DNA from: a bacterium
GTDB taxonomy: Bacteria; UBP15; UBA6099
Direction of reading: 5' to 3'
Assembly (NCBI GenBank): GCA_029564595.1
Contig: JAKQPS010000113.1
Coordinates: forward strand, 158,227-222,226
Length of the DNA: 64,000 nucleotides
Shown here: positions 1 through 64,000 of the stretch, piece after piece
Position numbering within the stretch: the first letter of the stretch is position 1
How the letters are laid out: each line of letters starts with the position of its first letter
Made by a program: the position numbers and the translations under genes
The notes under the pieces: generated by a model
What the model was told of the DNA's origin: nothing
Databases searched by the model: none
What the model saw: the letters and a program-made list of their open reading frames with translations, nothing else

Positions 1-347
1 GCTACGGTTTTCGTGTTTCCGGAGCGAGTTGCGACCACTGTAATGGTTGAAATAGACGAGATGTCCACATTCGCTCTGCTGAAAGTTCCGTTGGCCGCGA
101 CTGTGACGGCGACGTTGTTCACTTTTACCGTTGCGTTTGAGTTCGTGCTGCCTGAGACAGTTATTTTATCAACATAGTATGTCTGTCCGTCGTACAGAGG
201 GCTGTCGACAGTGAGAAAAAAAGTCGGGTCTGTGGGGGTGGAAGCCCCGCCTCCGCCGCCCCCGCCGCCGCAGCCTGAAACGGCCCATGCGGAGACAATC
301 ATCATAAGAGCGAGGACAACCCGCGATGCCGCTGTTTTATTTTTCAT
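1..347 (-). CDS. Lipoprotein with Ig-like domain, 3' end beyond window
   Basis: The frame opens with ATG at 347 and runs off the left edge after about 115 codons. The N-terminus has a basic start, a hydrophobic stretch and a lipobox (Val-Ser-Gly-Cys) near residues 23-26, so it should be a lipid-anchored envelope protein. Seven glycines follow the cysteine as a flexible linker, then a segment resembling a small bacterial Ig-like module (for example a stretch reading TVSGSTNSNATVKVNN). The start codon overlaps the kdsA stop by the ATGA pattern, so it is translationally coupled to kdsA. This does not imply a lipid A role. The function is unknown. The lipoprotein call is firm; the domain call is tentative because the gene is cut. 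Confidence 0.75.
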   Translation of the reverse strand, partial: MKNKTAASRVVLALMMIVSAWAVSGCGGGGGGGGASTPTDPTFFLTVDSPLYDGQTYYVDKITVSGSTNSNATVKVNNVAVTVAANGTFSRANVDISSISTITVVATRSGNTKTV

Positions 348-1174
348 ATCATGTCCTGCTTTTTCACCATCGCGTCCAGCGCTTTCGCGTGAAGCAACAG
401 GTTTTTAAGATTTTTCAACGGAACCATATTCTGGCCGTCCGAAAGAGCCTCGTCAGGCTCGTGGTGAGTTTCGAGGAAAAGCGCGTCCACGCCGACCGCC
501 ATGCAAGCGCGGACCAGAGGATCGACGAACTCGCGTTGTCCGCCGCTGGAAGTGCCGGCCCCGCCGGGCAACTGCACGCTGTGCGTGGCGTCGAAACAGA
601 CCGGATATCCGAACCGTCTGATTATCGGCAGCGACTTGAAGTCCACCACCAGATTGTTGTAGCCGAATGTGGAGCCGCGCTCTGTAATAATGATTTTATC
701 GTTTCCGGCGCCGAGGCATTTGTCGATTATGTTGCGAACGTCCCATGGAGCGAGGAACTGGCCTTTCTTGATGTTGACCGGTTTGCCTGTCTTGGCGGAG
801 CCGACGACAAGGTCGGTCTGTCTGCAAAGAAAAGCGGGTATCTGGATGATATCGATGAAAGGAGCAATCTCGTCGACTTCCTCCATTGAATGGGCGTCCG
901 TGGTCACAGGCAGTCCAAGCTCGCGTTTGACTTTTGCGAATAGTTTTTTGCCCGATTTGATGCCGAGTCCCCTGAAGGAGGAGCCGGACGACCTGTTTGC
1001 CTTGTCGTATGACACCTTGAATACGAGCGGCACGCCGATTTCGCCGCAGATGCTCTTCAGTTCCTTCGCGATGGAGAAACAGCTATCCTCGCTTTCGAGA
1101 ACGCAAGGCCCGGCGATTAGAACAAAAGGCGCGCCCCCGCCTATGGGGATGCCGCTTATGTCGAATCCAGTCAT
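344..1174 (-). CDS. kdsA: 3-deoxy-8-phosphooctulonate synthase (Kdo-8-phosphate synthase)
   Basis: Cytoplasmic enzyme condensing phosphoenolpyruvate with arabinose-5-phosphate to Kdo-8-phosphate, the committed step to the Kdo sugar of LPS. The 276-residue product has the usual length for the family. Visible hallmarks are the N-terminal LIAGPCVLES strand, FKVSYDKANRSS (substrate loop), TDAHSMEEV, IPAFLCRQTDLV, KKGQFLAPWD, ITERGSTFGYNNLVVDF and FDATHSVQLPGG. ATG at 1174 is preceded by a GGGGA-type ribosome site. It lies 46 bases after lpxK, which follows waaA, so substrate synthesis sits with Kdo transfer. Because DAHP synthases share the fold, the assignment rests on the KdsA-type motifs and the LPS neighbours. 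Confidence 0.95.
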   Translation of the reverse strand: MTGFDISGIPIGGGAPFVLIAGPCVLESEDSCFSIAKELKSICGEIGVPLVFKVSYDKANRSSGSSFRGLGIKSGKKLFAKVKRELGLPVTTDAHSMEEVDEIAPFIDIIQIPAFLCRQTDLVVGSAKTGKPVNIKKGQFLAPWDVRNIIDKCLGAGNDKIIITERGSTFGYNNLVVDFKSLPIIRRFGYPVCFDATHSVQLPGGAGTSSGGQREFVDPLVRACMAVGVDALFLETHHEPDEALSDGQNMVPLKNLKNLLLHAKALDAMVKKQDMI

Positions 1175-1220
1175 CAGATGTTATCCCCGCCCGCCGCTGT
1201 AACCGCGACGATAGTAAATA

Positions 1221-2342
1221 TTATAGCGCTCCGGCCCCGCCCGCAGTATCCCGTCGCAAATTCAGAATGTCCTCGACATGCCGCGAGCCGGACGCGATAT
1301 CGACGTCGATAAGCAATTTGATCCATGCGCGTCTCGGTTTGAAATGGCCGGGCAGGCGCACGGCGTCTTTTTCGGTGGTCACGATCCAGTCGGCCCCGGC
1401 ACGAGCCGCAGCGTCTTCCACCCGCTCCAAATCCGCGTCTCCATAGGGATGATGGTCCGTGAATCTATATGCGATGACCGCCTCGCCGGTGACGTTAGCC
1501 ACCGTTCTTTCGAACTGTTCGGGATTTCCAAGCCCGCTCACCGCCAGAGCGCTCGCCCCTCTAATACTGTCGAGGCCGGGAGATTCTCCCTCCCCTATCC
1601 TTTTCGCTCCGGATATTTTATAGACGGATTCGACGATAGGCGTTCCGGGAAACATGCTGGAGAGAGCGTCGCGGGTCTGCGCTGTTTTTTCCGCGCCCGC
1701 CGCGTCTATTCGGGTCATCCAGAACAATGTTGCCCGTTTTAACTCGGTCAGAGGCTCTCTGAGCAAACCGGCTGGGAAAAGTTTTCCGAACCCGAAAGGG
1801 TTGCAGGCGTCGATCACGGCGATGTCGGCGTCTCTGGCCAGCGTAACAAACTGAAAGCCGTCGTCGAGAACAATCGAGCCGCAAGAAAAACGGTCGATAA
1901 GAGAGCGCGCGCCGCGCGCGCGGTCAATGTCAACCGCGACCGGCCTGCTGTCCTCGAGGTATAAAATCGGCTCGTCTCCGCAACTGTGCCATGAAAGCGC
2001 GTCGGCGCGGGATGAAAGAATGATAGAGCCTGAGCCTTCCCTTCCGTAGCCGCGAGTCGCTATGCCGGGATTCATTCCTCTTTCGGCAAAACCGGAGGCG
2101 AGCATCCTGCAGATAGGAGTCTTGCCCGTGCCGCCGAGGGTAATGTTTCCGACGCTGACCACCGGAACATCGAGTCTGAGCGCCGGAGCGGCGGAAAGTT
2201 TTTTCATCCTAGCGGCGTGAGCGACGCGGTAAAACTCGGACATGGCAAACATGCCGGCGCGGCAAACAGCCGCCGCCGCGCCTTTCTTTTCGCCGGACAT
2301 GATGGGATATAGTTTGGAACCGCTCCGGGAGTCTATTATCAT
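1221..2342 (-). CDS. lpxK: Tetraacyldisaccharide 4'-kinase
   Basis: Inner-membrane kinase that phosphorylates the 4' position of the lipid A disaccharide precursor. The 373-residue product carries the LpxK P-loop VGNITLGGTGKTP at about residues 63-75, the ATRGYGR motif, GDEP, VLDDGFQ and near the C-terminus VTTEKDAVRLP, all family signatures. The start ATG at 2342 overlaps the waaA stop by four bases, indicating coupled translation; another Met lies 14 residues in. The N-terminus is somewhat extended compared with typical LpxK and includes the short hydrophobic region used for membrane association. With waaA and kdsA it shows that the host makes Kdo-lipid A. Confidence 0.95.
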   Translation of the reverse strand: MIIDSRSGSKLYPIMSGEKKGAAAAVCRAGMFAMSEFYRVAHAARMKKLSAAPALRLDVPVVSVGNITLGGTGKTPICRMLASGFAERGMNPGIATRGYGREGSGSIILSSRADALSWHSCGDEPILYLEDSRPVAVDIDRARGARSLIDRFSCGSIVLDDGFQFVTLARDADIAVIDACNPFGFGKLFPAGLLREPLTELKRATLFWMTRIDAAGAEKTAQTRDALSSMFPGTPIVESVYKISGAKRIGEGESPGLDSIRGASALAVSGLGNPEQFERTVANVTGEAVIAYRFTDHHPYGDADLERVEDAAARAGADWIVTTEKDAVRLPGHFKPRRAWIKLLIDVDIASGSRHVEDILNLRRDTAGGAGAL

Positions 2343-3628
2343 AAGGAGGATTCCTTAAAGATGCGGTGGGCGCGCTCGGTCGCGCCCGCGTTCCGCATGA
2401 TGACTTTGAATGCGTTTGAGTCGATAAGAGTCCTCGCCTCTTCGTCTTCGAGGAATCGCGACAGCAGCGCGAACAAATCTTCAGAGTCCTTAACCATCAC
2501 GCCGCCGCCGCCAGCTTCTAGGGCGCGAGCGCTGGCGATGAAGTTCATCATGTGCGGACCGTAGAATGCCGCCTTGCCGCAGGCGGCGGGTTCGAGTATG
2601 TTGTGACCGCCCCGCTCCACCAGACTTCCGCCTACGAAGCATAGTGTGGAAAGTCCGTATGCCAGCCTCAACTCTCCTATGGTGTCCATGACCACCACAG
2701 ATGGAGTTGGGACGACGCCAGCCGAAGCCAGCGATGAGCGCAGTTTAGCGTCCGGAAACGAGGCCCGCGCCAGATCAAGAACAACCGCCGCGCGCTCAAT
2801 GTGCCGTGGCGCAAGAAGAAGCCTCAAGTCCGGCCGTTTCATTCTGAGACGCGAGAATACGTCGAGTATCATCTCCTCTTCGCCGAGGTGCGTGCTTCCA
2901 GCAGTGAAAACCGGGCCGCAGCCGGGATTGAGGAGAGCCTTCAGTTCTGCCGTCTTTTCGGCGTCGGGAGCGTCGGGAGCGGCGTCGAATTTCATGTTGC
3001 CGACGACATGTGTTCTCGCCGCCGGAGCGCCCAGCCGGATAATCCTCGCGGCGTCCTCTTCCGTCTGCATCCCGAGAGCGCGCATCGCGTTGAAAACGCT
3101 TGAGTAAATTGTTTTCACCATCGCTCCCGCCGACGCCATTCTGTCCGACACGCGGCCGTTCAACAGGATCACCGGAGCGCCGCGTCGCGCGACCGCCGTC
3201 GTGAGGTTCGGCCATATCTCTGTTTCCATGAGAATCAGCGCGGAAGGCTTGAACGCTTTCAACGCGCGACTGACGACCCACGGAAAATCGAACGGAAAAT
3301 AAGCGGCTGTGATGGAGCCGCCGAAAGAACTCTCAAGTATGTTCATGCCGCCTTTGGTGGCTGTGGTGACCACTATCGACGCGTCTTTTTCCCTCTCAAG
3401 CAGCAGCCTTATGAACTTTGTTGCGCCGACGGCCTCGCCGACGGAAACAGCATGAACCCAAATCACGCGCTCGCCCGATTTGCGGCGCTTGACGGCGGGA
3501 TATCTGCCGAATCGCTCCTGCATAGTTCCCGTGAACTTCTCGGAGCGCGCTCCCTGCCATAAAAAATAAAGCCGCAGAAAAGGATATGCGGCTATCAGAA
3601 CCGCGTTGTAGATAATGAGCACAAACAA
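2339..3628 (-). CDS. waaA: 3-deoxy-D-manno-octulosonic acid transferase
   Basis: GT30 glycosyltransferase that adds Kdo from CMP-Kdo to lipid IVA at the cytoplasmic face of the inner membrane. The 429-residue product begins with a hydrophobic segment (residues 1-20). It shows the family motifs HAVSVGEAVGA (acceptor-side Glu) near residue 59, the block ILMETEIWPN, LLNGR, TAGSTHLGEEE and, near the C-terminus, GGSLVERGGHNILEPAACGK. The favoured start is TTG at 3628 with AGGAG about 9 bases upstream; a GTG two codons in is the alternative. It overlaps lpxK by ATGA. How many Kdo residues it adds cannot be read from sequence. Confidence 0.94.
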   Translation of the reverse strand: MFVLIIYNAVLIAAYPFLRLYFLWQGARSEKFTGTMQERFGRYPAVKRRKSGERVIWVHAVSVGEAVGATKFIRLLLEREKDASIVVTTATKGGMNILESSFGGSITAAYFPFDFPWVVSRALKAFKPSALILMETEIWPNLTTAVARRGAPVILLNGRVSDRMASAGAMVKTIYSSVFNAMRALGMQTEEDAARIIRLGAPAARTHVVGNMKFDAAPDAPDAEKTAELKALLNPGCGPVFTAGSTHLGEEEMILDVFSRLRMKRPDLRLLLAPRHIERAAVVLDLARASFPDAKLRSSLASAGVVPTPSVVVMDTIGELRLAYGLSTLCFVGGSLVERGGHNILEPAACGKAAFYGPHMMNFIASARALEAGGGGVMVKDSEDLFALLSRFLEDEEARTLIDSNAFKVIMRNAGATERAHRIFKESSL

Positions 3629-3675
3629 AAGAACGCTCTCCTGAACGGTCGCCGCTTCCGACCCGCCGTTCGTTA

Positions 3676-3704
3676 AACCCGAATTTCAATGAAGGATTCG
3701 GGTT
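3676..3704. repeat. Intergenic palindrome with CCCGAAT arms (copy A)
   Basis: Arms AACCCGAAT (3676-3684) and ATTCGGGTT (3696-3704) are perfect reverse complements around an 11-base loop. It lies between the MFS gene (ending at 3806) and waaA (starting at 3628), both on the minus strand. It could end MFS transcription, but there is only a weak U-run after the stem on the minus strand. It resembles the palindrome at 25307-25331. Confidence 0.5.
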
Positions 3705-3805
3705 GAAAAAGCCACTGTTAAAACGAGAAAAAGTCTATCCGATAATCCATGTGTTGTAAAGAAAGCGCCACGCCCCAGAACGCTTCCGCGCGCGATTGAA
3801 AACGA

Positions 3806-5035
3806 CTATGCGCTCTTTGCGGACGGCGTTTTAACAAGCAAAGACAGAGCGGCAGCGACAAGGCACAAAACGGCCGCGAGCGCCATCGCGGGGGTGTAAC
3901 TGCCTGTGGCGACTTTTATCTTTCCGGCGACGGTGGCGAAGATCGCCCCCACTCCCCAAGCGGTGTAAAGAACTCCGTAGTTCGCGCCAAGATTCTTAAG
4001 CCCGAAATAATCGGCGGTTATCGCCGGGAAAAGCGAAAGGCACGAGCCGTAGTTGAAGCCGACCAAGACGACGCCGGCCATGACCGCCGCAGGCGAAGAA
4101 GACAGGGCCGACATCGCGGCGAGCGTTGCAGCCTGAAAAACAAAAACTATGAGCATCGCGCGGATGCGGCCAATCTTGTCCGACACCAAGCCGGAAACCA
4201 CCCTGCCGCCCGCGTTGCCCGCCGAGAGCGCGATTACCAGCGCAAATCCGATTTCTTTGATGCTTCCGACAGCCATGCTCTTTGCGAATGATATCACCAT
4301 CAGTCCGGCGCCGGCTCCGAAGAAAAACATCGTCCAAAGCAGATAGAACTGAGGGGTTTTCAACATGTCTTTCCAACAGAAATTGTCGCGTGATTCTTTT
4401 TCGCGGAAAGCGCTGTTTGTTGCCCGGCGGTTCTCTGCGTCCTTATCGGGCGGGTTCTTCAACAGTTGCGCGAAGAGTATAATCGCTACGGAGAATGCTA
4501 TTCCCAAAGTCCGGAACGTTCCCTGCAAACCGAAGGATTCCGAATTCAGGAGGAATTCCGTAAGGGGCGCGACATAGACGGCGGCCATGCCGACTCCGCC
4601 GACGACTATGCCGATTACCAGCCCGTGTTTTTCAGGCGGGAACCATTTGACGGCGGCGGGCGTGGTGGACGCGTAACCGAGAGCGGTGCCCGCTCCAGTT
4701 AAAACGCCGAAACCAAGGAGCAGAACAAGCAAGGGATTGGCGCTGGAAGGGCAGAAACTGCTGACGATGAAACCGGAGCCGAACAGCAACCCGCCGAGGG
4801 AGGCGGCGGCGCGGGGGCCGAACCTGTCCTGAAACTTCCCGGCGGGAGCCATCAGAAGCGCGAAGACCAGACATTCAAGAGTGTAAGGGATAGCGGCGGA
4901 CGCGGCGTCCATCCCAAGCTCGGTTTCGAGCGCGCTCTTGATAATGCTCCACGCGTAGAGAGAGCCGAGGACGAGGTTGATGCCTGTGGCGGCGGACGCC
5001 GCCACCCGACCGTATCCGACCAATTTATCTTTCAA
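3806..5035 (-). CDS. OFA-family MFS transporter (oxalate/formate antiporter-like)
   Basis: Twelve-helix major facilitator of 409 residues. The N-terminus, with an INLVLGSLYAWS segment followed by a first loop reading GKFQDRFGPR, is characteristic of the oxalate:formate antiporter (OFA) subgroup. The mid-loop repeat SDKIGRIRAM marks the second half. Substrates of this subgroup are small carboxylates such as oxalate, formate, lactate or pyruvate; the sequence does not say which. In a Wood-Ljungdahl organism formate or acetate exchange is an attractive guess but is inference only. The start is TTG at 5035 with AAGGA upstream; no in-frame ATG precedes it. It lies 100 bases beyond the outer-membrane protein gene. 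Confidence 0.85.
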   Translation of the reverse strand: MKDKLVGYGRVAASAATGINLVLGSLYAWSIIKSALETELGMDAASAAIPYTLECLVFALLMAPAGKFQDRFGPRAAASLGGLLFGSGFIVSSFCPSSANPLLVLLLGFGVLTGAGTALGYASTTPAAVKWFPPEKHGLVIGIVVGGVGMAAVYVAPLTEFLLNSESFGLQGTFRTLGIAFSVAIILFAQLLKNPPDKDAENRRATNSAFREKESRDNFCWKDMLKTPQFYLLWTMFFFGAGAGLMVISFAKSMAVGSIKEIGFALVIALSAGNAGGRVVSGLVSDKIGRIRAMLIVFVFQAATLAAMSALSSSPAAVMAGVVLVGFNYGSCLSLFPAITADYFGLKNLGANYGVLYTAWGVGAIFATVAGKIKVATGSYTPAMALAAVLCLVAAALSLLVKTPSAKSA

Positions 5036-5134
5036 TCAAACTCATCCTTCCGCGTTATTTCGGATTCGCATGCAAGACAGGCGCGAGAGCGCCGAAACGG
5101 AAATGTTTCTGCATCAGGAGTTTTCTCATGAGGG

Positions 5135-8100
5135 TTAGAAATTGGCCTGCAGGACGCTTTCGAGCACGTGCCCGGAGTAGCCGCGCAGAAGGTCTCTTTC
5201 GCTCTCGAAATCGGACATCCGGTAAGTCAGCTTGAAAGACATTATTTTTGTCAGTTCCTTTTCCATTCCGAAATCCAGAGAGTTGTATGATTCGCCGGAA
5301 GAGCCTGTGCGCGACTGTATCCGCCATTGGAGCCACTGGTTGAGAGTCGGGTTCGGTTTGCGGGCGGCGCGCGCTTGAAAAACCGACGTGTCGTATCCTT
5401 CCGAGGATGTCGCCGAATATGTGTCCATCTGGTATGAGACCGAATAGCTCCAGACCTGCGAGGGAACATAGTCGAGAGTGAGGTTCCAGTTGTCGGATTC
5501 AGTGGATGAAGCGCCTGAAGAGTTGTTAGAATCCGCCACCGAATTTTTAATTGAGAATCTCGCCCGATACGGTTTCTCGGCCGGAGAGAAGTCGAATTCA
5601 TGCCGCGATGTGGTGTTCTTAGACGAAGATGTTTCTCCCGAATAGGAATCGGATATGGAGAAGGACGGATTGTACGAAAGAGCGTCCGTTATTATTATGC
5701 CGGAGGAAACCATGAGGCTCTTGGCGCCGGAAGAAGGCCCGGAGACGCTCGGAGAATCGTTCTGCATAAGCCTGATTTGAATGTTTTTCACCCTGCCGAA
5801 CTGGCGGGAGGAAATCGACAGGCTGGAGCGCTGAATCTCACGGTCGGCGACGGTGTCGCGCGAGTCCGTGGTCGTCTGAGAATCTATGTCCGCGCCTATG
5901 GAAATGAGCGGAATCGGGTCCCATTTAAGACCGAGTTTGCGAGACCTGTTTCCTGAAGTGAACTGCGCCTGAGGGCCGTCCGTGTCCACGTCGTTGGAAG
6001 CAAGCTCGGCATTGAAGGAAAGGGTTTCCGAACTGCGCCAGTTGAAGCCGAGCCTCATGCTGACCGTTCCGGTGTCCGAGCCGTCGGACGCATTGTCGTT
6101 GAAGTCGGCTGTCGAATACCCAGCCGAGATATCCGCGTTTTTCAGATATGGCGCGGGCATGGCCAACGAGGCCGTAATCTTGTCCTCCTGATTGTCCACG
6201 CGCGAAGGGCTGTAATCGTCCGTCAACTTGCGCTGGTCGAAATCGACTCTCAACTGAGAGAACATCTTCGAGGACATCGAAAGCGAATATTTCGAGGAGC
6301 TGTTTTTTCGCGAGTGAGTGTCGAGGATGTCCAGAGCGGTGAATGTGTTCATCCAGTCGGCTGAAAGCTGAATGTTGTCGGAAACCCTCTGCGAAACGCC
6401 GTATGAAAGGCGCTTAGTCTCCATGTTGGGAGCGCCGCCGATAGGAGTGAAAAAGGTGTCTCCGGTATCGAGCGAGAACATGGCTGCCGTCGCGCCTTTG
6501 TCGAAGCGAGCGGCGAGCCGGTCGCGCGTTCCCGTTTTCAGGCCGTCTTCCATGTCGGGATTATGTTGATAGTCCGCGATGATGGTCGTTCCGGCGGGGA
6601 TGAGGATTTTTATCGTTATCTCGCCGCGCTCTGTGTCGACTGTGTAGTCCGCATAATTCTTCAACACGCCTTCCTGAGATATCCTGTCGTTGAAATAAAC
6701 GACCATCGTGCCCGCCACGATGTTTTTGTTCGCGGTCGGGAATGTGCATTGCCTATTCATATCCGGCCTGAAACATTCGATGTCGGCGGCGGGAGGAGAA
6801 AGGATTATTTCGTTGAGGGAGGGTATCGGGCGGGAGGAGACGTCCGCCTCGCTCATCGCGCGTTCATACTCTAGCGAGAGGCCGTCGTCCTTGTAGGCTA
6901 GCCTGAAATCGTTCATTGTGTGATCGTACTCCGACTGAAAAGCCGAGGCGTCCGGATAGTAGCGGTAGTCGATCCTGACTCGCTCGTTCGGAGAGTTCCT
7001 CGGCGTCGTGAATACCACCCTGTTAAGCCTTTCGTCCACCGTGTAGTCGTCTCCTCTGACGAGGAGCGTCGGGCAGATGGACAACTCGGCGTCCGAACAG
7101 ATGTAAATATTCTCCGAGCCGGAATAGATGTAGCTCCTCGCGGGATAGCCTATGGTTCCGGTTATGTCCAGAGACAACTCTTCCTTCAGCGCCTCGCGGA
7201 GCGACGTCTGCAGGGGATAATACGAGTAGCTGACGGCGAACGTGTCCGTCGGCAGAGGCTCGTCGCGCAGAAGGAACCTGCCCTGAGCGAAAAGGACGTC
7301 TATCTCATGCGCCTGAAGCTCTCCCTGCCAGTTGTAATGGACGTTAGGCTCAAGAGTTTCGACGCCGTTTTTGACGATTGTCTCCGAGCCTCTCACGGAG
7401 TCCCAGTGCACTATGTATCCTTTGCCGACTTCTAGGTAGCGTCCGTTGACGACGGGAACTTCGGAAGAGACTGATTCAGTCAACCTGCGCGACTCTCTGT
7501 TCGCCTGTTGTTCCAGCCGGGTGAAGCCGTAAACGAACTTGCCGTTCTTGGACTTCCTTTCCGCTGAAAAACCGACAATCGCGCCTTCGGTCAGGCTGCC
7601 CGGAAGCTTCTGCTCAAACGAAATCGTCGCGATGTCGTTGGGGCCAAGTATGCGGTTGAAAGTTATTTCGCCGAGGAATGCGTCCAGAACGTATTCGTCC
7701 GGGGAAAGCACAATCTCATTGAGTCTCACTTCAATTTTCTCCGGAACCAGATCGCGGGCGTTCAAGTCGTAAGGGCCTTTAATATTGCGGCCTGTCACTA
7801 CCACGCTCTTGGTGGAGCTTTTAGCGCGGGAAGTGACGGCGGTTACGCTGTCGCGGTCCGTATTGTAGTCGATTTGGAATCCCTCGATGCTTTTAGACAG
7901 AGGCGAAAACGCGCCGCCTTTGAGGTCGGCTGTGAAATCGCCGAATGTGGCTCCGTAGTCGCCGCGTTCCAAACGAAACATCATATGGCGGTCCTGAGAG
8001 GGCATCTCGTCGAATTTGCCTTCGAGACTGAAGCTTTCTCCCATTTTCGCGTCTATTGTCAGATTGGTTCCCTGTTCGATTCTTTCACCGAAGTTTATCA

Positions 8101-8470
8101 GGCCTTCGCGGGACTGGAACTCCTCGGAATTGCCGGACGATTCGTATCCCCTGAATTTCAAATACCTGAACCCGTTGATATCCAACTCCATTTTGGGCTT
8201 GTCGCTTTTTGCGGATTCCGCGCCGGGGAGTTGAATCGTCTGAACGGTGGAGGTTGCGCCGGAAGGCTCCATCGGTTCCGAAAACCGGGCGGATGCGCCG
8301 GGAGAAACGCCTGCGGAGTCCGCCGGGGGATTATCTTCAGAAGCGGCCGCGACTGATGCGGCAAGAAACACTGCGACGGCGAGCGTCAGCGCGCGCGACG
8401 CGCTCTTAAATGTCCGAAATGTTTTTTCAACAGCAAGCAGTATTTTTTTCAAGCGGGCCATTCGCGCCAT
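5135..8470 (-). CDS. Large outer-membrane beta-barrel protein with repeated beta modules
   Basis: A 1111-residue exported protein of unknown function. Residues 1-42 look like a signal peptide (basic start, then a hydrophobic ALTLAVAVFLAASVAAA stretch). The chain ends in aromatic Phe after alternating polar/hydrophobic strands, the usual C-terminal signature of an outer-membrane barrel substrate for BamA. Three copies of a module with the pattern Y-x-V-D..(G-E-I or N-x-V)..P..I..Y lie near residues 244-285, 473-507 and 593-637. From about residue 650 to the end, amphipathic strands resemble a barrel of perhaps 20-plus strands. I do not recognise a named family. It is not a TonB-dependent receptor: no plug domain or TonB box was seen. 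Confidence 0.75.
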   Translation of the reverse strand: MARMARLKKILLAVEKTFRTFKSASRALTLAVAVFLAASVAAASEDNPPADSAGVSPGASARFSEPMEPSGATSTVQTIQLPGAESAKSDKPKMELDINGFRYLKFRGYESSGNSEEFQSREGLINFGERIEQGTNLTIDAKMGESFSLEGKFDEMPSQDRHMMFRLERGDYGATFGDFTADLKGGAFSPLSKSIEGFQIDYNTDRDSVTAVTSRAKSSTKSVVVTGRNIKGPYDLNARDLVPEKIEVRLNEIVLSPDEYVLDAFLGEITFNRILGPNDIATISFEQKLPGSLTEGAIVGFSAERKSKNGKFVYGFTRLEQQANRESRRLTESVSSEVPVVNGRYLEVGKGYIVHWDSVRGSETIVKNGVETLEPNVHYNWQGELQAHEIDVLFAQGRFLLRDEPLPTDTFAVSYSYYPLQTSLREALKEELSLDITGTIGYPARSYIYSGSENIYICSDAELSICPTLLVRGDDYTVDERLNRVVFTTPRNSPNERVRIDYRYYPDASAFQSEYDHTMNDFRLAYKDDGLSLEYERAMSEADVSSRPIPSLNEIILSPPAADIECFRPDMNRQCTFPTANKNIVAGTMVVYFNDRISQEGVLKNYADYTVDTERGEITIKILIPAGTTIIADYQHNPDMEDGLKTGTRDRLAARFDKGATAAMFSLDTGDTFFTPIGGAPNMETKRLSYGVSQRVSDNIQLSADWMNTFTALDILDTHSRKNSSSKYSLSMSSKMFSQLRVDFDQRKLTDDYSPSRVDNQEDKITASLAMPAPYLKNADISAGYSTADFNDNASDGSDTGTVSMRLGFNWRSSETLSFNAELASNDVDTDGPQAQFTSGNRSRKLGLKWDPIPLISIGADIDSQTTTDSRDTVADREIQRSSLSISSRQFGRVKNIQIRLMQNDSPSVSGPSSGAKSLMVSSGIIITDALSYNPSFSISDSYSGETSSSKNTTSRHEFDFSPAEKPYRARFSIKNSVADSNNSSGASSTESDNWNLTLDYVPSQVWSYSVSYQMDTYSATSSEGYDTSVFQARAARKPNPTLNQWLQWRIQSRTGSSGESYNSLDFGMEKELTKIMSFKLTYRMSDFESERDLLRGYSGHVLESVLQANF

Positions 8471-8646
8471 GCAAGCGGAGTCTCAATTTCTATTGCTAGT
8501 CCGGATTTTTCACGAGAAAAATGCGACTCGGTCATATCCGGCGCGTGAAAACCTCGACGTATCATATTAATATAATTCAAGCGCGGCGGGAAGCGGAGAA
8601 AATACTAAACCCCATTCTCAGCCCTGCCCCGGCCCGCGCGGGGGTT

Positions 8647-11196
8647 TTACCTCGCGACTGAGAATTTTCCTGTGATATTTATCCTTTCAGTTCCGTCAGA
8701 AGCCAAGATGTTGTACAGATACACCCCGCTTGCGAGAGGCTTTCCGGCGTTGTTCGTTCCGTCCCAGCATGCCAGATTCGAATAAGAGCCGTTCGGCGTA
8801 AGGGTTCCGGTGTCCGCGTCCGGCGCAAAAATTTCCCTGACGAGAGAGCCTCGAATGTCGAACAACCTGATTATCACGGAGGATGGCGCGCCCGCCATGA
8901 GTCCGGCAAAGCAGAGTTTCGACGAAACAGAGGGCCTCCACGGATTGGGATACGCGTGGGCCTCGCTTATCGATAGAGGCGGAGCCTGATACGCCACTCT
9001 GAAAGCCGGGCCGTAGTCGTGTCCGTCAACGTCGGCTTGAATCAGGAAATCACCGGCCTGCGCGGACGAGATTTGGAAAACGCTTCTTCCAAGTCTGTTG
9101 GTCGTCCTCGGAGGCGGGGATGAAAGAGCGGCGCGGGATGCCGCGGCTGCGCCGGACATGCTCCTTGTCTCTCCTGAGACCGACACCGCAATGCCCGGAG
9201 CCTGAGCGCCGTTCACATCGTAAACATTAACGGAGATTTCGACAAAATCCTTCCCGTCCGCTTTCAGGGACGTCAAAAAGGTGTCCGTGTAGGATATCAA
9301 TGTCCTGTTTTGAGAATCGACTAAAAGAATCGTTTTTCGTCCCTCGGAGTCCAAAGCGCCTTCGCCGCCGGGAACTTCCACAAGTTCGCCGGAGCGAGGG
9401 ATGTACAGTCTGGCGGCGACAGGGGAGCCTGACGACTGAGTGTCTTTTGTGGGAACGGCGCTCAACTCGACCGTGTTCGAATCTTCATTGCCGAACGCAT
9501 CGGACGCTCTGACGACGACGTAATACGTCGTGCCGCTGGCAAGCCCGGAGAGTTCATAAGAAAGCCCGGCGGCAACCCTTACCGGCGAGGAAAAATTCTG
9601 GCCTCCCGGCCCTTCGCTCATATAGATCGGATATGTCAGGGGAGCGCTTTCATCCGCCGCGGGACTCCACGAAAGTATAATCGAACCGCCGTCTTCCGAC
9701 AGCGAAATAGACTGAAGCCCGGCGAATTGAGGGGGATCGTTGTCAAGCCTGAACGAGACCGTCTTGGAAGCCGAATTTCCGGCGACATCGTAAGCTGTTA
9801 TCCTGAAAGAGTAAACGCCGGAATCAAGGTCGGAAGCCGGACTCCAAACGCCAATAGAGCCGTTGGATACATTCTTTCCGTAAACTGTATCGAGGGCCGT
9901 CCAAGATTCGGGCGCCGCGCCCTCTCCCACTTCTATCGAATATCTTTCAAGATTGGAATCGGAGACAGTTCCTGAAATAACGATTTCTCCGCCTGTCAAC
10001 TGATTCGGCGTCGGGCCGGAGAGCGAAACGACCGGAGGAGCGGCGTCCGCGCCGAAATAAACGCTCACGACGCCGTCATAAGAAGCGACAAAAATCATTC
10101 CGTCGGCGACGGCTGGAGTCGCGGATATCGAAGAGCCGATTGAAAGCGACGCGAGCGCTGAGCCGGAAGCAGAGTCGAACGCGCGGAGCGCGCCGTCGGC
10201 GGAAGCGGCAAACACTATGTTCCCGGCGACCACAGGCGAGGGATGGAAGTTTTTGCCTTCAGCGGAACCCGCGTTCTGAGTCCATATAACGCCGCCGGAA
10301 GCGGCGTCGAAAGCGGCGACTTTCTGGTCCGGGTATCCGATTGAAATGAAAGCCCGGCCGCCGCATGAAGAGACGGATGACACTTTCACTTGGCTGTCGC
10401 CGGGGACGGGCGAGGCCGTCCACTTTTGAGCGCCGTCGCCGGTGGAGAAAGCGTACACATTTTTATCGAACTCGCCGGCCGCCCCGAAAGCGACGCCTGC
10501 GAGTATGGAAGGAGAGGCCGAATAAATCAGGCCTCTAGTGCGGACGACGGCAAACGGCGCGCCGGTGTCGGGGTTCAAACCGTGGAAGGCTCCGTCTCCT
10601 GCGCCCACCCAGAGAGCGGCGTCAGTGACGGCGGGAGTGGAAAGAACAGGCTGTCCCACAGCATAGCGCCACAAGAGAGAGCCTGTAGCGGCGTCTAGAG
10701 CTATTACGCTGTTATGAGGATGCCCGGAGCCGAGGAACACCCTGCCGAGGGCGACCGTTGGCGAGCCGGCGTTCATTCCGCCGGTTGAATGACGCCATAC
10801 GACGTTGCCCGTCGCCGCGTCTATGCCGTGCGCCACGCCGTCGAGAGAGCTGATGAAAACGCGCCCGTCCGCCGCCGCCGGAGCGGCGCTGATTCTGGCC
10901 CCCGCCTCATAACGCCAAATCAACTCGCCTGTGTACGCGTTCAGGGAGAAAAGAACGCCGTCGCGCGTGGCTATAAAAACCTTGTCCGCCGACTTGACCG
11001 GGGAAGCGACGATCTTCGCGCCCGCATTAAATGACCACTTGGGAGCCAAAGGCAGGTTTACGGGAGCGGATGCGCATCCGGAATTGGCCGCGTCGTTCAT
11101 GAACATGGGCCAATCCGAAGCGCGCGCCGCGCCCGACGCGGTCAATGCCGCCGCCGCTAGAGCGGAGAAGACGAGCCCTTTGATTCTATTTGTCAT
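8647..11196 (-). CDS. Exported PQQ-type beta-propeller / FN3 protein with FlgD-like C-terminal domain
   Basis: 849 residues. Signal peptide at residues 1-26. Residues about 30-385 are a seven- or eight-bladed propeller with blade repeats of the form VFIATRDGVLFSLNAYTGEL, as in PQQ/BamB-type propellers; the PQQ ligands themselves were not verified. An Ig-like module (390-485) and a fibronectin type III module (487-585, with SGLASGTTYYVVVRASD) follow. The C-terminal 105 residues (AYPNPWRPS ... LACWDGTNNAGKPLASGVYLY) match the FlgD-Ig/type IX-like sorting domain seen on surface proteins of several phyla. A GAGGT site precedes ATG at 11196, only 7 bases after the giant gene upstream, so the two are co-transcribed. 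Role: probably surface-exposed binding or structure. Confidence 0.8.
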   Translation of the reverse strand: MTNRIKGLVFSALAAAALTASGAARASDWPMFMNDAANSGCASAPVNLPLAPKWSFNAGAKIVASPVKSADKVFIATRDGVLFSLNAYTGELIWRYEAGARISAAPAAADGRVFISSLDGVAHGIDAATGNVVWRHSTGGMNAGSPTVALGRVFLGSGHPHNSVIALDAATGSLLWRYAVGQPVLSTPAVTDAALWVGAGDGAFHGLNPDTGAPFAVVRTRGLIYSASPSILAGVAFGAAGEFDKNVYAFSTGDGAQKWTASPVPGDSQVKVSSVSSCGGRAFISIGYPDQKVAAFDAASGGVIWTQNAGSAEGKNFHPSPVVAGNIVFAASADGALRAFDSASGSALASLSIGSSISATPAVADGMIFVASYDGVVSVYFGADAAPPVVSLSGPTPNQLTGGEIVISGTVSDSNLERYSIEVGEGAAPESWTALDTVYGKNVSNGSIGVWSPASDLDSGVYSFRITAYDVAGNSASKTVSFRLDNDPPQFAGLQSISLSEDGGSIILSWSPAADESAPLTYPIYMSEGPGGQNFSSPVRVAAGLSYELSGLASGTTYYVVVRASDAFGNEDSNTVELSAVPTKDTQSSGSPVAARLYIPRSGELVEVPGGEGALDSEGRKTILLVDSQNRTLISYTDTFLTSLKADGKDFVEISVNVYDVNGAQAPGIAVSVSGETRSMSGAAAASRAALSSPPPRTTNRLGRSVFQISSAQAGDFLIQADVDGHDYGPAFRVAYQAPPLSISEAHAYPNPWRPSVSSKLCFAGLMAGAPSSVIIRLFDIRGSLVREIFAPDADTGTLTPNGSYSNLACWDGTNNAGKPLASGVYLYNILASDGTERINITGKFSVAR

Positions 11197-11203
11197 AAGT
11201 CAC

Positions 11204-14200
11204 CTACCTCGTAAACGCGTAGATTTTGCCGTTGGTCGACGGGATCATCACCACGCTGCCGAACAGCGACGGACAGGCGACGATGGGGCCGCCGGTGTAG
11301 TACGGCCACCCGCTGAGGACAGTCGGCGCCGTAGCGTTGTTCTGCAACGCGTAGTAGTGGTGGTTCTCCGCGCCGAAATAGAGCTTGTTGGTGGTAAAAT
11401 CGAGAAGTATGCATCCCGACACCGCTCCGTTTATCGCCTCAGCGCCCGGAGGGAACTTCCACATCTGTTCGCCTTCGTCGGATATGGCGTAGACGCAGCC
11501 GTTGTCGTTCCCTGCGTAAACGGCCAAGCTGCCCGCCCCGCCGCTGAATACGTCCACGAAAATCGTGTTTCTGAATTCTTGGGCAGGTATGGGGGAAGAC
11601 GTAGTGAAAGACCAGACCTGTTCGCTTCCGGGAGGCAGTGTGGAGTCTATCTTGTACACTGAGCCGTTGAGAGCGCCTATCCAGAGCCAAGCTCCGTCCA
11701 GAGGAACGGCGGGATCCTTCGGATACATGAACGGGGACGCGGATATTCCGCCGTATCCCGTGTACATTGCTATCACGTTTCCGCTGGTCCGATCAACTTT
11801 TGCGATGGTTCCGTTAGAGGCTCCCACATAAATATAGCCGTCGTTGGCGCTGGCGGGCGTCGAATAAACAGGCGAACCGAGGTTCACATCCGACCAGTCC
11901 GTGCAGGGATTCCCGTCCGACGCTTTTCGGCAATACATCTTTCCGTCGAGAGAGGCGAAGTACAACCGGCCTTCGGAAGATTCGTTCACCCATCTTGTGG
12001 AGCTTGTCCTTATTGCCGCCGACGCCACCGACCTGCTCCATTCGAGAGAAGCGGACCCTGTGTTGTCCCTTACGGCGTAGAAATTGCCGGATTCGTCGCC
12101 GAAGTACACCACGTAGTCTCTCACATAAGGCGTGCTCTTAATCGGGCTTCCGGCTGTGTACTCCCACTTCTTGGCTCCGTCGGCGATTCTAATCGCATAA
12201 AGCTTATTGTTGTCGTTGCCGATATAAATGACCTGTTCGTTAATCGGATTTCTGGCGGGAGCGGCGGAACCGTAAAAGCTGTCCGTCGAGCCGCCGTCGT
12301 CAAATGTCCACAGCAACGGGCCTTGATTCGTTATCACTACGAGATTGGATTGAGCAAGATTTGAAGTCGCGGACGTCTTAAGGTTCGACTCCGTTCCAAC
12401 AGCCTCTAGTTCGAACGCCACGGAGCCGTTCGTCAGCGCGCGGAAGGCGTAGACGAACGTCTGAGACTGTCCGGCGGAGAGATTTGCCGACGCTGGGACA
12501 GGACCGCTGACGAGAGACACAGTCGCTCCGTCCGAATAGTTCTTTGTCAACTCAACGGGAACTGGAGCCACAGTGTCGGCGCGGGAAGAGCCTGCCGCGT
12601 TGGTCACCGTCACCCTCACAGTGAAGTCATGTTCCGTGTTTATGGGAGTCGTGATGTAATCGAACGCGGAAGTCAAAGCCGCCGGATTCATTATCGTCGC
12701 CAAGCTTGTGGAGAATGGCGATTGAGCGAAACTCGCCACCGCCCCGTCCGCTGTTATGTTTGACTCAAGAATCCGGATTCCAACTGTGTTTCCTTGCGTG
12801 GCTGAGCCGGAAATATCCAGCAGAATGAGCAAGCTTTCCGTGTCGGTCGTGTTGACTGACAGCGAGAACCCGTCGAAGGTCAACGCTCCCGAAGCGAAGG
12901 TCTTGTCAGAGCCGAGGAGCGAGTCCACGCCCGAATCGTACTCGCCGTTGTCGTTGACATCGTGAGCGAGTCTCGCGGCTGAGATGTCGGCGTCGGACCC
13001 GATGAGTTCTACTTTTAACGAAAGCAAGTCCACCGTCCTGTTGGCGGAACTGAGGTCGAGCCGCGCAAACACGACGTTCTGCTGGCCCTTTGTGACATTG
13101 TTGGTCAACAACGCCGCGGAGTCCGTGGCGACGACGCTAAGCCCGGTGTCGTCATACTTATAGACAAAGACAGTCTGGGCCGCCGCGGCGTTTCCCGCGT
13201 TGTCTTCGACGCCGATCCGCAAATAATATGTTTCTCCGCTTACCAAAACCTGAGCGACCTCATAGAAGGCGGAGGCCGTTGTCGTGTCCGGAACTCCCGC
13301 AGAATTGTTTCCGAAATAGATGTTGAATTGCTTGACGCCAGAATTCGGCGCGGGCGAGGCGGGATTGTCTATGTCCGCCGACCAAACGAAATACGGATTC
13401 GCGTAAGCGCCCCACTCGCCGTCCGTCAAAACAACATTCATCGCCGAACTGTCGTAGCCCGTCACAACCGGCATGGATGGAGCCTGCGTATCTTTTCTGA
13501 GATAAAACGCGTCGGTCAATGTGGTCGAAAGAGCCGCAATATTGGAAGCGCGGACCGAAACATAGTTGATTCCGTTCTGCGCCGAATCGAAATCAATCTG
13601 GAAGTCAGTCGCAAACGAGCCTGCGCCTAGCCCCGGCCCGAATATTGCCGTCCAGTCCTTCAGCATGGAGCCGGTTCGGTTCGGCCCCGTCCATATCGTA
13701 TATTCCCCGGAATCCAGAACGCCGTTGTCAGAGAAATCGATGTTGTAAACTGTCCCGGCCGACGAGCGCCATGTGTCGTCGCAAGCCGGGCATCCGGCGA
13801 TGTTGTTCGTGATAACAGGCCCTTGCCACGCCACTGAGAACACGCGCGAGGCGACAACGCTCGAATTGACTTTGTCTCTGCTGTAAATCTGGACTTCGCA
13901 AATGTTTGAGCCTTCGACGTCGCAGTTCTTTCCGGAGCCTACGGTTATCGCCGGAGGATTCCCGGCGCACGCGTATGTCGTCCATGCCACCGTTTCAACG
14001 GAGTCGCTCAACACCCTGTAATAACACGAAGTCAGACCGGAACTCGGCGCGGCATCTGTGTTCGTGACTGTCAACGCGAAGTCGGCGGTTTGCCACGAGC
14101 CGGCGTCCGGACTCGTTATAGTCGAAACCGGCTTGACGTTGTCCTGTCTGTAATCTATCTTCACGGACGATTTGTTGCCCGCTTCGTCATAGACGCTGAC

Positions 14201-17200
14201 TTCCGTTCCGAGTTGGTTGCCGACCCCGGCCGCAGCCGTGTAATAGATGTTCCATGGCGGGCCGAAATAGTCCGGCGGCGGATTCGAGCCGAACGCGACG
14301 GAGCCTTGCGCCCTGTTGTAAGAGGCGGTGTCCGTCCATGCCACGGAAACGTCGATGGTCTGCCCCGCGCCCTCTCCTGTCGCGCTGTTGAACCACGCCG
14401 CGCAGGTAACTCCGGGATACGCGCCGACGTTCGCGCAGTCAAGACCGTCCGATGTGCCGTAGAAATAGTCCTCCGCGTTCGATGTCAGCATAACGCCGGT
14501 TATTGATGGCGCCGTTCCGTCTTTTCTAAAAATGAACCCTTGAATATTTTCGATATAGGAATGTTCGGCGGTGTTGCCGCAGCCGTCGGAAGCCCTGACG
14601 CTGATGGAGTTTGAGCCTTCGGGAACCGCCGCCCAACTCAATCCCCAGTTGTTGGTGTAATCGGAAGTCATGAAAGACGAGAAAATATTCGTCCATGAGC
14701 CTGTTCCGATTCTGTACTGAGCCGATTGCAGAGGACACTTGTTCACCCAGCCGAAATCGATATTGACGACATTGCCGGGATCGTCCTTGTACCAGTTGGT
14801 TCTGCCGCCGGCTGCCGGCCATACGTAAGTTATGGACGGAGCAGTATTGTCCATGACGAAATCAAGAGCAACGAATGAAGAGTTTCCGGCTTTGTCATAA
14901 ACAGTGAATTTGATTCCTATTTCATCCGTTTCGCCGGAATCAATCGTGTAAACCTGTTTCCATCCGTCCGCGCCGTCGATGTCAGGCCCGGTATTAGCCC
15001 CGTCATAAGTCGGGCTTGCGCCGAAGGCGTACTGCCCGCGATATTCGTACTTGGCCCCTCCGGGGTCGTCCCAGACAAGCTCGACGGTCATCTTCTGTCC
15101 ATGTCCCTGTCCGCCCAGATTGCTGTAATAGACCGTCCCGCCTGTCGACGGAGAAAGGGTGGCGCATCCATCCGCTGTTCCGCACAGATAAGTCTCCTTG
15201 TCGGAATAAACGAGAATCTGAGATATCGAAGGAGGCGTCAAATCGTAGATGGTGGAGTCCGAAGGGTGAGTCGGCTGAATATTGCCCATGTCGTTTCGGA
15301 ACTCGACATATACCGACTTTTCGCCTTCGCCGGAAGAGCAACCTGACCCTGTCGCGATATTGAACGCGCAGTTGTATCCCGGCTCGTTGCATTTCTTTTC
15401 AAACGGCATCCAAGACGCTGAAGCCAGCGCGGCCTCCGAGCAGGCCATCCTCATGGAGTCCTGCGCGTCGCAATCCACTCCGACCGGGTCTTCGCAGGTT
15501 AGAGTCATGACCGGATTGGCTATCTTCGTGTATCCGTCGCTGTCGTTGATTTCCACTGTCCCGTTCATAGGAGGCGCGCAGAAAGGCGAAGGCTCATCCT
15601 CCATGAAAGTAGCCGCTAGGTCTTCTTCATTCTCCGGCGATGAATCCGCGTCCGATCCTGAGTCCCTCTCGTTGCCCTCGTATCCCTCGACTACCCTTCG
15701 AATCGCTTTCCCTGCGGCATGCGTTAACGCGGGAGAACCGGGAGGCGCGGTGAATTGGCCTTCGGGCAGTTGCGCTCCGTTGTAAGCTCCCCACACTACA
15801 AGGTCTATAGAGCTTGAGGCGCCGGAGTTTGCTTTCAGGTACACTTCGTCGCCGGCGGCTGACATATCCAGCCCGCTCCATTCTTTCACGTGCGCAGCTT
15901 CGCAACCGAACCTGCTTATAAAATCGGCTTGGCTTTTTGCGATTATGTAGTGGCCTTTCGACGGAATGCTCTGACCTGCCGGGATGGTGTATTCCATGCC
16001 CGGTCCGATTCCGATGACGTGCCCGGCGAGGTTGTAGTCGGAACTGAACGGATTATAAATTTGCACATATCTGTCGCCCGCGCCGTTGTTTACTATCTGC
16101 GAGAAAGTCAGTTGCGCTTTGTTGACGCTTACACCGTCCAACCCGGACGGTTGCGACCCGTTAGAGTTCAGGTATGCCTTGAAGAAAAATGTTCCGGGAC
16201 CAACGTCGTTGTGGAAAGTATTGATTTTCTGAGAAACCGCCGTTCCGGAATTCGACTGCGCGTAGCCCGACGCGGGAACCCACGCAGTCCCGTTGTGGTA
16301 ATACCAGTTCGACCCGTTGTTGCTGATCTGGAATGTGACATCGCTCCCGTCGGGATAAAGGATATCTGTGAACGAAATTATCTCTTCAAAGCTCAAACCG
16401 GTGTTGTTTTGAACTGTCGGGCGGCTTGTGGGATACTGTTTTGCTTGCGAAGCCCCGTAAGCAGAAACGGAAACGCTCGCGATCTTGCGTCTGAAATAAT
16501 TCAGCGTCCAAGAATTTACTGTGGGAGATTGCATGGGGTCGGCGGACTGCATATCCGCTCTTATGTAAACGGGAACCGTCTGGTCGGCGCAGTCCGTACC
16601 CGCCGTAATCGTGTATCCGCCGTTAGCCTGCGCCCTTGTTATCGAGCATAATTCATTATTGTCTAAAACCTTGACTATTTTATACCCCAAGGTCGTGCCC
16701 GCAGGTTGCGCGTTCGGAGAAGTGAACGATGTGGCCCCCATAAAACCGGGCAGAGCGACCGACGTAAAGTATCCGCTTGGCTTGTAGCTGACGTAAATCT
16801 CAAGCTCGTCCGTGTCGCAATACTGGGTGGCGCAAGTGAACGGGCAGTTAACGTTGTAGTTCATCGCAGCCCTCACTTTGTGGACGCCGGGCGTGGAGTT
16901 GAGAGCGTATGCAGGGCTGGTGTAGGTGTAGCTTCCTGCGGCGATCAGACCGGAACAGGACAGCTGAGTCCACGCCCCTCCCGGAGGCTGATAGCTTATG
17001 GAGAACCTGTTGCTGCCGTACGCGTGGTAATCCACGGTCACAGTGAAGTTGGAACCGGGCCTGAAATATGTTCCTTCGTTCACCCTGAGAGCGTCTATCG
17101 CTTCGGAACCGACGCAACTGGCGCCGGAACAGAGTATGCAAGGCGGAGCGCAGGTGGTGCAGTCATTGTTGTAGTTGGTGCAGCCGAAACAGGAATTGCC

Positions 17201-20200
17201 CCAGTTCTCGTCGCATGTTCTGGGGATTGAGCTGGTTTGGAAGGCTATGTGCGCCGGAACCGGCGTTATCTCAATATCGGACAAGACATTAGTCTGAGTC
17301 CACGCCGCCGCGCCGTCCGCGAAAGATTCGGCTATGAACGTGTTCGCCTTGTTCGAGAGAGGCCCGGCGGACGGGTTGCCGTAATAAAGATACAAGGTGG
17401 TTTCCCCCGTCGGCACATTCGGAACCTTCACCCAAATAACCGCCGTTTTTCCAACGCTGTCATAACTCTGTATCCAGTAGTTGTTAATTAGAGTAGTTCC
17501 GTCGGTGGTTGTGAATCTTATGTCCGCGCCATCCGGCTGCGCGATGTCGAAGTTGAAATTTGAAACGCTAAGATATACCGGGAGTTGGAAGTCAGTCTGA
17601 GCGACGCCGCTTGAGTTGGAAACAGTCAGCGCGCGCCTCGTCGTCCAACTTTTGTTAAACCATGCAGGCGAGTTAACCACGTCAAGATAAGCCGCTCCGC
17701 CGTCTATCAGTATGCTCGCGCTAGATTTCGTGTAGTCGCCGGGAACCACGAACGGCCACATCGACGTGTCGGTTGTAATTGTGAACATCGACGTCGCCGT
17801 TCCGCCGCTTGTGGTCACGGTAATGTTTCCTGTTTGAGCGCCCGACGGCACGCGGCATATCAACGCGGCGTTGCCCCAAGTGTCGCAAGTCGCAGTCACT
17901 CCTGAATGGAATTTCACCGTGGACGGCCCTTTGACTAATCCGAAATTATTTCCTTCTATCAGCACAATATCCCCGCCGTAGCCCTGAGACGGCGTGACTG
18001 TTGAAATCGACGGCGCGCTGACAGTAAACAGAGAGTTGCCGGATTGCTCCGAAAGAACGCTCCTGACGGTGACGACCACATGCCCTGTGGCGACATCGGC
18101 GGGCGCGTTTATTTTTATTTGTGTGGCGCTCCAATAGTTTGCTGTTCCGGCTGCGATTCCGTTGAATGTCACTGTCGAAGAGGATTGAGACAATCCGAAG
18201 TCGGAACCGTTTATCGTTATTTCCTGCCCCGCCACTCCGCTCGACGGCGCAAGTCCCGTCACCACCGGCCTCGCCGGAAGAGTGTACACGATATTGACGT
18301 TGTCCAGTTCCGCCTTCTGGGTTCCGTCCGACGCCAGAAACGCTCTGAAGAAGAACGTGCCGTCTCCTACCTCGTTGTCGAACAAACTGACCTTCGCGTT
18401 AATTTCGGCGGATGTGTTTGTCTGCAATGGATAACCGCCGCCCGTCTGCTGCGCCCAAATTGTTCCGTTGTGATAATACCAGTTCGTTCCGTTGTTGCTT
18501 ATCTGAAATTCCACTGTTCCGGTAATCACGGAAGCGACGAACTCGGTGACTTCAGAAAAGACCTGCCCCATTGAGGCGGCGGGAGATATAGTCGGGGTGT
18601 TTGAAAAGTAAGTGAACGCCAGTTCGGACCCCACGGATGTCGGGATGGTCAGGTCCGCGCGGTTCCTAGTGTAATAGTTAAAAGTCCAGTTTCTGACAGT
18701 GGGCGATCCCGGAGCCATAGTCATGCCTAGGTTTGCGCGGAGTTTCACCGGAACATCCGCCAGCGTGCATCCCGAAGCATCGAATCCCGCCGCCGCCTGC
18801 GCCGGAGTTATGGAACACAATGTGGAAGAATCCGAAGCTCTCTGTATCTGGAAAGCAAGAGAACCCGCAGACGGGTCGGATGGAAGCGTGTTCTGAGCGT
18901 GGAATGTCCCGCCGAGGAAGAATGACGAGATATTGTTGGACACAATCGAACCTGAAACCGAGTTGGCGAAATCGTATGTGTAAACGAACGAGCCGCCGGG
19001 CGACAGGTAAGTTGTGCCGGCCGTACCGTTTGTCGAAACGGGAGCTGCGTAAGAAGCGCCGCCGCTTGTGCCTGCGGAAGCCGACATGGCCCCGGCGATC
19101 GAACATGTCGCGCAGAAGACTTTCACCCTTCCGCCGCCGCCGCCGCCGCCGGACCCCGCGTATATCGTTTGCGGGCCGCCGTTGCCGCCGTTCGCCGTGA
19201 GGATTGCGCCCGAGGCTATCGTGACGTTCATCCCCCGAATAACCACTGTGCCGCCCGCGCCGCCGCCGCCTCCGCCTCCGCTGTTGGTGTCCGAATAACA
19301 CGTGCCCTGCCGTCCGGCTTCTCCGTTCGCGCTGACCGTTCCAAGTATTGTTATCGTTTCAGCGTCCAGCAGCGCAATTCCGCCGCCCGCGCCGCCCGCG
19401 CCGCCTATGCCTCTATCTGTGTCCGCTCCTCTCGCCGACTTACCTCCAGCGCCGCCTCCGCCGCCGAAAAACGCCGTTTGATTCGAATTGTTTCCGTAAG
19501 CCGTTCCGCCTCCCGCGCCCGCAATCTCGCCTGTTCCGTTAGCTCCTCCGCCTGAGCCTCCCAAACCCCCGTGCGCTCCGCCGCCGCCGCCGGGGCCGTC
19601 TGTCGTGCCCGCGCTCTGCCCGCCGTAGCCGCCCGCAGCGCCGGGCGTCCCGCTCGGACTCGTCCCGTCGTTCCTTCCGTATCTTACCGTGTTCTGCGGG
19701 CCTCCGGGATACCCCATCCGGTTCGCGTCTATCTTGGATGTGGCGTCCACATATATCTCTTTTGCGGTTAGCTTCAATGCCTTCTGCGCTGTCGTCTTAA
19801 TAATTCCGCCGTTAACCACTCTGATGTATGGAAAATAGCAGCCCGCGTCGCAGTCCAGTTCCACCACTGTGCCGTCCACTATCAGCGGGGACCCCAATAT
19901 GACATCGTTGCCGTTATATGTCAGATTGACGTTTGTCGAGGAAGCCAGATTCGTCCATGCAGTGGCTCCGTCCGTAAAAGTCTGCGCGTTCATTGTCGCG
20001 CTCAAACTCGACGCGTCAGGAGCGGAAGCGTTCCCGTAATACATGTATATGGTTTTCGTAGAGCTTTGCGGCACGCTCGGAACTTTAACCCATATCGTAG
20101 CCGTCTGCGCTCCGCTGTTATATGAAGAGACCCAGTAGTCGAGCGCCGTCACTCCGTCGCTGTCCGTAAACCTTATGTCCTCTCCGTTAGCCCTCGCCTT

Positions 20201-23200
20201 TGCGAAGTTGAACACAACGCTGTTAAGCTCGACTTTGACCTGCTGATCCGTCAGCAGGAACGGATTGCTTGAATTGTTCACCGTCACAGCTTTTCGATAG
20301 AGCCAACTGTCGTTCATCCATACCGGGTCGGCGTTGGGTTTCAACTTCGCCATTCCCGACTCCACAGCTATCTGCGCTGCGTTGAAGGAATAATCCCCCG
20401 GCGTATCGAACGGCCATGCGGAAGCGTCTGGAGCCGGCGTCGTGGTAAATCTCCATGGAACCGCAACCCATGTCCCCTCGTTGCCGTATTGGTCTTTTGC
20501 CTTGACCCTATAATCATATTCCGTCGCATAATTCAATTGAGACGAGACCGCCCAAGAGTTCGACGGCTCCCATCCGCTTTCCTGAAGTCCGGGGGCCGAC
20601 CAGTCAGCAGACGCGGCGTCCACTTGAAATTTATACTGAACCGTGCTGATGTCGCTCGGCGGCTGAGCCGTAAGCGTCACGTTCACCCCTACGTAGGTTT
20701 CGTTTATTTCAGGATACTGAAGGCCTACTCCCGTCGGAGCAACATTGTCTACCGTGAAAAACGTAGAGTACCTCGTGGCGCCCGCGTTTACACCGTCGTT
20801 GGGAGTCAATTTGACATACACGTTAGAGCTTTCACCGAGATATGCGCCTCCCTCGTTGTTCGCATTTTGCGTGTGCCAAGTCAGCGTGGCTCCCGTCCTC
20901 GGAGTGGTTATTCCTGTTATCTGTCCTGTGGAGGTTCCGGAGTTGACTCCCGTATTGTTTACTGCCCCGGCAGAAGACGACTGTATATGCGCCTGCCTCC
21001 ATGTTGATCCGCCGTCAACTGAGAACAACACGAGAAGAGACACTGTGTCGTTCTGCGGATCGGACACATTGTACGTGACCGTCACGACCCCGGAGCCGTC
21101 CGTCGACGTCTGCGATGCTGAAGTTACGCTCGCGTCAGGCTCGTCGTCCGCCACCAGAAAATCCCATGTCGGCGCGGAAAAATCGCCTTCATTTCCGAAT
21201 TGATCCCTTGCTTTTACATGCCAATAATACATTTGGCTCTGAGACAACGCCGCCGGGTTCCAAGAAATCGAAGACTGCCATCCGCTCGCCTGAACCCCGG
21301 TCGTGAACGCCTCGTCTTCCGCCAATTGGATGTAGTATTCGACGTTGGATATGTCAGTGGCGCCCGCCGCCGTCAGCGTTGGAGTCGGAGAAACCCCTGT
21401 CGTGCCGTTCGGCGGCGTGGAGCAGTTGTAGTTCTTGGGAGCCTGATTGTCCACCTTGAACGACCCGGAAACTTTTGTTTCTCCCTGCGCGGCGTCGAAA
21501 GTTGTAACGCGCATGTACACAGTGTCGTCTTCTTCGAGGAACGCTCCCCCCTCGTTTTCCGCGCTCAAAGTCAGCCACACGAACGTCGCTCCGGTCTGCG
21601 GCGTGGGAACTCCCGTTATCTGCCCTGTGGACGTCCCGGAGCTTACCCCCGTGTTGTCAACCGCGCCGGCGCTTGCGGGACTTTTTATTCTCGCTTGATT
21701 CCAGTTCGTTCCGTCAGCGGAAAACTCAATGAGCAGCCTCGCCGTGTCGTTGTTCAAATCCGTCAGATTATATGTGACAGTCAGTTCCCCGGAAGCGTCC
21801 GCCGCCTGAGAGAACCCGGCAAATGTTATTACCGGCGTCATGGGTATCGTTCTGAACGAGAACGCCGTGGTGTAAGCGGACTCCCTGTCGCACGTGTCTT
21901 TCGCTTTGACTCTCCAGTAGTAAACAGTGTCCGCGGGAAGCGAAACCGGCACGACCCATTCATCCGAGACGCTTATCCATCCGCTTTCCTGCAACCCTGC
22001 CGTGAACCCGGAGTTGGAAGCTATCTGGAAATAGTAAGAGATTGCGCCCGCATCCACCGCGCCCGCCGCTTTCAGCGTCGGATTGAAAGCCACGTTCGTC
22101 GCGCCGTTCGCAGGAGAACTATTGGTCAATCCGATCGGGGCGACTATGTCCACGACGTAGTTGATATCCTCGTTGTTATGCCAATATTGCTCGTTGCCTT
22201 TGGCGTCACGGCAGGATATGTAGAGATACTCGTTTACGGGAATAAGCCCCGATGTGGCGCAAGTGAGATTCTGTGTGCCTCCGCCACCGCAGGTCCCGTC
22301 TCCCGGAGCAGTCATGTTCGCGTAGTCTTTGTCCGTCAGAGACCATCTGCACCATGCGTTTTCGTCGACTGTCACCTGTACGGCTGGACTCGTCGAACAT
22401 ACAATCGCGCCTTTGTCAGGATTCCATGTCAATTGGGTCGGAGCCGCTGAGTCGATTTTGTAAACAAGTTGCTGAGTAACCGAGTTAGAGCATCCGTCCG
22501 CGCAGGCGACATATATGTTGTTGTCCCCCTCGGCCAGCCCGGAAACCGCGCATGATATCGCCGTGGTTCCTCCGCCGGAGCACTCGTTGGCGGACGGCAT
22601 GTCCCAATACGTCTGGTTCGCGGTCGACCATCTACACACGCCCTCGGCGTCCAGCGCGAGGTCAACTGATATCGCTGATGATTCCACGTATGAACCGCTC
22701 GCAGGCGCGTGACCGCTCTGCGCCGGAGCAGCGTCGTCATATACGAAGCCTACTCCGTTGCTCTTGTACGTTCCGCTGGTGACGAAGACGTCGTCGGTCG
22801 TCGCTCCAACCGGAACTGTCAGGGATATCGAAGCGTGCGTCCACCCCGATATATTCCCGTCGGGAACCATCTGGTCCAAACTGTTCGCCACATTGTTGGT
22901 CGCGTTCGACCTGTTGCCCGCCGCCGGGCACGTTCCAGACTGGCACAAGTGATTTCCCGTGATTGTCACAGCCAGCCCGGCGCCGCCGCACTGCGGCGCT
23001 ATTTCGGTTATCCTCGGCAGTATCCTGAATCCGGTGAAAGTCGCCGTTCTGTTGTCCGCAGGCGTAGTGCGGGTCACCACGATATCGCCCGTATAGGAGT
23101 CGTCCGGGATTGTCGCTGGGACTCTGACCTCGATCGCAGTGTCCGTCCACGAGTTCACTGTCGCCGTTTGGCCCAGTATCGTTACCGTCCCGCCTGTTCC

Positions 23201-24709
23201 GAACCTCTTTCCGTTTATCGTTATCACTCCGTGCGCGTCACCGGCGTCATACTCTCTCGCGGCGTTCTCCACAGACGGAGTCGTAATGCTGTCGATTTTG
23301 GGGTACACGTAGAAGTTGAGAGGAGTGAGGTCGTTGTTCCCCCGCGCCTTGACCACCAGCGCGCCGGCGCCTCCGTAGTCGCTGACCGCGTCGTTGACGG
23401 TGAATGTTATCGACGTGTCGCTCCATGCTGATACATCGGCGCACGCGACCTCATAAGTTCCTAAGTTAACCGAACTGACAGCCGCGAGGCAAGATGAGCC
23501 GAATTTTGAGCCTGTCACTGTGGCGGACTGGCCGGGTCTCGCTCCAAGATTGTTCAGAGCCGACTCGGCATTGTTCGTGTATGATGTGGCATTAGGCGGG
23601 GTCCACCAGTTGCCAGTAACCAGAAAGCTTCCTCTTCCTCCAGCGGCATTGTTATTAGTCGCCCGTTGATGATATCTCTGAATCGCGGCTCCCGAACTGA
23701 AATCCGCCTGCGCGTGCATCTTTCCGAAAATGCCGATGTTTGCCGCTCCTCCTGAAGTTCTAAGATTGAACATCCTCGCAGGAGTCGTTGTTCCTGTTTC
23801 TCTAACTCCAATATTGTTTGAAACCGTCGCGTCGTTCTCGAACGCGACCTCCGCCACCGATTGCGCCGTCGGAGACCCAGTCCCGCAGCAACCGCTGAGA
23901 TTGTAATCCTGCCATGTGGCGTCCGCCGTCGGTTTGCCGATGTTTGAAAACAGCTCCGTGAACTGCTCCTCAGGCGACGCGCTCCAATACCCGACATAAT
24001 AAACCGTGCTGTTCGCCCTGTCGCTCAGATACAACTGAACCTGATTCGAGGCGTTCACTTTTGAATGCATTGTGACGGTATTTGCGGTGGCGCTGGTGGG
24101 CCTTCTTGAATATGCTCTCCTGTCAATGGTCGAGCCGACTTCTCTGACGCCAAGATATTTGTCCGTCGTGGTGCGGTTCGAGAGCACGAATTCACCGACC
24201 ATCCCGGCTCCGACTGCCACATTCACTGTTTGCCATGTGCTATTGGCCGTCGTGCTTACGGTGGCGAATCGTTCAACATAAGTTCCGGTCGTCCAATATC
24301 CCAATATGACGAAACTAGTCCGCGTGACATTGTCCACGTAATACTGAATCTGTCCGGCGGCGTTGGCTTGAACATGCATAACCATCGCATTCATTAAACC
24401 GTTGGTTGATGATCTATTCACCGTGACATATCTGTTCAGCGCCGATCCTACGGCCCTTACGCCGCCAGTCCTGTCTGCGTTTCCCTGAGTCACCACAAAT
24501 GCCGCCTCAACAACCGCGTTTCCCGGAATACCGTATAGAGTATTCAAATTTACAGTCGTCCACGTCCCCGCAACTGTCGGAGTAATAGATTCATAAAGAT
24601 GCACATATGTAGGACCGCCAAGCGCCTTTCCCGGCCTTAGCGTCATAACCATAGCCGACGCTATCGCGACAAAAAATAAAAACTTCGCGGCACTTGATGG
24701 TTTTCTCAT
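11204..24709 (-). CDS. Giant multidomain surface protein (4501 residues; DUF2341, TIG, FN3, lamin-tail, beta-propeller)
   Basis: A single uninterrupted 13.5-kb frame. After a signal peptide (1-31) come three approximately 100-residue repeats each holding a VRxVGS-type motif (to about 330). IPT/TIG-like modules follow (373-600), then FN3-like repeats (about 860-1440) with the pattern YYFQIA..YYWRVKAKD. A first DUF2341 domain lies at about 1465-1590, a glycine-rich segment at about 1660-1820, more TIG modules at about 2150-2300 and a second DUF2341 at about 2350-2470. An 8-cysteine patch is at about 2494-2540, a lamin-tail domain at about 2866-2985, many Ig-like repeats at about 3000-3750 and a PQQ-type propeller at 4127-4501. 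CGGAG precedes ATG at 24709. It is probably an adhesin or surface-layer filament; export route and partner are unknown. Unlike its neighbour it lacks a FlgD-like C-terminus. Confidence 0.85.
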   Translation of the reverse strand: MRKPSSAAKFLFFVAIASAMVMTLRPGKALGGPTYVHLYESITPTVAGTWTTVNLNTLYGIPGNAVVEAAFVVTQGNADRTGGVRAVGSALNRYVTVNRSSTNGLMNAMVMHVQANAAGQIQYYVDNVTRTSFVILGYWTTGTYVERFATVSTTANSTWQTVNVAVGAGMVGEFVLSNRTTTDKYLGVREVGSTIDRRAYSRRPTSATANTVTMHSKVNASNQVQLYLSDRANSTVYYVGYWSASPEEQFTELFSNIGKPTADATWQDYNLSGCCGTGSPTAQSVAEVAFENDATVSNNIGVRETGTTTPARMFNLRTSGGAANIGIFGKMHAQADFSSGAAIQRYHQRATNNNAAGGRGSFLVTGNWWTPPNATSYTNNAESALNNLGARPGQSATVTGSKFGSSCLAAVSSVNLGTYEVACADVSAWSDTSITFTVNDAVSDYGGAGALVVKARGNNDLTPLNFYVYPKIDSITTPSVENAAREYDAGDAHGVITINGKRFGTGGTVTILGQTATVNSWTDTAIEVRVPATIPDDSYTGDIVVTRTTPADNRTATFTGFRILPRITEIAPQCGGAGLAVTITGNHLCQSGTCPAAGNRSNATNNVANSLDQMVPDGNISGWTHASISLTVPVGATTDDVFVTSGTYKSNGVGFVYDDAAPAQSGHAPASGSYVESSAISVDLALDAEGVCRWSTANQTYWDMPSANECSGGGTTAISCAVSGLAEGDNNIYVACADGCSNSVTQQLVYKIDSAAPTQLTWNPDKGAIVCSTSPAVQVTVDENAWCRWSLTDKDYANMTAPGDGTCGGGGTQNLTCATSGLIPVNEYLYISCRDAKGNEQYWHNNEDINYVVDIVAPIGLTNSSPANGATNVAFNPTLKAAGAVDAGAISYYFQIASNSGFTAGLQESGWISVSDEWVVPVSLPADTVYYWRVKAKDTCDRESAYTTAFSFRTIPMTPVITFAGFSQAADASGELTVTYNLTDLNNDTARLLIEFSADGTNWNQARIKSPASAGAVDNTGVSSGTSTGQITGVPTPQTGATFVWLTLSAENEGGAFLEEDDTVYMRVTTFDAAQGETKVSGSFKVDNQAPKNYNCSTPPNGTTGVSPTPTLTAAGATDISNVEYYIQLAEDEAFTTGVQASGWQSSISWNPAALSQSQMYYWHVKARDQFGNEGDFSAPTWDFLVADDEPDASVTSASQTSTDGSGVVTVTYNVSDPQNDTVSLLVLFSVDGGSTWRQAHIQSSSAGAVNNTGVNSGTSTGQITGITTPRTGATLTWHTQNANNEGGAYLGESSNVYVKLTPNDGVNAGATRYSTFFTVDNVAPTGVGLQYPEINETYVGVNVTLTAQPPSDISTVQYKFQVDAASADWSAPGLQESGWEPSNSWAVSSQLNYATEYDYRVKAKDQYGNEGTWVAVPWRFTTTPAPDASAWPFDTPGDYSFNAAQIAVESGMAKLKPNADPVWMNDSWLYRKAVTVNNSSNPFLLTDQQVKVELNSVVFNFAKARANGEDIRFTDSDGVTALDYWVSSYNSGAQTATIWVKVPSVPQSSTKTIYMYYGNASAPDASSLSATMNAQTFTDGATAWTNLASSTNVNLTYNGNDVILGSPLIVDGTVVELDCDAGCYFPYIRVVNGGIIKTTAQKALKLTAKEIYVDATSKIDANRMGYPGGPQNTVRYGRNDGTSPSGTPGAAGGYGGQSAGTTDGPGGGGGAHGGLGGSGGGANGTGEIAGAGGGTAYGNNSNQTAFFGGGGGAGGKSARGADTDRGIGGAGGAGGGIALLDAETITILGTVSANGEAGRQGTCYSDTNSGGGGGGGAGGTVVIRGMNVTIASGAILTANGGNGGPQTIYAGSGGGGGGGRVKVFCATCSIAGAMSASAGTSGGASYAAPVSTNGTAGTTYLSPGGSFVYTYDFANSVSGSIVSNNISSFFLGGTFHAQNTLPSDPSAGSLAFQIQRASDSSTLCSITPAQAAAGFDASGCTLADVPVKLRANLGMTMAPGSPTVRNWTFNYYTRNRADLTIPTSVGSELAFTYFSNTPTISPAASMGQVFSEVTEFVASVITGTVEFQISNNGTNWYYHNGTIWAQQTGGGYPLQTNTSAEINAKVSLFDNEVGDGTFFFRAFLASDGTQKAELDNVNIVYTLPARPVVTGLAPSSGVAGQEITINGSDFGLSQSSSTVTFNGIAAGTANYWSATQIKINAPADVATGHVVVTVRSVLSEQSGNSLFTVSAPSISTVTPSQGYGGDIVLIEGNNFGLVKGPSTVKFHSGVTATCDTWGNAALICRVPSGAQTGNITVTTSGGTATSMFTITTDTSMWPFVVPGDYTKSSASILIDGGAAYLDVVNSPAWFNKSWTTRRALTVSNSSGVAQTDFQLPVYLSVSNFNFDIAQPDGADIRFTTTDGTTLINNYWIQSYDSVGKTAVIWVKVPNVPTGETTLYLYYGNPSAGPLSNKANTFIAESFADGAAAWTQTNVLSDIEITPVPAHIAFQTSSIPRTCDENWGNSCFGCTNYNNDCTTCAPPCILCSGASCVGSEAIDALRVNEGTYFRPGSNFTVTVDYHAYGSNRFSISYQPPGGAWTQLSCSGLIAAGSYTYTSPAYALNSTPGVHKVRAAMNYNVNCPFTCATQYCDTDELEIYVSYKPSGYFTSVALPGFMGATSFTSPNAQPAGTTLGYKIVKVLDNNELCSITRAQANGGYTITAGTDCADQTVPVYIRADMQSADPMQSPTVNSWTLNYFRRKIASVSVSAYGASQAKQYPTSRPTVQNNTGLSFEEIISFTDILYPDGSDVTFQISNNGSNWYYHNGTAWVPASGYAQSNSGTAVSQKINTFHNDVGPGTFFFKAYLNSNGSQPSGLDGVSVNKAQLTFSQIVNNGAGDRYVQIYNPFSSDYNLAGHVIGIGPGMEYTIPAGQSIPSKGHYIIAKSQADFISRFGCEAAHVKEWSGLDMSAAGDEVYLKANSGASSSIDLVVWGAYNGAQLPEGQFTAPPGSPALTHAAGKAIRRVVEGYEGNERDSGSDADSSPENEEDLAATFMEDEPSPFCAPPMNGTVEINDSDGYTKIANPVMTLTCEDPVGVDCDAQDSMRMACSEAALASASWMPFEKKCNEPGYNCAFNIATGSGCSSGEGEKSVYVEFRNDMGNIQPTHPSDSTIYDLTPPSISQILVYSDKETYLCGTADGCATLSPSTGGTVYYSNLGGQGHGQKMTVELVWDDPGGAKYEYRGQYAFGASPTYDGANTGPDIDGADGWKQVYTIDSGETDEIGIKFTVYDKAGNSSFVALDFVMDNTAPSITYVWPAAGGRTNWYKDDPGNVVNIDFGWVNKCPLQSAQYRIGTGSWTNIFSSFMTSDYTNNWGLSWAAVPEGSNSISVRASDGCGNTAEHSYIENIQGFIFRKDGTAPSITGVMLTSNAEDYFYGTSDGLDCANVGAYPGVTCAAWFNSATGEGAGQTIDVSVAWTDTASYNRAQGSVAFGSNPPPDYFGPPWNIYYTAAAGVGNQLGTEVSVYDEAGNKSSVKIDYRQDNVKPVSTITSPDAGSWQTADFALTVTNTDAAPSSGLTSCYYRVLSDSVETVAWTTYACAGNPPAITVGSGKNCDVEGSNICEVQIYSRDKVNSSVVASRVFSVAWQGPVITNNIAGCPACDDTWRSSAGTVYNIDFSDNGVLDSGEYTIWTGPNRTGSMLKDWTAIFGPGLGAGSFATDFQIDFDSAQNGINYVSVRASNIAALSTTLTDAFYLRKDTQAPSMPVVTGYDSSAMNVVLTDGEWGAYANPYFVWSADIDNPASPAPNSGVKQFNIYFGNNSAGVPDTTTASAFYEVAQVLVSGETYYLRIGVEDNAGNAAAAQTVFVYKYDDTGLSVVATDSAALLTNNVTKGQQNVVFARLDLSSANRTVDLLSLKVELIGSDADISAARLAHDVNDNGEYDSGVDSLLGSDKTFASGALTFDGFSLSVNTTDTESLLILLDISGSATQGNTVGIRILESNITADGAVASFAQSPFSTSLATIMNPAALTSAFDYITTPINTEHDFTVRVTVTNAAGSSRADTVAPVPVELTKNYSDGATVSLVSGPVPASANLSAGQSQTFVYAFRALTNGSVAFELEAVGTESNLKTSATSNLAQSNLVVITNQGPLLWTFDDGGSTDSFYGSAAPARNPINEQVIYIGNDNNKLYAIRIADGAKKWEYTAGSPIKSTPYVRDYVVYFGDESGNFYAVRDNTGSASLEWSRSVASAAIRTSSTRWVNESSEGRLYFASLDGKMYCRKASDGNPCTDWSDVNLGSPVYSTPASANDGYIYVGASNGTIAKVDRTSGNVIAMYTGYGGISASPFMYPKDPAVPLDGAWLWIGALNGSVYKIDSTLPPGSEQVWSFTTSSPIPAQEFRNTIFVDVFSGGAGSLAVYAGNDNGCVYAISDEGEQMWKFPPGAEAINGAVSGCILLDFTTNKLYFGAENHHYYALQNNATAPTVLSGWPYYTGGPIVACPSLFGSVVMIPSTNGKIYAFTR

Positions 24710-24833
24710 AGTTTTGCTCCGATGATTTTTGCGAGTTTGCGGTTACTCTGGTGACTGCTGAGATTTTGTTTATTTATTATCATATTTATTTAATAATTAT
24801 CCTATCAATATAAATAAATACAAAATCATTCTT

Positions 24834-24839
24834 ATTATA
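24834..24839 (-). promoter_or_regulatory. Possible -10 box for the giant surface-protein gene
   Basis: A perfect TATAAT on the minus strand about 120 bases before the start codon, in an AT-rich tract. The best -35 at 17-base spacing (TGTTTA) is poor, so this is a weak call. Confidence 0.35.
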
Positions 24840-25196
24840 CCCCAAATTTCCTTCATTAAACAGGAAAAACGCACGTATTCCGGGCGCCCCCGACGAAATC
24901 TCCTCTTGAGCCATAGGCTCTATAACCTCCACAACCACAAATTATTGCTTTGGATACAATGTTATTTGGTTTTTTCTTTGCAACAAATCATCGAGTGCGA
25001 CTTGCTTTTTACAACAAATAAATGATATTAATCACAAACGCCCGATCCGGCGATTTTTAACTGAATTTTTGGCTATGACTGATCGTCCGCAACTCGGATT
25101 TGTTCTAGAAGAATCCGAGACATTGGCATTATGCTTTCGTTTTTCGTATTAACCCGAATTCGTCGATAGAACCGACGAACCGGGGCGATTTTCATA

Positions 25197-25229
25197 GCGG
25201 CAAACTGCTTCGTTGCCGCCACTTTTTCT
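25197..25229 (+). terminator. Terminator-like hairpin with T-run in intergenic region
   Basis: Stem GCGGCAA/TTGCCGC with a 9-base loop, then CACTTTTTCTT. It has intrinsic-terminator form on the plus strand, yet no plus-strand gene lies upstream, so it may end an unannotated transcript. Confidence 0.45.
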
Positions 25230-25306
25230 TGTTCATGAACCGTATGTTCTATTCACTGCAAAAATGCGCCTTGCGCCTCGCATTTCATCCGCTCTGAACA
25301 ATCGCT

Positions 25307-25331
25307 CCCGAATCCTAACGACGGATTCGGG
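25307..25331. repeat. Intergenic palindrome with CCCGAAT arms (copy B)
   Basis: Perfect 9-base arms CCCGAATCC and GGATTCGGG with a 7-base loop. The right flank (ATTCGGG then TTAA and CG) matches the minus-strand reading of the palindrome at 3676-3704, suggesting a dispersed repeat family. Confidence 0.5.
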
Positions 25332-25457
25332 ATTAAAACGGCGGTAAAACCGCAGAAATCATAAAAGTTTTGTTTTTGTTGATTGTCGTATTATTTCAAT
25401 CCATATTGTAACATTATTTCAAAGTTGCATGTCATGCTGGTTGTTGTGGAGGAAAAT

Positions 25458-25835
25458 ATGTCTCACGGAACATTTGCGACTCAAATCAACTGCATGGACG
25501 GCAGGACTCAGGAACCGGCGCTGAAATGGATTAAAGAGAAATTCGGCGTTGATTACGTTGATAACATAACCGAACCGGGGCCTGACAAGATTCTTGCGCA
25601 GGGAATACAGCCCAACCTCGACTCGATAAAAGCCCGCGCTATGATATCCGTTTACAAACACGGCAGCCGCAACATAGTTATCGTCGCTCACCATGACTGC
25701 GCGGGAAATCCGGTATGCAAAAAAGAGCATGCGGATATGGTTCACAAGGCTGTCGAAGTCGTCCGTTCTTGGGGATTGCCCGCTTCAGTTCAATCAGTGT
25801 GGATTGACAGGAACTGGCATGTGAAAGAAATCTGA
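25458..25835 (+). CDS. Small beta-carbonic-anhydrase-like zinc protein
   Basis: 125 residues from ATG at 25458, chosen because GGAGGAAAAT immediately precedes it; the longer frame upstream has no ribosome site. Zinc-site residues of beta-carbonic anhydrases are visible: Cys12-x-Asp14-x-Arg16 (CMDGR) and His78/His79-Asp-Cys81 (HHDCAGN). It is much shorter than classical beta enzymes (about 200 residues) and belongs with the short CMDGR/HHDC proteins often annotated as carbonic anhydrase in anaerobes. Interconversion of CO2 and bicarbonate would serve the adjacent Wood-Ljungdahl genes, but activity in this short subgroup is not assured. The next plus-strand gene is the DedA-like protein, 126 bases downstream. 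Confidence 0.7.
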   Translation: MSHGTFATQINCMDGRTQEPALKWIKEKFGVDYVDNITEPGPDKILAQGIQPNLDSIKARAMISVYKHGSRNIVIVAHHDCAGNPVCKKEHADMVHKAVEVVRSWGLPASVQSVWIDRNWHVKEI

Positions 25836-25878
25836 TTCCGACAGCCGTAAAGGATTTAGAACGTTTTTCCGACAGCCG
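25836..25878 (+). repeat. Short direct repeat downstream of the carbonic-anhydrase-like gene
   Basis: TTCCGACAGCCG occurs at 25836-25847 and again at 25867-25878, 31 bases apart. It may be a binding site or chance. Confidence 0.35.
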
Positions 25879-25961
25879 GACCGGATTAATAATCTGCCTT
25901 CTAATTCACATTTTTCCCGTTATAATTATCGTCGCGCGCTATAACGCGCCGGAGGCTCTTT

Positions 25962-26459
25962 TTGACGGCTTACGCTCTCATGATGGTTCTGGCGTTCATG
26001 TCTAGCGTCTTCATATTTCTGCCAAGCGAAGCGATATTGCTCACTCTGGCAAACATCGACAAAGTCCCGCCGATTGAAGCGTTCGGGAGAACGCTTGAGG
26101 TCGCCAGATATAGCACGGATTTCCCGTGGCTGCTACCGTTCGCGGCGGCTTTCGGGAGCAACTTCGGAAGCTGGCTTTACTATCTGATGGGAAAAGGCTC
26201 GTTGAACATCAGCGATAAATTGAGAAAGAAGATAGAAAGCTTCGACTTTGAGCGTTTAGGCAAAGGACGGGAAGCCGTCATCTTCGTATCAGGCGTTGTC
26301 AGCATCCCCCCGGTCTCAGCGACTGCCATCGCTTCGGGCATGATTCGTTTCAATTTCGCTAGGTACTACGCCGTCTCATTCGCCGGGAAAGTGGTCAGAT
26401 ACTATCTCGTGCTGCTCATCGGCCGCGCGGCGGTGGAAACCGCTCTCAGGCTGTTTTAG
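25962..26459 (+). CDS. Short DedA/VTT-like inner-membrane protein
   Basis: 165 residues with about four hydrophobic segments. The middle has GSNFGSWLYYLMGKG and the C-terminal half has FVSGVVSIPPVSATAIASGMIRF-type sequence, reminiscent of the SNARE-associated/VTT (DedA) fold in which re-entrant loops carry Gly/Pro-rich motifs. Members help flip or scramble lipids; the function here is not known. It is shorter than typical DedA (about 200 residues). The start is taken as TTG at 25962 because GGAGG lies 6 bases upstream. It ends at a convergent bidirectional terminator facing folD. Confidence 0.55.
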   Translation: MTAYALMMVLAFMSSVFIFLPSEAILLTLANIDKVPPIEAFGRTLEVARYSTDFPWLLPFAAAFGSNFGSWLYYLMGKGSLNISDKLRKKIESFDFERLGKGREAVIFVSGVVSIPPVSATAIASGMIRFNFARYYAVSFAGKVVRYYLVLLIGRAAVETALRLF

Positions 26460-26531
26460 CGCCCTTCTCAAATTCCACGCTACTTCTCAACGAAAATCGC
26501 CGCGATATCGTTCGCTAGGCGTTTTGCGGGC

Positions 26532-26569
26532 GCGAAAAAACGCGGAAGTTTTCTTCCACGCTTTTTCGC
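26532..26569. terminator. Bidirectional intrinsic terminator between DedA-like gene and folD
   Basis: A long stem (8 bp, mismatch, 2 bp, mismatch, 5 bp) with a TTTT loop. The left arm contains A6 and the right arm T5, so a U-run is available on both strands. It lies between convergent genes. Confidence 0.7.
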
Positions 26570-26621
26570 AAATGGAAATCTCAAAATCCGTTATTCGCCT
26601 ATGTTGCGAGGCTGAGCCGCG

Positions 26622-27518
26622 TTACTTATTTGCGGCGCGTTGCGCTGACATCAGAGTGTTTTTCATCAGCATGGCGATTGTCATCGGGCCTACTCCGCCG
26701 GGAACGGGCGTGATGAAGGCCGCGTTTTCAGAAGCCGCGGCGTATTCGACGTCCCCGACAAGCCTCGTTCCGCTCTTGGCGGCGGGATCGCTGATTCTGT
26801 TCACGCCGACGTCGATGACCGTCGCGCCTTTGCCTATCCAGTCGCCTTTGACGAATTCCGGGCTTCCGATGGCGGCCACCACAATGTCGGCGGCCCTTAC
26901 CACATCCGCCAAGTTCTTCGTGCGCGAGTGGCAGATGGTGACGGTGCAGTTGAGGCTCATCAGCATCATAGCGACGGGTTTTCCGACGATGTTGCTGCGG
27001 CCAATGACGACCGCGTTGGCTCCGTCGAGTTTCACTCCGGAACGCTGGAGCAACTCGATGCAGCCGTACGGCGTGCAAGGCAGGAATACTCCGGCGTCCG
27101 CCATGTCGCTGAACTTTTTCAGAGTCATGAACTTGCCGACGTTCATCGGATGGAATCCATCGACGTCTTTGGCCGGGTCGATGGCGAGAAGCACCTGATT
27201 CTCGTCTAGATGCTTCGGCAGAGGAAGCTGACAGAGTATGCCATGAATCGCAGGATCATTATTGAGCTTATCAATCAGAGCCATCAAGTCTTCCTGCTTG
27301 GCGTCGGCGGGAAGCCTGTGCTCGATCGAGTTGATATTGCACTGTTTGCAGGAGATGCCTTTGTTCTTGACGTAGACCTGAGACGCGGGGTCTTCTCCTA
27401 CGAGAATGACCGCAAGCCCGGCCTGAACGCCGGTTTCTTCCCTGAGTTTAAGGACAGCAGCCCCGATTTCCGCTTTCAACTGCTCGGAGACGGCTTTTCC
27501 ATCGATAATCTGAGCCAT
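26622..27518 (-). CDS. folD: Bifunctional methylene-THF dehydrogenase / methenyl-THF cyclohydrolase
   Basis: Cytosolic enzyme that carries 10-formyl-THF through methenyl- to methylene-THF, steps two and three of the methyl branch. 298 residues, normal length. Motifs visible: a YVKNKGISCKQ segment holding the catalytic YxxxK, then LCQLPLPKHL, DVDGFHPMNVG, PCTPYG, VIGRSNIVGKPVAMML and GVNRI/VGDVEY..ITPVPGGVGPMT. GAGGGGGG precedes ATG at 27518. It is the last gene of the Wood-Ljungdahl block, 106 bases after acsD across a GC-rich hairpin. No separate fchA is present nearby, so FolD probably serves both reactions. NAD versus NADP preference cannot be judged. Confidence 0.97.
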   Translation of the reverse strand: MAQIIDGKAVSEQLKAEIGAAVLKLREETGVQAGLAVILVGEDPASQVYVKNKGISCKQCNINSIEHRLPADAKQEDLMALIDKLNNDPAIHGILCQLPLPKHLDENQVLLAIDPAKDVDGFHPMNVGKFMTLKKFSDMADAGVFLPCTPYGCIELLQRSGVKLDGANAVVIGRSNIVGKPVAMMLMSLNCTVTICHSRTKNLADVVRAADIVVAAIGSPEFVKGDWIGKGATVIDVGVNRISDPAAKSGTRLVGDVEYAAASENAAFITPVPGGVGPMTIAMLMKNTLMSAQRAANK

Positions 27519-27583
27519 AAAACCCCCCTCTATGAGATAGTTATCCGGCGGTCGGGCGAAGCCTCCGCCGGGCTGCGCATGTT

Positions 27584-27612
27584 CGCGCGCGATCCTTGCC
27601 GGACCGCGCGCG
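27584..27612 (-). other. GC-rich hairpin between acsD and folD
   Basis: Twelve-base arms CGCGCGCGATCC and GGACCGCGCGCG pair (one G-T) around a 5-base loop. No U-run follows, so RNA stability or processing is more likely than termination. Confidence 0.5.
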
Positions 27613-27624
27613 CCGCGCTCTCTT

Positions 27625-28563
27625 CTAGTTGAAAAACGCTTTCAAATACTGCTTGATGAGCTTTACTGTTTCCGGATGTCTGAGAACGACGATGTCCGCG
27701 CCGGAAATAATCATTGACACCGCGGACACTGCTTCCATGAGGATGCCGCGTTTGGCGGGGTCTCCGTATTTTTCGTCTTCCGCGCCCATTTTTGCTTCTT
27801 TGCATTTCCATACTTCCCTGCCGAGGACCGAGATGATGGGCTGCTGAAGTTGAGCGTCCTGCTGAGTGAGCGCGGCCATCCGTATGCGCTCGATAACCGA
27901 ATAGGTGTATTCGATGCCATAGCCGAGACCGCCAGTGGTGGGATCGATGATGATGTTGTCTGCATTAACCCCGAGGTTTCCGAGCAGGATGTTGAGCTGT
28001 TTGGCCAAATTGACGTCTATGGGAGTGTTGGCGGAAACGGTGTGCTTGTAGCCTATGCAGGGAGCGCCTATCTTTTTGTGTCCCGCTTCCTGAACCGGGC
28101 CGATAATGACGTTAAGCCCTTCGCAGGCTTCTGCCACTTTGGCCAGAACTTCGGCGTCCTTTTCTTCGCTTCCTGTTCCGTAAACGATAACTGGGACGTC
28201 AACGGCCTGAGCGACTTTTTTCGCCGTTTCGGCGGCCTGAGCGGCGTCCATGTTCTTATCGTTCGGGTCGGTGCTGACGAGATAGAGAGCAATCATGTCC
28301 GCGCCGTGTTGTTCGACATTGAGCTTTGCCCAAGCGACCGGGTCTCCGGCCACATCTTTGAAAGGAGCTATGGCCGCGTCCGCCCATTCTTCGGGCGCAA
28401 GATCGAACACTTCCATCGCTATCTTGGGCTGGTTGGGGTTTTCGCCTTCGAACAGGTAGAGCGGATATGCGCTCTCCCCGCCCACTGAAACGTTCTTGCT
28501 TTTGCCGAGCTTCACTTCTCTTATTTTTCCTGAATAATTGATCTTCGGCGTTTCGAATGCCAT
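27625..28563 (-). CDS. acsD: Corrinoid/iron-sulfur protein small subunit (CODH/ACS delta)
   Basis: 312-residue TIM-barrel subunit that pairs with AcsC to bind the cobamide which carries the methyl group from AcsE to the A-cluster of AcsB. Recognised by the N-terminal INYSGKIREVKLG, VFDLAPEEW, VYGTGSEEKDAEVL and the conserved DPTTGGLGYGIEYTYSVIERIR block, all typical of bacterial AcsD. GGAGGTGAC precedes ATG at 28563. It is separated from the other acs genes by a cooC paralogue and a 72-residue orphan, with folD following. Confidence 0.95.
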   Translation of the reverse strand: MAFETPKINYSGKIREVKLGKSKNVSVGGESAYPLYLFEGENPNQPKIAMEVFDLAPEEWADAAIAPFKDVAGDPVAWAKLNVEQHGADMIALYLVSTDPNDKNMDAAQAAETAKKVAQAVDVPVIVYGTGSEEKDAEVLAKVAEACEGLNVIIGPVQEAGHKKIGAPCIGYKHTVSANTPIDVNLAKQLNILLGNLGVNADNIIIDPTTGGLGYGIEYTYSVIERIRMAALTQQDAQLQQPIISVLGREVWKCKEAKMGAEDEKYGDPAKRGILMEAVSAVSMIISGADIVVLRHPETVKLIKQYLKAFFN

Positions 28564-28651
28564 TTCAATGTCACCTCCGGTTTAATGTAAACACAGTCAG
28601 GCCGCCGGAATCCGGGCTGGATCGCTCGCGGCCGCATCCTCGGAAAATCTA

Positions 28652-28870
28652 TCAGGCAGGGTTCTTCCGCTTTTCGCTTCCGAACCAATCTTCGGGTTTG
28701 CTGTACCAATATCTTTCCGACTGTTTCAGGGACTCGATGTATTCGGCGCGGGACTCAACCTTGTTTTTCCACGCCAGTTTGCCTTTCGGCAATCCGGGTT
28801 CGTAGCATTCGCCTATGACATCGACTTTGTCGCCTTTCCAGTCGTCTTTCTTTTCGAGTTTGCAGTCCAT
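28652..28870 (-). CDS. Small uncharacterised protein in the acs operon
   Basis: 72 residues, charged and rich in Lys, Glu, Trp and Tyr, with two cysteines (Cys3 and Cys22) and no signal peptide or membrane segment. A strong AAAGGAGG lies 5-6 bases before ATG at 28870, and the gene fits tightly between the second cooC (32 bases upstream) and acsD (88 bases downstream), which argues that it is real. I do not recognise a family. Position suggests a role with CODH/ACS maturation or assembly, for example as a small chaperone or metal carrier, but that is guilt by association only. Confidence 0.65.
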   Translation of the reverse strand: MDCKLEKKDDWKGDKVDVIGECYEPGLPKGKLAWKNKVESRAEYIESLKQSERYWYSKPEDWFGSEKRKNPA

Positions 28871-28902
28871 GACCGCCTCCTTTGTGGTTCTTCAAAAAAG
28901 AA

Positions 28903-29676
28903 TCAGGAGCCGCCTGCGGCGTCCAGCACGACTTCGTCTGTCATGCGGGCGACGGTTCTGACGGCTTCGAGGTCTTCGGACATCCGCATCACGGGAACCT
29001 GTTCGGCGTCCGCTCGCACTAGCAGCGGGTCTTCCGCTATCGTAAACACATTATCCACGCCGACTTCCCGGATATTGGGAGCCAGAAGCTCCGCGTTCTC
29101 CTGCCGGAACCTGTTCACGACAAGTATCCGGTTTTTGATTTTTATGTCCAGTTCGTCCGCAAGTTCGAGAACGCGCTTGACCGCGCGCAGCCCTCTCACC
29201 GAATGGTCCGCCACGAGCGCCAGAAGGTCTATTACCTCCGCGTTCTTTCGGCTGAGATGCTCCATCCCCGCTTCGTTGTCTATGACGATGTACGGGTAGT
29301 TGCCGGAGAGTTTCGACACGAAGTTCTTGAGCAGAACGTTCGGGTAGCAGTAGCAGCCCGGCCCGTGTTTTCTGCCCATCACGATGAAATCGAGGTGTTT
29401 GGTCTCGATGAGCGCCGTGTTCAACTTAAAGTCGAGGAAAGACTCCTTCGTCATTCCCATCGGGATGTCGATTTTCGTTTCAAGAAAATCGTGCATGATC
29501 TTCCCGACGGTCACGGGGATATCCGAGCCGAAAGCTTCGGCGAGGTTGGAGTTGGGATCGGCGTCAACGGCGAGCACAGGTCCGGCCTTTCTATCGATTA
29601 TCCGTTTGACAATCAGAGAGGCGACTGTCGTTTTGCCCGTTCCGCCTTTTCCGGCGACCGCTATGGTATAACTCAT
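28903..29676 (-). CDS. cooC: CooC-type nickel-insertion ATPase (second copy)
   Basis: 257-residue MinD/ParA-class P-loop ATPase. The deviant Walker A (AGKGGTGKTT) is at residues 8-17. Switch motif AVDADPNSNLAEAFG and the CYCYPN dyad of cysteines around residue 110 match CooC/AcsF proteins, which dimerise through a CxC site and load nickel into CODH or ACS. It lies between acsE and the small orphan. The other copy at 36388-37161 sits before acsA; this one differs in the cysteine region and may serve AcsB (an AcsF role) rather than AcsA. That division of labour is inference. Confidence 0.9.
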   Translation of the reverse strand: MSYTIAVAGKGGTGKTTVASLIVKRIIDRKAGPVLAVDADPNSNLAEAFGSDIPVTVGKIMHDFLETKIDIPMGMTKESFLDFKLNTALIETKHLDFIVMGRKHGPGCYCYPNVLLKNFVSKLSGNYPYIVIDNEAGMEHLSRKNAEVIDLLALVADHSVRGLRAVKRVLELADELDIKIKNRILVVNRFRQENAELLAPNIREVGVDNVFTIAEDPLLVRADAEQVPVMRMSEDLEAVRTVARMTDEVVLDAAGGS

Positions 29677-29725
29677 CTCTCAGCCTTTCTAACGCGCGGA
29701 GCGCGCCTCGGATTCGGACGCGCAA

Positions 29726-30613
29726 TTAAAGCTCAAGCCAAGAATCGGAATAAAGCGACTGGCCCAGCAGCAGTTTTGCGGTTTTGACATAGTCGAGCAT
29801 GTCTTTCGAAAGAGAAGCCGTGTCTATGTCTTCGCCGTTGACCGCTTTGAGAATCAGGTCGCGGATTTCAGCCTTGCCGCCGCGTGCGAACGCCGTAAGG
29901 TCGGCGTCGAACGAGTCCACAATCGCCGACTCCATTCCCAAGTGGTTCAGGATGACGGAGTAGGTCTGGTTGAGGATGGGGCGCAGGTGTTCGGGAGCGC
30001 CGTTGGAGATGTTGGACAGCCCGCACGTGCTGCTGTATCCGGGCGCGATGTCTCTGAACATCATCATGAAATTCGTGCATCCCTGCACCTGATTCTGCTG
30101 CGTGTTGACGGGAAGCACTATCGGGTCCACGTAAACATCCTGAGGAGCCAGTTCGAACTCGGTGCATTTAACCATCAGTTCGGACCAGAGAATGCCGCGT
30201 TCGTTTTCGTCGCGGGGAATCCCGTCTACGCCTAGCAGAAGAGCCACCACGCCGGCCTCATAGGTTTTGGCGAGCGGGAAAAGGGCTTCCATGCGTTCCG
30301 GGCGGGCGGACACCGAATTGATGACGGGTTTGCCTTTGTCGCGCTTGACGACTTTCAGCCCGGCCTCCATCGCTTCCACGTTGCTGGTGTCGAGGAAGAG
30401 CGGAATATCGGTGACTTCGTTGACGGTCTTGACGACCCATTCCATCATCTCCGCGCCCTGTTTGCGGGCGGGGCCGAGGTTGATGTCGATGAAATCGACA
30501 TTTTTAGACGCGATATTCTCGGCCATCTTTCTGATCGGCGAAGCGTCTCTTTCTCTCATGGCCGGCCCCAGTGTTTTTGACATCACATTCATGTTTTCTC
30601 CGACAAGTTTCAC
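29726..30613 (-). CDS. acsE: Methyl-THF:corrinoid/iron-sulfur protein methyltransferase
   Basis: Pterin-binding TIM barrel that transfers the methyl group of methyl-THF to Co(I) of AcsCD, joining the two branches of the pathway. Visible signatures are VGENMNV near the N-terminus, DFIDINLGPARK, PLFLDTSNVEAMEAGL, PVINSVSARPERME, DPIVLPVNTQQNQV and a TCGLSNISNGAPEHLR block holding the conserved Asn residues. GTG at 30613 is preferred as start because GGAGGG lies 7 bases ahead; an ATG five codons upstream (30628) overlaps that ribosome site and lacks one of its own. 295 residues, typical for AcsE (about 262-300). Confidence 0.93.
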   Translation of the reverse strand: MKLVGENMNVMSKTLGPAMRERDASPIRKMAENIASKNVDFIDINLGPARKQGAEMMEWVVKTVNEVTDIPLFLDTSNVEAMEAGLKVVKRDKGKPVINSVSARPERMEALFPLAKTYEAGVVALLLGVDGIPRDENERGILWSELMVKCTEFELAPQDVYVDPIVLPVNTQQNQVQGCTNFMMMFRDIAPGYSSTCGLSNISNGAPEHLRPILNQTYSVILNHLGMESAIVDSFDADLTAFARGGKAEIRDLILKAVNGEDIDTASLSKDMLDYVKTAKLLLGQSLYSDSWLEL

Positions 30614-30666
30614 AGTTTCACCCTCCATTAAAAGTTGTATTCATTTCAGTTCGAAAACGGCGCTCG

Positions 30667-32016
30667 TTAAGCCGCCGACCAGTTTTTCAGGAACGCCGAC
30701 AGGTGGGAAGCCTCTCTCGGCCCGATTTGAATCTCCCATCCTGCCAGTTCTTCTTCGAGTTCTCCGCTTATCTGCGCGGCGTATCCGGGTATGACTATCT
30801 TGCGATGCTTGATTTTATCCTCTATGCCGGACTTCTTGACGAAGGGAGCGATGGCGTCGGCCACGAACTTGCCGGCCGCCCACGCGGTGAGCACGGAAAG
30901 CCCTTCGCTGTCGATTATCAGCAACCACGACGGGACTCTGCTCGCCTCGATCTCTCCGGCCACGATGAAGTATGTGAGGGAGAAGTTCGTGGTGATGAGC
31001 ACCGGAGAATTTTCGTCCGGATTGCCGATCGGGTATATGCCCTGCTCCGTGGCCATCGGTCTCTGCGGGTCGGTGAAGATGTTCATGCGCTGCAGGAGCA
31101 ACGGGAACACCGTTTCGCCTTTGAGGTCGGAAAGGACGACGATTCCGGAGTATTTGGCTATCATGGTGGCGGCCGCGAGGGTCTCCATCATCGGGTCGTC
31201 GAACATTTCGCAAGGGAATGTGATGGTCGGGAATCCGAGCGGGCGGAACAGTTTTCGCAGAGCCGCGCGGCGGATGATAATCTGCTCCTCGAACGCCTTC
31301 TTGATGTCCGTCGCGCCGGTGTCCAGCACGATGTCCTTAAGACCGGCGGCGGAGAGTTTCTCGGTGAGCTGCGCCAGAGCGTCGAGGCTGTCAGCCTTGG
31401 CGACCACCGGGCATCCTTTCTCTTTGGCGATGGCCGCCACCGCGTCGGCGTTCTCCGCCGTCGCGGCGTGGAGCAGCGGCTTGTTGTCCCCGCACGCTTC
31501 GGCTCCCGCTTTCAGGGAGTCCGCGCTCGAGCTTACGAGTATCAAAGGACAAGCTTTGATGGAAAGGATTTTCGAGACTAGGGCCGAGAATTTTGCGGCG
31601 TCTCCGCCGGCGTCCTTCACGGCGACCATTTCGGGTTTGAGTTTCAAGCCGACTCTGTCGAAAACCAGCGTGTCGAGCATTTTGATCTTCGCTTCGACAT
31701 CGGCGTCGCTCATATCAGTCGACACCATAACGGCGATCGGAGTCGGGTTGACGAAAGTTTTTTCGTGCCTGAATTCGACGGTCTCGCCGCCGACGGTGAC
31801 AACGTAGTCGCCCGCGCCGATTTTCACCGGCCTGATGGGCGGAGCCGAGGCCGCGGAAAGCGTTTCCTTGGCGGCGTCCGACACGTGCGGACAATCGGCA
31901 AGTTCCCCTTTTCCAGCCGCCAGATTCATCGCAAAAGCAAGGCATGTGGGGAACCCGCAGTCCTTGCAGTTGGTTTTGGGCAACTGCTTGAAGATTTCAA
32001 TTCCTGTAAGAGCCAT
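30667..32016 (-). CDS. acsC: Corrinoid/iron-sulfur protein large subunit (CODH/ACS gamma)
   Basis: 449 residues. The N-terminus (residues 17-42, CKDCGFPTC...CPH) binds the [4Fe-4S] cluster that reductively reactivates the cobamide. The central TIM barrel and C-terminal cobamide-binding domain follow (NFSLTYFIVAGEIEASRVPSWLL region). It partners with AcsD and receives methyl from AcsE. GGAGGTG lies upstream of ATG at 32016. It sits between acsB and acsE, as in other acetogen clusters. No missing key residue was noticed. Confidence 0.96.
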   Translation of the reverse strand: MALTGIEIFKQLPKTNCKDCGFPTCLAFAMNLAAGKGELADCPHVSDAAKETLSAASAPPIRPVKIGAGDYVVTVGGETVEFRHEKTFVNPTPIAVMVSTDMSDADVEAKIKMLDTLVFDRVGLKLKPEMVAVKDAGGDAAKFSALVSKILSIKACPLILVSSSADSLKAGAEACGDNKPLLHAATAENADAVAAIAKEKGCPVVAKADSLDALAQLTEKLSAAGLKDIVLDTGATDIKKAFEEQIIIRRAALRKLFRPLGFPTITFPCEMFDDPMMETLAAATMIAKYSGIVVLSDLKGETVFPLLLQRMNIFTDPQRPMATEQGIYPIGNPDENSPVLITTNFSLTYFIVAGEIEASRVPSWLLIIDSEGLSVLTAWAAGKFVADAIAPFVKKSGIEDKIKHRKIVIPGYAAQISGELEEELAGWEIQIGPREASHLSAFLKNWSAA

Positions 32017-32097
32017 TCAATCGCACCTCCGATATCCTATGCGTTATTTATATCATAAAATCGACCAGACGGCTTCCTGAGCCGCCTGATTTCAATC

Positions 32098-34302
32098 TTA
32101 AAGAATCGATTCGAGCGTAAGGCAAGGATGCCCGACTTTCTCCAAATGCGCGAGCACTTCCTCCTCGGTGGTTCCCACGGTCTCGTCGGCTATCATGTCG
32201 ACAAGGTTCGGGTAACCGAGTTCCTCGGCGCGCTTTTTCAGTTTGTCGCCAAGTTCGTCTTTGAGGCTCTTGGGCATCCAAGCCATTCTGAGGAGTCCGC
32301 CTTCGCCCGCCAGATACTTGCGCTGGCAGACGTTGTATTTCGAGTGGCCGACGAAACCCGGGGTGGTCTGACCGCCTCCGGCCGTGCCGGCCAGAGTAGT
32401 GAACTTCATTCCGCAGGGAGTGTCCCCGGTGTAGTCTCTGTTGACCGTCATGACCGCGTTGCACATCGGCAATACCGCCGCTATGCATTCGCAGCATCCG
32501 CATGTGGTCATGGGGTCTTGCATGATGCTGTAGAAATTGTAGTGAGTCACGTTTCCGCGGGACGCCTTCTCCACGAATTCGTTGACGCCCTTCCACTGGC
32601 CGAGCTTCGGGTCTAGCGTTTCGCCCTTCTCGATGGGCTGGTTGGGGCCTGTGGGGTTGATTTCATAGGACGCTTTGCAGTCTAGCCAGTTGTAAGAGCC
32701 GCAAAGCCCGGTTCTTTCCGGGCTGACCACGCAGACGTGGTTGGGAGCGAACGACTGGCACAGCAGGCAGGAGTAGTACGTGGGAGTCGTTTCGTCCGTC
32801 ATGCCTTCGACGCGGGCGTCGCGCTCCCTGTATATCGCCCTAGCCTTCTCCAACATCATTTTGACTTGGTCGGGTTCGGTGTAGAGAGTCACCTGCAATT
32901 TGTCGAAAATGGCGCCGAAATCAGTGTGCAGCTTGGCGTGCAGAATGCTGCCGAGATGTTCTAGCTTAAAGCCTTTCTCGACCGCTTTCTTGCTGACGCG
33001 AAGCCATGCGATGTCTCTCTGGCCGATGTGCATTATTCCCTGAGCGTAGTTGATGAGGTGGTGGATCTGGCGTTCGAGGATAGGCTCGTAGTCGGACTCC
33101 ATCTTGCGGCCCGCCACCTGCACGTGTATGGCGAGAGGAAGTTTGGAGCCGACCGGCACGTCTGTCAGTTCGGGACCGACCACGATGACTTTGCCGTCCT
33201 CGATCTCGTCCATGTTGACGCTGGTGACGACCTCGACCATGTCAGTCCTTCCGCCGCCGCATTCGAGATGGATGTCGTCTCCTCTGACGCGCTCTCCCTC
33301 GAAGGCCGGGCCGTAAGCCACCGGCACGGGTATTTCGGTGACGGTTATCTGAAGGCCTCTGACTTCGACGGCCTTGGAGACAATCTTGTCGTGGGGCTGA
33401 TTGGAGACGACATGCTCGTAAGTGCAGACGCCTGTGGGAAGGATTTCCGGTATCGGCGTGTCCGCAATTACCGGGAACCCCCAGTTGATGGCTCCCGCGC
33501 CGTTCGCGTACCACTCGTCGGTGACGAATCCCATCGTCATGGCGAAAGCGAAGCAACGGTCTTTGTTATAGATGAGAATCTTGCGGTATTCGCCGGGATT
33601 GATGCCGCCGAAGGACATGGCGGCGCGGGTGGCGAAACCGATGGCGAAGACAGTGGCGTGGTGGGTGGGGCCGAAGGAGGCGAGCCTAGTGGGCCAGCCT
33701 ATCTGCACGCCAGCCTCGACGAGCTGTTCGGAGAAACGTTTTCCCTCGTTCTCGCCGGCCATGAAGATGTAAAGGTTTTTCTTCTGGATTTCGAGAGCGA
33801 GGTCGGCGGCGGTTTTCGGGTCCGGGGCGGCTCCTAGAATGGCCGCGAATCCGGGCGCGGTTCCGTCTACGAACTCGACGCCTCTTTTTCTCAGAATCAC
33901 GTCGTCGGCGGCTCCGAGCCATATATTGCTCTCGGAGGGGTCCTCGCCCCTGACGTAAAAGTTCGGATCGTCTATGTAGCGTATCGCCTCAAACATTTCC
34001 TCCGCGAAGAATGTCGCCATACCGGCGTCCAGCACCGGGCCGAGGTACGGAAGATGGCATTTCTCCCTCACGTGTTCGGGCAACAGGAGCCTGCACTTCT
34101 TAAAAATGCGCTCCATGTCTTTGAGCTTCTCAACTTTTTCCCCTAGTATTCCGTAGATAATCGGCAAATAGTAGGCGGTGTTGGGGAAGGCCACATCCTG
34201 ATTTGGGCCGTATTTATCCATCGCCTGTTTAAATTTTTCTTCGGCTTCATCGACTATCTTGTGGGCGCCGCGAATCGCCGCAGCCGCGATAATTTTTGAC
34301 AT
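32098..34302 (-). CDS. acsB: Acetyl-CoA synthase (CODH/ACS alpha subunit)
   Basis: 734-residue enzyme that builds acetyl-CoA from CO, methyl and CoA at the Ni-Ni-[4Fe-4S] A-cluster. The cluster ligands are visible: a CLLC pair near residues 510-513, LCGSYNWLDC near 530-539 and the diagnostic Cys-Gly-Cys of TTCGCCEC near 596-604. The length matches bacterial AcsB with its N-terminal CODH-interacting domain, not the shorter archaeal CdhC, so a tight bifunctional complex with AcsA is expected. AAAGGAG precedes ATG at 34302. It lies 40 bases downstream of acsA. Confidence 0.97.
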   Translation of the reverse strand: MSKIIAAAAIRGAHKIVDEAEEKFKQAMDKYGPNQDVAFPNTAYYLPIIYGILGEKVEKLKDMERIFKKCRLLLPEHVREKCHLPYLGPVLDAGMATFFAEEMFEAIRYIDDPNFYVRGEDPSESNIWLGAADDVILRKRGVEFVDGTAPGFAAILGAAPDPKTAADLALEIQKKNLYIFMAGENEGKRFSEQLVEAGVQIGWPTRLASFGPTHHATVFAIGFATRAAMSFGGINPGEYRKILIYNKDRCFAFAMTMGFVTDEWYANGAGAINWGFPVIADTPIPEILPTGVCTYEHVVSNQPHDKIVSKAVEVRGLQITVTEIPVPVAYGPAFEGERVRGDDIHLECGGGRTDMVEVVTSVNMDEIEDGKVIVVGPELTDVPVGSKLPLAIHVQVAGRKMESDYEPILERQIHHLINYAQGIMHIGQRDIAWLRVSKKAVEKGFKLEHLGSILHAKLHTDFGAIFDKLQVTLYTEPDQVKMMLEKARAIYRERDARVEGMTDETTPTYYSCLLCQSFAPNHVCVVSPERTGLCGSYNWLDCKASYEINPTGPNQPIEKGETLDPKLGQWKGVNEFVEKASRGNVTHYNFYSIMQDPMTTCGCCECIAAVLPMCNAVMTVNRDYTGDTPCGMKFTTLAGTAGGGQTTPGFVGHSKYNVCQRKYLAGEGGLLRMAWMPKSLKDELGDKLKKRAEELGYPNLVDMIADETVGTTEEEVLAHLEKVGHPCLTLESIL

Positions 34303-34342
34303 TTGTCAATATCTCCTTTCATTCGGCTCGATATTCATCCGC

Positions 34343-36313
34343 TCAGGCCAACTCTCTGCGCTTCTCCATGTCGAAGAGCACGCGTTCTCTGGCTTTGTCG
34401 ATTCCGAGTTTTTTGCGCGCGGCGTCGATGCGCGCAATCATGAGTTGAGCGGCCTTTATCGGGTCCGGCTCGAACGCCCAGCATCCACCGAATTTCTCGT
34501 CCATCTTTTCGAACAGATATTTCGTGGTCTCCTGCGCTCCCAGCGTCGGGAAAGTCGTCCCGAAGACGGTGTAAACGCCTGAAGCGACAAAGTACTGGCC
34601 GATAGAAATCGCTTTTTCGGACATCCATTCCGGCGCGGCCCCGACTGCGGGCAGGTCGGACAGATCGTCTCCGAGTCCGCCTTCTTTGACCATAGCCGTG
34701 GCGGCAATGAGTATGCGCGAATTGTCCACGCAGGACCCCATGTGAATGACCGGAGGCAGGCCGACGGTTTCGCACACCTGTCTTAAACCTTCGCCGCAGT
34801 ATTTTGCCGCCGCCTCCGGGGAGCAGAGACCGGCTTTCGCCGCCGCTATTGCTCCGCATCCGGTGGTGAGAACGAGCACGTCGTTCTTGAGCAACTCTTT
34901 TATCATCTCCAAGTGCGCCCAGTCGTGTTTCACTTTCGGGTTGTTGCAACCTACGACTCCGGCCACTCCCCGTATCAGGCCGTTGATGATGTTGTCGTTA
35001 AGCGGCTTGTACGAAGCTCTGAAAGTTCCGCCCAGAAGATAGTTAATGGACTCGTGGCTGAAACCGCCCACGAAGTCTTGCGTAATCTGGGGGATATGCA
35101 CGTTTGCGGGCCGTTGCTTGAACATCTCTACGCCGGCCATGATGATCTTCTTCGCGGTCGCCAACGCGTTGTGCTCGTCGAACTGGATGTGCCTAGCTCC
35201 GTCCATCTTTGCTATCTTGGACGTGGTAATCACGGCGGTGTTGAAGCACTTTGCGATAGTCGGCAAAGATGGGAACACACACTGGACGTCCACTATCATC
35301 GCGTCCACCGCTCCGGTGGAAACGGCTAGTTCCTGAGTGATAAAATTGCCGATCGGCGGAATTCCGTGTCTCATCAGAATTTCGTTAGCGGTGCAGCATA
35401 TTCCACCGATATTGATGCCTTCCGCGCCGACAGCTTTCGCGGCGTTTATCATGTCTTCGGACTGAGAGGCCGCCACGATCATTTCCGACAGCAGCGGCTC
35501 GTGGCCGTGGACAATCACGTTCACCATGTTCGGGTCGATGCATCCGAGGTTGGTTTTGCTTATGATCGGTTCCGGAGTGCCGAACAGGATGTCCTGCAAA
35601 TCGGTGGCGAGCATGGAGCCGCCCCATCCGTCGGCGAGCGAGCAGCGCGCTCCCTGCATGAGAAGGCTTTCCACCTCGTGGTCGACTCCCATGTGAGTGC
35701 GGTGCATAATTTCCACCACTTCGCGGTCGATTCCGCGCGGAGCGACGCCGAGGTCGCGCCATATCTTCTGCCTCTTAAGAGGAGCTTTGCTGAGATACTT
35801 AAGTTCTCCATGCTGATTTCCGAATTCAGCCAGAGCCGCTCTAGCTATGTCGGCGGCTATCTCGTTGATCGGCCGTTCTCCGACTTCGATTCCGAGATCC
35901 ATCGCCACTTTAATCGTTTTCTGCTCGTCTTTAATGGTATAGTCCTTGCTTTTCCCTTCTGCCACTTCAAGAAGGGTTTCGCACACCGCGCGGCCGTGGT
36001 CGGAGTGAGCGGCCGCTCCGCCCGCGATCATCCTGATGAAATTGCGCGCGGCAATGGTGTCTACCGTCGCCCCGCAGACGCCTCTGTCTTTTCCGGGCTT
36101 GTCGGGGATTATCCTGCAAGGGCCCATGGCGCATATCCTGCAGCATACGCCGTCCGAGCCGAACTTGCAGCGCGGTTCCATTGAGTCGGATCTGTCGAAC
36201 ACCGTAACGTATTCTCCGCCGGTGTTCTCGCCAAGCATTTCGCAGGTCGCTTCGCAAGCGGACTGTTCTTGCGGCTGTTTCTTTTCTTTTTTCTTGGCTT
36301 TTTCTTCCGCCAT
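34343..36313 (-). CDS. acsA: Carbon monoxide dehydrogenase catalytic subunit (CODH/ACS beta)
   Basis: 656-residue Ni-Fe CODH reducing CO2 to CO (or the reverse) and channelling CO to AcsB. The N-terminal cysteine array CKFGSDGVCCRICAMGPC (about residues 49-66) supplies the B- and D-clusters. C-cluster motifs include GICCTANEILMRHGIP, VLTTGCGAIAAAKAGLC and HMGSCVDNSR. AAAGGAGG precedes ATG at 36313. It directly follows cooC across a small hairpin gap, a common pairing of CODH with its nickel chaperone. It groups with the acetogenic type by context, not with energy-conserving cooS operons. Confidence 0.97.
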   Translation of the reverse strand: MAEEKAKKKEKKQPQEQSACEATCEMLGENTGGEYVTVFDRSDSMEPRCKFGSDGVCCRICAMGPCRIIPDKPGKDRGVCGATVDTIAARNFIRMIAGGAAAHSDHGRAVCETLLEVAEGKSKDYTIKDEQKTIKVAMDLGIEVGERPINEIAADIARAALAEFGNQHGELKYLSKAPLKRQKIWRDLGVAPRGIDREVVEIMHRTHMGVDHEVESLLMQGARCSLADGWGGSMLATDLQDILFGTPEPIISKTNLGCIDPNMVNVIVHGHEPLLSEMIVAASQSEDMINAAKAVGAEGINIGGICCTANEILMRHGIPPIGNFITQELAVSTGAVDAMIVDVQCVFPSLPTIAKCFNTAVITTSKIAKMDGARHIQFDEHNALATAKKIIMAGVEMFKQRPANVHIPQITQDFVGGFSHESINYLLGGTFRASYKPLNDNIINGLIRGVAGVVGCNNPKVKHDWAHLEMIKELLKNDVLVLTTGCGAIAAAKAGLCSPEAAAKYCGEGLRQVCETVGLPPVIHMGSCVDNSRILIAATAMVKEGGLGDDLSDLPAVGAAPEWMSEKAISIGQYFVASGVYTVFGTTFPTLGAQETTKYLFEKMDEKFGGCWAFEPDPIKAAQLMIARIDAARKKLGIDKARERVLFDMEKRRELA

Positions 36314-36352
36314 TTAAATGCCTCCTTTAGCAATGCCTCTAAATGCGCTTTG

Positions 36353-36369
36353 GCGCGGGGTCCGCGCCT
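36353..36369 (-). other. Hairpin in the cooC-acsA gap
   Basis: Perfect 7-base arms GGCGCGG/CCGCGCC with a 3-base loop, 40 bases before the acsA start codon. No U-run follows; it may stabilise or set apart the acsA message. Confidence 0.4.
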
Positions 36370-36387
36370 TGTTTCCGCGTCGGGTTT

Positions 36388-37161
36388 TCAGTTCCCTGCT
36401 AATTCCTGTTCAAGCCTCGCGCGGATTTCTTTGATTACTTCGTTCACCCTCTCATCCTCGAACGGCGTCATGTTCTCTCTTCCGGAGTCGCGGATTTTCT
36501 CGCTCTCCGGGATGACGCCCAGCAGCGGATGATCTTTCAGTTCTTTCTTCAGATACTCGACGTCGGCGGGAGTTCTGGCTTCGTTGCCGACGAAGAGAAT
36601 CTTTTTATTTCCAAGGTCTTCCCAGAGCGGAATGATGCGGCGGGCGGTCGAAGAGCTTTTCGCGTCCGGGCGCACGACTACCACCAGCGCGTCCATCATG
36701 CGCGTGGTTCCTCTGCCCAGATGTTCCAGCCCCGCCTCCATGTCCATGATCAAATGCTGGTCGCTCTGAAAGACCATATGAGAGATGAGAGCCTTGATGA
36801 ACGCGCTCTCCGGGCATACGCAGCCGGAGCCGCCTTTCTCCACCGTTCCCATTACCAGCAGGGAGAGGCTTCCGCGCCGGAGGCAGTACTTGTCCGGTAT
36901 GTCGTCCACTTTGGGGTTCAGCTTGAATATGCCTCCCCAAGTTCCGGGCTGCGCTCCGGTGCGCTCGGCGATGAGGTCTTTGAGTTCTGAAACAGGCGTG
37001 GGATGCCTGTCCTCGGGGAAACCGAGAGTCGCGGCAAGATTCGCGTCCGGGTCCGCGTCCACTGCCAGAACCTTTATGCCCTCTTTTTCGAGGGAGTTGC
37101 AGAGCATGGCCGTGAACGTGGTCTTTCCGACGCCGCCTTTTCCTGTCACCGCAATCTTCAT
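36388..37161 (-). CDS. cooC: CooC-type nickel-insertion ATPase (first copy)
   Basis: 257-residue P-loop ATPase of the MinD class with deviant Walker A TGKGGVGKTTF at residues 6-16 and AVDADPDANLAATLGF switch. The CxC dimer/metal site is seen as GSGCVCPESAF near residue 115. The family inserts nickel into the CODH C-cluster at the expense of ATP. It is positioned directly before acsA, the expected partner. GAGAGGAA precedes ATG at 37161. A terminator-like hairpin lies between it and fhs upstream, so it may open a separately tuned transcript. Confidence 0.93.
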   Translation of the reverse strand: MKIAVTGKGGVGKTTFTAMLCNSLEKEGIKVLAVDADPDANLAATLGFPEDRHPTPVSELKDLIAERTGAQPGTWGGIFKLNPKVDDIPDKYCLRRGSLSLLVMGTVEKGGSGCVCPESAFIKALISHMVFQSDQHLIMDMEAGLEHLGRGTTRMMDALVVVVRPDAKSSSTARRIIPLWEDLGNKKILFVGNEARTPADVEYLKKELKDHPLLGVIPESEKIRDSGRENMTPFEDERVNEVIKEIRARLEQELAGN

Positions 37162-37191
37162 CTCAAATTCCTCTCTCGCGTTTCATAAGGC

Positions 37192-37239
37192 AAAAAAAGG
37201 AAAACACGCGCGGGGCGAAGAGCGCTCAGCGCGTTTTCC
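37192..37239 (-). terminator. Intrinsic terminator or attenuator between fhs and cooC
   Basis: On the minus strand a stem (6 bp TTTTCC/GGAAAA plus 5 bp GCGCG/CGCGC with a 2-base bulge) is followed by seven T residues. It would end or attenuate transcription entering cooC-acsA-acsB from the upstream hdr-met-fol-fhs genes. Confidence 0.65.
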
Positions 37240-37249
37240 CTCGATTCGA

Positions 37250-39022
37250 TTAAAACATCCCCTTGACTTTGCCTGTCTTCGTGTCGACGTCGATTCGGCG
37301 GTACGCCGGGTCCGACGCGGTTCCGGGCATCAAGGTAATGTCTCCCGCCAGCGGCACTAGGAACTGCGCGCCGCCATATATGAGAATGTCCCTTATGGGA
37401 AGAATAAAGCCTTTCGGTCGTCCCTTCAATGTCGGATTGTGGGACAGGCTCAAGTGCGTTTTCACCATGCAGGTGGCGAACTTGTCGAACTTCTTGTCCG
37501 CCTCGAACTTTTTGGCCTTTTCATTTGCCGTAGGGGAGAACTCGACTCCGTCTGCTCCGTAGACTTCTTTGGCGATAAGCTCGATGCGTTTTCTCAACGG
37601 CGTTTTGTCTTCATAAAGAAGTTTGAACTTGTTCTTTTCCTCGCAGGCGTCGATGACGGCGTCCGCAAGTTCCAGAGCGCCGGCTCCGCCGAACTGCCAG
37701 TGTCTGGAAACCGCGCATCTTGCGCCGGCGGCTTCCGCCGCCTTCTTCACCGCTTTGATTTCCTTCGGCGTGTCGGTGTAGAAGCTGTTGATGGCGACCA
37801 CGGGGTTGATTCCCGCCTTCTTGACGGTCTCAATGTGAGCGACCAGATTTCCCATTCCGGCGTTCAGCAGTTTGAGGTCTTCCTGAGTGTATGCCTTGTC
37901 TAGCGGCTGGCCGGGGGCGACCCTCGGCCCTCCGCCGTGCATCTTCAGCGCGCGTATCGTCGCCACCACCACCGAGCAGTTCGGAATCACTCCGCTGAGC
38001 CTGCACTTGATATTCCAGAATTTCTCGAACCCGATGTCGGCTCCGAATCCGGACTCCGTCACGTGGTAGTCGGCCAGTTTGGTGGCTATCATGTCCGCCA
38101 CAATCGAGCTTTGGCCCACAGCGATATTCGCGAACGGCCCGGCATGCACGAACACCGGCTGCCCTTCGATCGTCTGCATAATGTTCGGATTGAACGCCTT
38201 GACCATCCAAGCGGTCATGGCTCCGGCCACATCGAGGTCCTCTGTGGTGACGGGCTTGCCGTCCCTGCTGTACGCGACCACTATCTGGCCGATTCGTTTG
38301 CGCAGGTCCGCAAGGCTGGTGGCGACGGACAGTATTGCCATAACTTCGGAGCTGACCGATATGGCGAATCCGCTCTCCATCAGGAACCCGTCCATCTTTC
38401 CGCCGATGCCTATGACGATGTTGCGGAGCGCCTGCGCGCAAAAGTCGATGATCCACTTCATCTCGACCCTTTTCGGATCGATATCGAGGCGCTTAAGCCC
38501 TTTGCCTTTCAGGATGGCGTCGGTATAGTTGCGCTCGTGCTGCATGCGCGAGGTGAGAGCCACCATCGCAAGATTGTGAGCGTTTGTGACGGAGTCAATG
38601 TCGCCGGTGAGGCCCAGAGAGAACTCCGTGAGGGGGATGCACTGTGCGAGGCCGCCGCCCGCCGCGCTGCCCTTGATGTTGAAAGTCGGCCCGCCCGACG
38701 GCTGTCTGATGGCTCCGCACACTCGCTTGCCGCGAAGCGCCAGTCCGGGAACCAGCCCCATGCTCGTCGTCGTCTTTCCTTCTCCCAGCGGCGTCGGCGT
38801 TATCGCCGTCACCTCTATGTATTTCGCGTTGGGCCTTTTCTTGAGCCTGTTGTAAGCCTTCGTAAAATCCACCTTGCCGACATAGTGGCCCATAGGGATA
38901 AGCTCTTCGTCGAGCAGTCCCAGCTCGTCGGCAAGTTGCTTGACCGGCTTCATGTCGCTCTCGCAGGCTTCCGCGATCTGCCAGTCAGCCATCTTTGTCG
39001 GATCGATCTTTTTGATATCCAT
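37250..39022 (-). CDS. fhs: Formate--tetrahydrofolate ligase
   Basis: ATP-dependent activation of formate to 10-formyl-THF, first step of the methyl branch after formate dehydrogenase. The 590-residue product has typical length (about 557-590) and carries the P-loop [14 protein letters not shown] near residue 76, [34 protein letters not shown] and ESGFGADIG blocks. The next upstream gene is folE, 29 bases away. A terminator-like hairpin follows its stop. Only one fhs copy is seen. Confidence 0.97.
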
Positions 39023-39051
39023 TTCACCCTCCGTCGTTTATTTTAATATTT

Positions 39052-39627
39052 TTAATGTTTCTTGTCCCGCAGCAGCGCGAGCGTTTCCATTCTAGTCTTC
39101 TGATGAGTCCTGAACGCGCCTTTGACGGACGACGTTACAGTCATCGTCCCCGCCTCCCTGACGCCTCTCATCGCCATGCACAAATGCTCCGCTTCAATTA
39201 CAACCATCACCCCCTTAGGTTGAAGTATCTCGTTTATGGCCGTCGCTATCTGGTTGGTCAGCCTTTCTTGAAGCTGAAGCCTTCGCGAGTACATATGCGT
39301 TACTCTAACCAGTTTGCTGAGACCTGTTATCCTTCCGTCAGACGGTATGTATGCGATGTGCGCTTTCCCGAAAAAAGGCAGCAAATGGTGTTCGCACATC
39401 GAGTAAATCGGGATATCCCTGACCATAATTATCTCATCGAAAGCCCCATCAGGCAATACCTTTAGAACCTCTTTGGGATCGCAGTTCATGCCGGCGAATA
39501 TTTCCTCATACATCGCTGCGACGCGGGCCGGGGTTTCCACAAGTTCCCCTCTGTTCGGGTCTTCTCCGATGGCCTCAAGTATGTCTCTTACCGCTTTTTC
39601 GATTTTCTTTTTATTTTTATTGTCCAT
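39052..39627 (-). CDS. folE: GTP cyclohydrolase I
   Basis: 191-residue zinc enzyme converting GTP to dihydroneopterin triphosphate, first step of tetrahydrofolate synthesis. Zinc ligands are seen in [15 protein letters not shown] (about residues 76-90) and [12 protein letters not shown] (about 141-152). [13 protein letters not shown] and GLSKLVRV are other family motifs. It sits between pabB and fhs, so pterin supply is coded with the pathway that consumes folate. The length lacks the long N-terminal regulatory arm of animal enzymes. Confidence 0.96.
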
Positions 39628-39644
39628 TTCCGCCTGTCCCGTGT

Positions 39645-41108
39645 TTATTTCGCGCGCTCGCGTTTTGTTGCCGAAGAATCGCGATTGCCATCCCCAGCGG
39701 CAAGAGCCTCCACAAGCGCCCTCCCCTTGTCCAGAGTCTCCTGATACTCCGCCGCCGGGTCTGAATCCGCCACGATTCCGCCCCCAACATTAAACCACAC
39801 TTCCCCGCCTTTCGCCACTAGCGTTCTTATAACGATGTTCGTGTCCATGTCCCCGTTGAAACCGATCCAGCCTATCGATCCCGTGTAAAAACCGCGCCTA
39901 GTCGGCTCAAGCTCGTCGATTATCTCGATTGAGCGTATCTTCGGGCATCCAGTTATCGAGCCGCCGGGGAAAGACGCCCTCAACAGTTCCACTGGCCCGC
40001 AGCCTTCCCTCAAAACCCCTTTTACAGTGGCCACAAGATGATGCACCGTGGCGTATGATTCGAGCGTTTTTTCCTCTGTAACCGCCACGGAGCCGAACTC
40101 GCACACCCTGCCGAGGTCGTTCCTCTCGAGGTCCACTATCATGGCAAGTTCCGCGTTGTCCTTTTCGCTGAGGATCAACTCGCGGGCGAGCGCGGCGTCG
40201 CCTGCTGCGTCCGCGCCTCGCGGACGCGTCCCCTTAATCGGGCGCGTCTCAACTTCCCGTCCGCTCTTCTTCAGAAATCTCTCCGGCGACGAGCTGATTA
40301 TCTTGAAATCCCCGTAATCGAGATACGCGCCGAACGGAGCCGGGTTGATATCTCTCAATTTTTTGAAATAGGCATGCGGCGAAGAGGACAATCCGGCGCG
40401 GAACTGTTGGGAAAGGTTCACCTGATAAATGTCCCCCGCGCGGATGTGCTCCAGCGCCTTTTCCACCGCCCGCAAGTATTGTTCTCTAGTGAAATTGGAA
40501 ACCGGCGCGCGGGTTTTTGCTATAGAAGGCGCGGGAGCCTCGACGACAGGCTCTTTCATCCATCTTCTTGCCCTGTCGGCGCATTTCTCCGCCGCGCTTG
40601 CGTCGCCGCCTTCCGCAGAGTATTCCACCGACGAAAGATGCGTCCTTCCGGAGAGCCGATCGTGTATGAGGATTGTCCTGTAAACGGCAAAAACCAAATC
40701 GGGAAGAGGCAGATTGACCGCCGCGCGGCGCGGCAGGCGCTCGATGAACTGTCCGAGGTCAAACCCGAACGCCCCTATTCCTCCCGCGTAAAACGGAGCC
40801 TCGTTCCAGTCGCTTCTTACTTCGCAGCCTTCGATAATTTTCTTCAGCGTGTCGAACGGGTCCCCGCTCGCGCACTCCACCCTGTCCGGCAGTTCGATTG
40901 TTTGGTGAGAGCCTGAACAGCGGAAGACTAGATAAGGATCGCAGCCGATATATGAGAACCTGCCGAACGGATAGTCCGATCCTCCGCTTAAAAGAGCGGA
41001 ATAAGCAGAGCGGAAGCCGATGCGTCCGTAACATTCCTCGAAAGACGCTGGCAGTTCTATTTCCCTGATGAGCGGCTCACGCGCCCCGGACTGAAACATT
41101 CCTCTCAT
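39645..41108 (-). CDS. pabB: Aminodeoxychorismate synthase component I
   Basis: 487-residue chorismate-binding enzyme that aminates chorismate to 4-amino-4-deoxychorismate on the route to p-aminobenzoate and folate. The motif PIKGTRPRG is diagnostic: PabB uses the lysine where anthranilate synthase (TrpE) has alanine. [30 protein letters not shown] and [12 protein letters not shown] complete the active site. The start ATG at 41108 overlaps pabA by 32 bases; a second ATG three codons in is possible. Not fused to the lyase PabC, which is not present in the window. Confidence 0.93.
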
Positions 41109-41676
41109 GCCTTTCCGCCATCAGCATGAAGTTTCTTATCATGCTTTTGCCTTTTTCCGTCAGAAAAGATTCGGGATGGAACTGTACTCCCCAAATCGGG
41201 AACTGCTCATGGCTTATTCCCATCGCGACGCCGTCTTCCGTCCACGCCGTTATCCGCAGACAACCCGGCAGCGCGTCGACAATCAAAGAATGATACCGGG
41301 CGCAGACGACCGGGTTGGGAATCCCTTCGAAGATTCCTGAGCCGTCGTGATGAACAAGCGACGTTTTTCCGTGCATGACCTTTTCAGCGCGCGTCACGCG
41401 GCCGCCGAAAACATCGGCCACGCACTGCATGCCCAGACACACTCCGAGAATTGGGATGTCGCGGCCCAGTTCCCTGATGACCGCGCGCGAGACGCCCGCG
41501 TCGTCCGGCGTCCCCGGCCCCGGCGATATCACAATCGCGTCAGGCCTCATCCCGGTTATTTCCGCGGTCGAGACGGCGTCGTTTCTAAACACGCTCATTT
41601 CCGCTCCCTGTTCGCCGAAATACTGGAACAGATTGAACGTGAACGAGTCGTAATTGTCGATAAAAACAATATTCAT
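41077..41676 (-). CDS. pabA: Glutamine amidotransferase subunit for aminodeoxychorismate synthase
   Basis: 199-residue class I glutaminase that delivers ammonia to PabB. The catalytic triad is visible: nucleophile Cys in LGVCLGMQ (about residue 80), His in WGVQFHPES and the following Glu. IDNYDSFTFNL at the N-terminus and a YHSLIVD block are typical of TrpG/PabA. In many bacteria the same subunit also serves TrpE; the tight overlap with pabB argues for folate use here. No good ribosome site precedes ATG at 41676; instead a strong GC hairpin (41689-41716) ends 13 bases upstream. Confidence 0.92.
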   Translation of the reverse strand: MNIVFIDNYDSFTFNLFQYFGEQGAEMSVFRNDAVSTAEITGMRPDAIVISPGPGTPDDAGVSRAVIRELGRDIPILGVCLGMQCVADVFGGRVTRAEKVMHGKTSLVHHDGSGIFEGIPNPVVCARYHSLIVDALPGCLRITAWTEDGVAMGISHEQFPIWGVQFHPESFLTEKGKSMIRNFMLMAERHERNVSVRGA

Positions 41677-41688
41677 AAAATTAGAACG

Positions 41689-41716
41689 GCGGGGCGCGCG
41701 CCTTCGCGCGCCCCGC
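41689..41716 (-). other. Perfect 12-bp GC hairpin just upstream of pabA
   Basis: Arms GCGGGGCGCGCG/CGCGCGCCCCGC with a 4-base loop, between metF and pabA and 13 bases from the pabA start. There is only a loose U-rich tract (TTCTAATTTT) afterwards. It may act as an attenuator, a processing site, or a block on pabA translation. Confidence 0.55.
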
Positions 41717-41776
41717 TTCCATGTAATCTATCCGTTCTTTCGGCCCTTGTCAACAGGCCGCCCGCGCACAGCAGGT

Positions 41777-42703
41777 TCAGTCGAACTTCGGTCTCGGCAG
41801 CAGCCCCGCCCGCTCCACCAACTCCGGCACTCTGTGCTCCCATTCTATCGCCATCAGGTGGATGCCTTTTACGCCCTCCACCTTCCGCAGTTCATCGATC
41901 TGTTCGACCATTATCTTGATGCCTTCTTCAGCCTGCTGCTCTTTCGGGACGCCCTTCATCCTCTTGATGATATCCTCAGGGATGCTGATGCCGGAGACCT
42001 TGTTGTTCATGTAGTTGGCCATCCCGGCGGATTTCAGAGGAGTGACGCCCGCCATGATGAAGCATTTCTCGTGGAGGCCGCGCGCCCGCGCCCCCTCCAT
42101 CCATTTCTTGAAACGCTCCATGTCGTAGATGCACTGGGTTTGAATGAAATCCACTCCGGCGGCGATCTTTTTCGCCAGCCGCGGCACTCTCGACGCGAAC
42201 GGGTCGCCGAACGGATTCTCCGCCGCCCCGATGAACATCTTAAACTCGCCGTCTATCTCGTCGCCGCTCAGCAATTTGCCTTCGTCTCGCATGGTTTTCA
42301 CCATGTTTATCATCTGCACGCTGTCGATGTCGTAAACATTCTTCGCCTGCGGGTGATTGCCGAACACCTGATGGTCTCCGGAAAGACACAGCATGTTGCG
42401 GACGCCGAGCGCGACGGCTCCGAAAAGGTCGCTCTGCATAGCCAGCCGGTTTCTGTCCCTGCACACCATCTGCATCACCGGCTCGAGGCCGATGTCCAGC
42501 AGGATTTTTGCCGACGCGATGCTCGACAACCTGACTATGGCCGTCTGGTTGTCCGTGAGGTTGACGGCGTCCACCATCCCCTTCAGGTGTTTCGCCTTCT
42601 CCTCGATGACTTTTATGTTCGTGCCCTTCGGCGGGCCGAGTTCGCCTGTGACCGCCAACTGTCCCGACGCAAATACTTTTTCAAGATTCGAGTTTGACTT
42701 CAA
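41777..42703 (-). CDS. metF: Methylenetetrahydrofolate reductase catalytic subunit
   Basis: 308-residue flavin TIM barrel reducing methylene-THF to methyl-THF, last step of the methyl branch. It shows TGELGPPKGTN (substrate-side Glu), VNLTDNQTAIVRLSS, DRNRLAMQSDLFGA, LCLSGDHQ and FIQTQCIYD. It overlaps metV by 23 bases; the TTG at 42703 is taken as start because GGGAGG lies 6 bases upstream inside metV. MetF paired with MetV is the acetogen-type enzyme that lacks NAD(P)H binding in MetF itself and takes electrons through MetV and partner proteins. Confidence 0.94.
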   Translation of the reverse strand: MKSNSNLEKVFASGQLAVTGELGPPKGTNIKVIEEKAKHLKGMVDAVNLTDNQTAIVRLSSIASAKILLDIGLEPVMQMVCRDRNRLAMQSDLFGAVALGVRNMLCLSGDHQVFGNHPQAKNVYDIDSVQMINMVKTMRDEGKLLSGDEIDGEFKMFIGAAENPFGDPFASRVPRLAKKIAAGVDFIQTQCIYDMERFKKWMEGARARGLHEKCFIMAGVTPLKSAGMANYMNNKVSGISIPEDIIKRMKGVPKEQQAEEGIKIMVEQIDELRKVEGVKGIHLMAIEWEHRVPELVERAGLLPRPKFD

Positions 42704-43367
42704 GGAGATCCTCCCTCACTATGTTGCGGACTCCGCCCGACATGCTGTTTGACCAGTCTTTGGGCGGGTTGATTTTTTCAATCTGATCTAGTCTTCCCAT
42801 CTTTTCGAGTTTCTCGAAGATCAGATGCCACGCGCACTGAATCGTCTTCGGGTCTACTTCGCACATGCCGTTCTCGGATCCGCCGCAAGGCCCGTTCAGC
42901 AGGCTCTTCGAGCAGCGGGCGATCGGACATATACCCCCCGTCAAATCCAGAATGCAGTCCCCGCACCCTCCGCAGTACTCCGCAAAAACGCCGGGTTCCT
43001 TCGGCCTTCCGAAGGAGGTCGTGTTCAGCCCCGGAAGAACGATTATGTCCGGGAACAACTCGGCTATCGTCTGCACTCCGACGCCGCAGGCGATGGACAA
43101 AACGACGTCCGCTTCCTTCATCTTGTCCTTTACCGATTCGAAGAATTCGTTTTCGCACTGCCGCTCGATGGTGTCTTCGATCACCTCAAGCTCCTTGCCG
43201 TCCTTTTTCGCCGCTATGCGAAGCTGGGATGACAGTATCCCGACTTCCTTGGAACCGCCCGCGAAACAAATCGTCACGCAGGCTCCGCAACCGAGGACCA
43301 TGACCTTCTTGGCGTCCCCGAGCATTTCGCGGATTTCTTCCAACGGCTTCTGTTCTGCAATAATCAT
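42681..43367 (-). CDS. metV: MetV, iron-sulfur/zinc partner subunit of methylene-THF reductase
   Basis: 228-residue cysteine-rich protein of the MTHFR C-terminal (MetV) family. The cysteine sets include GCGACVTICFAGG near residue 26, a middle CGVGVQ, CGGCGDCILDLTGGICPIARC near 135-155 and NGPCGGSENGMCEVD. These are proposed to bind Fe-S clusters and/or zinc that wire MetF to an electron donor. Immediately upstream are mvhD and hdrABC, the same order described for the Moorella MetVF-HdrABC-MvhD complex. The electron donor here is inferred, not shown. Confidence 0.92.
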   Translation of the reverse strand: MIIAEQKPLEEIREMLGDAKKVMVLGCGACVTICFAGGSKEVGILSSQLRIAAKKDGKELEVIEDTIERQCENEFFESVKDKMKEADVVLSIACGVGVQTIAELFPDIIVLPGLNTTSFGRPKEPGVFAEYCGGCGDCILDLTGGICPIARCSKSLLNGPCGGSENGMCEVDPKTIQCAWHLIFEKLEKMGRLDQIEKINPPKDWSNSMSGGVRNIVREDLLEVKLES

Positions 43368-43425
43368 CTGCGCACCCCGCGAATTTTAGACGCCCTCTCC
43401 AGAGCGCCTTGAGTTTTCAGCGTTT

Positions 43426-43911
43426 TTATATTCTCTTTATATTTATCGGAGACGGCCCGAGTCTTTTGACCCTTTCGGTCATCAGCGCGGCCACCTCCGC
43501 GAAACGCGGCCCTGCGGAAGCTGCTATATTAAACATCTCGACGCGTTCCGGCTCAAGCCCTACCTGCTGGATGAGTTTTTTCGCGTAATATATTCTCTGT
43601 TTCGCGTACAGATTGCCTATGTCGAAATGACATCCCCCCTCTTCGCATCCGGCCACGTACACGCCGTCCGCTCCCTCTTCAAACGCCTTGAGGATGTAAA
43701 GAACGTCAACCTTCCCAGTGCATGGCGTCCGGATAATCCTGATGTTGGGCGGATATTGAAGCCTCATCGAGCCGGCCAAGTCAGCCGCCGCGTACGAACA
43801 ATAATGGCAGGCTATTGTCACTATCAACGGTTCGAAACCCGGAACCGGCTCTTTCTCCATTAAAGGATCGGGGTCCGGAACCGTGCTCATCAAATCGGCT
43901 CTTTCAGCCAT
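43426..43911 (-). CDS. mvhD: MvhD-like hydrogenase/heterodisulfide reductase iron-sulfur subunit
   Basis: 161 residues. The F420-non-reducing hydrogenase delta-subunit domain is recognised by ACHYCSYAAADLAG, RTPCTGKVDVLYIL, EGADGVYVAGCEEGGCHF and YYAKKLIQQVGLEPERVEMFN. MvhD normally carries a [2Fe-2S] cluster and passes electrons between an input module and HdrA. No MvhG/MvhA hydrogenase subunits are nearby, so the input partner must be something else, perhaps the pyridine-nucleotide domain built into HdrA. It sits between hdrA and metV. Confidence 0.9.
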   Translation of the reverse strand: MAERADLMSTVPDPDPLMEKEPVPGFEPLIVTIACHYCSYAAADLAGSMRLQYPPNIRIIRTPCTGKVDVLYILKAFEEGADGVYVAGCEEGGCHFDIGNLYAKQRIYYAKKLIQQVGLEPERVEMFNIAASAGPRFAEVAALMTERVKRLGPSPINIKRI

Positions 43912-43977
43912 GTTTGCGCGCCTTTCTTTTCCCGGAGAGCATAGGCCTCGCCTTCGCCTCCGACATTAAAAACTTTT

Positions 43978-46900
43978 TTATTTCGTCACTAGCTCTCTTT
44001 GAAGAGCCTTAGAGATAATCGCCGTTTCCTGCAAAATAATCTGGTCGTCTCTAAACTGCTCCACTTGAATGGCTTTCGCGGGACAAGCCGCCGCGCAACA
44101 CCCGCAACCCTGACACTCGACTCCGCTAATCTGCGCGCGGTTTCTTTCATTGATAAACGGCACATTGTATGGGCATACCCTCACGCAGGTAAGGCACGCC
44201 GCGCAAAGCTCTTCATTCACTTGGGCGACCATGCCTTCTCTTTCCAGATAGTCCTTGCAGAGAATTATCATCGCCCGGCTGGCCGCCGCTCTCGCCTGCT
44301 GTATGTTTTCCTCCAGCGGTTTCGGAGAATGCGCCACGCCGCAAAGGTAAAGCCCCTCGCTTGCGAAATCCACAGGCCTCAGTTTCGCGTGCGCCTCGCA
44401 GAAGAATCCATCCGCGTCCGCGGGTATCTTGAACAGATCGGACAGTCTTCCGTTTGTGTCGGACGGAACCACAGGCACGCTCAACACAAGCGCGTCAGGC
44501 TCGAAGACAAGTTCCTTCTTTAAAACGTCATCGTTTACGCTGACTCTTAACGCCGCGCCTTCCTTGCTAATAACGGGGTCGTCGCCGTCTTTGAACCTTA
44601 TAAACACGACTCCCCTGTCTCTGGCCGCCTGATAGTTCAGCTCTTTGAACCCGTATGTCCTAATGTCCCTGTACAGCACGTACACATTGGCTTCGGGGTT
44701 GTCGTCCTTAATCTTTACTGAGTTCTTCACCGCTTGGCTGCAACATATCTTGCTGCAATATTTCCTGTTTTCATTCCGCTGGTCGACGCATTGAACTATT
44801 ACGATATTCTTCGCTTCCGTGATTTTTTTGTCTCCGGTGTACAGCGCGCGGCCCAGTTCCGACTGAGTCATCACGCGCTTGTCGTCCCAGAACGGCAAGT
44901 CGGGCTTGAACTCGTTTCCGCCCGACGCCACTATGCAAATGCCGTGTTCCACGACAATCGTCTGCGCCTCTTCGGATTTCGTCTTTTTTGTCGACAACGT
45001 CGTCGAGTAGTGCCCAACATGCCCTGCGACTTCCTTGATCGAACAGTTTTTGAAGACCTTGATTCTCGGGTGGGCCTCGACCTTGGTGGTCAGGTCTATC
45101 AACAGATTCTGAACATCAGAGCCTTCCACAGTGTAATGAATGTTGTTTATGAGGTTTCCGCCGAGGGCGCTCTCTTTCTCGATAAGGAAAACTTCGAACC
45201 CCTGATCGGCAATAGCCAGCGCGGCGGTCATCCCGGCAGGCCCTCCGCCGATTACAAGCCCTTTTTGAATGACTTCGTTTCTAAAAACCTCGAGGGCTTT
45301 GTGTTCTTTGACTCTCGCCACCGCTCCTGCTGTCAGTTCCTTCGCCTTTTCAGTGGCGATCTTGGGATTCTCCTTGTGAACCCATGAATCGTGTTCGCGA
45401 ATGTTGGCGAATTCGAAGAGATACTTGTTCAACCCCGCCAGCCTCATAGTCTGCTGGAAAAGCGGAAGGTGCGTCTGCACCGTGCATGAGGAAATGACAA
45501 ACCGGTTGAGTTTATGCTCGTTGACGACTTCGATAATGTGGTCAAGATTGTCCTGAGAGCATGTGTAAAGACTCTCCTCTGCGTGAACCACTCCCGGCAG
45601 CGTTTTGCAGTATTCGACGACAGCCGGAACGTCCACCACCGAGCCTATGTTGAATCCGCAGCGACATATCATAACGCCCACGCGAGGCTCTTCTCCAGCG
45701 ACATCCCTTTCAGGGGGATACTGCACAGGAGTAATGCGGGTGCCGCGTTCCGCCGCCAAGTCTATCATCGCCGCGCACGCCGCTCCGCTCGCCTGCGTCA
45801 CCGAGTCGGGGATGTCCTTCGGACACTGAAACGCTCCGGCGACATATATTCCTTCTTTTCCACTGCTGGTCGGGCATAACGGATCCGTTTCGCAGAATCC
45901 GTATTCGTTCAGTTTGACTCCGAATATGTCGGCGATTTTCCTGTTCGTGCTCGTCGGCTCAAGGCCTACCGCCAGCACAACCATTTCAAACTCCTGAGTG
46001 GCCTGCTTTCCGTCTTCCCCCATATATGTGAGCAATAAGTTCTTGGTTTTCTGAATTTCTTTTATTCCGGAGATGGCGCTGCGCACGTACTTCACGCCGT
46101 ACACGTTTTTCGCGGTTTCATAGTAGCGATCGAAGTTTTTGCCTTGCGCCCTCACGTCTATGCAGAACACTGTGCAATCCATATCCGGCTCGTGTTCTTT
46201 GCCTATGACGGCCTCTTTAGCCGTATACATGCAGCACACGCCGGAGCAATATTCATTCCCCACAGTAGCATCTCGAGAGCCGACGCATTGTATGAAAGCC
46301 ACATTTTTCGGAGCTTTATTGTCGGACTTCCTGCGAATGTGCCCGACCGTCGGCCCGGAGGCGCTCAAAAACCTCTCGAACTCGATGCTGGTGTACACAT
46401 TGTCATAAACCCCATAGCCGTATTGGGTGAGTCTGCCTTTCGGGTTGAACGTTTCAAACCCCGGAGCGAGTATCACCGCGCCCACTTCCAGATTCATGTC
46501 AACATCGGTCTGATTGAAATCTATCGCATTCTGCTGGCATATCATCTCGCACATTCGGCAGTCCGAACACGGGCCGCATGAAAGGCATCTTTTCGCTTCC
46601 GCCACCGCTTGTTCCGGCGAATATGTCTTTTCCACCTCGATAAAACTTTTTTTTCTGACTTCCGGATCAACTTCCGCCTGTTTATTGCGGGGTATTCTGG
46701 CGGCTGAAGAAATCGTCTTTTGATCCGCGTCCGTCGCCGGAGGCATTTCGTCTTCATATCTCGGCGCGGTCATGTCTTCGCCGTTGAGATATCTCATGAT
46801 TGAAACAGCCGCGTTCTGTCCGTCCGCGATCGCGCCGATAGCCATCCACGGGCCGCGCGCGCAATCCCCGCCAGCGAAAACTCCGGGCCTGTCCGTCTCC

Positions 46901-48555
46901 GCCGTCTTTTCGTTGACTACCACAGTTCCCCGCCCGCTGACTTTGACTCCTGACCCGTTCCCACTGAAATTGACGTCGGGCCTCTGGCCTATCGAGATTA
47001 TGAACGTGTCGACTTCCACGCTGGTTGCGACGCTGTCGTCGAACATCGGATTGAAGCATGCTTTTTCGTCGAACACCTGAGAGCAGCGCTTGAATTCGAC
47101 TTTCGACACCCTGCCGTCCGTCGCGTGGATAGCCTTGACGCCCCATGAGTTCAAAACCGACACGCCTTCAGACTCGGCCTCGTGTATCTCCCATTGCCAC
47201 GCGGGCATCTCTTCCCTGCATTCGAGGCAGGCCAGCGTCACCTGCGAAGCGCCGAGCCTCATCGCCGTGCGCGCGCAGTCGATAGCCACGTTCCCGCCGC
47301 CCAGCACCAGAACCTTTTTTCCTATTCCGGTTTCTTCGTTAAGTTTTGCTTTTCGTAGAAATTCGATTCCTGACAGAACCCCCGCCGCGTCCTCGCCGCT
47401 GACGCCGAGTTTCATGTCTTTGTGCGCGCCGACGGCGATATACACGGCTTTGAACCCTTGGTTGAAAAGCTTGTCTACGCCGTCCGCGCCGTCGATATTC
47501 GAGTTGAGTTTAATCTCGACTCCGGCCCGCTCGATTCTTTCTATCTCATATTTCAGGATGGCCATCGGAAGCCTGTATTCGGGTATGCCGACAGCGAGCA
47601 TTCCGCCTGCCACAGGCAGTCTTTCGAACACCGTAACCGGGAATCCGCCCTGCGCCAGCCTGTATGCAGCAGTAAGCCCGGCCGGGCCGGCCCCTATCAC
47701 CGCTACTTTTTCTTCTCTCTCGGCGACATCTTTTTCCTTCGTCTTCCACGGTTCTCTCGAAGGGTCGGTCGGGCGGTCGATTCCGGACGCCTTTCCGACT
47801 ATCCCGGCTTCCTCAAGCTCAAGGTCGCTTATAAATCTTTTTAAATTATTTATGGCGACAGGCTCGTCCACTTTGTTCCGCGTGCACTGTTCTTCGCACG
47901 GATGGAAACAAACCCTGCCGCATACCGACGGGAACGGGTTGCGGGCGCGGACAACTTCCAGCGCGTCCTTGAAGCGACCTTCGGCAATAAGCTGCACATA
48001 CCCTTGGCAGCTTATGTGGGCAGGGCAGGCGCTCTTGCACGGAGACGTCCTCTCCCTCTCAATGGCGAACCAGTTGGGAACCGCCTGCGGATAGAGCCGG
48101 AACGCGGCTCCGAACTCGTTCAGATATTCGTTCGTGGGATTCGGGATATGCACCGGACACACGCCCGCGCATTCAGCGCAACCTGTGCATTTTGATTCAT
48201 CAATATATCTCGCCCGCTTGTTCACCGAGACGTCGAACCTGCCGGGTTCTCCTTCAATTTTTTGCACATCCGACATAGTTACGATGTTGATGTTCGGATG
48301 GTTGCCGACCGTGACCAGCTTGGGAGACACTATGCACATGGAGCAGTCGTTGGTGGGAAATACTTTGTCAAGCCGCACCATGTTGCCGCCGATGCAGGGC
48401 TGATTTGTGACCATGTGAACCTGAAAACCGCAGTCGGCCAGATCGAGCGAAGATTGCATGGCCGCTATGCCGCCGCCGACAACCATTACCGCCCCGATCT
48501 TTTCGCTTCCCGTTTTCGATTCGCTCTCTTGTTGATTGACGTTCTCTTCCGTCAT
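43978..48555 (-). CDS. hdrA: HdrA-type electron-bifurcating flavoprotein, giant HdrA-GltD-HdrA fusion
   Basis: 1525 residues, well over the 650 of a methanogen HdrA. Order: an HdrA-like FAD region (VVGGGIAAMQS near residue 23) with CTGCAECAGVCP near 122; an inserted GltD/NfnB-like NAD(P)H domain with its Cys-rich N-part (CKSACPAHISC, CFHPCEEQC, about 172-220), GAGPAGLTAAY (about 282) and GGGNVAIDCARTA (about 415); CGPCSDCRMCEMIC near 655; continuing HdrA with CSGVCCMYTAKEA (about 762); a second HdrA with GGGPAGMTAAL (about 1098) and CSKICCSQA (about 1268); and two terminal ferredoxin motifs (about 1452 and 1483). ATG at 48555 with AAGGA is favoured over GTG at 48600, which overlaps hdrB but lacks a ribosome site. 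It is likely to bifurcate or confurcate electrons among NAD(P)H, ferredoxin and MetVF. Confidence 0.9.
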   Translation of the reverse strand: MTEENVNQQESESKTGSEKIGAVMVVGGGIAAMQSSLDLADCGFQVHMVTNQPCIGGNMVRLDKVFPTNDCSMCIVSPKLVTVGNHPNINIVTMSDVQKIEGEPGRFDVSVNKRARYIDESKCTGCAECAGVCPVHIPNPTNEYLNEFGAAFRLYPQAVPNWFAIERERTSPCKSACPAHISCQGYVQLIAEGRFKDALEVVRARNPFPSVCGRVCFHPCEEQCTRNKVDEPVAINNLKRFISDLELEEAGIVGKASGIDRPTDPSREPWKTKEKDVAEREEKVAVIGAGPAGLTAAYRLAQGGFPVTVFERLPVAGGMLAVGIPEYRLPMAILKYEIERIERAGVEIKLNSNIDGADGVDKLFNQGFKAVYIAVGAHKDMKLGVSGEDAAGVLSGIEFLRKAKLNEETGIGKKVLVLGGGNVAIDCARTAMRLGASQVTLACLECREEMPAWQWEIHEAESEGVSVLNSWGVKAIHATDGRVSKVEFKRCSQVFDEKACFNPMFDDSVATSVEVDTFIISIGQRPDVNFSGNGSGVKVSGRGTVVVNEKTAETDRPGVFAGGDCARGPWMAIGAIADGQNAAVSIMRYLNGEDMTAPRYEDEMPPATDADQKTISSAARIPRNKQAEVDPEVRKKSFIEVEKTYSPEQAVAEAKRCLSCGPCSDCRMCEMICQQNAIDFNQTDVDMNLEVGAVILAPGFETFNPKGRLTQYGYGVYDNVYTSIEFERFLSASGPTVGHIRRKSDNKAPKNVAFIQCVGSRDATVGNEYCSGVCCMYTAKEAVIGKEHEPDMDCTVFCIDVRAQGKNFDRYYETAKNVYGVKYVRSAISGIKEIQKTKNLLLTYMGEDGKQATQEFEMVVLAVGLEPTSTNRKIADIFGVKLNEYGFCETDPLCPTSSGKEGIYVAGAFQCPKDIPDSVTQASGAACAAMIDLAAERGTRITPVQYPPERDVAGEEPRVGVMICRCGFNIGSVVDVPAVVEYCKTLPGVVHAEESLYTCSQDNLDHIIEVVNEHKLNRFVISSCTVQTHLPLFQQTMRLAGLNKYLFEFANIREHDSWVHKENPKIATEKAKELTAGAVARVKEHKALEVFRNEVIQKGLVIGGGPAGMTAALAIADQGFEVFLIEKESALGGNLINNIHYTVEGSDVQNLLIDLTTKVEAHPRIKVFKNCSIKEVAGHVGHYSTTLSTKKTKSEEAQTIVVEHGICIVASGGNEFKPDLPFWDDKRVMTQSELGRALYTGDKKITEAKNIVIVQCVDQRNENRKYCSKICCSQAVKNSVKIKDDNPEANVYVLYRDIRTYGFKELNYQAARDRGVVFIRFKDGDDPVISKEGAALRVSVNDDVLKKELVFEPDALVLSVPVVPSDTNGRLSDLFKIPADADGFFCEAHAKLRPVDFASEGLYLCGVAHSPKPLEENIQQARAAASRAMIILCKDYLEREGMVAQVNEELCAACLTCVRVCPYNVPFINERNRAQISGVECQGCGCCAAACPAKAIQVEQFRDDQIILQETAIISKALQRELVTK

Positions 48556-48596
48556 GTTCGGTGTCCTTCCGGAGATATGCGGCCGCCGCCGCGATG

Positions 48597-49472
48597 TCAC
48601 AGCAGATTCAGTTTTTTCAACAAAGGCAGCGGGTCCACCAGATGCTTTTTCAGCCAGCTTTGAGCCTGCGGCAGTCCAAACGCCAGTCCCATCAGTTCAG
48701 TGATGAAAAACACCGGCATCCTGTTTCCCGGCTCCGTTTCCTGTCTCATGTCAATATTAGCGTGGCACATCGGGCAGGCGGTGACGATAGCTTCGGCCCC
48801 CGCCTCTTCGGCGGCTTCTCTCAACTTGCCGACAAGCGTTTTGACCACGTCCGACCTTGCCATCGCGTGCCCCGCGCCGCAGCAGTCCGTCTTGTACGAC
48901 CAGAATTTCGGCTCCGCCCCAAGCGCAGCCAGAAGATTGTCCATCCCCGTCGGGTTGTCCGGGTCGGACCCCGTCAGTTTCTTAGGCGGCCTAGTCAGCA
49001 GACAACCGTAATAGCAGACGGCCTTAAGCCCTGCCAACGGCTTCACCACGCGGGCGCGCGTTTCGCCAAACCCGATTTGTTCAAGAGCGTCTAGGATATT
49101 CACCGTCTTTATCGAGCCGCCGAAGGGCTTCTCGACAATTTCTTCCATCCGCTTTTTAACATCGGGGTCCTGCGCGACCGAAGTTTCCGCCACTTTCAAT
49201 CTGTTGTAGCAGGCGGCGCAGGGAGCCAGCACGTCAAGCCCGGCAGGCTCCGCTAGTATCAGAGTCCTTAGCGGCAGAGCCAACGCAAGCTCGTGGCTCA
49301 GGTTGTGAGCGGAGCTGGCCCCGCAGCACACCCAGTCGGGTATCTCCGTCAACTCGACCCCGATATGCTTCAGCGCGGCGCGGGTCGAGTGGTCATATTC
49401 TCCGCCCGACGATTTCAGCGAACATCCGGGGTAGTACGCGAACCGCTTTGCCGCAGTCTTCGTCTCGGTCAT
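48597..49472 (-). CDS. hdrB: Heterodisulfide reductase subunit B-like protein
   Basis: 291 residues with two CCG-domain cysteine motifs: YPGCSLK..CCGASSAHN..CAACYNRL in the first half and CYYGCLL..CCGAGHA..CPMCHAN in the second. In methanogens these bind two non-cubane [4Fe-4S] clusters that cleave CoM-S-S-CoB. Bacteria lack that substrate, so in this setting HdrB probably hands electrons to MetV or another acceptor. It overlaps hdrC by ATGA at its start. Length and both motifs are intact. Confidence 0.93.
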   Translation of the reverse strand: MTETKTAAKRFAYYPGCSLKSSGGEYDHSTRAALKHIGVELTEIPDWVCCGASSAHNLSHELALALPLRTLILAEPAGLDVLAPCAACYNRLKVAETSVAQDPDVKKRMEEIVEKPFGGSIKTVNILDALEQIGFGETRARVVKPLAGLKAVCYYGCLLTRPPKKLTGSDPDNPTGMDNLLAALGAEPKFWSYKTDCCGAGHAMARSDVVKTLVGKLREAAEEAGAEAIVTACPMCHANIDMRQETEPGNRMPVFFITELMGLAFGLPQAQSWLKKHLVDPLPLLKKLNLL

Positions 49473-50038
49473 ATTTTCGGTCCGGCCTTGTCTATGATTT
49501 TTCTAACTTCTTTATGCCCCTTTACTTTGGGCGAATACTTAATCTTCATTTTTTTCATCATTTCCTTGCCGATTTCCATGTCGTCCATGAAAGACTTCGT
49601 CTGGAGCTTATAATGGCCGAACAGCATCGGCTCGTTCATCCTGCCGCGCGCTCTCACAATGCCCATAAAAATGTCGTGGAACCGCTTGGTGTTCGGCTCC
49701 GGGCACTCGATCCCGCGCTCGACCGCCATCTCTTTCAGGATGTCCATTACGCCCGCGACGTCTATCTCCATCGGGCAACGCGTCGTGCATGTGACGCACG
49801 AAGAGCACATCCAGATGGTTCTGCTCTTCAAAACCTCGTCTTCCATGCCGAGCGCGCACATGCGGATTATCTGCGTCGGGTTGTAATCCATCGCGAATTC
49901 CACCGGACAACCCACGCCGCAGCGCATGCATTGAATGCAACGCGAAAGATTTTTCGCGCCTCGCGCTTTTAATACATTTACGAAATTGGGATTAATCTTG
50001 AAATTTACAAGACCTACGCTTGCAGCAGCGTCGCTGAT
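49469..50038 (-). CDS. hdrC: Heterodisulfide reductase subunit C-like ferredoxin, with no canonical start codon
   Basis: Iron-sulfur subunit with two [4Fe-4S] motifs: CIQCMRCGVGCP and CSSCVTCTTRCP. The first in-frame ATG (49927) falls inside the first cluster motif, so starting there would delete an essential cysteine set. The frame stays open upstream to a stop at 50042-50044 and encodes a normal HdrC leader (VNFKINPNFVNVLKARGAKN), but contains no ATG, GTG or TTG. An ATC at 50038 has AGGGGG 8 bases upstream, giving a 189-residue protein; an ATG at 50045 is one base out of frame. Either a non-canonical AUC start, a substitution or a frameshift explains this. It is the promoter-proximal gene of the block. 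Confidence 0.85.
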   Translation of the reverse strand: MSDAAASVGLVNFKINPNFVNVLKARGAKNLSRCIQCMRCGVGCPVEFAMDYNPTQIIRMCALGMEDEVLKSRTIWMCSSCVTCTTRCPMEIDVAGVMDILKEMAVERGIECPEPNTKRFHDIFMGIVRARGRMNEPMLFGHYKLQTKSFMDDMEIGKEMMKKMKIKYSPKVKGHKEVRKIIDKAGPKI

Positions 50039-50247
50039 AGGTCATTCCCCCTATCTATAATTAAAGTAGCGTTTCTCTCACCTTGCCGCGCGCGACCGCC
50101 GCCCGCCGGAGCATTTGCGTGGGATTCGGTTGGTCTGCGGACTTTCAAACAGCCTGCCGTAAATCCTCGAGCTGCCGGTTTTTGTGTGTCTATATTATTC
50201 AGACTTCGGCCACAGCCGCGCGTCGTTTCCTTCGCGCGACCGTTGAT
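50039..50247 (-). promoter_or_regulatory. Long structured leader upstream of hdrC
   Basis: About 200 bases between the predicted transcription start (near 50241) and hdrC. It contains a GC-rich stem (GTCGCGCG pairing with CGCGCGGC), a small GTCT/AGAC hairpin and other inverted stretches. It did not match the cobalamin, THF, TPP, SAM or c-di-GMP-I motifs I know. It may be a regulatory RNA. Confidence 0.4.
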
Positions 50248-50276
50248 ATTATATGTTCAGCGTCTTCCCCAGTCAA
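50248..50276 (-). promoter_or_regulatory. Sigma-70-like promoter for the hdr-met-fol-acs block
   Basis: On the minus strand TTGACT (50276-50271), 17 bases, then TATAAT (50253-50248): one mismatch from the full consensus at optimal spacing, oriented into hdrC. No other gene lies between. Confidence 0.7.
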
Positions 50277-50420
50277 CGATTGAAAAATGATTTTTGCATG
50301 ATTCTCCGCGATGAGAAAATCGCGCCGGCATTAGCTTTTTTATTTGCCGCAAAACGGCTTGTTCTCTCCGGATTCCGCTCTGCGCGACGAGAAATGACGC
50401 CGCTCATTATTTGTTCTAAG

Positions 50421-50450
50421 TTGAATTCGGCGGGGCATTTGGTATATCAT
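50421..50450 (+). promoter_or_regulatory. Possible promoter for the small membrane protein operon
   Basis: TTGAAT (50421-50426) with TATCAT (50445-50450) at 18-base spacing, or TATATC at 16. The start site would fall near 50457, favouring translation from ATG at 50477. Confidence 0.45.
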
Positions 50451-50476
50451 TAAGCAAAATGCGGATGGAAAATGCC

Positions 50477-50683
50477 ATGTCTGAAGATAAAGAAGAAATG
50501 AAAATCAGGAAAGTGTGCGGGCAATGCGGGCTTGTTCATGAAACAGCGGAGGAACCCGGCGAAGCCGGAGCGGACGACTGGAAGATGATAGCGCTTTCCA
50601 TCGTCGGCATAGGGCTGATAGCCCTGATATGGGTGTGGGTTTTCCGCTGGGGCGTTCCGCTTGTCAAAAGCGTGAGCGGCTGA
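50477..50683 (+). CDS. Small membrane protein with CxxC motif
   Basis: 68 residues from ATG at 50477; ATGs at 50459 and 50465 would add up to six residues but sit at the predicted transcription start. The N-terminus is acidic/basic, then CGQCGLVHE supplies a CxxC pair that may bind metal or be redox-active. One transmembrane helix follows (MIALSIVGIGLIALIWVWVF). I do not recognise a family. It lies 39 bases before an HspR/MerR-like regulator gene on the same strand, suggesting one operon. Confidence 0.55.
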   Translation: MSEDKEEMKIRKVCGQCGLVHETAEEPGEAGADDWKMIALSIVGIGLIALIWVWVFRWGVPLVKSVSG

Positions 50684-50722
50684 CCGCTCCCGCCGCTTTT
50701 CCACTCCATCAGGAATGAGTCT

Positions 50723-51028
50723 ATGAGCTTCCACGGTTACGATGAGCCTGTATATATAATTTCCGTCGCGGCGGAACTGCTCGGCGTGCACCCGCAGACT
50801 CTCCGAATGTACGAACGGGAACAACTCGTGATCCCCCGCCGCACCGACACCCAGAACCGGATGTACTCGATGCGCGACCTCGACGATGTCCGGGAAATCA
50901 GGAAATTGACCCGCGAGGAAGGCGTCAACCTCGCCGGCGTCCGCATCATCCTCCGGATGAGAAGGCAGATGGAGGAGCTTAACAGAAAAGTCCACGAACT
51001 TGGAACCTCTGAGAAGGTTGACGGATGA
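50723..51028 (+). CDS. MerR-family regulator of the HspR type
   Basis: 101 residues. The N-terminal winged helix-turn-helix reads YIISVAAELLGVHPQTLRMYERE, very close to HspR repressors, and is followed by a short coiled-coil (about residues 75-95) for dimerisation. It lacks a long effector domain and cysteines, so it should respond through protein-protein contact or temperature, as HspR does with DnaK. No dnaK/grpE/clpB is adjacent, so the target genes are unclear; the overlapping downstream secreted-protein gene (ATGA overlap at 51025) may be one. AGGA precedes ATG. Confidence 0.8.
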   Translation: MSFHGYDEPVYIISVAAELLGVHPQTLRMYEREQLVIPRRTDTQNRMYSMRDLDDVREIRKLTREEGVNLAGVRIILRMRRQMEELNRKVHELGTSEKVDG

Positions 51029-51864
51029 ACGCGTTGAAGGTTCTCGTTTCAGCGCTGTTGATAGTCTCCGCAGTATGCGTCCGGGCTGCGGCATGGACTG
51101 ACGCGGTTCATGAAAATACCGCTCTCTCCGCCTCGGCTCACTTCCCTACTCCGCTCCGCAACATTGTTAAATCCAACCAGAAAGCTTATCTCGATGGCGT
51201 CAAGAACAGCCCGGAGCTTTACGACGAACTGGTCAGACAGAAAGAAGGTTTTTCCACTGAACTTCTCAGATTCAGAGGAATGGAAAAATTCGTATATCAC
51301 ATAAAAAGAATGCAACGGCTGATAGACGCTAAAGCCGAAGGCCCGGTTCAGGCGGCGGAACTGGGCGCGCTCTCTCGCGTGGCTCTAGACATGCTCGAAC
51401 CGGCGCCTCCTTCCTCAAGTTTCCGCCCTCTCGAAACCGCCGGACATAGAATGTTTTTTCATTCCGATTTCGAGCCGACGGCGAAAAAATTCAATTTTCT
51501 TTTTGACGGCTCTACGGTCATTAAGGACATCCCGGCGAGGGTGGACACCGACATGGATTTCGCAAACGAAAAAGGCTCCATCATATACGAAGCATACCGG
51601 CGCGGGGCCTCTTTCAAAACAGTTGACTCCGAAGCTCAGGCCGCGCTCAACCGCGCGCTCAACCTGCTTACGGACGTTGTTTACACTCTGCACCAGACAA
51701 GAGGGGAACTGCACAAGAACCCGTACAGCCCGGAAAATTTTCTCAGACTGGAAAGATTTAAAAAACAAAGTAAAATCAAAGGCGGCGAGATCGAGGGGCC
51801 GAAGGGACCGTCCGCCCCGGACTCGCCAAATAAACCGGATGTTCAGAAACCCGATCAGGATTAA
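51025..51864 (+). CDS. Secreted protein of unknown function
   Basis: 279 residues with a signal peptide (about 1-23, VLVSALLIVSAVCVRAAA) and a mature start near Trp24. The mature chain is largely helical. Scattered His, Asp and Glu residues (WTDAVHENTA, FVYHIKRMQ, ETAGHRMFFHSD, DVVYTLHQTRGELH) vaguely recall zinc-dependent phospholipase C/S1-P1 nuclease folds that begin with Trp, but I cannot confirm such a site. The C-terminus is a Pro/Lys-rich tail. It overlaps the HspR-like gene by four bases. Call: exported, function unknown. Confidence 0.6.
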   Translation: MNALKVLVSALLIVSAVCVRAAAWTDAVHENTALSASAHFPTPLRNIVKSNQKAYLDGVKNSPELYDELVRQKEGFSTELLRFRGMEKFVYHIKRMQRLIDAKAEGPVQAAELGALSRVALDMLEPAPPSSSFRPLETAGHRMFFHSDFEPTAKKFNFLFDGSTVIKDIPARVDTDMDFANEKGSIIYEAYRRGASFKTVDSEAQAALNRALNLLTDVVYTLHQTRGELHKNPYSPENFLRLERFKKQSKIKGGEIEGPKGPSAPDSPNKPDVQKPDQD

Positions 51865-51908
51865 TCCTCTTTTCGGGCGAAGGCTAAGGCGCGGCTGGAG
51901 TTGACAGG

Positions 51909-52394
51909 ATGGCTAAAAGAAAAAGCGTGACGGCGAACGGCGCTCTGTTGCGCCACGCAACGGTGAACGACGCGGAGCAGATTCAAAAACTAATAATGAA
52001 CTACGCGCGCAAAAACGAGATGCTCCCCCGCTCGCTCAACGCCATATACGAACAGATTCGCGAGTTTATGGTTGTCGAGAAAAAAGGCGTCGTCCTCGCT
52101 TGCGTGTCTCTGCACGTCTGCTGGAACGACCTTGCCGAGATAAGGTCGCTGGCCGTCGCTCCCCGCCATAAGAACAAAGGGTACGGCTCCAAACTCGTCA
52201 GACAGGCTCTCAAGGAGGCCGGAGAACTGGGTCTTCCTAAGGTTTTTACTCTGACATACAAGCCGGAGTTCTTCGAAAAACTCGACTTCGAGCGGATAGC
52301 CATGAGCGAGCTTCCCAACAAGGTGTGGGCGGACTGCATAAAGTGCGTTCATTTTCCTAATTGCAACGAGGTGGCGCTAATCACGGAATTGTGA
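51909..52394 (+). CDS. GNAT N-acetyltransferase, N-acetylglutamate-synthase-like
   Basis: 161-residue single GNAT domain. The acetyl-CoA site is seen in EIRSLAVAPRHKNKGYGSKLV. The C-terminal KVWADCIKCVHFPNCNEVAL is typical of the short stand-alone acetyltransferases annotated as ArgA-type N-acetylglutamate synthase (first step of arginine synthesis). That specificity is by resemblance only, and no arginine genes are nearby. GGAGTTGACAGG precedes ATG at 51909. Confidence 0.8.
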   Translation: MAKRKSVTANGALLRHATVNDAEQIQKLIMNYARKNEMLPRSLNAIYEQIREFMVVEKKGVVLACVSLHVCWNDLAEIRSLAVAPRHKNKGYGSKLVRQALKEAGELGLPKVFTLTYKPEFFEKLDFERIAMSELPNKVWADCIKCVHFPNCNEVALITEL

Positions 52395-52433
52395 TTTAAT
52401 ATCATAGGAATTCTTGATCGGCGGTTTCACCGG

Positions 52434-54068
52434 ATGGCGACTGTCAGAAAAAAATTGAATAAGCACACGGCGGGCAACGAGGATTTCGTTGAAGGCTCGC
52501 TCAATGAGTTCAGAGACAGGTTCAGTTCGCTTGAAAAACACGTCAGGCACGTTCAGTCCGAACTTGAGGAACTTCAGACTCTGACCACGAAACTGCTTGA
52601 CGTAGGCGTGGCCATCAGCTCGGAAATCGACCTTTTCTCGCTCCTCACCCGAATCATCGACGAAGCAAAAGGACTCCTTCACGCCGACAAAGGCACTCTG
52701 TACCTCGTCGATCCCGACAAGGAGGAGCTTTATTTCCATGTGGTGGATGTCGATCTGCTCAAGGAAATAAGGATTCAAATCGATCATTCGAGCATCGCCG
52801 GATACGTCGCTTCCACTTCGGAGGCGCTCAACATCCCCGACGTGTATAAAATCGACAAAACGAAACCTTTCAAGTTCAACCGCAAAATAGACCAGAAGAC
52901 CGGCTACAGGACGAAATCGATGCTGACCGTGCCGATGGTGAACCGCAACGGGGACATCACTGGGGCGGTCCAGTTGATCAACAAGGTGATCGACGAAGAG
53001 GTGGTCGCTTTCAACGCGAGGGACCAGAGGATACTGATGTCGCTGGCGTCGCAGGCGGCGGTGGCGATAGACAACGCTCAGTTGTACAAGGAAGTGACGG
53101 ACCTGTTCGACGCGCTTGTGCGGTTTTCTGCGAGCGCCATCGACGAGCGGGACCCGGCGACCGCCGGCCATTCTAGAAGGGTGGCGAGGTTCGCCGCCGC
53201 CACAGCCCGCGCGATGGGCTGTTTCTCCGAAGAGGAAATCAGCGAGTTGGAATACTCCGCGTGGCTGCACGACGTGGGAAAGATAGGAGTGCGCGAGCAC
53301 ATCCTTGTGAAAGAAAACAAACTGTATCCCGAAGAGCTGGCGAAAATCCGGGAGCGATTCGAGAGCGTCAAGCTGTCCGAAGACGTCGCCTCTCTGGGAA
53401 AACAGGCGGAGATACTCAAGCGCGGCGGCGGCTCAAAAGAGTTCGCCGCCCTCGCCGAAGAGCTTGAGCGCAGAAAAGCCGCGGTGGACATGGATTTCGC
53501 ATTCATTGAGAGAATTAACAAACCCGGTTTCGTGAAGCCTCAGGAAGCCGAGCGCATAGACGCCATCGCCGCGAAAACTTTCATCGATTCGGACGGCGAA
53601 AGACATCACTGCCTGCTCCCCCGCGAAGCGGAAGTTCTTAAAATTGAAAAGGGCAACCTCACCGAAGAAGAGCGCCGCAACATGAACTCGCACGTCGAAA
53701 GCTCCTTCAAAATTCTCAGCCAGATACCGTTCTCGAAAAGGCTGCGGCACGTGCCTCAGTTTGCAGCCTGTCATCACGAGCGAATAGACGGAACAGGATA
53801 TCCCCATCAACTGCGCGGCGACGAGATTCCGCTGCAAGGAAAGATTCTCGCTCTGGTGGACGTTTACGACGCGCTGACAGCTCAGGACAGGCCGTACAAA
53901 CCCGCCATCCCCGTTCAAAGGTCTCTTGATATTCTTCGCATGGAATCGGAATCCGGAAAGCTCGACCCGGAAGTGCTAAAGGTGTTTTTAGAAAACAAGA
54001 TTTTCGAGTTGCCCGACGACGCGGACAATATTTCGCACATCGTCAGCCGAACGCTGAAAGAAGCCTGA
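52434..54068 (+). CDS. GAF / HD-GYP cyclic-di-GMP phosphodiesterase-like protein with an inserted segment
   Basis: 544 residues. A coiled-coil start (20-50) leads to a GAF domain (about 60-215, LLHADKGTLYLVDPDKEEL) and then an HD-GYP domain. The metal-site HDVGKIGV is near residue 278 and HHERIDGTGYP near 448; H and D ligands look intact. Between them lie about 130 extra residues (about 309-405) including charged helices and a second copy of the KIEKGNLTEEERRNM-type helix; canonical HD-GYPs have only about 60 residues here. It probably hydrolyses cyclic di-GMP in response to a small ligand. It ends 15 bases from the convergent helicase gene. Confidence 0.88.
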   Translation: MATVRKKLNKHTAGNEDFVEGSLNEFRDRFSSLEKHVRHVQSELEELQTLTTKLLDVGVAISSEIDLFSLLTRIIDEAKGLLHADKGTLYLVDPDKEELYFHVVDVDLLKEIRIQIDHSSIAGYVASTSEALNIPDVYKIDKTKPFKFNRKIDQKTGYRTKSMLTVPMVNRNGDITGAVQLINKVIDEEVVAFNARDQRILMSLASQAAVAIDNAQLYKEVTDLFDALVRFSASAIDERDPATAGHSRRVARFAAATARAMGCFSEEEISELEYSAWLHDVGKIGVREHILVKENKLYPEELAKIRERFESVKLSEDVASLGKQAEILKRGGGSKEFAALAEELERRKAAVDMDFAFIERINKPGFVKPQEAERIDAIAAKTFIDSDGERHHCLLPREAEVLKIEKGNLTEEERRNMNSHVESSFKILSQIPFSKRLRHVPQFAACHHERIDGTGYPHQLRGDEIPLQGKILALVDVYDALTAQDRPYKPAIPVQRSLDILRMESESGKLDPEVLKVFLENKIFELPDDADNISHIVSRTLKEA

Positions 54069-54083
54069 TTCCGCGCTCCGCCC

Positions 54084-56432
54084 TCACCCGCCTTTTAGAA
54101 TCGTCTTCAGCATTTCCGCCGCCGCCCTTTTATCCAGAGGATTGTTCATGCTGCCGCACTTTGCCGACTGCACGCAGGACGGACATCCGTCTTCGCAGGG
54201 ACATCCGGAAATAAGCTCCAGAGTTTTCTCGAACAGCTCTTCGATTCTGTTGAAGCCCGCCTCGGCAAGCCCCATTCCACCCTCGTAGGCGTCGTGGAGA
54301 AAAATCGCGGGTCTGTTCCCGGCGTCGGGATGCATGTCCGTTGACACTCCGCCGACGTCCTGTCTGTCGCACATCGCAAGCAGCGGGAGCATAGCCAAAG
54401 TCGCGTGTTCAAGAGCGTGCAGCCCTCCCGCTAGGTCCATTCCGCGCTCCTGCAGCCGCCTCTCCAGTTTCTCGCTCGGAGAAAACCAGCAGCACTGCGT
54501 CCACAGCCTCTCCTCCGGAAAATCCAAATCCTCCGTCCCCATCGACCTTTTATCCTTGTTCCTGATTTTTCTGTATGAGTGGACGCGCGAAGTGACGAAC
54601 ACGTATCCGAAGAAAACATCCGTCGCGCCGACTCGCGCGCGCTTCGTCTCGCGGTCGACCGTTATCCATTCCCTGCTGAGCGAGCGCGTGTAGTACGGCA
54701 TGTCTTTCCTCGACACGACCGCCGTCTTCTTCTCGGTGTCCAGCTTCTTCACATAATAATTTTCGCCCTGATGCAGATATACGGCTCCCTCGTGCAGATA
54801 GCATTGCACGGTCGATGATTCCATCTCGCCGATAACGTTGCCGTCCTCGAGCATGATGCAATAGCGGGAGTTTCCGGCGGAGCGCAGATTGATGTCCGCC
54901 GCCGGATAGTCATCGCCGGCATAGCACGCGCCGCCGCGCCTCTCCACAAGCTCGCCCTTCTTTATCAGTTTGCGGACGACGGGCACGAAGTTTTCGCCGA
55001 ACGCCGGCTCTTCGGAGCGCTTCAGTGGAAGCTCCGCCGCCGCCGCGCGAAGGTGCGCCTCCAATATGTATGGGTTAGAAGGGTGAATCACCGCGCGCTC
55101 GACGGGAGAGCCGAAAAAATAATCGGGGTTTCTCATCAGGTACTGGTCAAGCGGCTCAGGGTAGGCGACCATCACGGCGAGAGACTGCTTGTGCCTGCGG
55201 CCCGCGCGCCCCGCCTGCTGCCATACGCTTGATATTGAGCCGGGGAACCCGTTGATGACCGCCGCGTCTAGGCTGCCTATGTCCACGCCGAGTTCGAGAG
55301 CGTTCGTGCATGCCACCCCCAGCAGTTCGCCCCGCGCGAGGCTTCTTTCTATGGCGCGTCTTTCAGACGGCAGATACCCGCCCCTGTATGACGCGATGGC
55401 GTCCGGCCCCACATCGTTCTTCATAAGCTTCTCGCGCGTCATCCGCAGTATCACCTCGACCGTCGGCTTGGCTTTGCCGAAAACGATTGTCCTCAGCCCG
55501 GAGCCGATCAAGTGCGAGAAAAGGTTGATAGACTCCGTTATCGGGCTTCGGCGATCCTCCTTGGAGCCGCGCGCCAGAGGGGGATTCCACATGACGAACA
55601 GCTTGCCTGCCGCCGGGGCGCCGCTTCGGGTTATCTCCGCGACGTCGCCCCCGACAAGGCGCGAGGCGTGCTCGCCGGGATTGCCTATGGTTGCCGAACA
55701 GCATATAAACGCCGGGTCGGAACCGTATGCCGCGCAAATCCTTCGCAGGCGTCTCATCAGGTTCGCGGCGTGAGAGCCGAACACTCCCCTGTATGTGTGT
55801 ATCTCGTCCAGCACGACATAACGCAGGTTGCGGAAGAAGCCGCTCCACCAACGCGAATGGTTCGGCAGTATCCCCAGCGAAAGCATGTCGGGATTGGTGA
55901 GCAGTATGTTGGCCTCGCGGCGCAGAGCAGAGCGGGATTCCTTCGAAGTGTCCCCGTCGTACGTGCCGAACTTCAACGCGCGGCGGCCCATCCTGACGGA
56001 ATGAAACGCCCGCGTCTCGTCGTATTCCGATTCCGGGTCGGCCATCTCATGGATCATCCGCGTCTGATCCTGACCGAGAGCTTTGGTCGGGAAAATGTAG
56101 AGAGCGCGCGCCTCCGGGTCGGACATCATAGTCTCAATGACAGGAATGTTGTAGCACAGGGATTTTCCGCTTGAAGTGTCGGTGGCGAGAACCAAGCTTC
56201 GGCCCGCCCGCGCCAACCTCACCGCCTCCGCCTGATGCGAATAAAGCTTCTCTATGCCCAGCGCCTTCAGGTTGGACGCCAACAGCCCCGGCGGCGGCGG
56301 TTTCAACTGGGAATACACCGCCTTGCGCGGCGGATATCTGCGGGCGAACACCAACTGGTCCTGATAATCTTCGGAGTCGCGAAGGCGGTCAATCAGCATC
56401 TCGATTTCAGAAAGTTTTTTTGTTCTAGCCAT
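54084..56432 (-). CDS. DEAD/DEAH helicase with DUF1998 zinc domain (MrfA/YprA-like)
   Basis: 782-residue superfamily 2 helicase. Motif I is ATDTSSGKSLCYN, motif II is LDEIHTYRG, motif III is CSATIGNP and motif VI is QQAGRAGRR. The C-terminal DUF1998 domain carries the four-cysteine set CPCEDGCPSCVQSAKC. Bacillus MrfA of this family unwinds 3'-5' and takes part in excision of mitomycin-type DNA damage; yeast Hrq1 is a relative. The N-terminus lacks a RecQ domain. GAGG lies upstream of ATG at 56432. Adjacent genes give no functional clue. Confidence 0.9.
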   Translation of the reverse strand: MARTKKLSEIEMLIDRLRDSEDYQDQLVFARRYPPRKAVYSQLKPPPPGLLASNLKALGIEKLYSHQAEAVRLARAGRSLVLATDTSSGKSLCYNIPVIETMMSDPEARALYIFPTKALGQDQTRMIHEMADPESEYDETRAFHSVRMGRRALKFGTYDGDTSKESRSALRREANILLTNPDMLSLGILPNHSRWWSGFFRNLRYVVLDEIHTYRGVFGSHAANLMRRLRRICAAYGSDPAFICCSATIGNPGEHASRLVGGDVAEITRSGAPAAGKLFVMWNPPLARGSKEDRRSPITESINLFSHLIGSGLRTIVFGKAKPTVEVILRMTREKLMKNDVGPDAIASYRGGYLPSERRAIERSLARGELLGVACTNALELGVDIGSLDAAVINGFPGSISSVWQQAGRAGRRHKQSLAVMVAYPEPLDQYLMRNPDYFFGSPVERAVIHPSNPYILEAHLRAAAAELPLKRSEEPAFGENFVPVVRKLIKKGELVERRGGACYAGDDYPAADINLRSAGNSRYCIMLEDGNVIGEMESSTVQCYLHEGAVYLHQGENYYVKKLDTEKKTAVVSRKDMPYYTRSLSREWITVDRETKRARVGATDVFFGYVFVTSRVHSYRKIRNKDKRSMGTEDLDFPEERLWTQCCWFSPSEKLERRLQERGMDLAGGLHALEHATLAMLPLLAMCDRQDVGGVSTDMHPDAGNRPAIFLHDAYEGGMGLAEAGFNRIEELFEKTLELISGCPCEDGCPSCVQSAKCGSMNNPLDKRAAAEMLKTILKGG

Positions 56433-56520
56433 TTCACAACCTCGCCCGCCGGGCCGCGCCCACCGCTTAGTATAACCCCCTTCAGCGATGTCATAAACAT
56501 GCGGTTATCAATCTGACGCG

Positions 56521-56557
56521 CAAAAAAAACGGCGCGGGGTTTGCGCCCGCGCCGTTT
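56521..56557 (-). terminator. Intrinsic terminator after the acetoacetyl-CoA ligase gene
   Basis: Perfect 10-bp stem (ACGGCGCGGG with CCCGCGCCGT, extended by two A-T pairs), 7-base loop, followed on the minus strand by a run of eight T. It lies 30 bases beyond the stop codon. Confidence 0.9.
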
Positions 56558-56586
56558 AGGATGCTATTCGTGGTTGCCGCGCCGGA

Positions 56587-58545
<1,959 letters not shown>

Positions 58546-58587
58546 TTGCGCCTCCCATAAAGTTGACATAGTCATAATACGAGTTTC

Positions 58588-58617
58588 ATCGTACCTTGAG
58601 GACGCGGCGCGTGTCAA
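58588..58617 (-). promoter_or_regulatory. Sigma-70-like promoter for acetoacetyl-CoA ligase
   Basis: TTGACA (58617-58612), 18 bases, TACGAT (58593-58588) on the minus strand, about 40 bases before the start codon at 58545. The -35 is perfect; the -10 has one mismatch. Confidence 0.65.
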
Positions 58618-58779
58618 ATATAAAATAGTGAATCAGCCGATTTTTGTAATAACGCAATTCCTCGCAAGTGTAATAAGCTTGCGAAAACAATCATTGTCAT
58701 AATGTGGGGGCGACGGGTTAAAACGCGAGGCATCGAAAGAGCTATTAGGCGTAAAAAACAGAGAAAAACGGCAAAAATG

Positions 58780-58788
58780 TGTTATAAT
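58780..58788 (+). promoter_or_regulatory. Extended -10 promoter for the thioredoxin-like/sirtuin operon
   Basis: TGT directly before a perfect TATAAT (58783-58788) forms an extended -10 element; no good -35 is present. The start site would be near 58795, about 25 bases before the ATG at 58821. Confidence 0.6.
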
Positions 58789-58820
58789 GTTTTGATGAAC
58801 AACACAGCGAGGCATGCGTC

Positions 58821-59630
58821 ATGAGGCGAAGAACATCAGCAATTGCGGCGGCAGCGGTAATTGTGATGGCAATAGCAATGTGGGGCGCTCAACTTAGCGA
58901 AGCCTCCAAGGAAAAATCCAAGCCCGCAAAACCCGCTCCGGCCGCATCGGCCTCGGCAAGGATTGAACAAAAAGTGGGAGATTCTCTTCGCAAGGGAACT
59001 CCGGTTATTCTCTATTTCTACTCGGACACGATAAAAGACAGCCGGGACTCGCTGCCTGCGGTGAAAAAAGCGGCGCGCGGCGGCAAAGCGGAAGTTTTCG
59101 AGATAAAGGCCGAAGACAACACGGCGCTTAGGGGCGCTTATGATGTGCAGTTCGTTCCTACGGTTTTTCTTTTGAGACCAGAAACCGGGCTTGACGCGGT
59201 ATGGGTGGTGGATATTCAGGAAAAAGAAATATCCTCGGCGCTGGCTGCCCCGGCGAAGCCTAATGAATATCAGAAATCCATCTCCAACTCGTTAAAAAAG
59301 AAAAGGCCGCACCTGACTTTTTTCATGGCCGACTGGTGCGGCTACTGCATGAGGCTCATGCCTGAGATTAACAGGTTCAAACGCGAGTACGCGGACTGTG
59401 TGGATGTAACGGCGGTGGATGTGGACAAAGCTCCGAAGATGGTCGATCCTCACATGGCAACCGGGATTCCCGTCACCCTGCTCTCGGACGGAAACGGGGT
59501 GTTCAGGCTCAGAACCGGATATCCTCACGGCTACGACAGGTTCACGCAGTTTTACGACACGCTGGGAGTGGACATGAAGTCATGCCGCAAGGAAGTGAAA
59601 GACGACGGCAAGTCCGGAGGGAAATCTTGA
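58821..59630 (+). CDS. Exported tandem thioredoxin-fold protein
   Basis: 269 residues. A signal peptide or anchor is at 1-29 (AIAAAAVIVMAIAMW), followed by an Ala/Pro/Lys-rich linker. The first thioredoxin fold (about 48-140) has no CxxC and looks degenerate (VILYFYSDTIKDSRD). The second (about 153-250) has an intact active site ADWCGYCMRLMP and the cis-proline block GIPVTLL. Likely a periplasmic disulfide reductase/oxidase or thiol chaperone. Its stop overlaps the sirtuin start by TTGA. A GAGG site lies 8 bases before ATG. Confidence 0.8.
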   Translation: MRRRTSAIAAAAVIVMAIAMWGAQLSEASKEKSKPAKPAPAASASARIEQKVGDSLRKGTPVILYFYSDTIKDSRDSLPAVKKAARGGKAEVFEIKAEDNTALRGAYDVQFVPTVFLLRPETGLDAVWVVDIQEKEISSALAAPAKPNEYQKSISNSLKKKRPHLTFFMADWCGYCMRLMPEINRFKREYADCVDVTAVDVDKAPKMVDPHMATGIPVTLLSDGNGVFRLRTGYPHGYDRFTQFYDTLGVDMKSCRKEVKDDGKSGGKS

Positions 59631-60379
59631 ACGTCGAACTGGCGCGCAAAGCCGCCGACTTAATAAAGAACGCAAAAAGGGCGGTCGCGCTCACCGGAGC
59701 CGGAATAAGCGTTCCGTCCGGGATACCCGATTTTAGAAGCCCCGGCTCAGGGTTGTGGGACAAGGTGGACCCCATCGAGGTGGCCACGATAGACGCGTTC
59801 AGAAGGAACCCGGAAAAGTTTTATTCGTTCATGGGGCCGTTGTCGAAAGTGGTCGAGAAATCCAAACCCAACCCGGCGCATCTTGCTCTGGCAGAATGGG
59901 AACGGATGGGAAAGCTTCATTCAGTGATAACGCAGAATATTGACAATATGCACCAGAGGGCAGGCTCCCGCAAAGTCATAGAGTTGCACGGCAACGGAGC
60001 GTTCGCTCACTGCATGAACTGCCGCGCCGAAATCGAGCAGGCCGAGATTGTGCGGAGGCTGGAGTCAGGCGGAGGCGTTCCGCGTTGCGACTGCGGCGGA
60101 GTTATCAAGCCCGACGTCGTGCTGTTCGGAGAGCCTCTGCCCTTCAAACAACTGGTGCAGGCTGAGAGGGACGCTGAGAGTTGCGACGTCATGGTGGTGG
60201 TCGGCTCGTCGCTGACCGTCGCTCCGGCGTCTATGCTTCCGCAGGCGGCGCTGGCCGGCGGGGCATCCGTCATCGTGATAAACCTTCAAAACACTTACAT
60301 TGACTCGCATGCGGCGGTGGTTCTGCGCGAAAAGGTGGAGGAAGCCCTTCCCGCCATTACTGAAATGCTGAAAGAATAG
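59627..60379 (+). CDS. NAD-dependent protein deacylase of the Sir2 family
   Basis: 250 residues from TTG at 59627, chosen for GGAGGG 5 bases ahead and the TTGA overlap with the upstream gene. NAD-binding GAGISVPSGIPDFRS, catalytic TQNIDNMHQRAG and HGN, and a zinc site of CMNC plus CDC are all present, as are KPDVVLFGEPLP and VGSSLTVAPA. The chain lacks the Tyr/Arg pair (Y-x-x-R) of the SirT5-like desuccinylases at the usual place, so deacetylation is more likely, e.g. of acyl-CoA synthetases. aacS, divergently encoded 275 bases away, is a possible target, which is speculation. Confidence 0.9.
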   Translation: MNVELARKAADLIKNAKRAVALTGAGISVPSGIPDFRSPGSGLWDKVDPIEVATIDAFRRNPEKFYSFMGPLSKVVEKSKPNPAHLALAEWERMGKLHSVITQNIDNMHQRAGSRKVIELHGNGAFAHCMNCRAEIEQAEIVRRLESGGGVPRCDCGGVIKPDVVLFGEPLPFKQLVQAERDAESCDVMVVVGSSLTVAPASMLPQAALAGGASVIVINLQNTYIDSHAAVVLREKVEEALPAITEMLKE

Positions 60380-60415
60380 CCGTGCGGACGTCCGCGCGGC
60401 GCGGGAACTTTTGCA

Positions 60416-61255
60416 ATGTCTGAGCAGAAAAACATACTCGTTGTCGACGACGACAGAGACCTCTGCCGGATGCTCGAACGATACCTGACGGTGAAGGGAT
60501 TCGCGGTCGATCAGGCGTATGACGGCGAGACCGCGCTCCGGCTGGTTCCAAAGAAAGAATACGATCTGATTATCCTAGACATTATGATGCCCGGCATAGA
60601 CGGATACGACGTTTGCGGGCGGCTGAAAACTCAGCGCGAGTATAACCACATCCCAATCATCATGCTGTCGGCAAAGAGCGCCGAGATGGACATCGTTACC
60701 GGGTTCAAGACTGGCGCGGACGAGTATGTGACCAAGCCGTTTGAGATTCAGAAGTTGATGAAGGCGATAAACGACACGATGGAGAAGCGCCGCCGCGCCC
60801 GCGAAGACCTCGGCATTAAACACGAGATTAAGTTCGAGTTCGAGAGCAGGTACGACTATCTTGACAAGGTTAACGAGCTAATCAGCCAGTTGTTTCTGCG
60901 GACGGATCTTGCTCCGGATGAAATATGGAACCTGAAGCTCGCCATGCACGAGCTTGGGATAAACGCTATCGAGCACGGCAACAAGCTTGACCCGAAAAAA
61001 CAGGTGAAGGTTTCCTGCGCTCTGTACAGCGAAAAGCTTGAATTCGTAATAGAAGACGAGGGAGAAGGTTTCGACCCTTCGAGCATACCCGACCCGACGG
61101 CTCCCGAAGGAATAAGAAGAGACCGGGGCAGAGGGATATATCTGGTGAGCCAGCTTGTGGATGAAATCGAGTATATCAACGGAGGGTGCATGGCGAAGAT
61201 GGTAAGGCATCTGAACAAGCCGCGCCGCGCCGGCGCTCCCAGAGGCCCGCAATAG
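60416..61255 (+). CDS. Response regulator fused to an RsbW/HATPase-type ATP-binding domain
   Basis: 279 residues. The receiver domain (about 4-122) has acidic VVDDDRD, the phospho-acceptor Asp in LIILDIMMPG and the Lys in YVTKPFE. A GHKL ATPase domain (about 150-265) follows with N-box HELGINAIEHGN, G1 EDEGEGFDPSS and G2 RGRGIYLVSQLVDE. No phospho-accepting histidine or dimerisation domain separates them, so this is not a hybrid histidine kinase; the ATPase resembles anti-sigma-factor serine kinases. It should act in partner switching, with phosphorylation of the receiver controlling the kinase. It lies 36 bases after the sirtuin gene. Confidence 0.87.
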   Translation: MSEQKNILVVDDDRDLCRMLERYLTVKGFAVDQAYDGETALRLVPKKEYDLIILDIMMPGIDGYDVCGRLKTQREYNHIPIIMLSAKSAEMDIVTGFKTGADEYVTKPFEIQKLMKAINDTMEKRRRAREDLGIKHEIKFEFESRYDYLDKVNELISQLFLRTDLAPDEIWNLKLAMHELGINAIEHGNKLDPKKQVKVSCALYSEKLEFVIEDEGEGFDPSSIPDPTAPEGIRRDRGRGIYLVSQLVDEIEYINGGCMAKMVRHLNKPRRAGAPRGPQ

Positions 61256-61292
61256 CCGCCCTCTCCAGCGCTCCCAAACGAAATTCCCCGCG

Positions 61293-61850
61293 TTACATCT
61301 TCGGAAGCTTATTTCTGTATCTTGCTCTCAGTTCGTTGAAGAAAGAAATATACTCCGGCGTCGCATAGTCCGGATACGTCCAACTCAAGGGTTTGAACGC
61401 CGGTTTTGTGTAACTTAAAGTTATTTCAGCGTAAATGCCGTCCTTGAGATATATCCTGTGACAGTTGTCCTTTGTGGTGGGAAGAACGACCTTGGCTGAC
61501 GAAAGGTATCCGGGGTCAAGGTTCACCGTTCGGAGATGAGACGCGCCATCGCCGGAAAGTTTCGAATGTCTCTCTTCTATCTCGTTGGCGGTCAGTTTCG
61601 CTTCTGATATGAAGTCCTGCTCTATCAGATTCTCGAATGCAAAAAAGATTTTTTTCAATCCTGCGCCCATCTCGCCGAAATAGTATTCGGTGAAATTGAA
61701 GTCGAACACTTCGCTTGAGAAAAAGATTGGGCCGAAAGCGGCTTCTAGGTCGGCCTTGGCGCGCTCCATGTCTGCTTGCGGGGAGTATATCGCTCCGCAG
61801 AAGAGTTGAACCTTTTCGGGAGAGCTTGTCCGCCCCATGGTTTTCACCAA
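61293..61850 (-). CDS. DUF4416 family protein
   Basis: 185 residues matching the DUF4416 pattern as I recall it: an N-terminal VQLFCGAIYS, FGPIFFSSEVFDFNFTEYYFGEMG, then LDPGYLSSAKVVLPTTKD and near the C-terminus WTYPDYATPEYISFFNELR. No catalytic function is established for this family. No signal or membrane segment. It overlaps the TIM-barrel gene upstream by 7 bases, so translation is coupled. Confidence in the family is good; function unknown. Confidence 0.75.
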   Translation of the reverse strand: MVKTMGRTSSPEKVQLFCGAIYSPQADMERAKADLEAAFGPIFFSSEVFDFNFTEYYFGEMGAGLKKIFFAFENLIEQDFISEAKLTANEIEERHSKLSGDGASHLRTVNLDPGYLSSAKVVLPTTKDNCHRIYLKDGIYAEITLSYTKPAFKPLSWTYPDYATPEYISFFNELRARYRNKLPKM

Positions 61851-62647
61851 GCAAGGATTTTCTTCATGTGTTCGACAGTGTTTACTGCGGCCGTTTCGGG
61901 GTCCGGAAGAGGAAATATCTCTGCGGACAGAAACCCGTCGTAGCCGATGCCGTATAGGGCTTCGACGATTGAGCGGAAGTCGATGTGACCCGCGCCGGGA
62001 TGCCGCCGGTTGCTGTCGGCGATGTGAACGTGCGCCGCGCGGCTTCCCGCCAGACGTATGCTGTTTTCGATGGAGGCTTCTTCAATGTTCATGTGAAAAG
62101 TGTCGAGTAGAACGCCGCACGCGGGGCTGCCCACTTTGTCAAGGAAACGCAGGCAGTCCTCGACGGTGATAATGAAGGACGTTTCGTATCTGTTGATAGG
62201 CTCGACGGCGAGTTTGACGCCGCGCCGTTCCGCCCTGCCCGCGCATTCGGCCAGACACTCCGTCGCCCACCGTTCCGATTCCGGCGTGACGGGGTTCTTG
62301 CCGACTATGAGGCCGATGATGACAATCGCGCCGAAACCGGCGGCGAAGTCGATGTGAGATTTAATCCGCTCGACTGCTTCGCGGCGCGTTTTCTCGTCTG
62401 GGGATGAAAAGCACAATCCGTCCTCGCCGAAAGCCCTTCCGGTTCCTATGGCCGGAGCTACAAGCCCGAAATCCGCAAGAAGCTTACTGACGCGCCCGGC
62501 GTCCACGGTCGCCGGATTCCGCACATGCAGTTCGGCTCCGTCGAACCCGGCTCCGGAAGCCGCTCTGAAAGTGTCCTCAAATTCGCCCTTCAACGCGAGC
62601 GCGCTGAACTTGGCGTCCGGCTCGGACACCGCTATGCTCAACTTCAT
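61844..62647 (-). CDS. Sugar-phosphate isomerase/epimerase-like TIM barrel
   Basis: 267-residue xylose-isomerase-like (AP endonuclease 2 class) barrel. Metal-binding acidic and His residues are in FDGAELHVRNP, AVEPINRYET (Glu), VLLDTFHMNIEE, AAHVHIADSNRRHPGAGHIDF and FLSAEIFP. The family includes hydroxypyruvate isomerase, tagatose/psicose epimerases and inosose dehydratases; the substrate cannot be fixed. The neighbours (DUF4416, a cNMP-binding protein) do not help. It starts 12 bases after the cNMP-binding gene. Confidence 0.82.
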   Translation of the reverse strand: MKLSIAVSEPDAKFSALALKGEFEDTFRAASGAGFDGAELHVRNPATVDAGRVSKLLADFGLVAPAIGTGRAFGEDGLCFSSPDEKTRREAVERIKSHIDFAAGFGAIVIIGLIVGKNPVTPESERWATECLAECAGRAERRGVKLAVEPINRYETSFIITVEDCLRFLDKVGSPACGVLLDTFHMNIEEASIENSIRLAGSRAAHVHIADSNRRHPGAGHIDFRSIVEALYGIGYDGFLSAEIFPLPDPETAAVNTVEHMKKILAW

Positions 62648-62659
62648 CGCTTGTTCTCC

Positions 62660-63181
62660 TCAGGACTTCGATTGTTCTTCGAATGCGTCCGGCACTCCCC
62701 AAGATACGAAATGTTTCGTCAGGAAGTTGGAGCCTCTCAGCCTCTGGCATATCAGTTTGGCCAAATTCCGTATCACCACATAGCCAATGTTCTTATCCTT
62801 TTCGACGAGCGAGTAGAAATGTGACATCGGAAGCAGAATGACAATGGAATCAGACATTGCGGTGACGGTGGCCGAATGAGGCATCTCGTCGATTATGGCT
62901 ATCTCGCCGAACGCGTCGCCTTCGCCGAGAGTGGTTATCATCGCCGAGCCGTCGGCTCCTTCGCAACTGTCCACTATCGCCTGAGCCACGGACACCACGA
63001 TTTCGCCCTGCCTTATGACATAAAGCATCTCTTTCGGAGGGTCGTTTTCTTCAATAATAACCGTTCCTATGGGAAACGACTGCTCCGAGCAGCCGGTGGC
63101 CATTTTTTTCAGGTCTTCGTCGCCTAACCCGTCAAAGATTCTGCTTTTTTTGAACACTAGAACTATTTGATTAATGTCCAC
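62660..63181 (-). CDS. Cyclic-nucleotide-binding domain protein without DNA-binding domain
   Basis: 173 residues, a Crp-type cNMP-binding beta-roll (about 13-140) with IGTVIIEENDPPKEMLYVIRQG and the phosphate cassette FGEIAIIDEMPHSATV. The Arg that normally contacts the cyclic phosphate in the cassette is replaced (HSATV instead of RSATV), so cAMP binding is doubtful. No helix-turn-helix follows, unlike CRP; only a helical tail. The start is GTG at 63181 with GGGGTG upstream. It may sense through protein contact. Confidence 0.8.
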   Translation of the reverse strand: MDINQIVLVFKKSRIFDGLGDEDLKKMATGCSEQSFPIGTVIIEENDPPKEMLYVIRQGEIVVSVAQAIVDSCEGADGSAMITTLGEGDAFGEIAIIDEMPHSATVTAMSDSIVILLPMSHFYSLVEKDKNIGYVVIRNLAKLICQRLRGSNFLTKHFVSWGVPDAFEEQSKS

Positions 63182-63236
63182 AGCCTATCACCCCGCGTCA
63201 TTGTCTCGGCGAATCCCGCTTGAGCGCTCGCCTCTG

Positions 63237-63242
63237 ATTATA
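63237..63242 (-). promoter_or_regulatory. Possible -10 box for the cNMP-binding protein gene
   Basis: TATAAT on the minus strand about 55 bases before the start codon, without a clear -35. Confidence 0.35.
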
Positions 63243-63330
63243 TATTCAACACTACTGCCTGAACCGTTTCATAATATTTTATTTTTCCCGCTTATACAAG
63301 CAAAATCAACAAAAACGGCCAAATATTTCG

Positions 63331-63362
63331 AGCCGCATTTCCCGAATCGGGGCTTCGCGGCT
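63331..63362. repeat. Nested palindrome after the edge gene
   Basis: Outer arms AGCCGC (63331-63336) and GCGGCT (63357-63362) enclose CCCG..CGGG (63341-63350 region). It sits directly after the stop of the minus-strand edge gene and may be a Rho-independent-like end without a U-run; it also carries the CCCGAAT core seen elsewhere. Confidence 0.4.
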
Positions 63363-63364
63363 AA

Positions 63365-64000
63365 TTATTGATCGAGAACGCGCTTGACGGCGGAGATGGC
63401 GATTTCGGACGCGGAGACGCCGCCCGGCCCGCTCCCGTCGAAAACGCCGCGCCGCAGAGCGTCCACTACGGCATCAAGAGTCATCCCCGCTTTGACGGCC
63501 ATTCTAGTCTTCAAGCCGTTCGCGCCTTTTGTTCCGAATATCTTCATCATCTCAAACTCGATGGCCGAGATATCGGGCGGACATCCGGGAATGAACACGC
63601 CGATATTTGCTAGCGCCTGAGAGCAATCGCCGACGACAAGCGTCCGCTGCCTATCCACAACCGTATCGGGATGGCCCACCGGCCTGCCCGCGATAATATG
63701 CGCTGGAGTCCCGTTCAGGGCGGACGCGCCGACTAGCGCGTCCATCGCCTGCCTGATGAAACCCACGCAACCGCCGGGACAATACTTCTCCGCGCCTCCA
63801 GTAACGCTTATCCACGGACACGCTCCTTCGATATCCCATTCGGCGTCTCTGAACCGCGCCGAGCGCCCTATCGCGCCCTCGGGCCGAACGTCCATCGTCG
63901 CCGCGCTCGACGCGCATTCTCCTCTATCCGCCAGCAATCTAAGATGCGCGACATCGTGAATGCCGTATCCCATCAGGTTCGCCATCGCGACATCGACGTT
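63365..64000 (-). CDS. Partial protein with GDC and GCPP motifs (5' end beyond window)
   Basis: At least 211 codons open to the right edge; an internal Met lies at 63985 but the frame continues upstream, so the true start is probably outside. The visible part has CPWISVTGGAEKYCPGGC, then VVGDCSQALANIGVFIPGCPPDISAIEFEMM. The GDC and GCPP pairing recalls C-terminal parts of DUF362-type iron-sulfur proteins, but I am not certain. A glycine-rich end (VFDGSGPGGVSASE) follows. Cytoplasmic, function unknown. Confidence 0.6.
   Translation of the reverse strand, partial: NVDVAMANLMGYGIHDVAHLRLLADRGECASSAATMDVRPEGAIGRSARFRDAEWDIEGACPWISVTGGAEKYCPGGCVGFIRQAMDALVGASALNGTPAHIIAGRPVGHPDTVVDRQRTLVVGDCSQALANIGVFIPGCPPDISAIEFEMMKIFGTKGANGLKTRMAVKAGMTLDAVVDALRRGVFDGSGPGGVSASEIAISAVKRVLDQ

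Follow-up and report, generated by a model that had tools for sequence, protein, structure and literature searches.

An HdrA-GltD-HdrA protein encoded in a Wood-Ljungdahl gene cluster of UBP15, a likely subunit of a type IV methylene-THF reductase with a predicted NADH-type pocket

The Hdr-type methylene-THF reductase of Moorella thermoacetica, MetFV-HdrABC-MvhD (Mock 2014, as cited in PMC9430772 and PMC8760232), belongs to type IV and contains an HdrA in which an N-terminal unit interrupted by a GltD domain is followed by a C-terminal HdrA unit, with three predicted FAD sites and one predicted NAD(P)H site (PMC9430772). Within this HdrCBA-MvhD-MetVF reductase, HdrA is the subunit that oxidizes NADH, as its recombinant Moorella form shows; a physical complex with NADH:viologen and viologen:methylene-THF activities has been reported for Moorella, and NADH-dependent methylene-THF reduction has never been observed (PMC8760232). 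Type IV reductases need a third reactant; for Moorella, a role of ferredoxin as the second acceptor was not confirmed (PMC8760232), and a model of confurcation with menaquinol has been proposed in the literature for Moorella and Sporomusa. Insertions of GltD/NfnB into HdrA are also known from archaea (PMC12054007, PMC9012536), and fused HdrA proteins with a complementary distribution of Cys197 and the N-terminal domain have been read as internal heterodimers (PMC9012536).

The window analyzed here, a 64,000-nucleotide stretch of a UBP15 metagenome-assembled genome (97% complete), encodes an HdrA of 1525 residues on the minus strand (43978-48555, counted from the ATG at 48555), whose HdrA-GltD-HdrA layout was mapped with Pfam/NCBIfam and phmmer. 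A chance origin of the gene is excluded because its product gives matches with E-values of 1e-60 to 1e-268 and is conserved in more than 20 homologues; an intact copy of 99% identity in another assembly (L009/L017) and intact homologues from other lineages likewise rule out chance or misassembly.

Genomic neighborhood analysis places hdrA in a minus-strand series spanning 26.6-50.0 kb. The series begins with hdrC (49469-50041), hdrB (48597-49472, family matches and two complete CCG motifs), hdrA, mvhD (FlpD, 43426-43911, family match), metV (42681-43367, PF12225), metF (41777-42703, family matches), pabA, a pabB/trpE-like gene and folE, and continues with fhs, a cooC-like gene, acsA, acsB, acsC, acsE, a second cooC-like gene, acsD and folD; the genes from folE to folD, the rest of the Wood-Ljungdahl/folate cluster, occupy 26622-39627. 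Gene letters beyond named-family matches were assigned from family matches and gene order. The folate genes folE, pabA and pabB/trpE-like (39052-41676, minus strand) lie within the Wood-Ljungdahl series, with fhs on one side and metF on the other. In three same-genus assemblies, the hdrC frame contains no ATG, GTG or TTG upstream of the initial Fe-S motif, and its start is probably an ATC at 50041, eight bases past a GGGGG. Elsewhere in the window, a single 4501-residue ORF with a signal-like N-terminus (11204-24709, minus strand) probably encodes a giant secreted or surface protein.

The domain layout is that of two HdrA units, the first of which is split. HdrA-type matches flank a GltD-type match at approximately residues 168 to 593 (PRK12771, TIGR01316) accompanied by Fer4_20 (Pfam, NCBIfam). 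By phmmer, residues 23 to 173 and 659 to 934 align to the HdrA chain of 5odc, a solved methanogen complex, residues 171 to 593 to the StnC/NfnL/GltD chains of NfnABC, StnC, Nfn and glutamate synthase, and residue 940 to the chain end to a second HdrA copy. The N unit lacks an N-terminal HdrA Fe-S domain and opens directly with the first half of its TrxR/FAD domain (residues 20 to 165, 48061-48498, aligned to 5odc_A 146-296), which carries C74, the equivalent of Cys197, invariant among homologues. Alignment and motif conservation place the first [4Fe-4S] motif of the inserted ferredoxin domain at C123/126/129/133 (48157-48189). The GltD/NfnB-like domain follows (residues 171 to 600, 46756-48045), recognized by family matches, motifs and the Fe-S cysteines C173/177/216/220/224. 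In the alignment it ends at the second half of the split ferredoxin domain (C657/660/663/666/669/673, 46537-46587), so the insert lies between two cluster motifs of HdrA's own ferredoxin domain (CTGCAECAGVCP, insert, CLSCGPCSDCRMCEMIC). The second half of the TrxR/FAD domain (residues 690 to 935, 45751-46488) contains C757/770/774/775 as well as E727 and K780, the equivalents of E356 and K409.

The second HdrA spans residues 950 to 1515 approximately. It has the N-terminal Fe-S domain missing from the first unit (residues 955 to 1090, 45286-45693, phmmer; C964/966), a second TrxR/FAD domain without ferredoxin insert or Cys197 equivalent (residues 1098 to 1436, 44248-45264) and a C-terminal two-cluster ferredoxin domain located by family match and alignment (residues 1445 to 1495, 44071-44223; C1451-1461 and C1481-1491). 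The two units are thus complementary: the Cys197 equivalent occurs only in the first and the N-terminal Fe-S domain only in the second, and they probably pair within the one chain. An AlphaFold model of residues 1 to 945 built from 21 sequences (pLDDT 85.6, pTM 0.82) contains both the HdrA and the GltD/NfnB folds. In Foldseek searches, this model aligns with HdrA cores over ∼920 columns with TM up to 0.94 (normalization to chain 8rwn_A, 428 residues); against NfnL/GltD the TM is 0.78-0.81, and StnC structures were also matched. The three flavin-type Rossmann regions of the preliminary description are all present (VVGGG at ∼25, VIGAGPAG at ∼285, VIGGGPAG at ∼1101), as are its several ferredoxin-like cysteine motifs, from C123-C133 through C1481-1491. 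Its picture of a GltD module with two HdrA units holds, with one point of wording: GltD sits within the ferredoxin insert that belongs to the first unit rather than between complete units.

What the sequence shows directly is which genes are present, how the domains are ordered and that the cofactor motifs are retained. Among the features of type IV reductases, metV, metF, hdrC, hdrB, hdrA and mvhD occur in one cluster, a MetF core and a MetV subunit (PF02219, PF12225) are both encoded, and at least one TrxR unit of HdrA bears the E356/K409 pair (E727/K780). The Moorella subtype is marked by a GltD domain that interrupts the N-terminal TrxR/ferredoxin unit, as seen here. Taken jointly with the mechanism proposed below, it is likely that this HdrA is a subunit of a type IV (Hdr-type, Moorella-type) HdrCBA-MvhD-MetVF methylene-THF reductase. 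The Moorella system shares with it the same six gene types, an HdrA length of ∼1500 residues, the GltD-interrupted N unit and a C-terminal unit without ferredoxin insert. A view of the enlarged HdrA as unusual is not supported, since this layout had already been described (PMC9430772); PMC12054007 and PMC9012536 record GltD/NfnB insertions in archaeal HdrA too. What the present locus adds is a further phylum with two lineage-specific residue changes.

Other families share only parts of this architecture. Sporomusa ovata HdrA, from a type IV enzyme with the same gene set, also has two TrxR units with the E/K pair in one of them, but is 942 residues long and lacks the GltD domain. Type III HdrA and HdrA9-11 of ANME-1 and Bathyarchaeota likewise carry NfnB/GltD within the HdrA ferredoxin domain; they differ in being archaeal, shorter (at most 1182 residues for all HdrA proteins in that paper's set) and located outside metF clusters in the ANME-1 genomes examined there (PMC12054007, PMC9012536). 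The fused double HdrA of type II (HdrA3/HdrA4) has the complementary Cys197/N-terminal domain pattern found here, but has no GltD and a reported unit order that is reversed (PMC9012536). For the insert itself, the best-scoring solved structures are the GltD modules of StnC/NfnABC (8oh5, 9bov, 9n5u). These have the same NAD(P)H-FAD-[4Fe-4S] composition, and that of StnC feeds another bifurcating unit; unlike the window's insert, they are fused to NuoG/molybdopterin-enzyme-like parts and carry the NADPH-type YRR motif.

Loss of FAD- or NAD(P)H-binding residues from the middle domain would have spoken against its proposed role, but the motifs and Fe-S cysteines are kept and mostly invariant across 21 homologues. 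The FAD site is GAGPAG (residues 288 to 293) and the NAD(P) site GGGNVA (residues 419 to 424), with GGD at residues 562 to 564; by its sequence, the GltD module is not degenerate. For type III HdrA, PMC12054007 gives as a criterion that a Rossmann motif of GltD reads GXGXXG and not GXGXXA; here the FAD site matches GXGXXG and the NAD(P) site does not. The arginine of the GltD motif GIPEYR is common to bifurcating NfnB and non-bifurcating StnC, and sequence therefore does not decide which flavin bifurcates. At the 2′-phosphate position the window protein has CLE (residues 443 to 445, 47221-47229), where NADPH enzymes have YRR: the latter occurs in the NADPH-dependent Nfn and Stn enzymes of the PDB and in E. 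coli GltD, whereas NAD-dependent E. coli PreT has AREE. CLE fits NADH-type chemistry, and from these three residues the pocket is predicted to prefer NADH.

CLE is found in the window protein and its same-genus copies, while YRR occurs in a sister genus (G003, 63% identity) and in another member of the order (G002). A swap of the GltD domain was considered as the source of CLE; with the motif columns removed, however, the insert still groups with YRR-bearing UBP15 relatives (support 100/100), which argues against it. None of the bootstrap trees contains a single CLE group, and an AU test of a single CLE origin gave p 0.107, which does not formally reject it. The change from YRR to CLE was probably an independent switch toward NADH in this lineage. 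Among the gene clusters of homologues, YRR occurs in 9/9 of those linked to metVF versus 3/7 of those without it (Fisher p 0.019, uncorrected for kinship), and CLE mostly in those without metVF (4/7; loci L049-L068 and L087-L094; equally uncorrected for kinship). This association of YRR with metVF is only a lead.

The two HdrA flavin units differ in their bifurcation residues. E727/K780 of the N unit is kept in every homologue examined, and the C unit keeps K1277 and has Gly1235 (44851-44853) aligned at the E356 position. Gly1235 recurs in all three same-genus assemblies that cover the position (G004, G005, G006), and every other homologue whose sequence extends over it has glutamate there; the Moorella equivalent, likened here through its published description, is E1204. 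The E/K pair in both TrxR units, a trait of Moorella that is not defining for type IV, is thus absent. Judged by the published E/K criterion, a single HdrA flavin, the first, would bifurcate here, as in Sporomusa, and the second probably acts as a relay.

In the mechanism proposed here, the FAD in the GltD insert would take electrons from NADH and hand them, via the clusters of GltD and of the split ferredoxin domain, to the FAD in the first HdrA unit with its E727/K780 bifurcation signature. One branch would run through HdrBC and MvhD to MetVF, reducing methylene-THF; the other would reduce a low-potential acceptor, here most likely ferredoxin, to be re-used by Rnf and CODH. This scheme as a whole, covering NADH input, bifurcation and both branches, together with the type IV identity, is one we hold with good confidence. 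Direct input of NAD(P)H into HdrA, in place of a hydrogenase or NADH module, had been suggested beforehand and still appears plausible: the middle-domain motifs are kept, no RnfC2-, Flx- or hydrogenase-like subunit gene is found among the annotated genes at 26.6-50 kb beside hdrA, and the homologous Moorella HdrA on its own is the NADH-oxidizing subunit (PMC8760232, PMC9430772).

The same complex could instead confurcate, with NADH and menaquinol jointly reducing methylene-THF, the model published for Moorella and Sporomusa, its closest characterized relatives. MqnA/MqnD, however, had no match in any of the 7 UBP15 genomes (one of them 97% complete), although the control was positive in 4/14 reference genomes, any MenD matches in the 7 genomes stayed below the cut-off, and this genome encodes a full Rnf; we regard confurcation with menaquinol as quite improbable. 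Because UBP15 has no detectable menaquinone-synthesis markers and this genome has Rnf, ferredoxin is favored over quinone as the better guess for the third partner in this lineage, although UBP15 may use an imported quinone or another quinone pathway. The genome has complete rnfCDGEAB, CODH/ACS and FeFe hydrogenase genes, acetyl-CoA synthase occurs in 7/7 UBP15 genomes, and no NiFe hydrogenase match was found in the genus. A second hdrABC-like set (HdrA of 830 residues; L098, G000:C41:128000-147999) adjoins 2-oxoacid-oxidoreductase-like genes and lies ∼10 kb from rnfCDGEAB.

An easy ferredoxin route is disfavored by the position of GltD exactly in the ferredoxin-exit domain of HdrA, where it may block ferredoxin access (PMC12054007). 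This placement, and the NADPH-like YRR of close relatives, would suit a GltD that serves as electron exit rather than donor site, connecting HdrA with the NAD(P) pool and, when running oxidatively, confurcating to NAD(P)H, a role suggested for HdrA-NfnB fusions of ANME-1. Against it stand the NADH-type CLE of this genus, the oxidation of NADH by Moorella HdrA (PMC8760232) and the surrounding Wood-Ljungdahl cluster, which suggests, without proving, a reductive direction; such an exit is unlikely. A plain NADH:methylene-THF reductase, with the extra flavins serving as relays only, would fit the lost E356 equivalent of the C unit and the fact that reduction of methylene-THF by NADH is already exergonic by itself (from the potentials in PMC5861303), but leaves the retention of E727/K780 without exception in the N unit to be accounted for, and we consider it very doubtful.

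Single-chain HdrA-GltD-HdrA homologues were found in 12 genomes of other families among 290 sampled, several of them adjoining metVF. In the HdrA-core tree, GltD-less forms are interspersed among GltD-bearing ones, so the insert was gained or lost repeatedly; for instance, the UBP15 relative G001 has a 1026-residue HdrA without GltD in an hdrCBA cluster with metF nearby, and its tree neighbor G002, joined with 100% support, has GltD. In G204 the protein is split into two adjacent genes of 906 and 561 residues (loci L060/L068 cover G204 and G001). Proteins of ∼700 residues in Syntrophobacteraceae/Desulfobacteraceae (loci L014-L016) are GltD-type without HdrA units and were set aside as a different architecture.

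We put forward tentatively, as a possible rather than a probable combination, that the UBP15 enzyme became an NADH-specific, ferredoxin-reducing reductase with a single bifurcating flavin, through the independent YRR-to-CLE change, the lost C-unit glutamate and life without quinone. If so, ferredoxin would here fill the place of the second acceptor that has long been missing for type IV reductases. Whether the third reactant is ferredoxin or a quinone bears on energy conservation in acetogens, and a lineage combining the enzyme with Rnf, and without detectable menaquinone-synthesis markers, is a natural test case. The CLE/YRR contrast between sister genera offers a simple way of probing by mutation whether coupling is to NADH or to NADPH.
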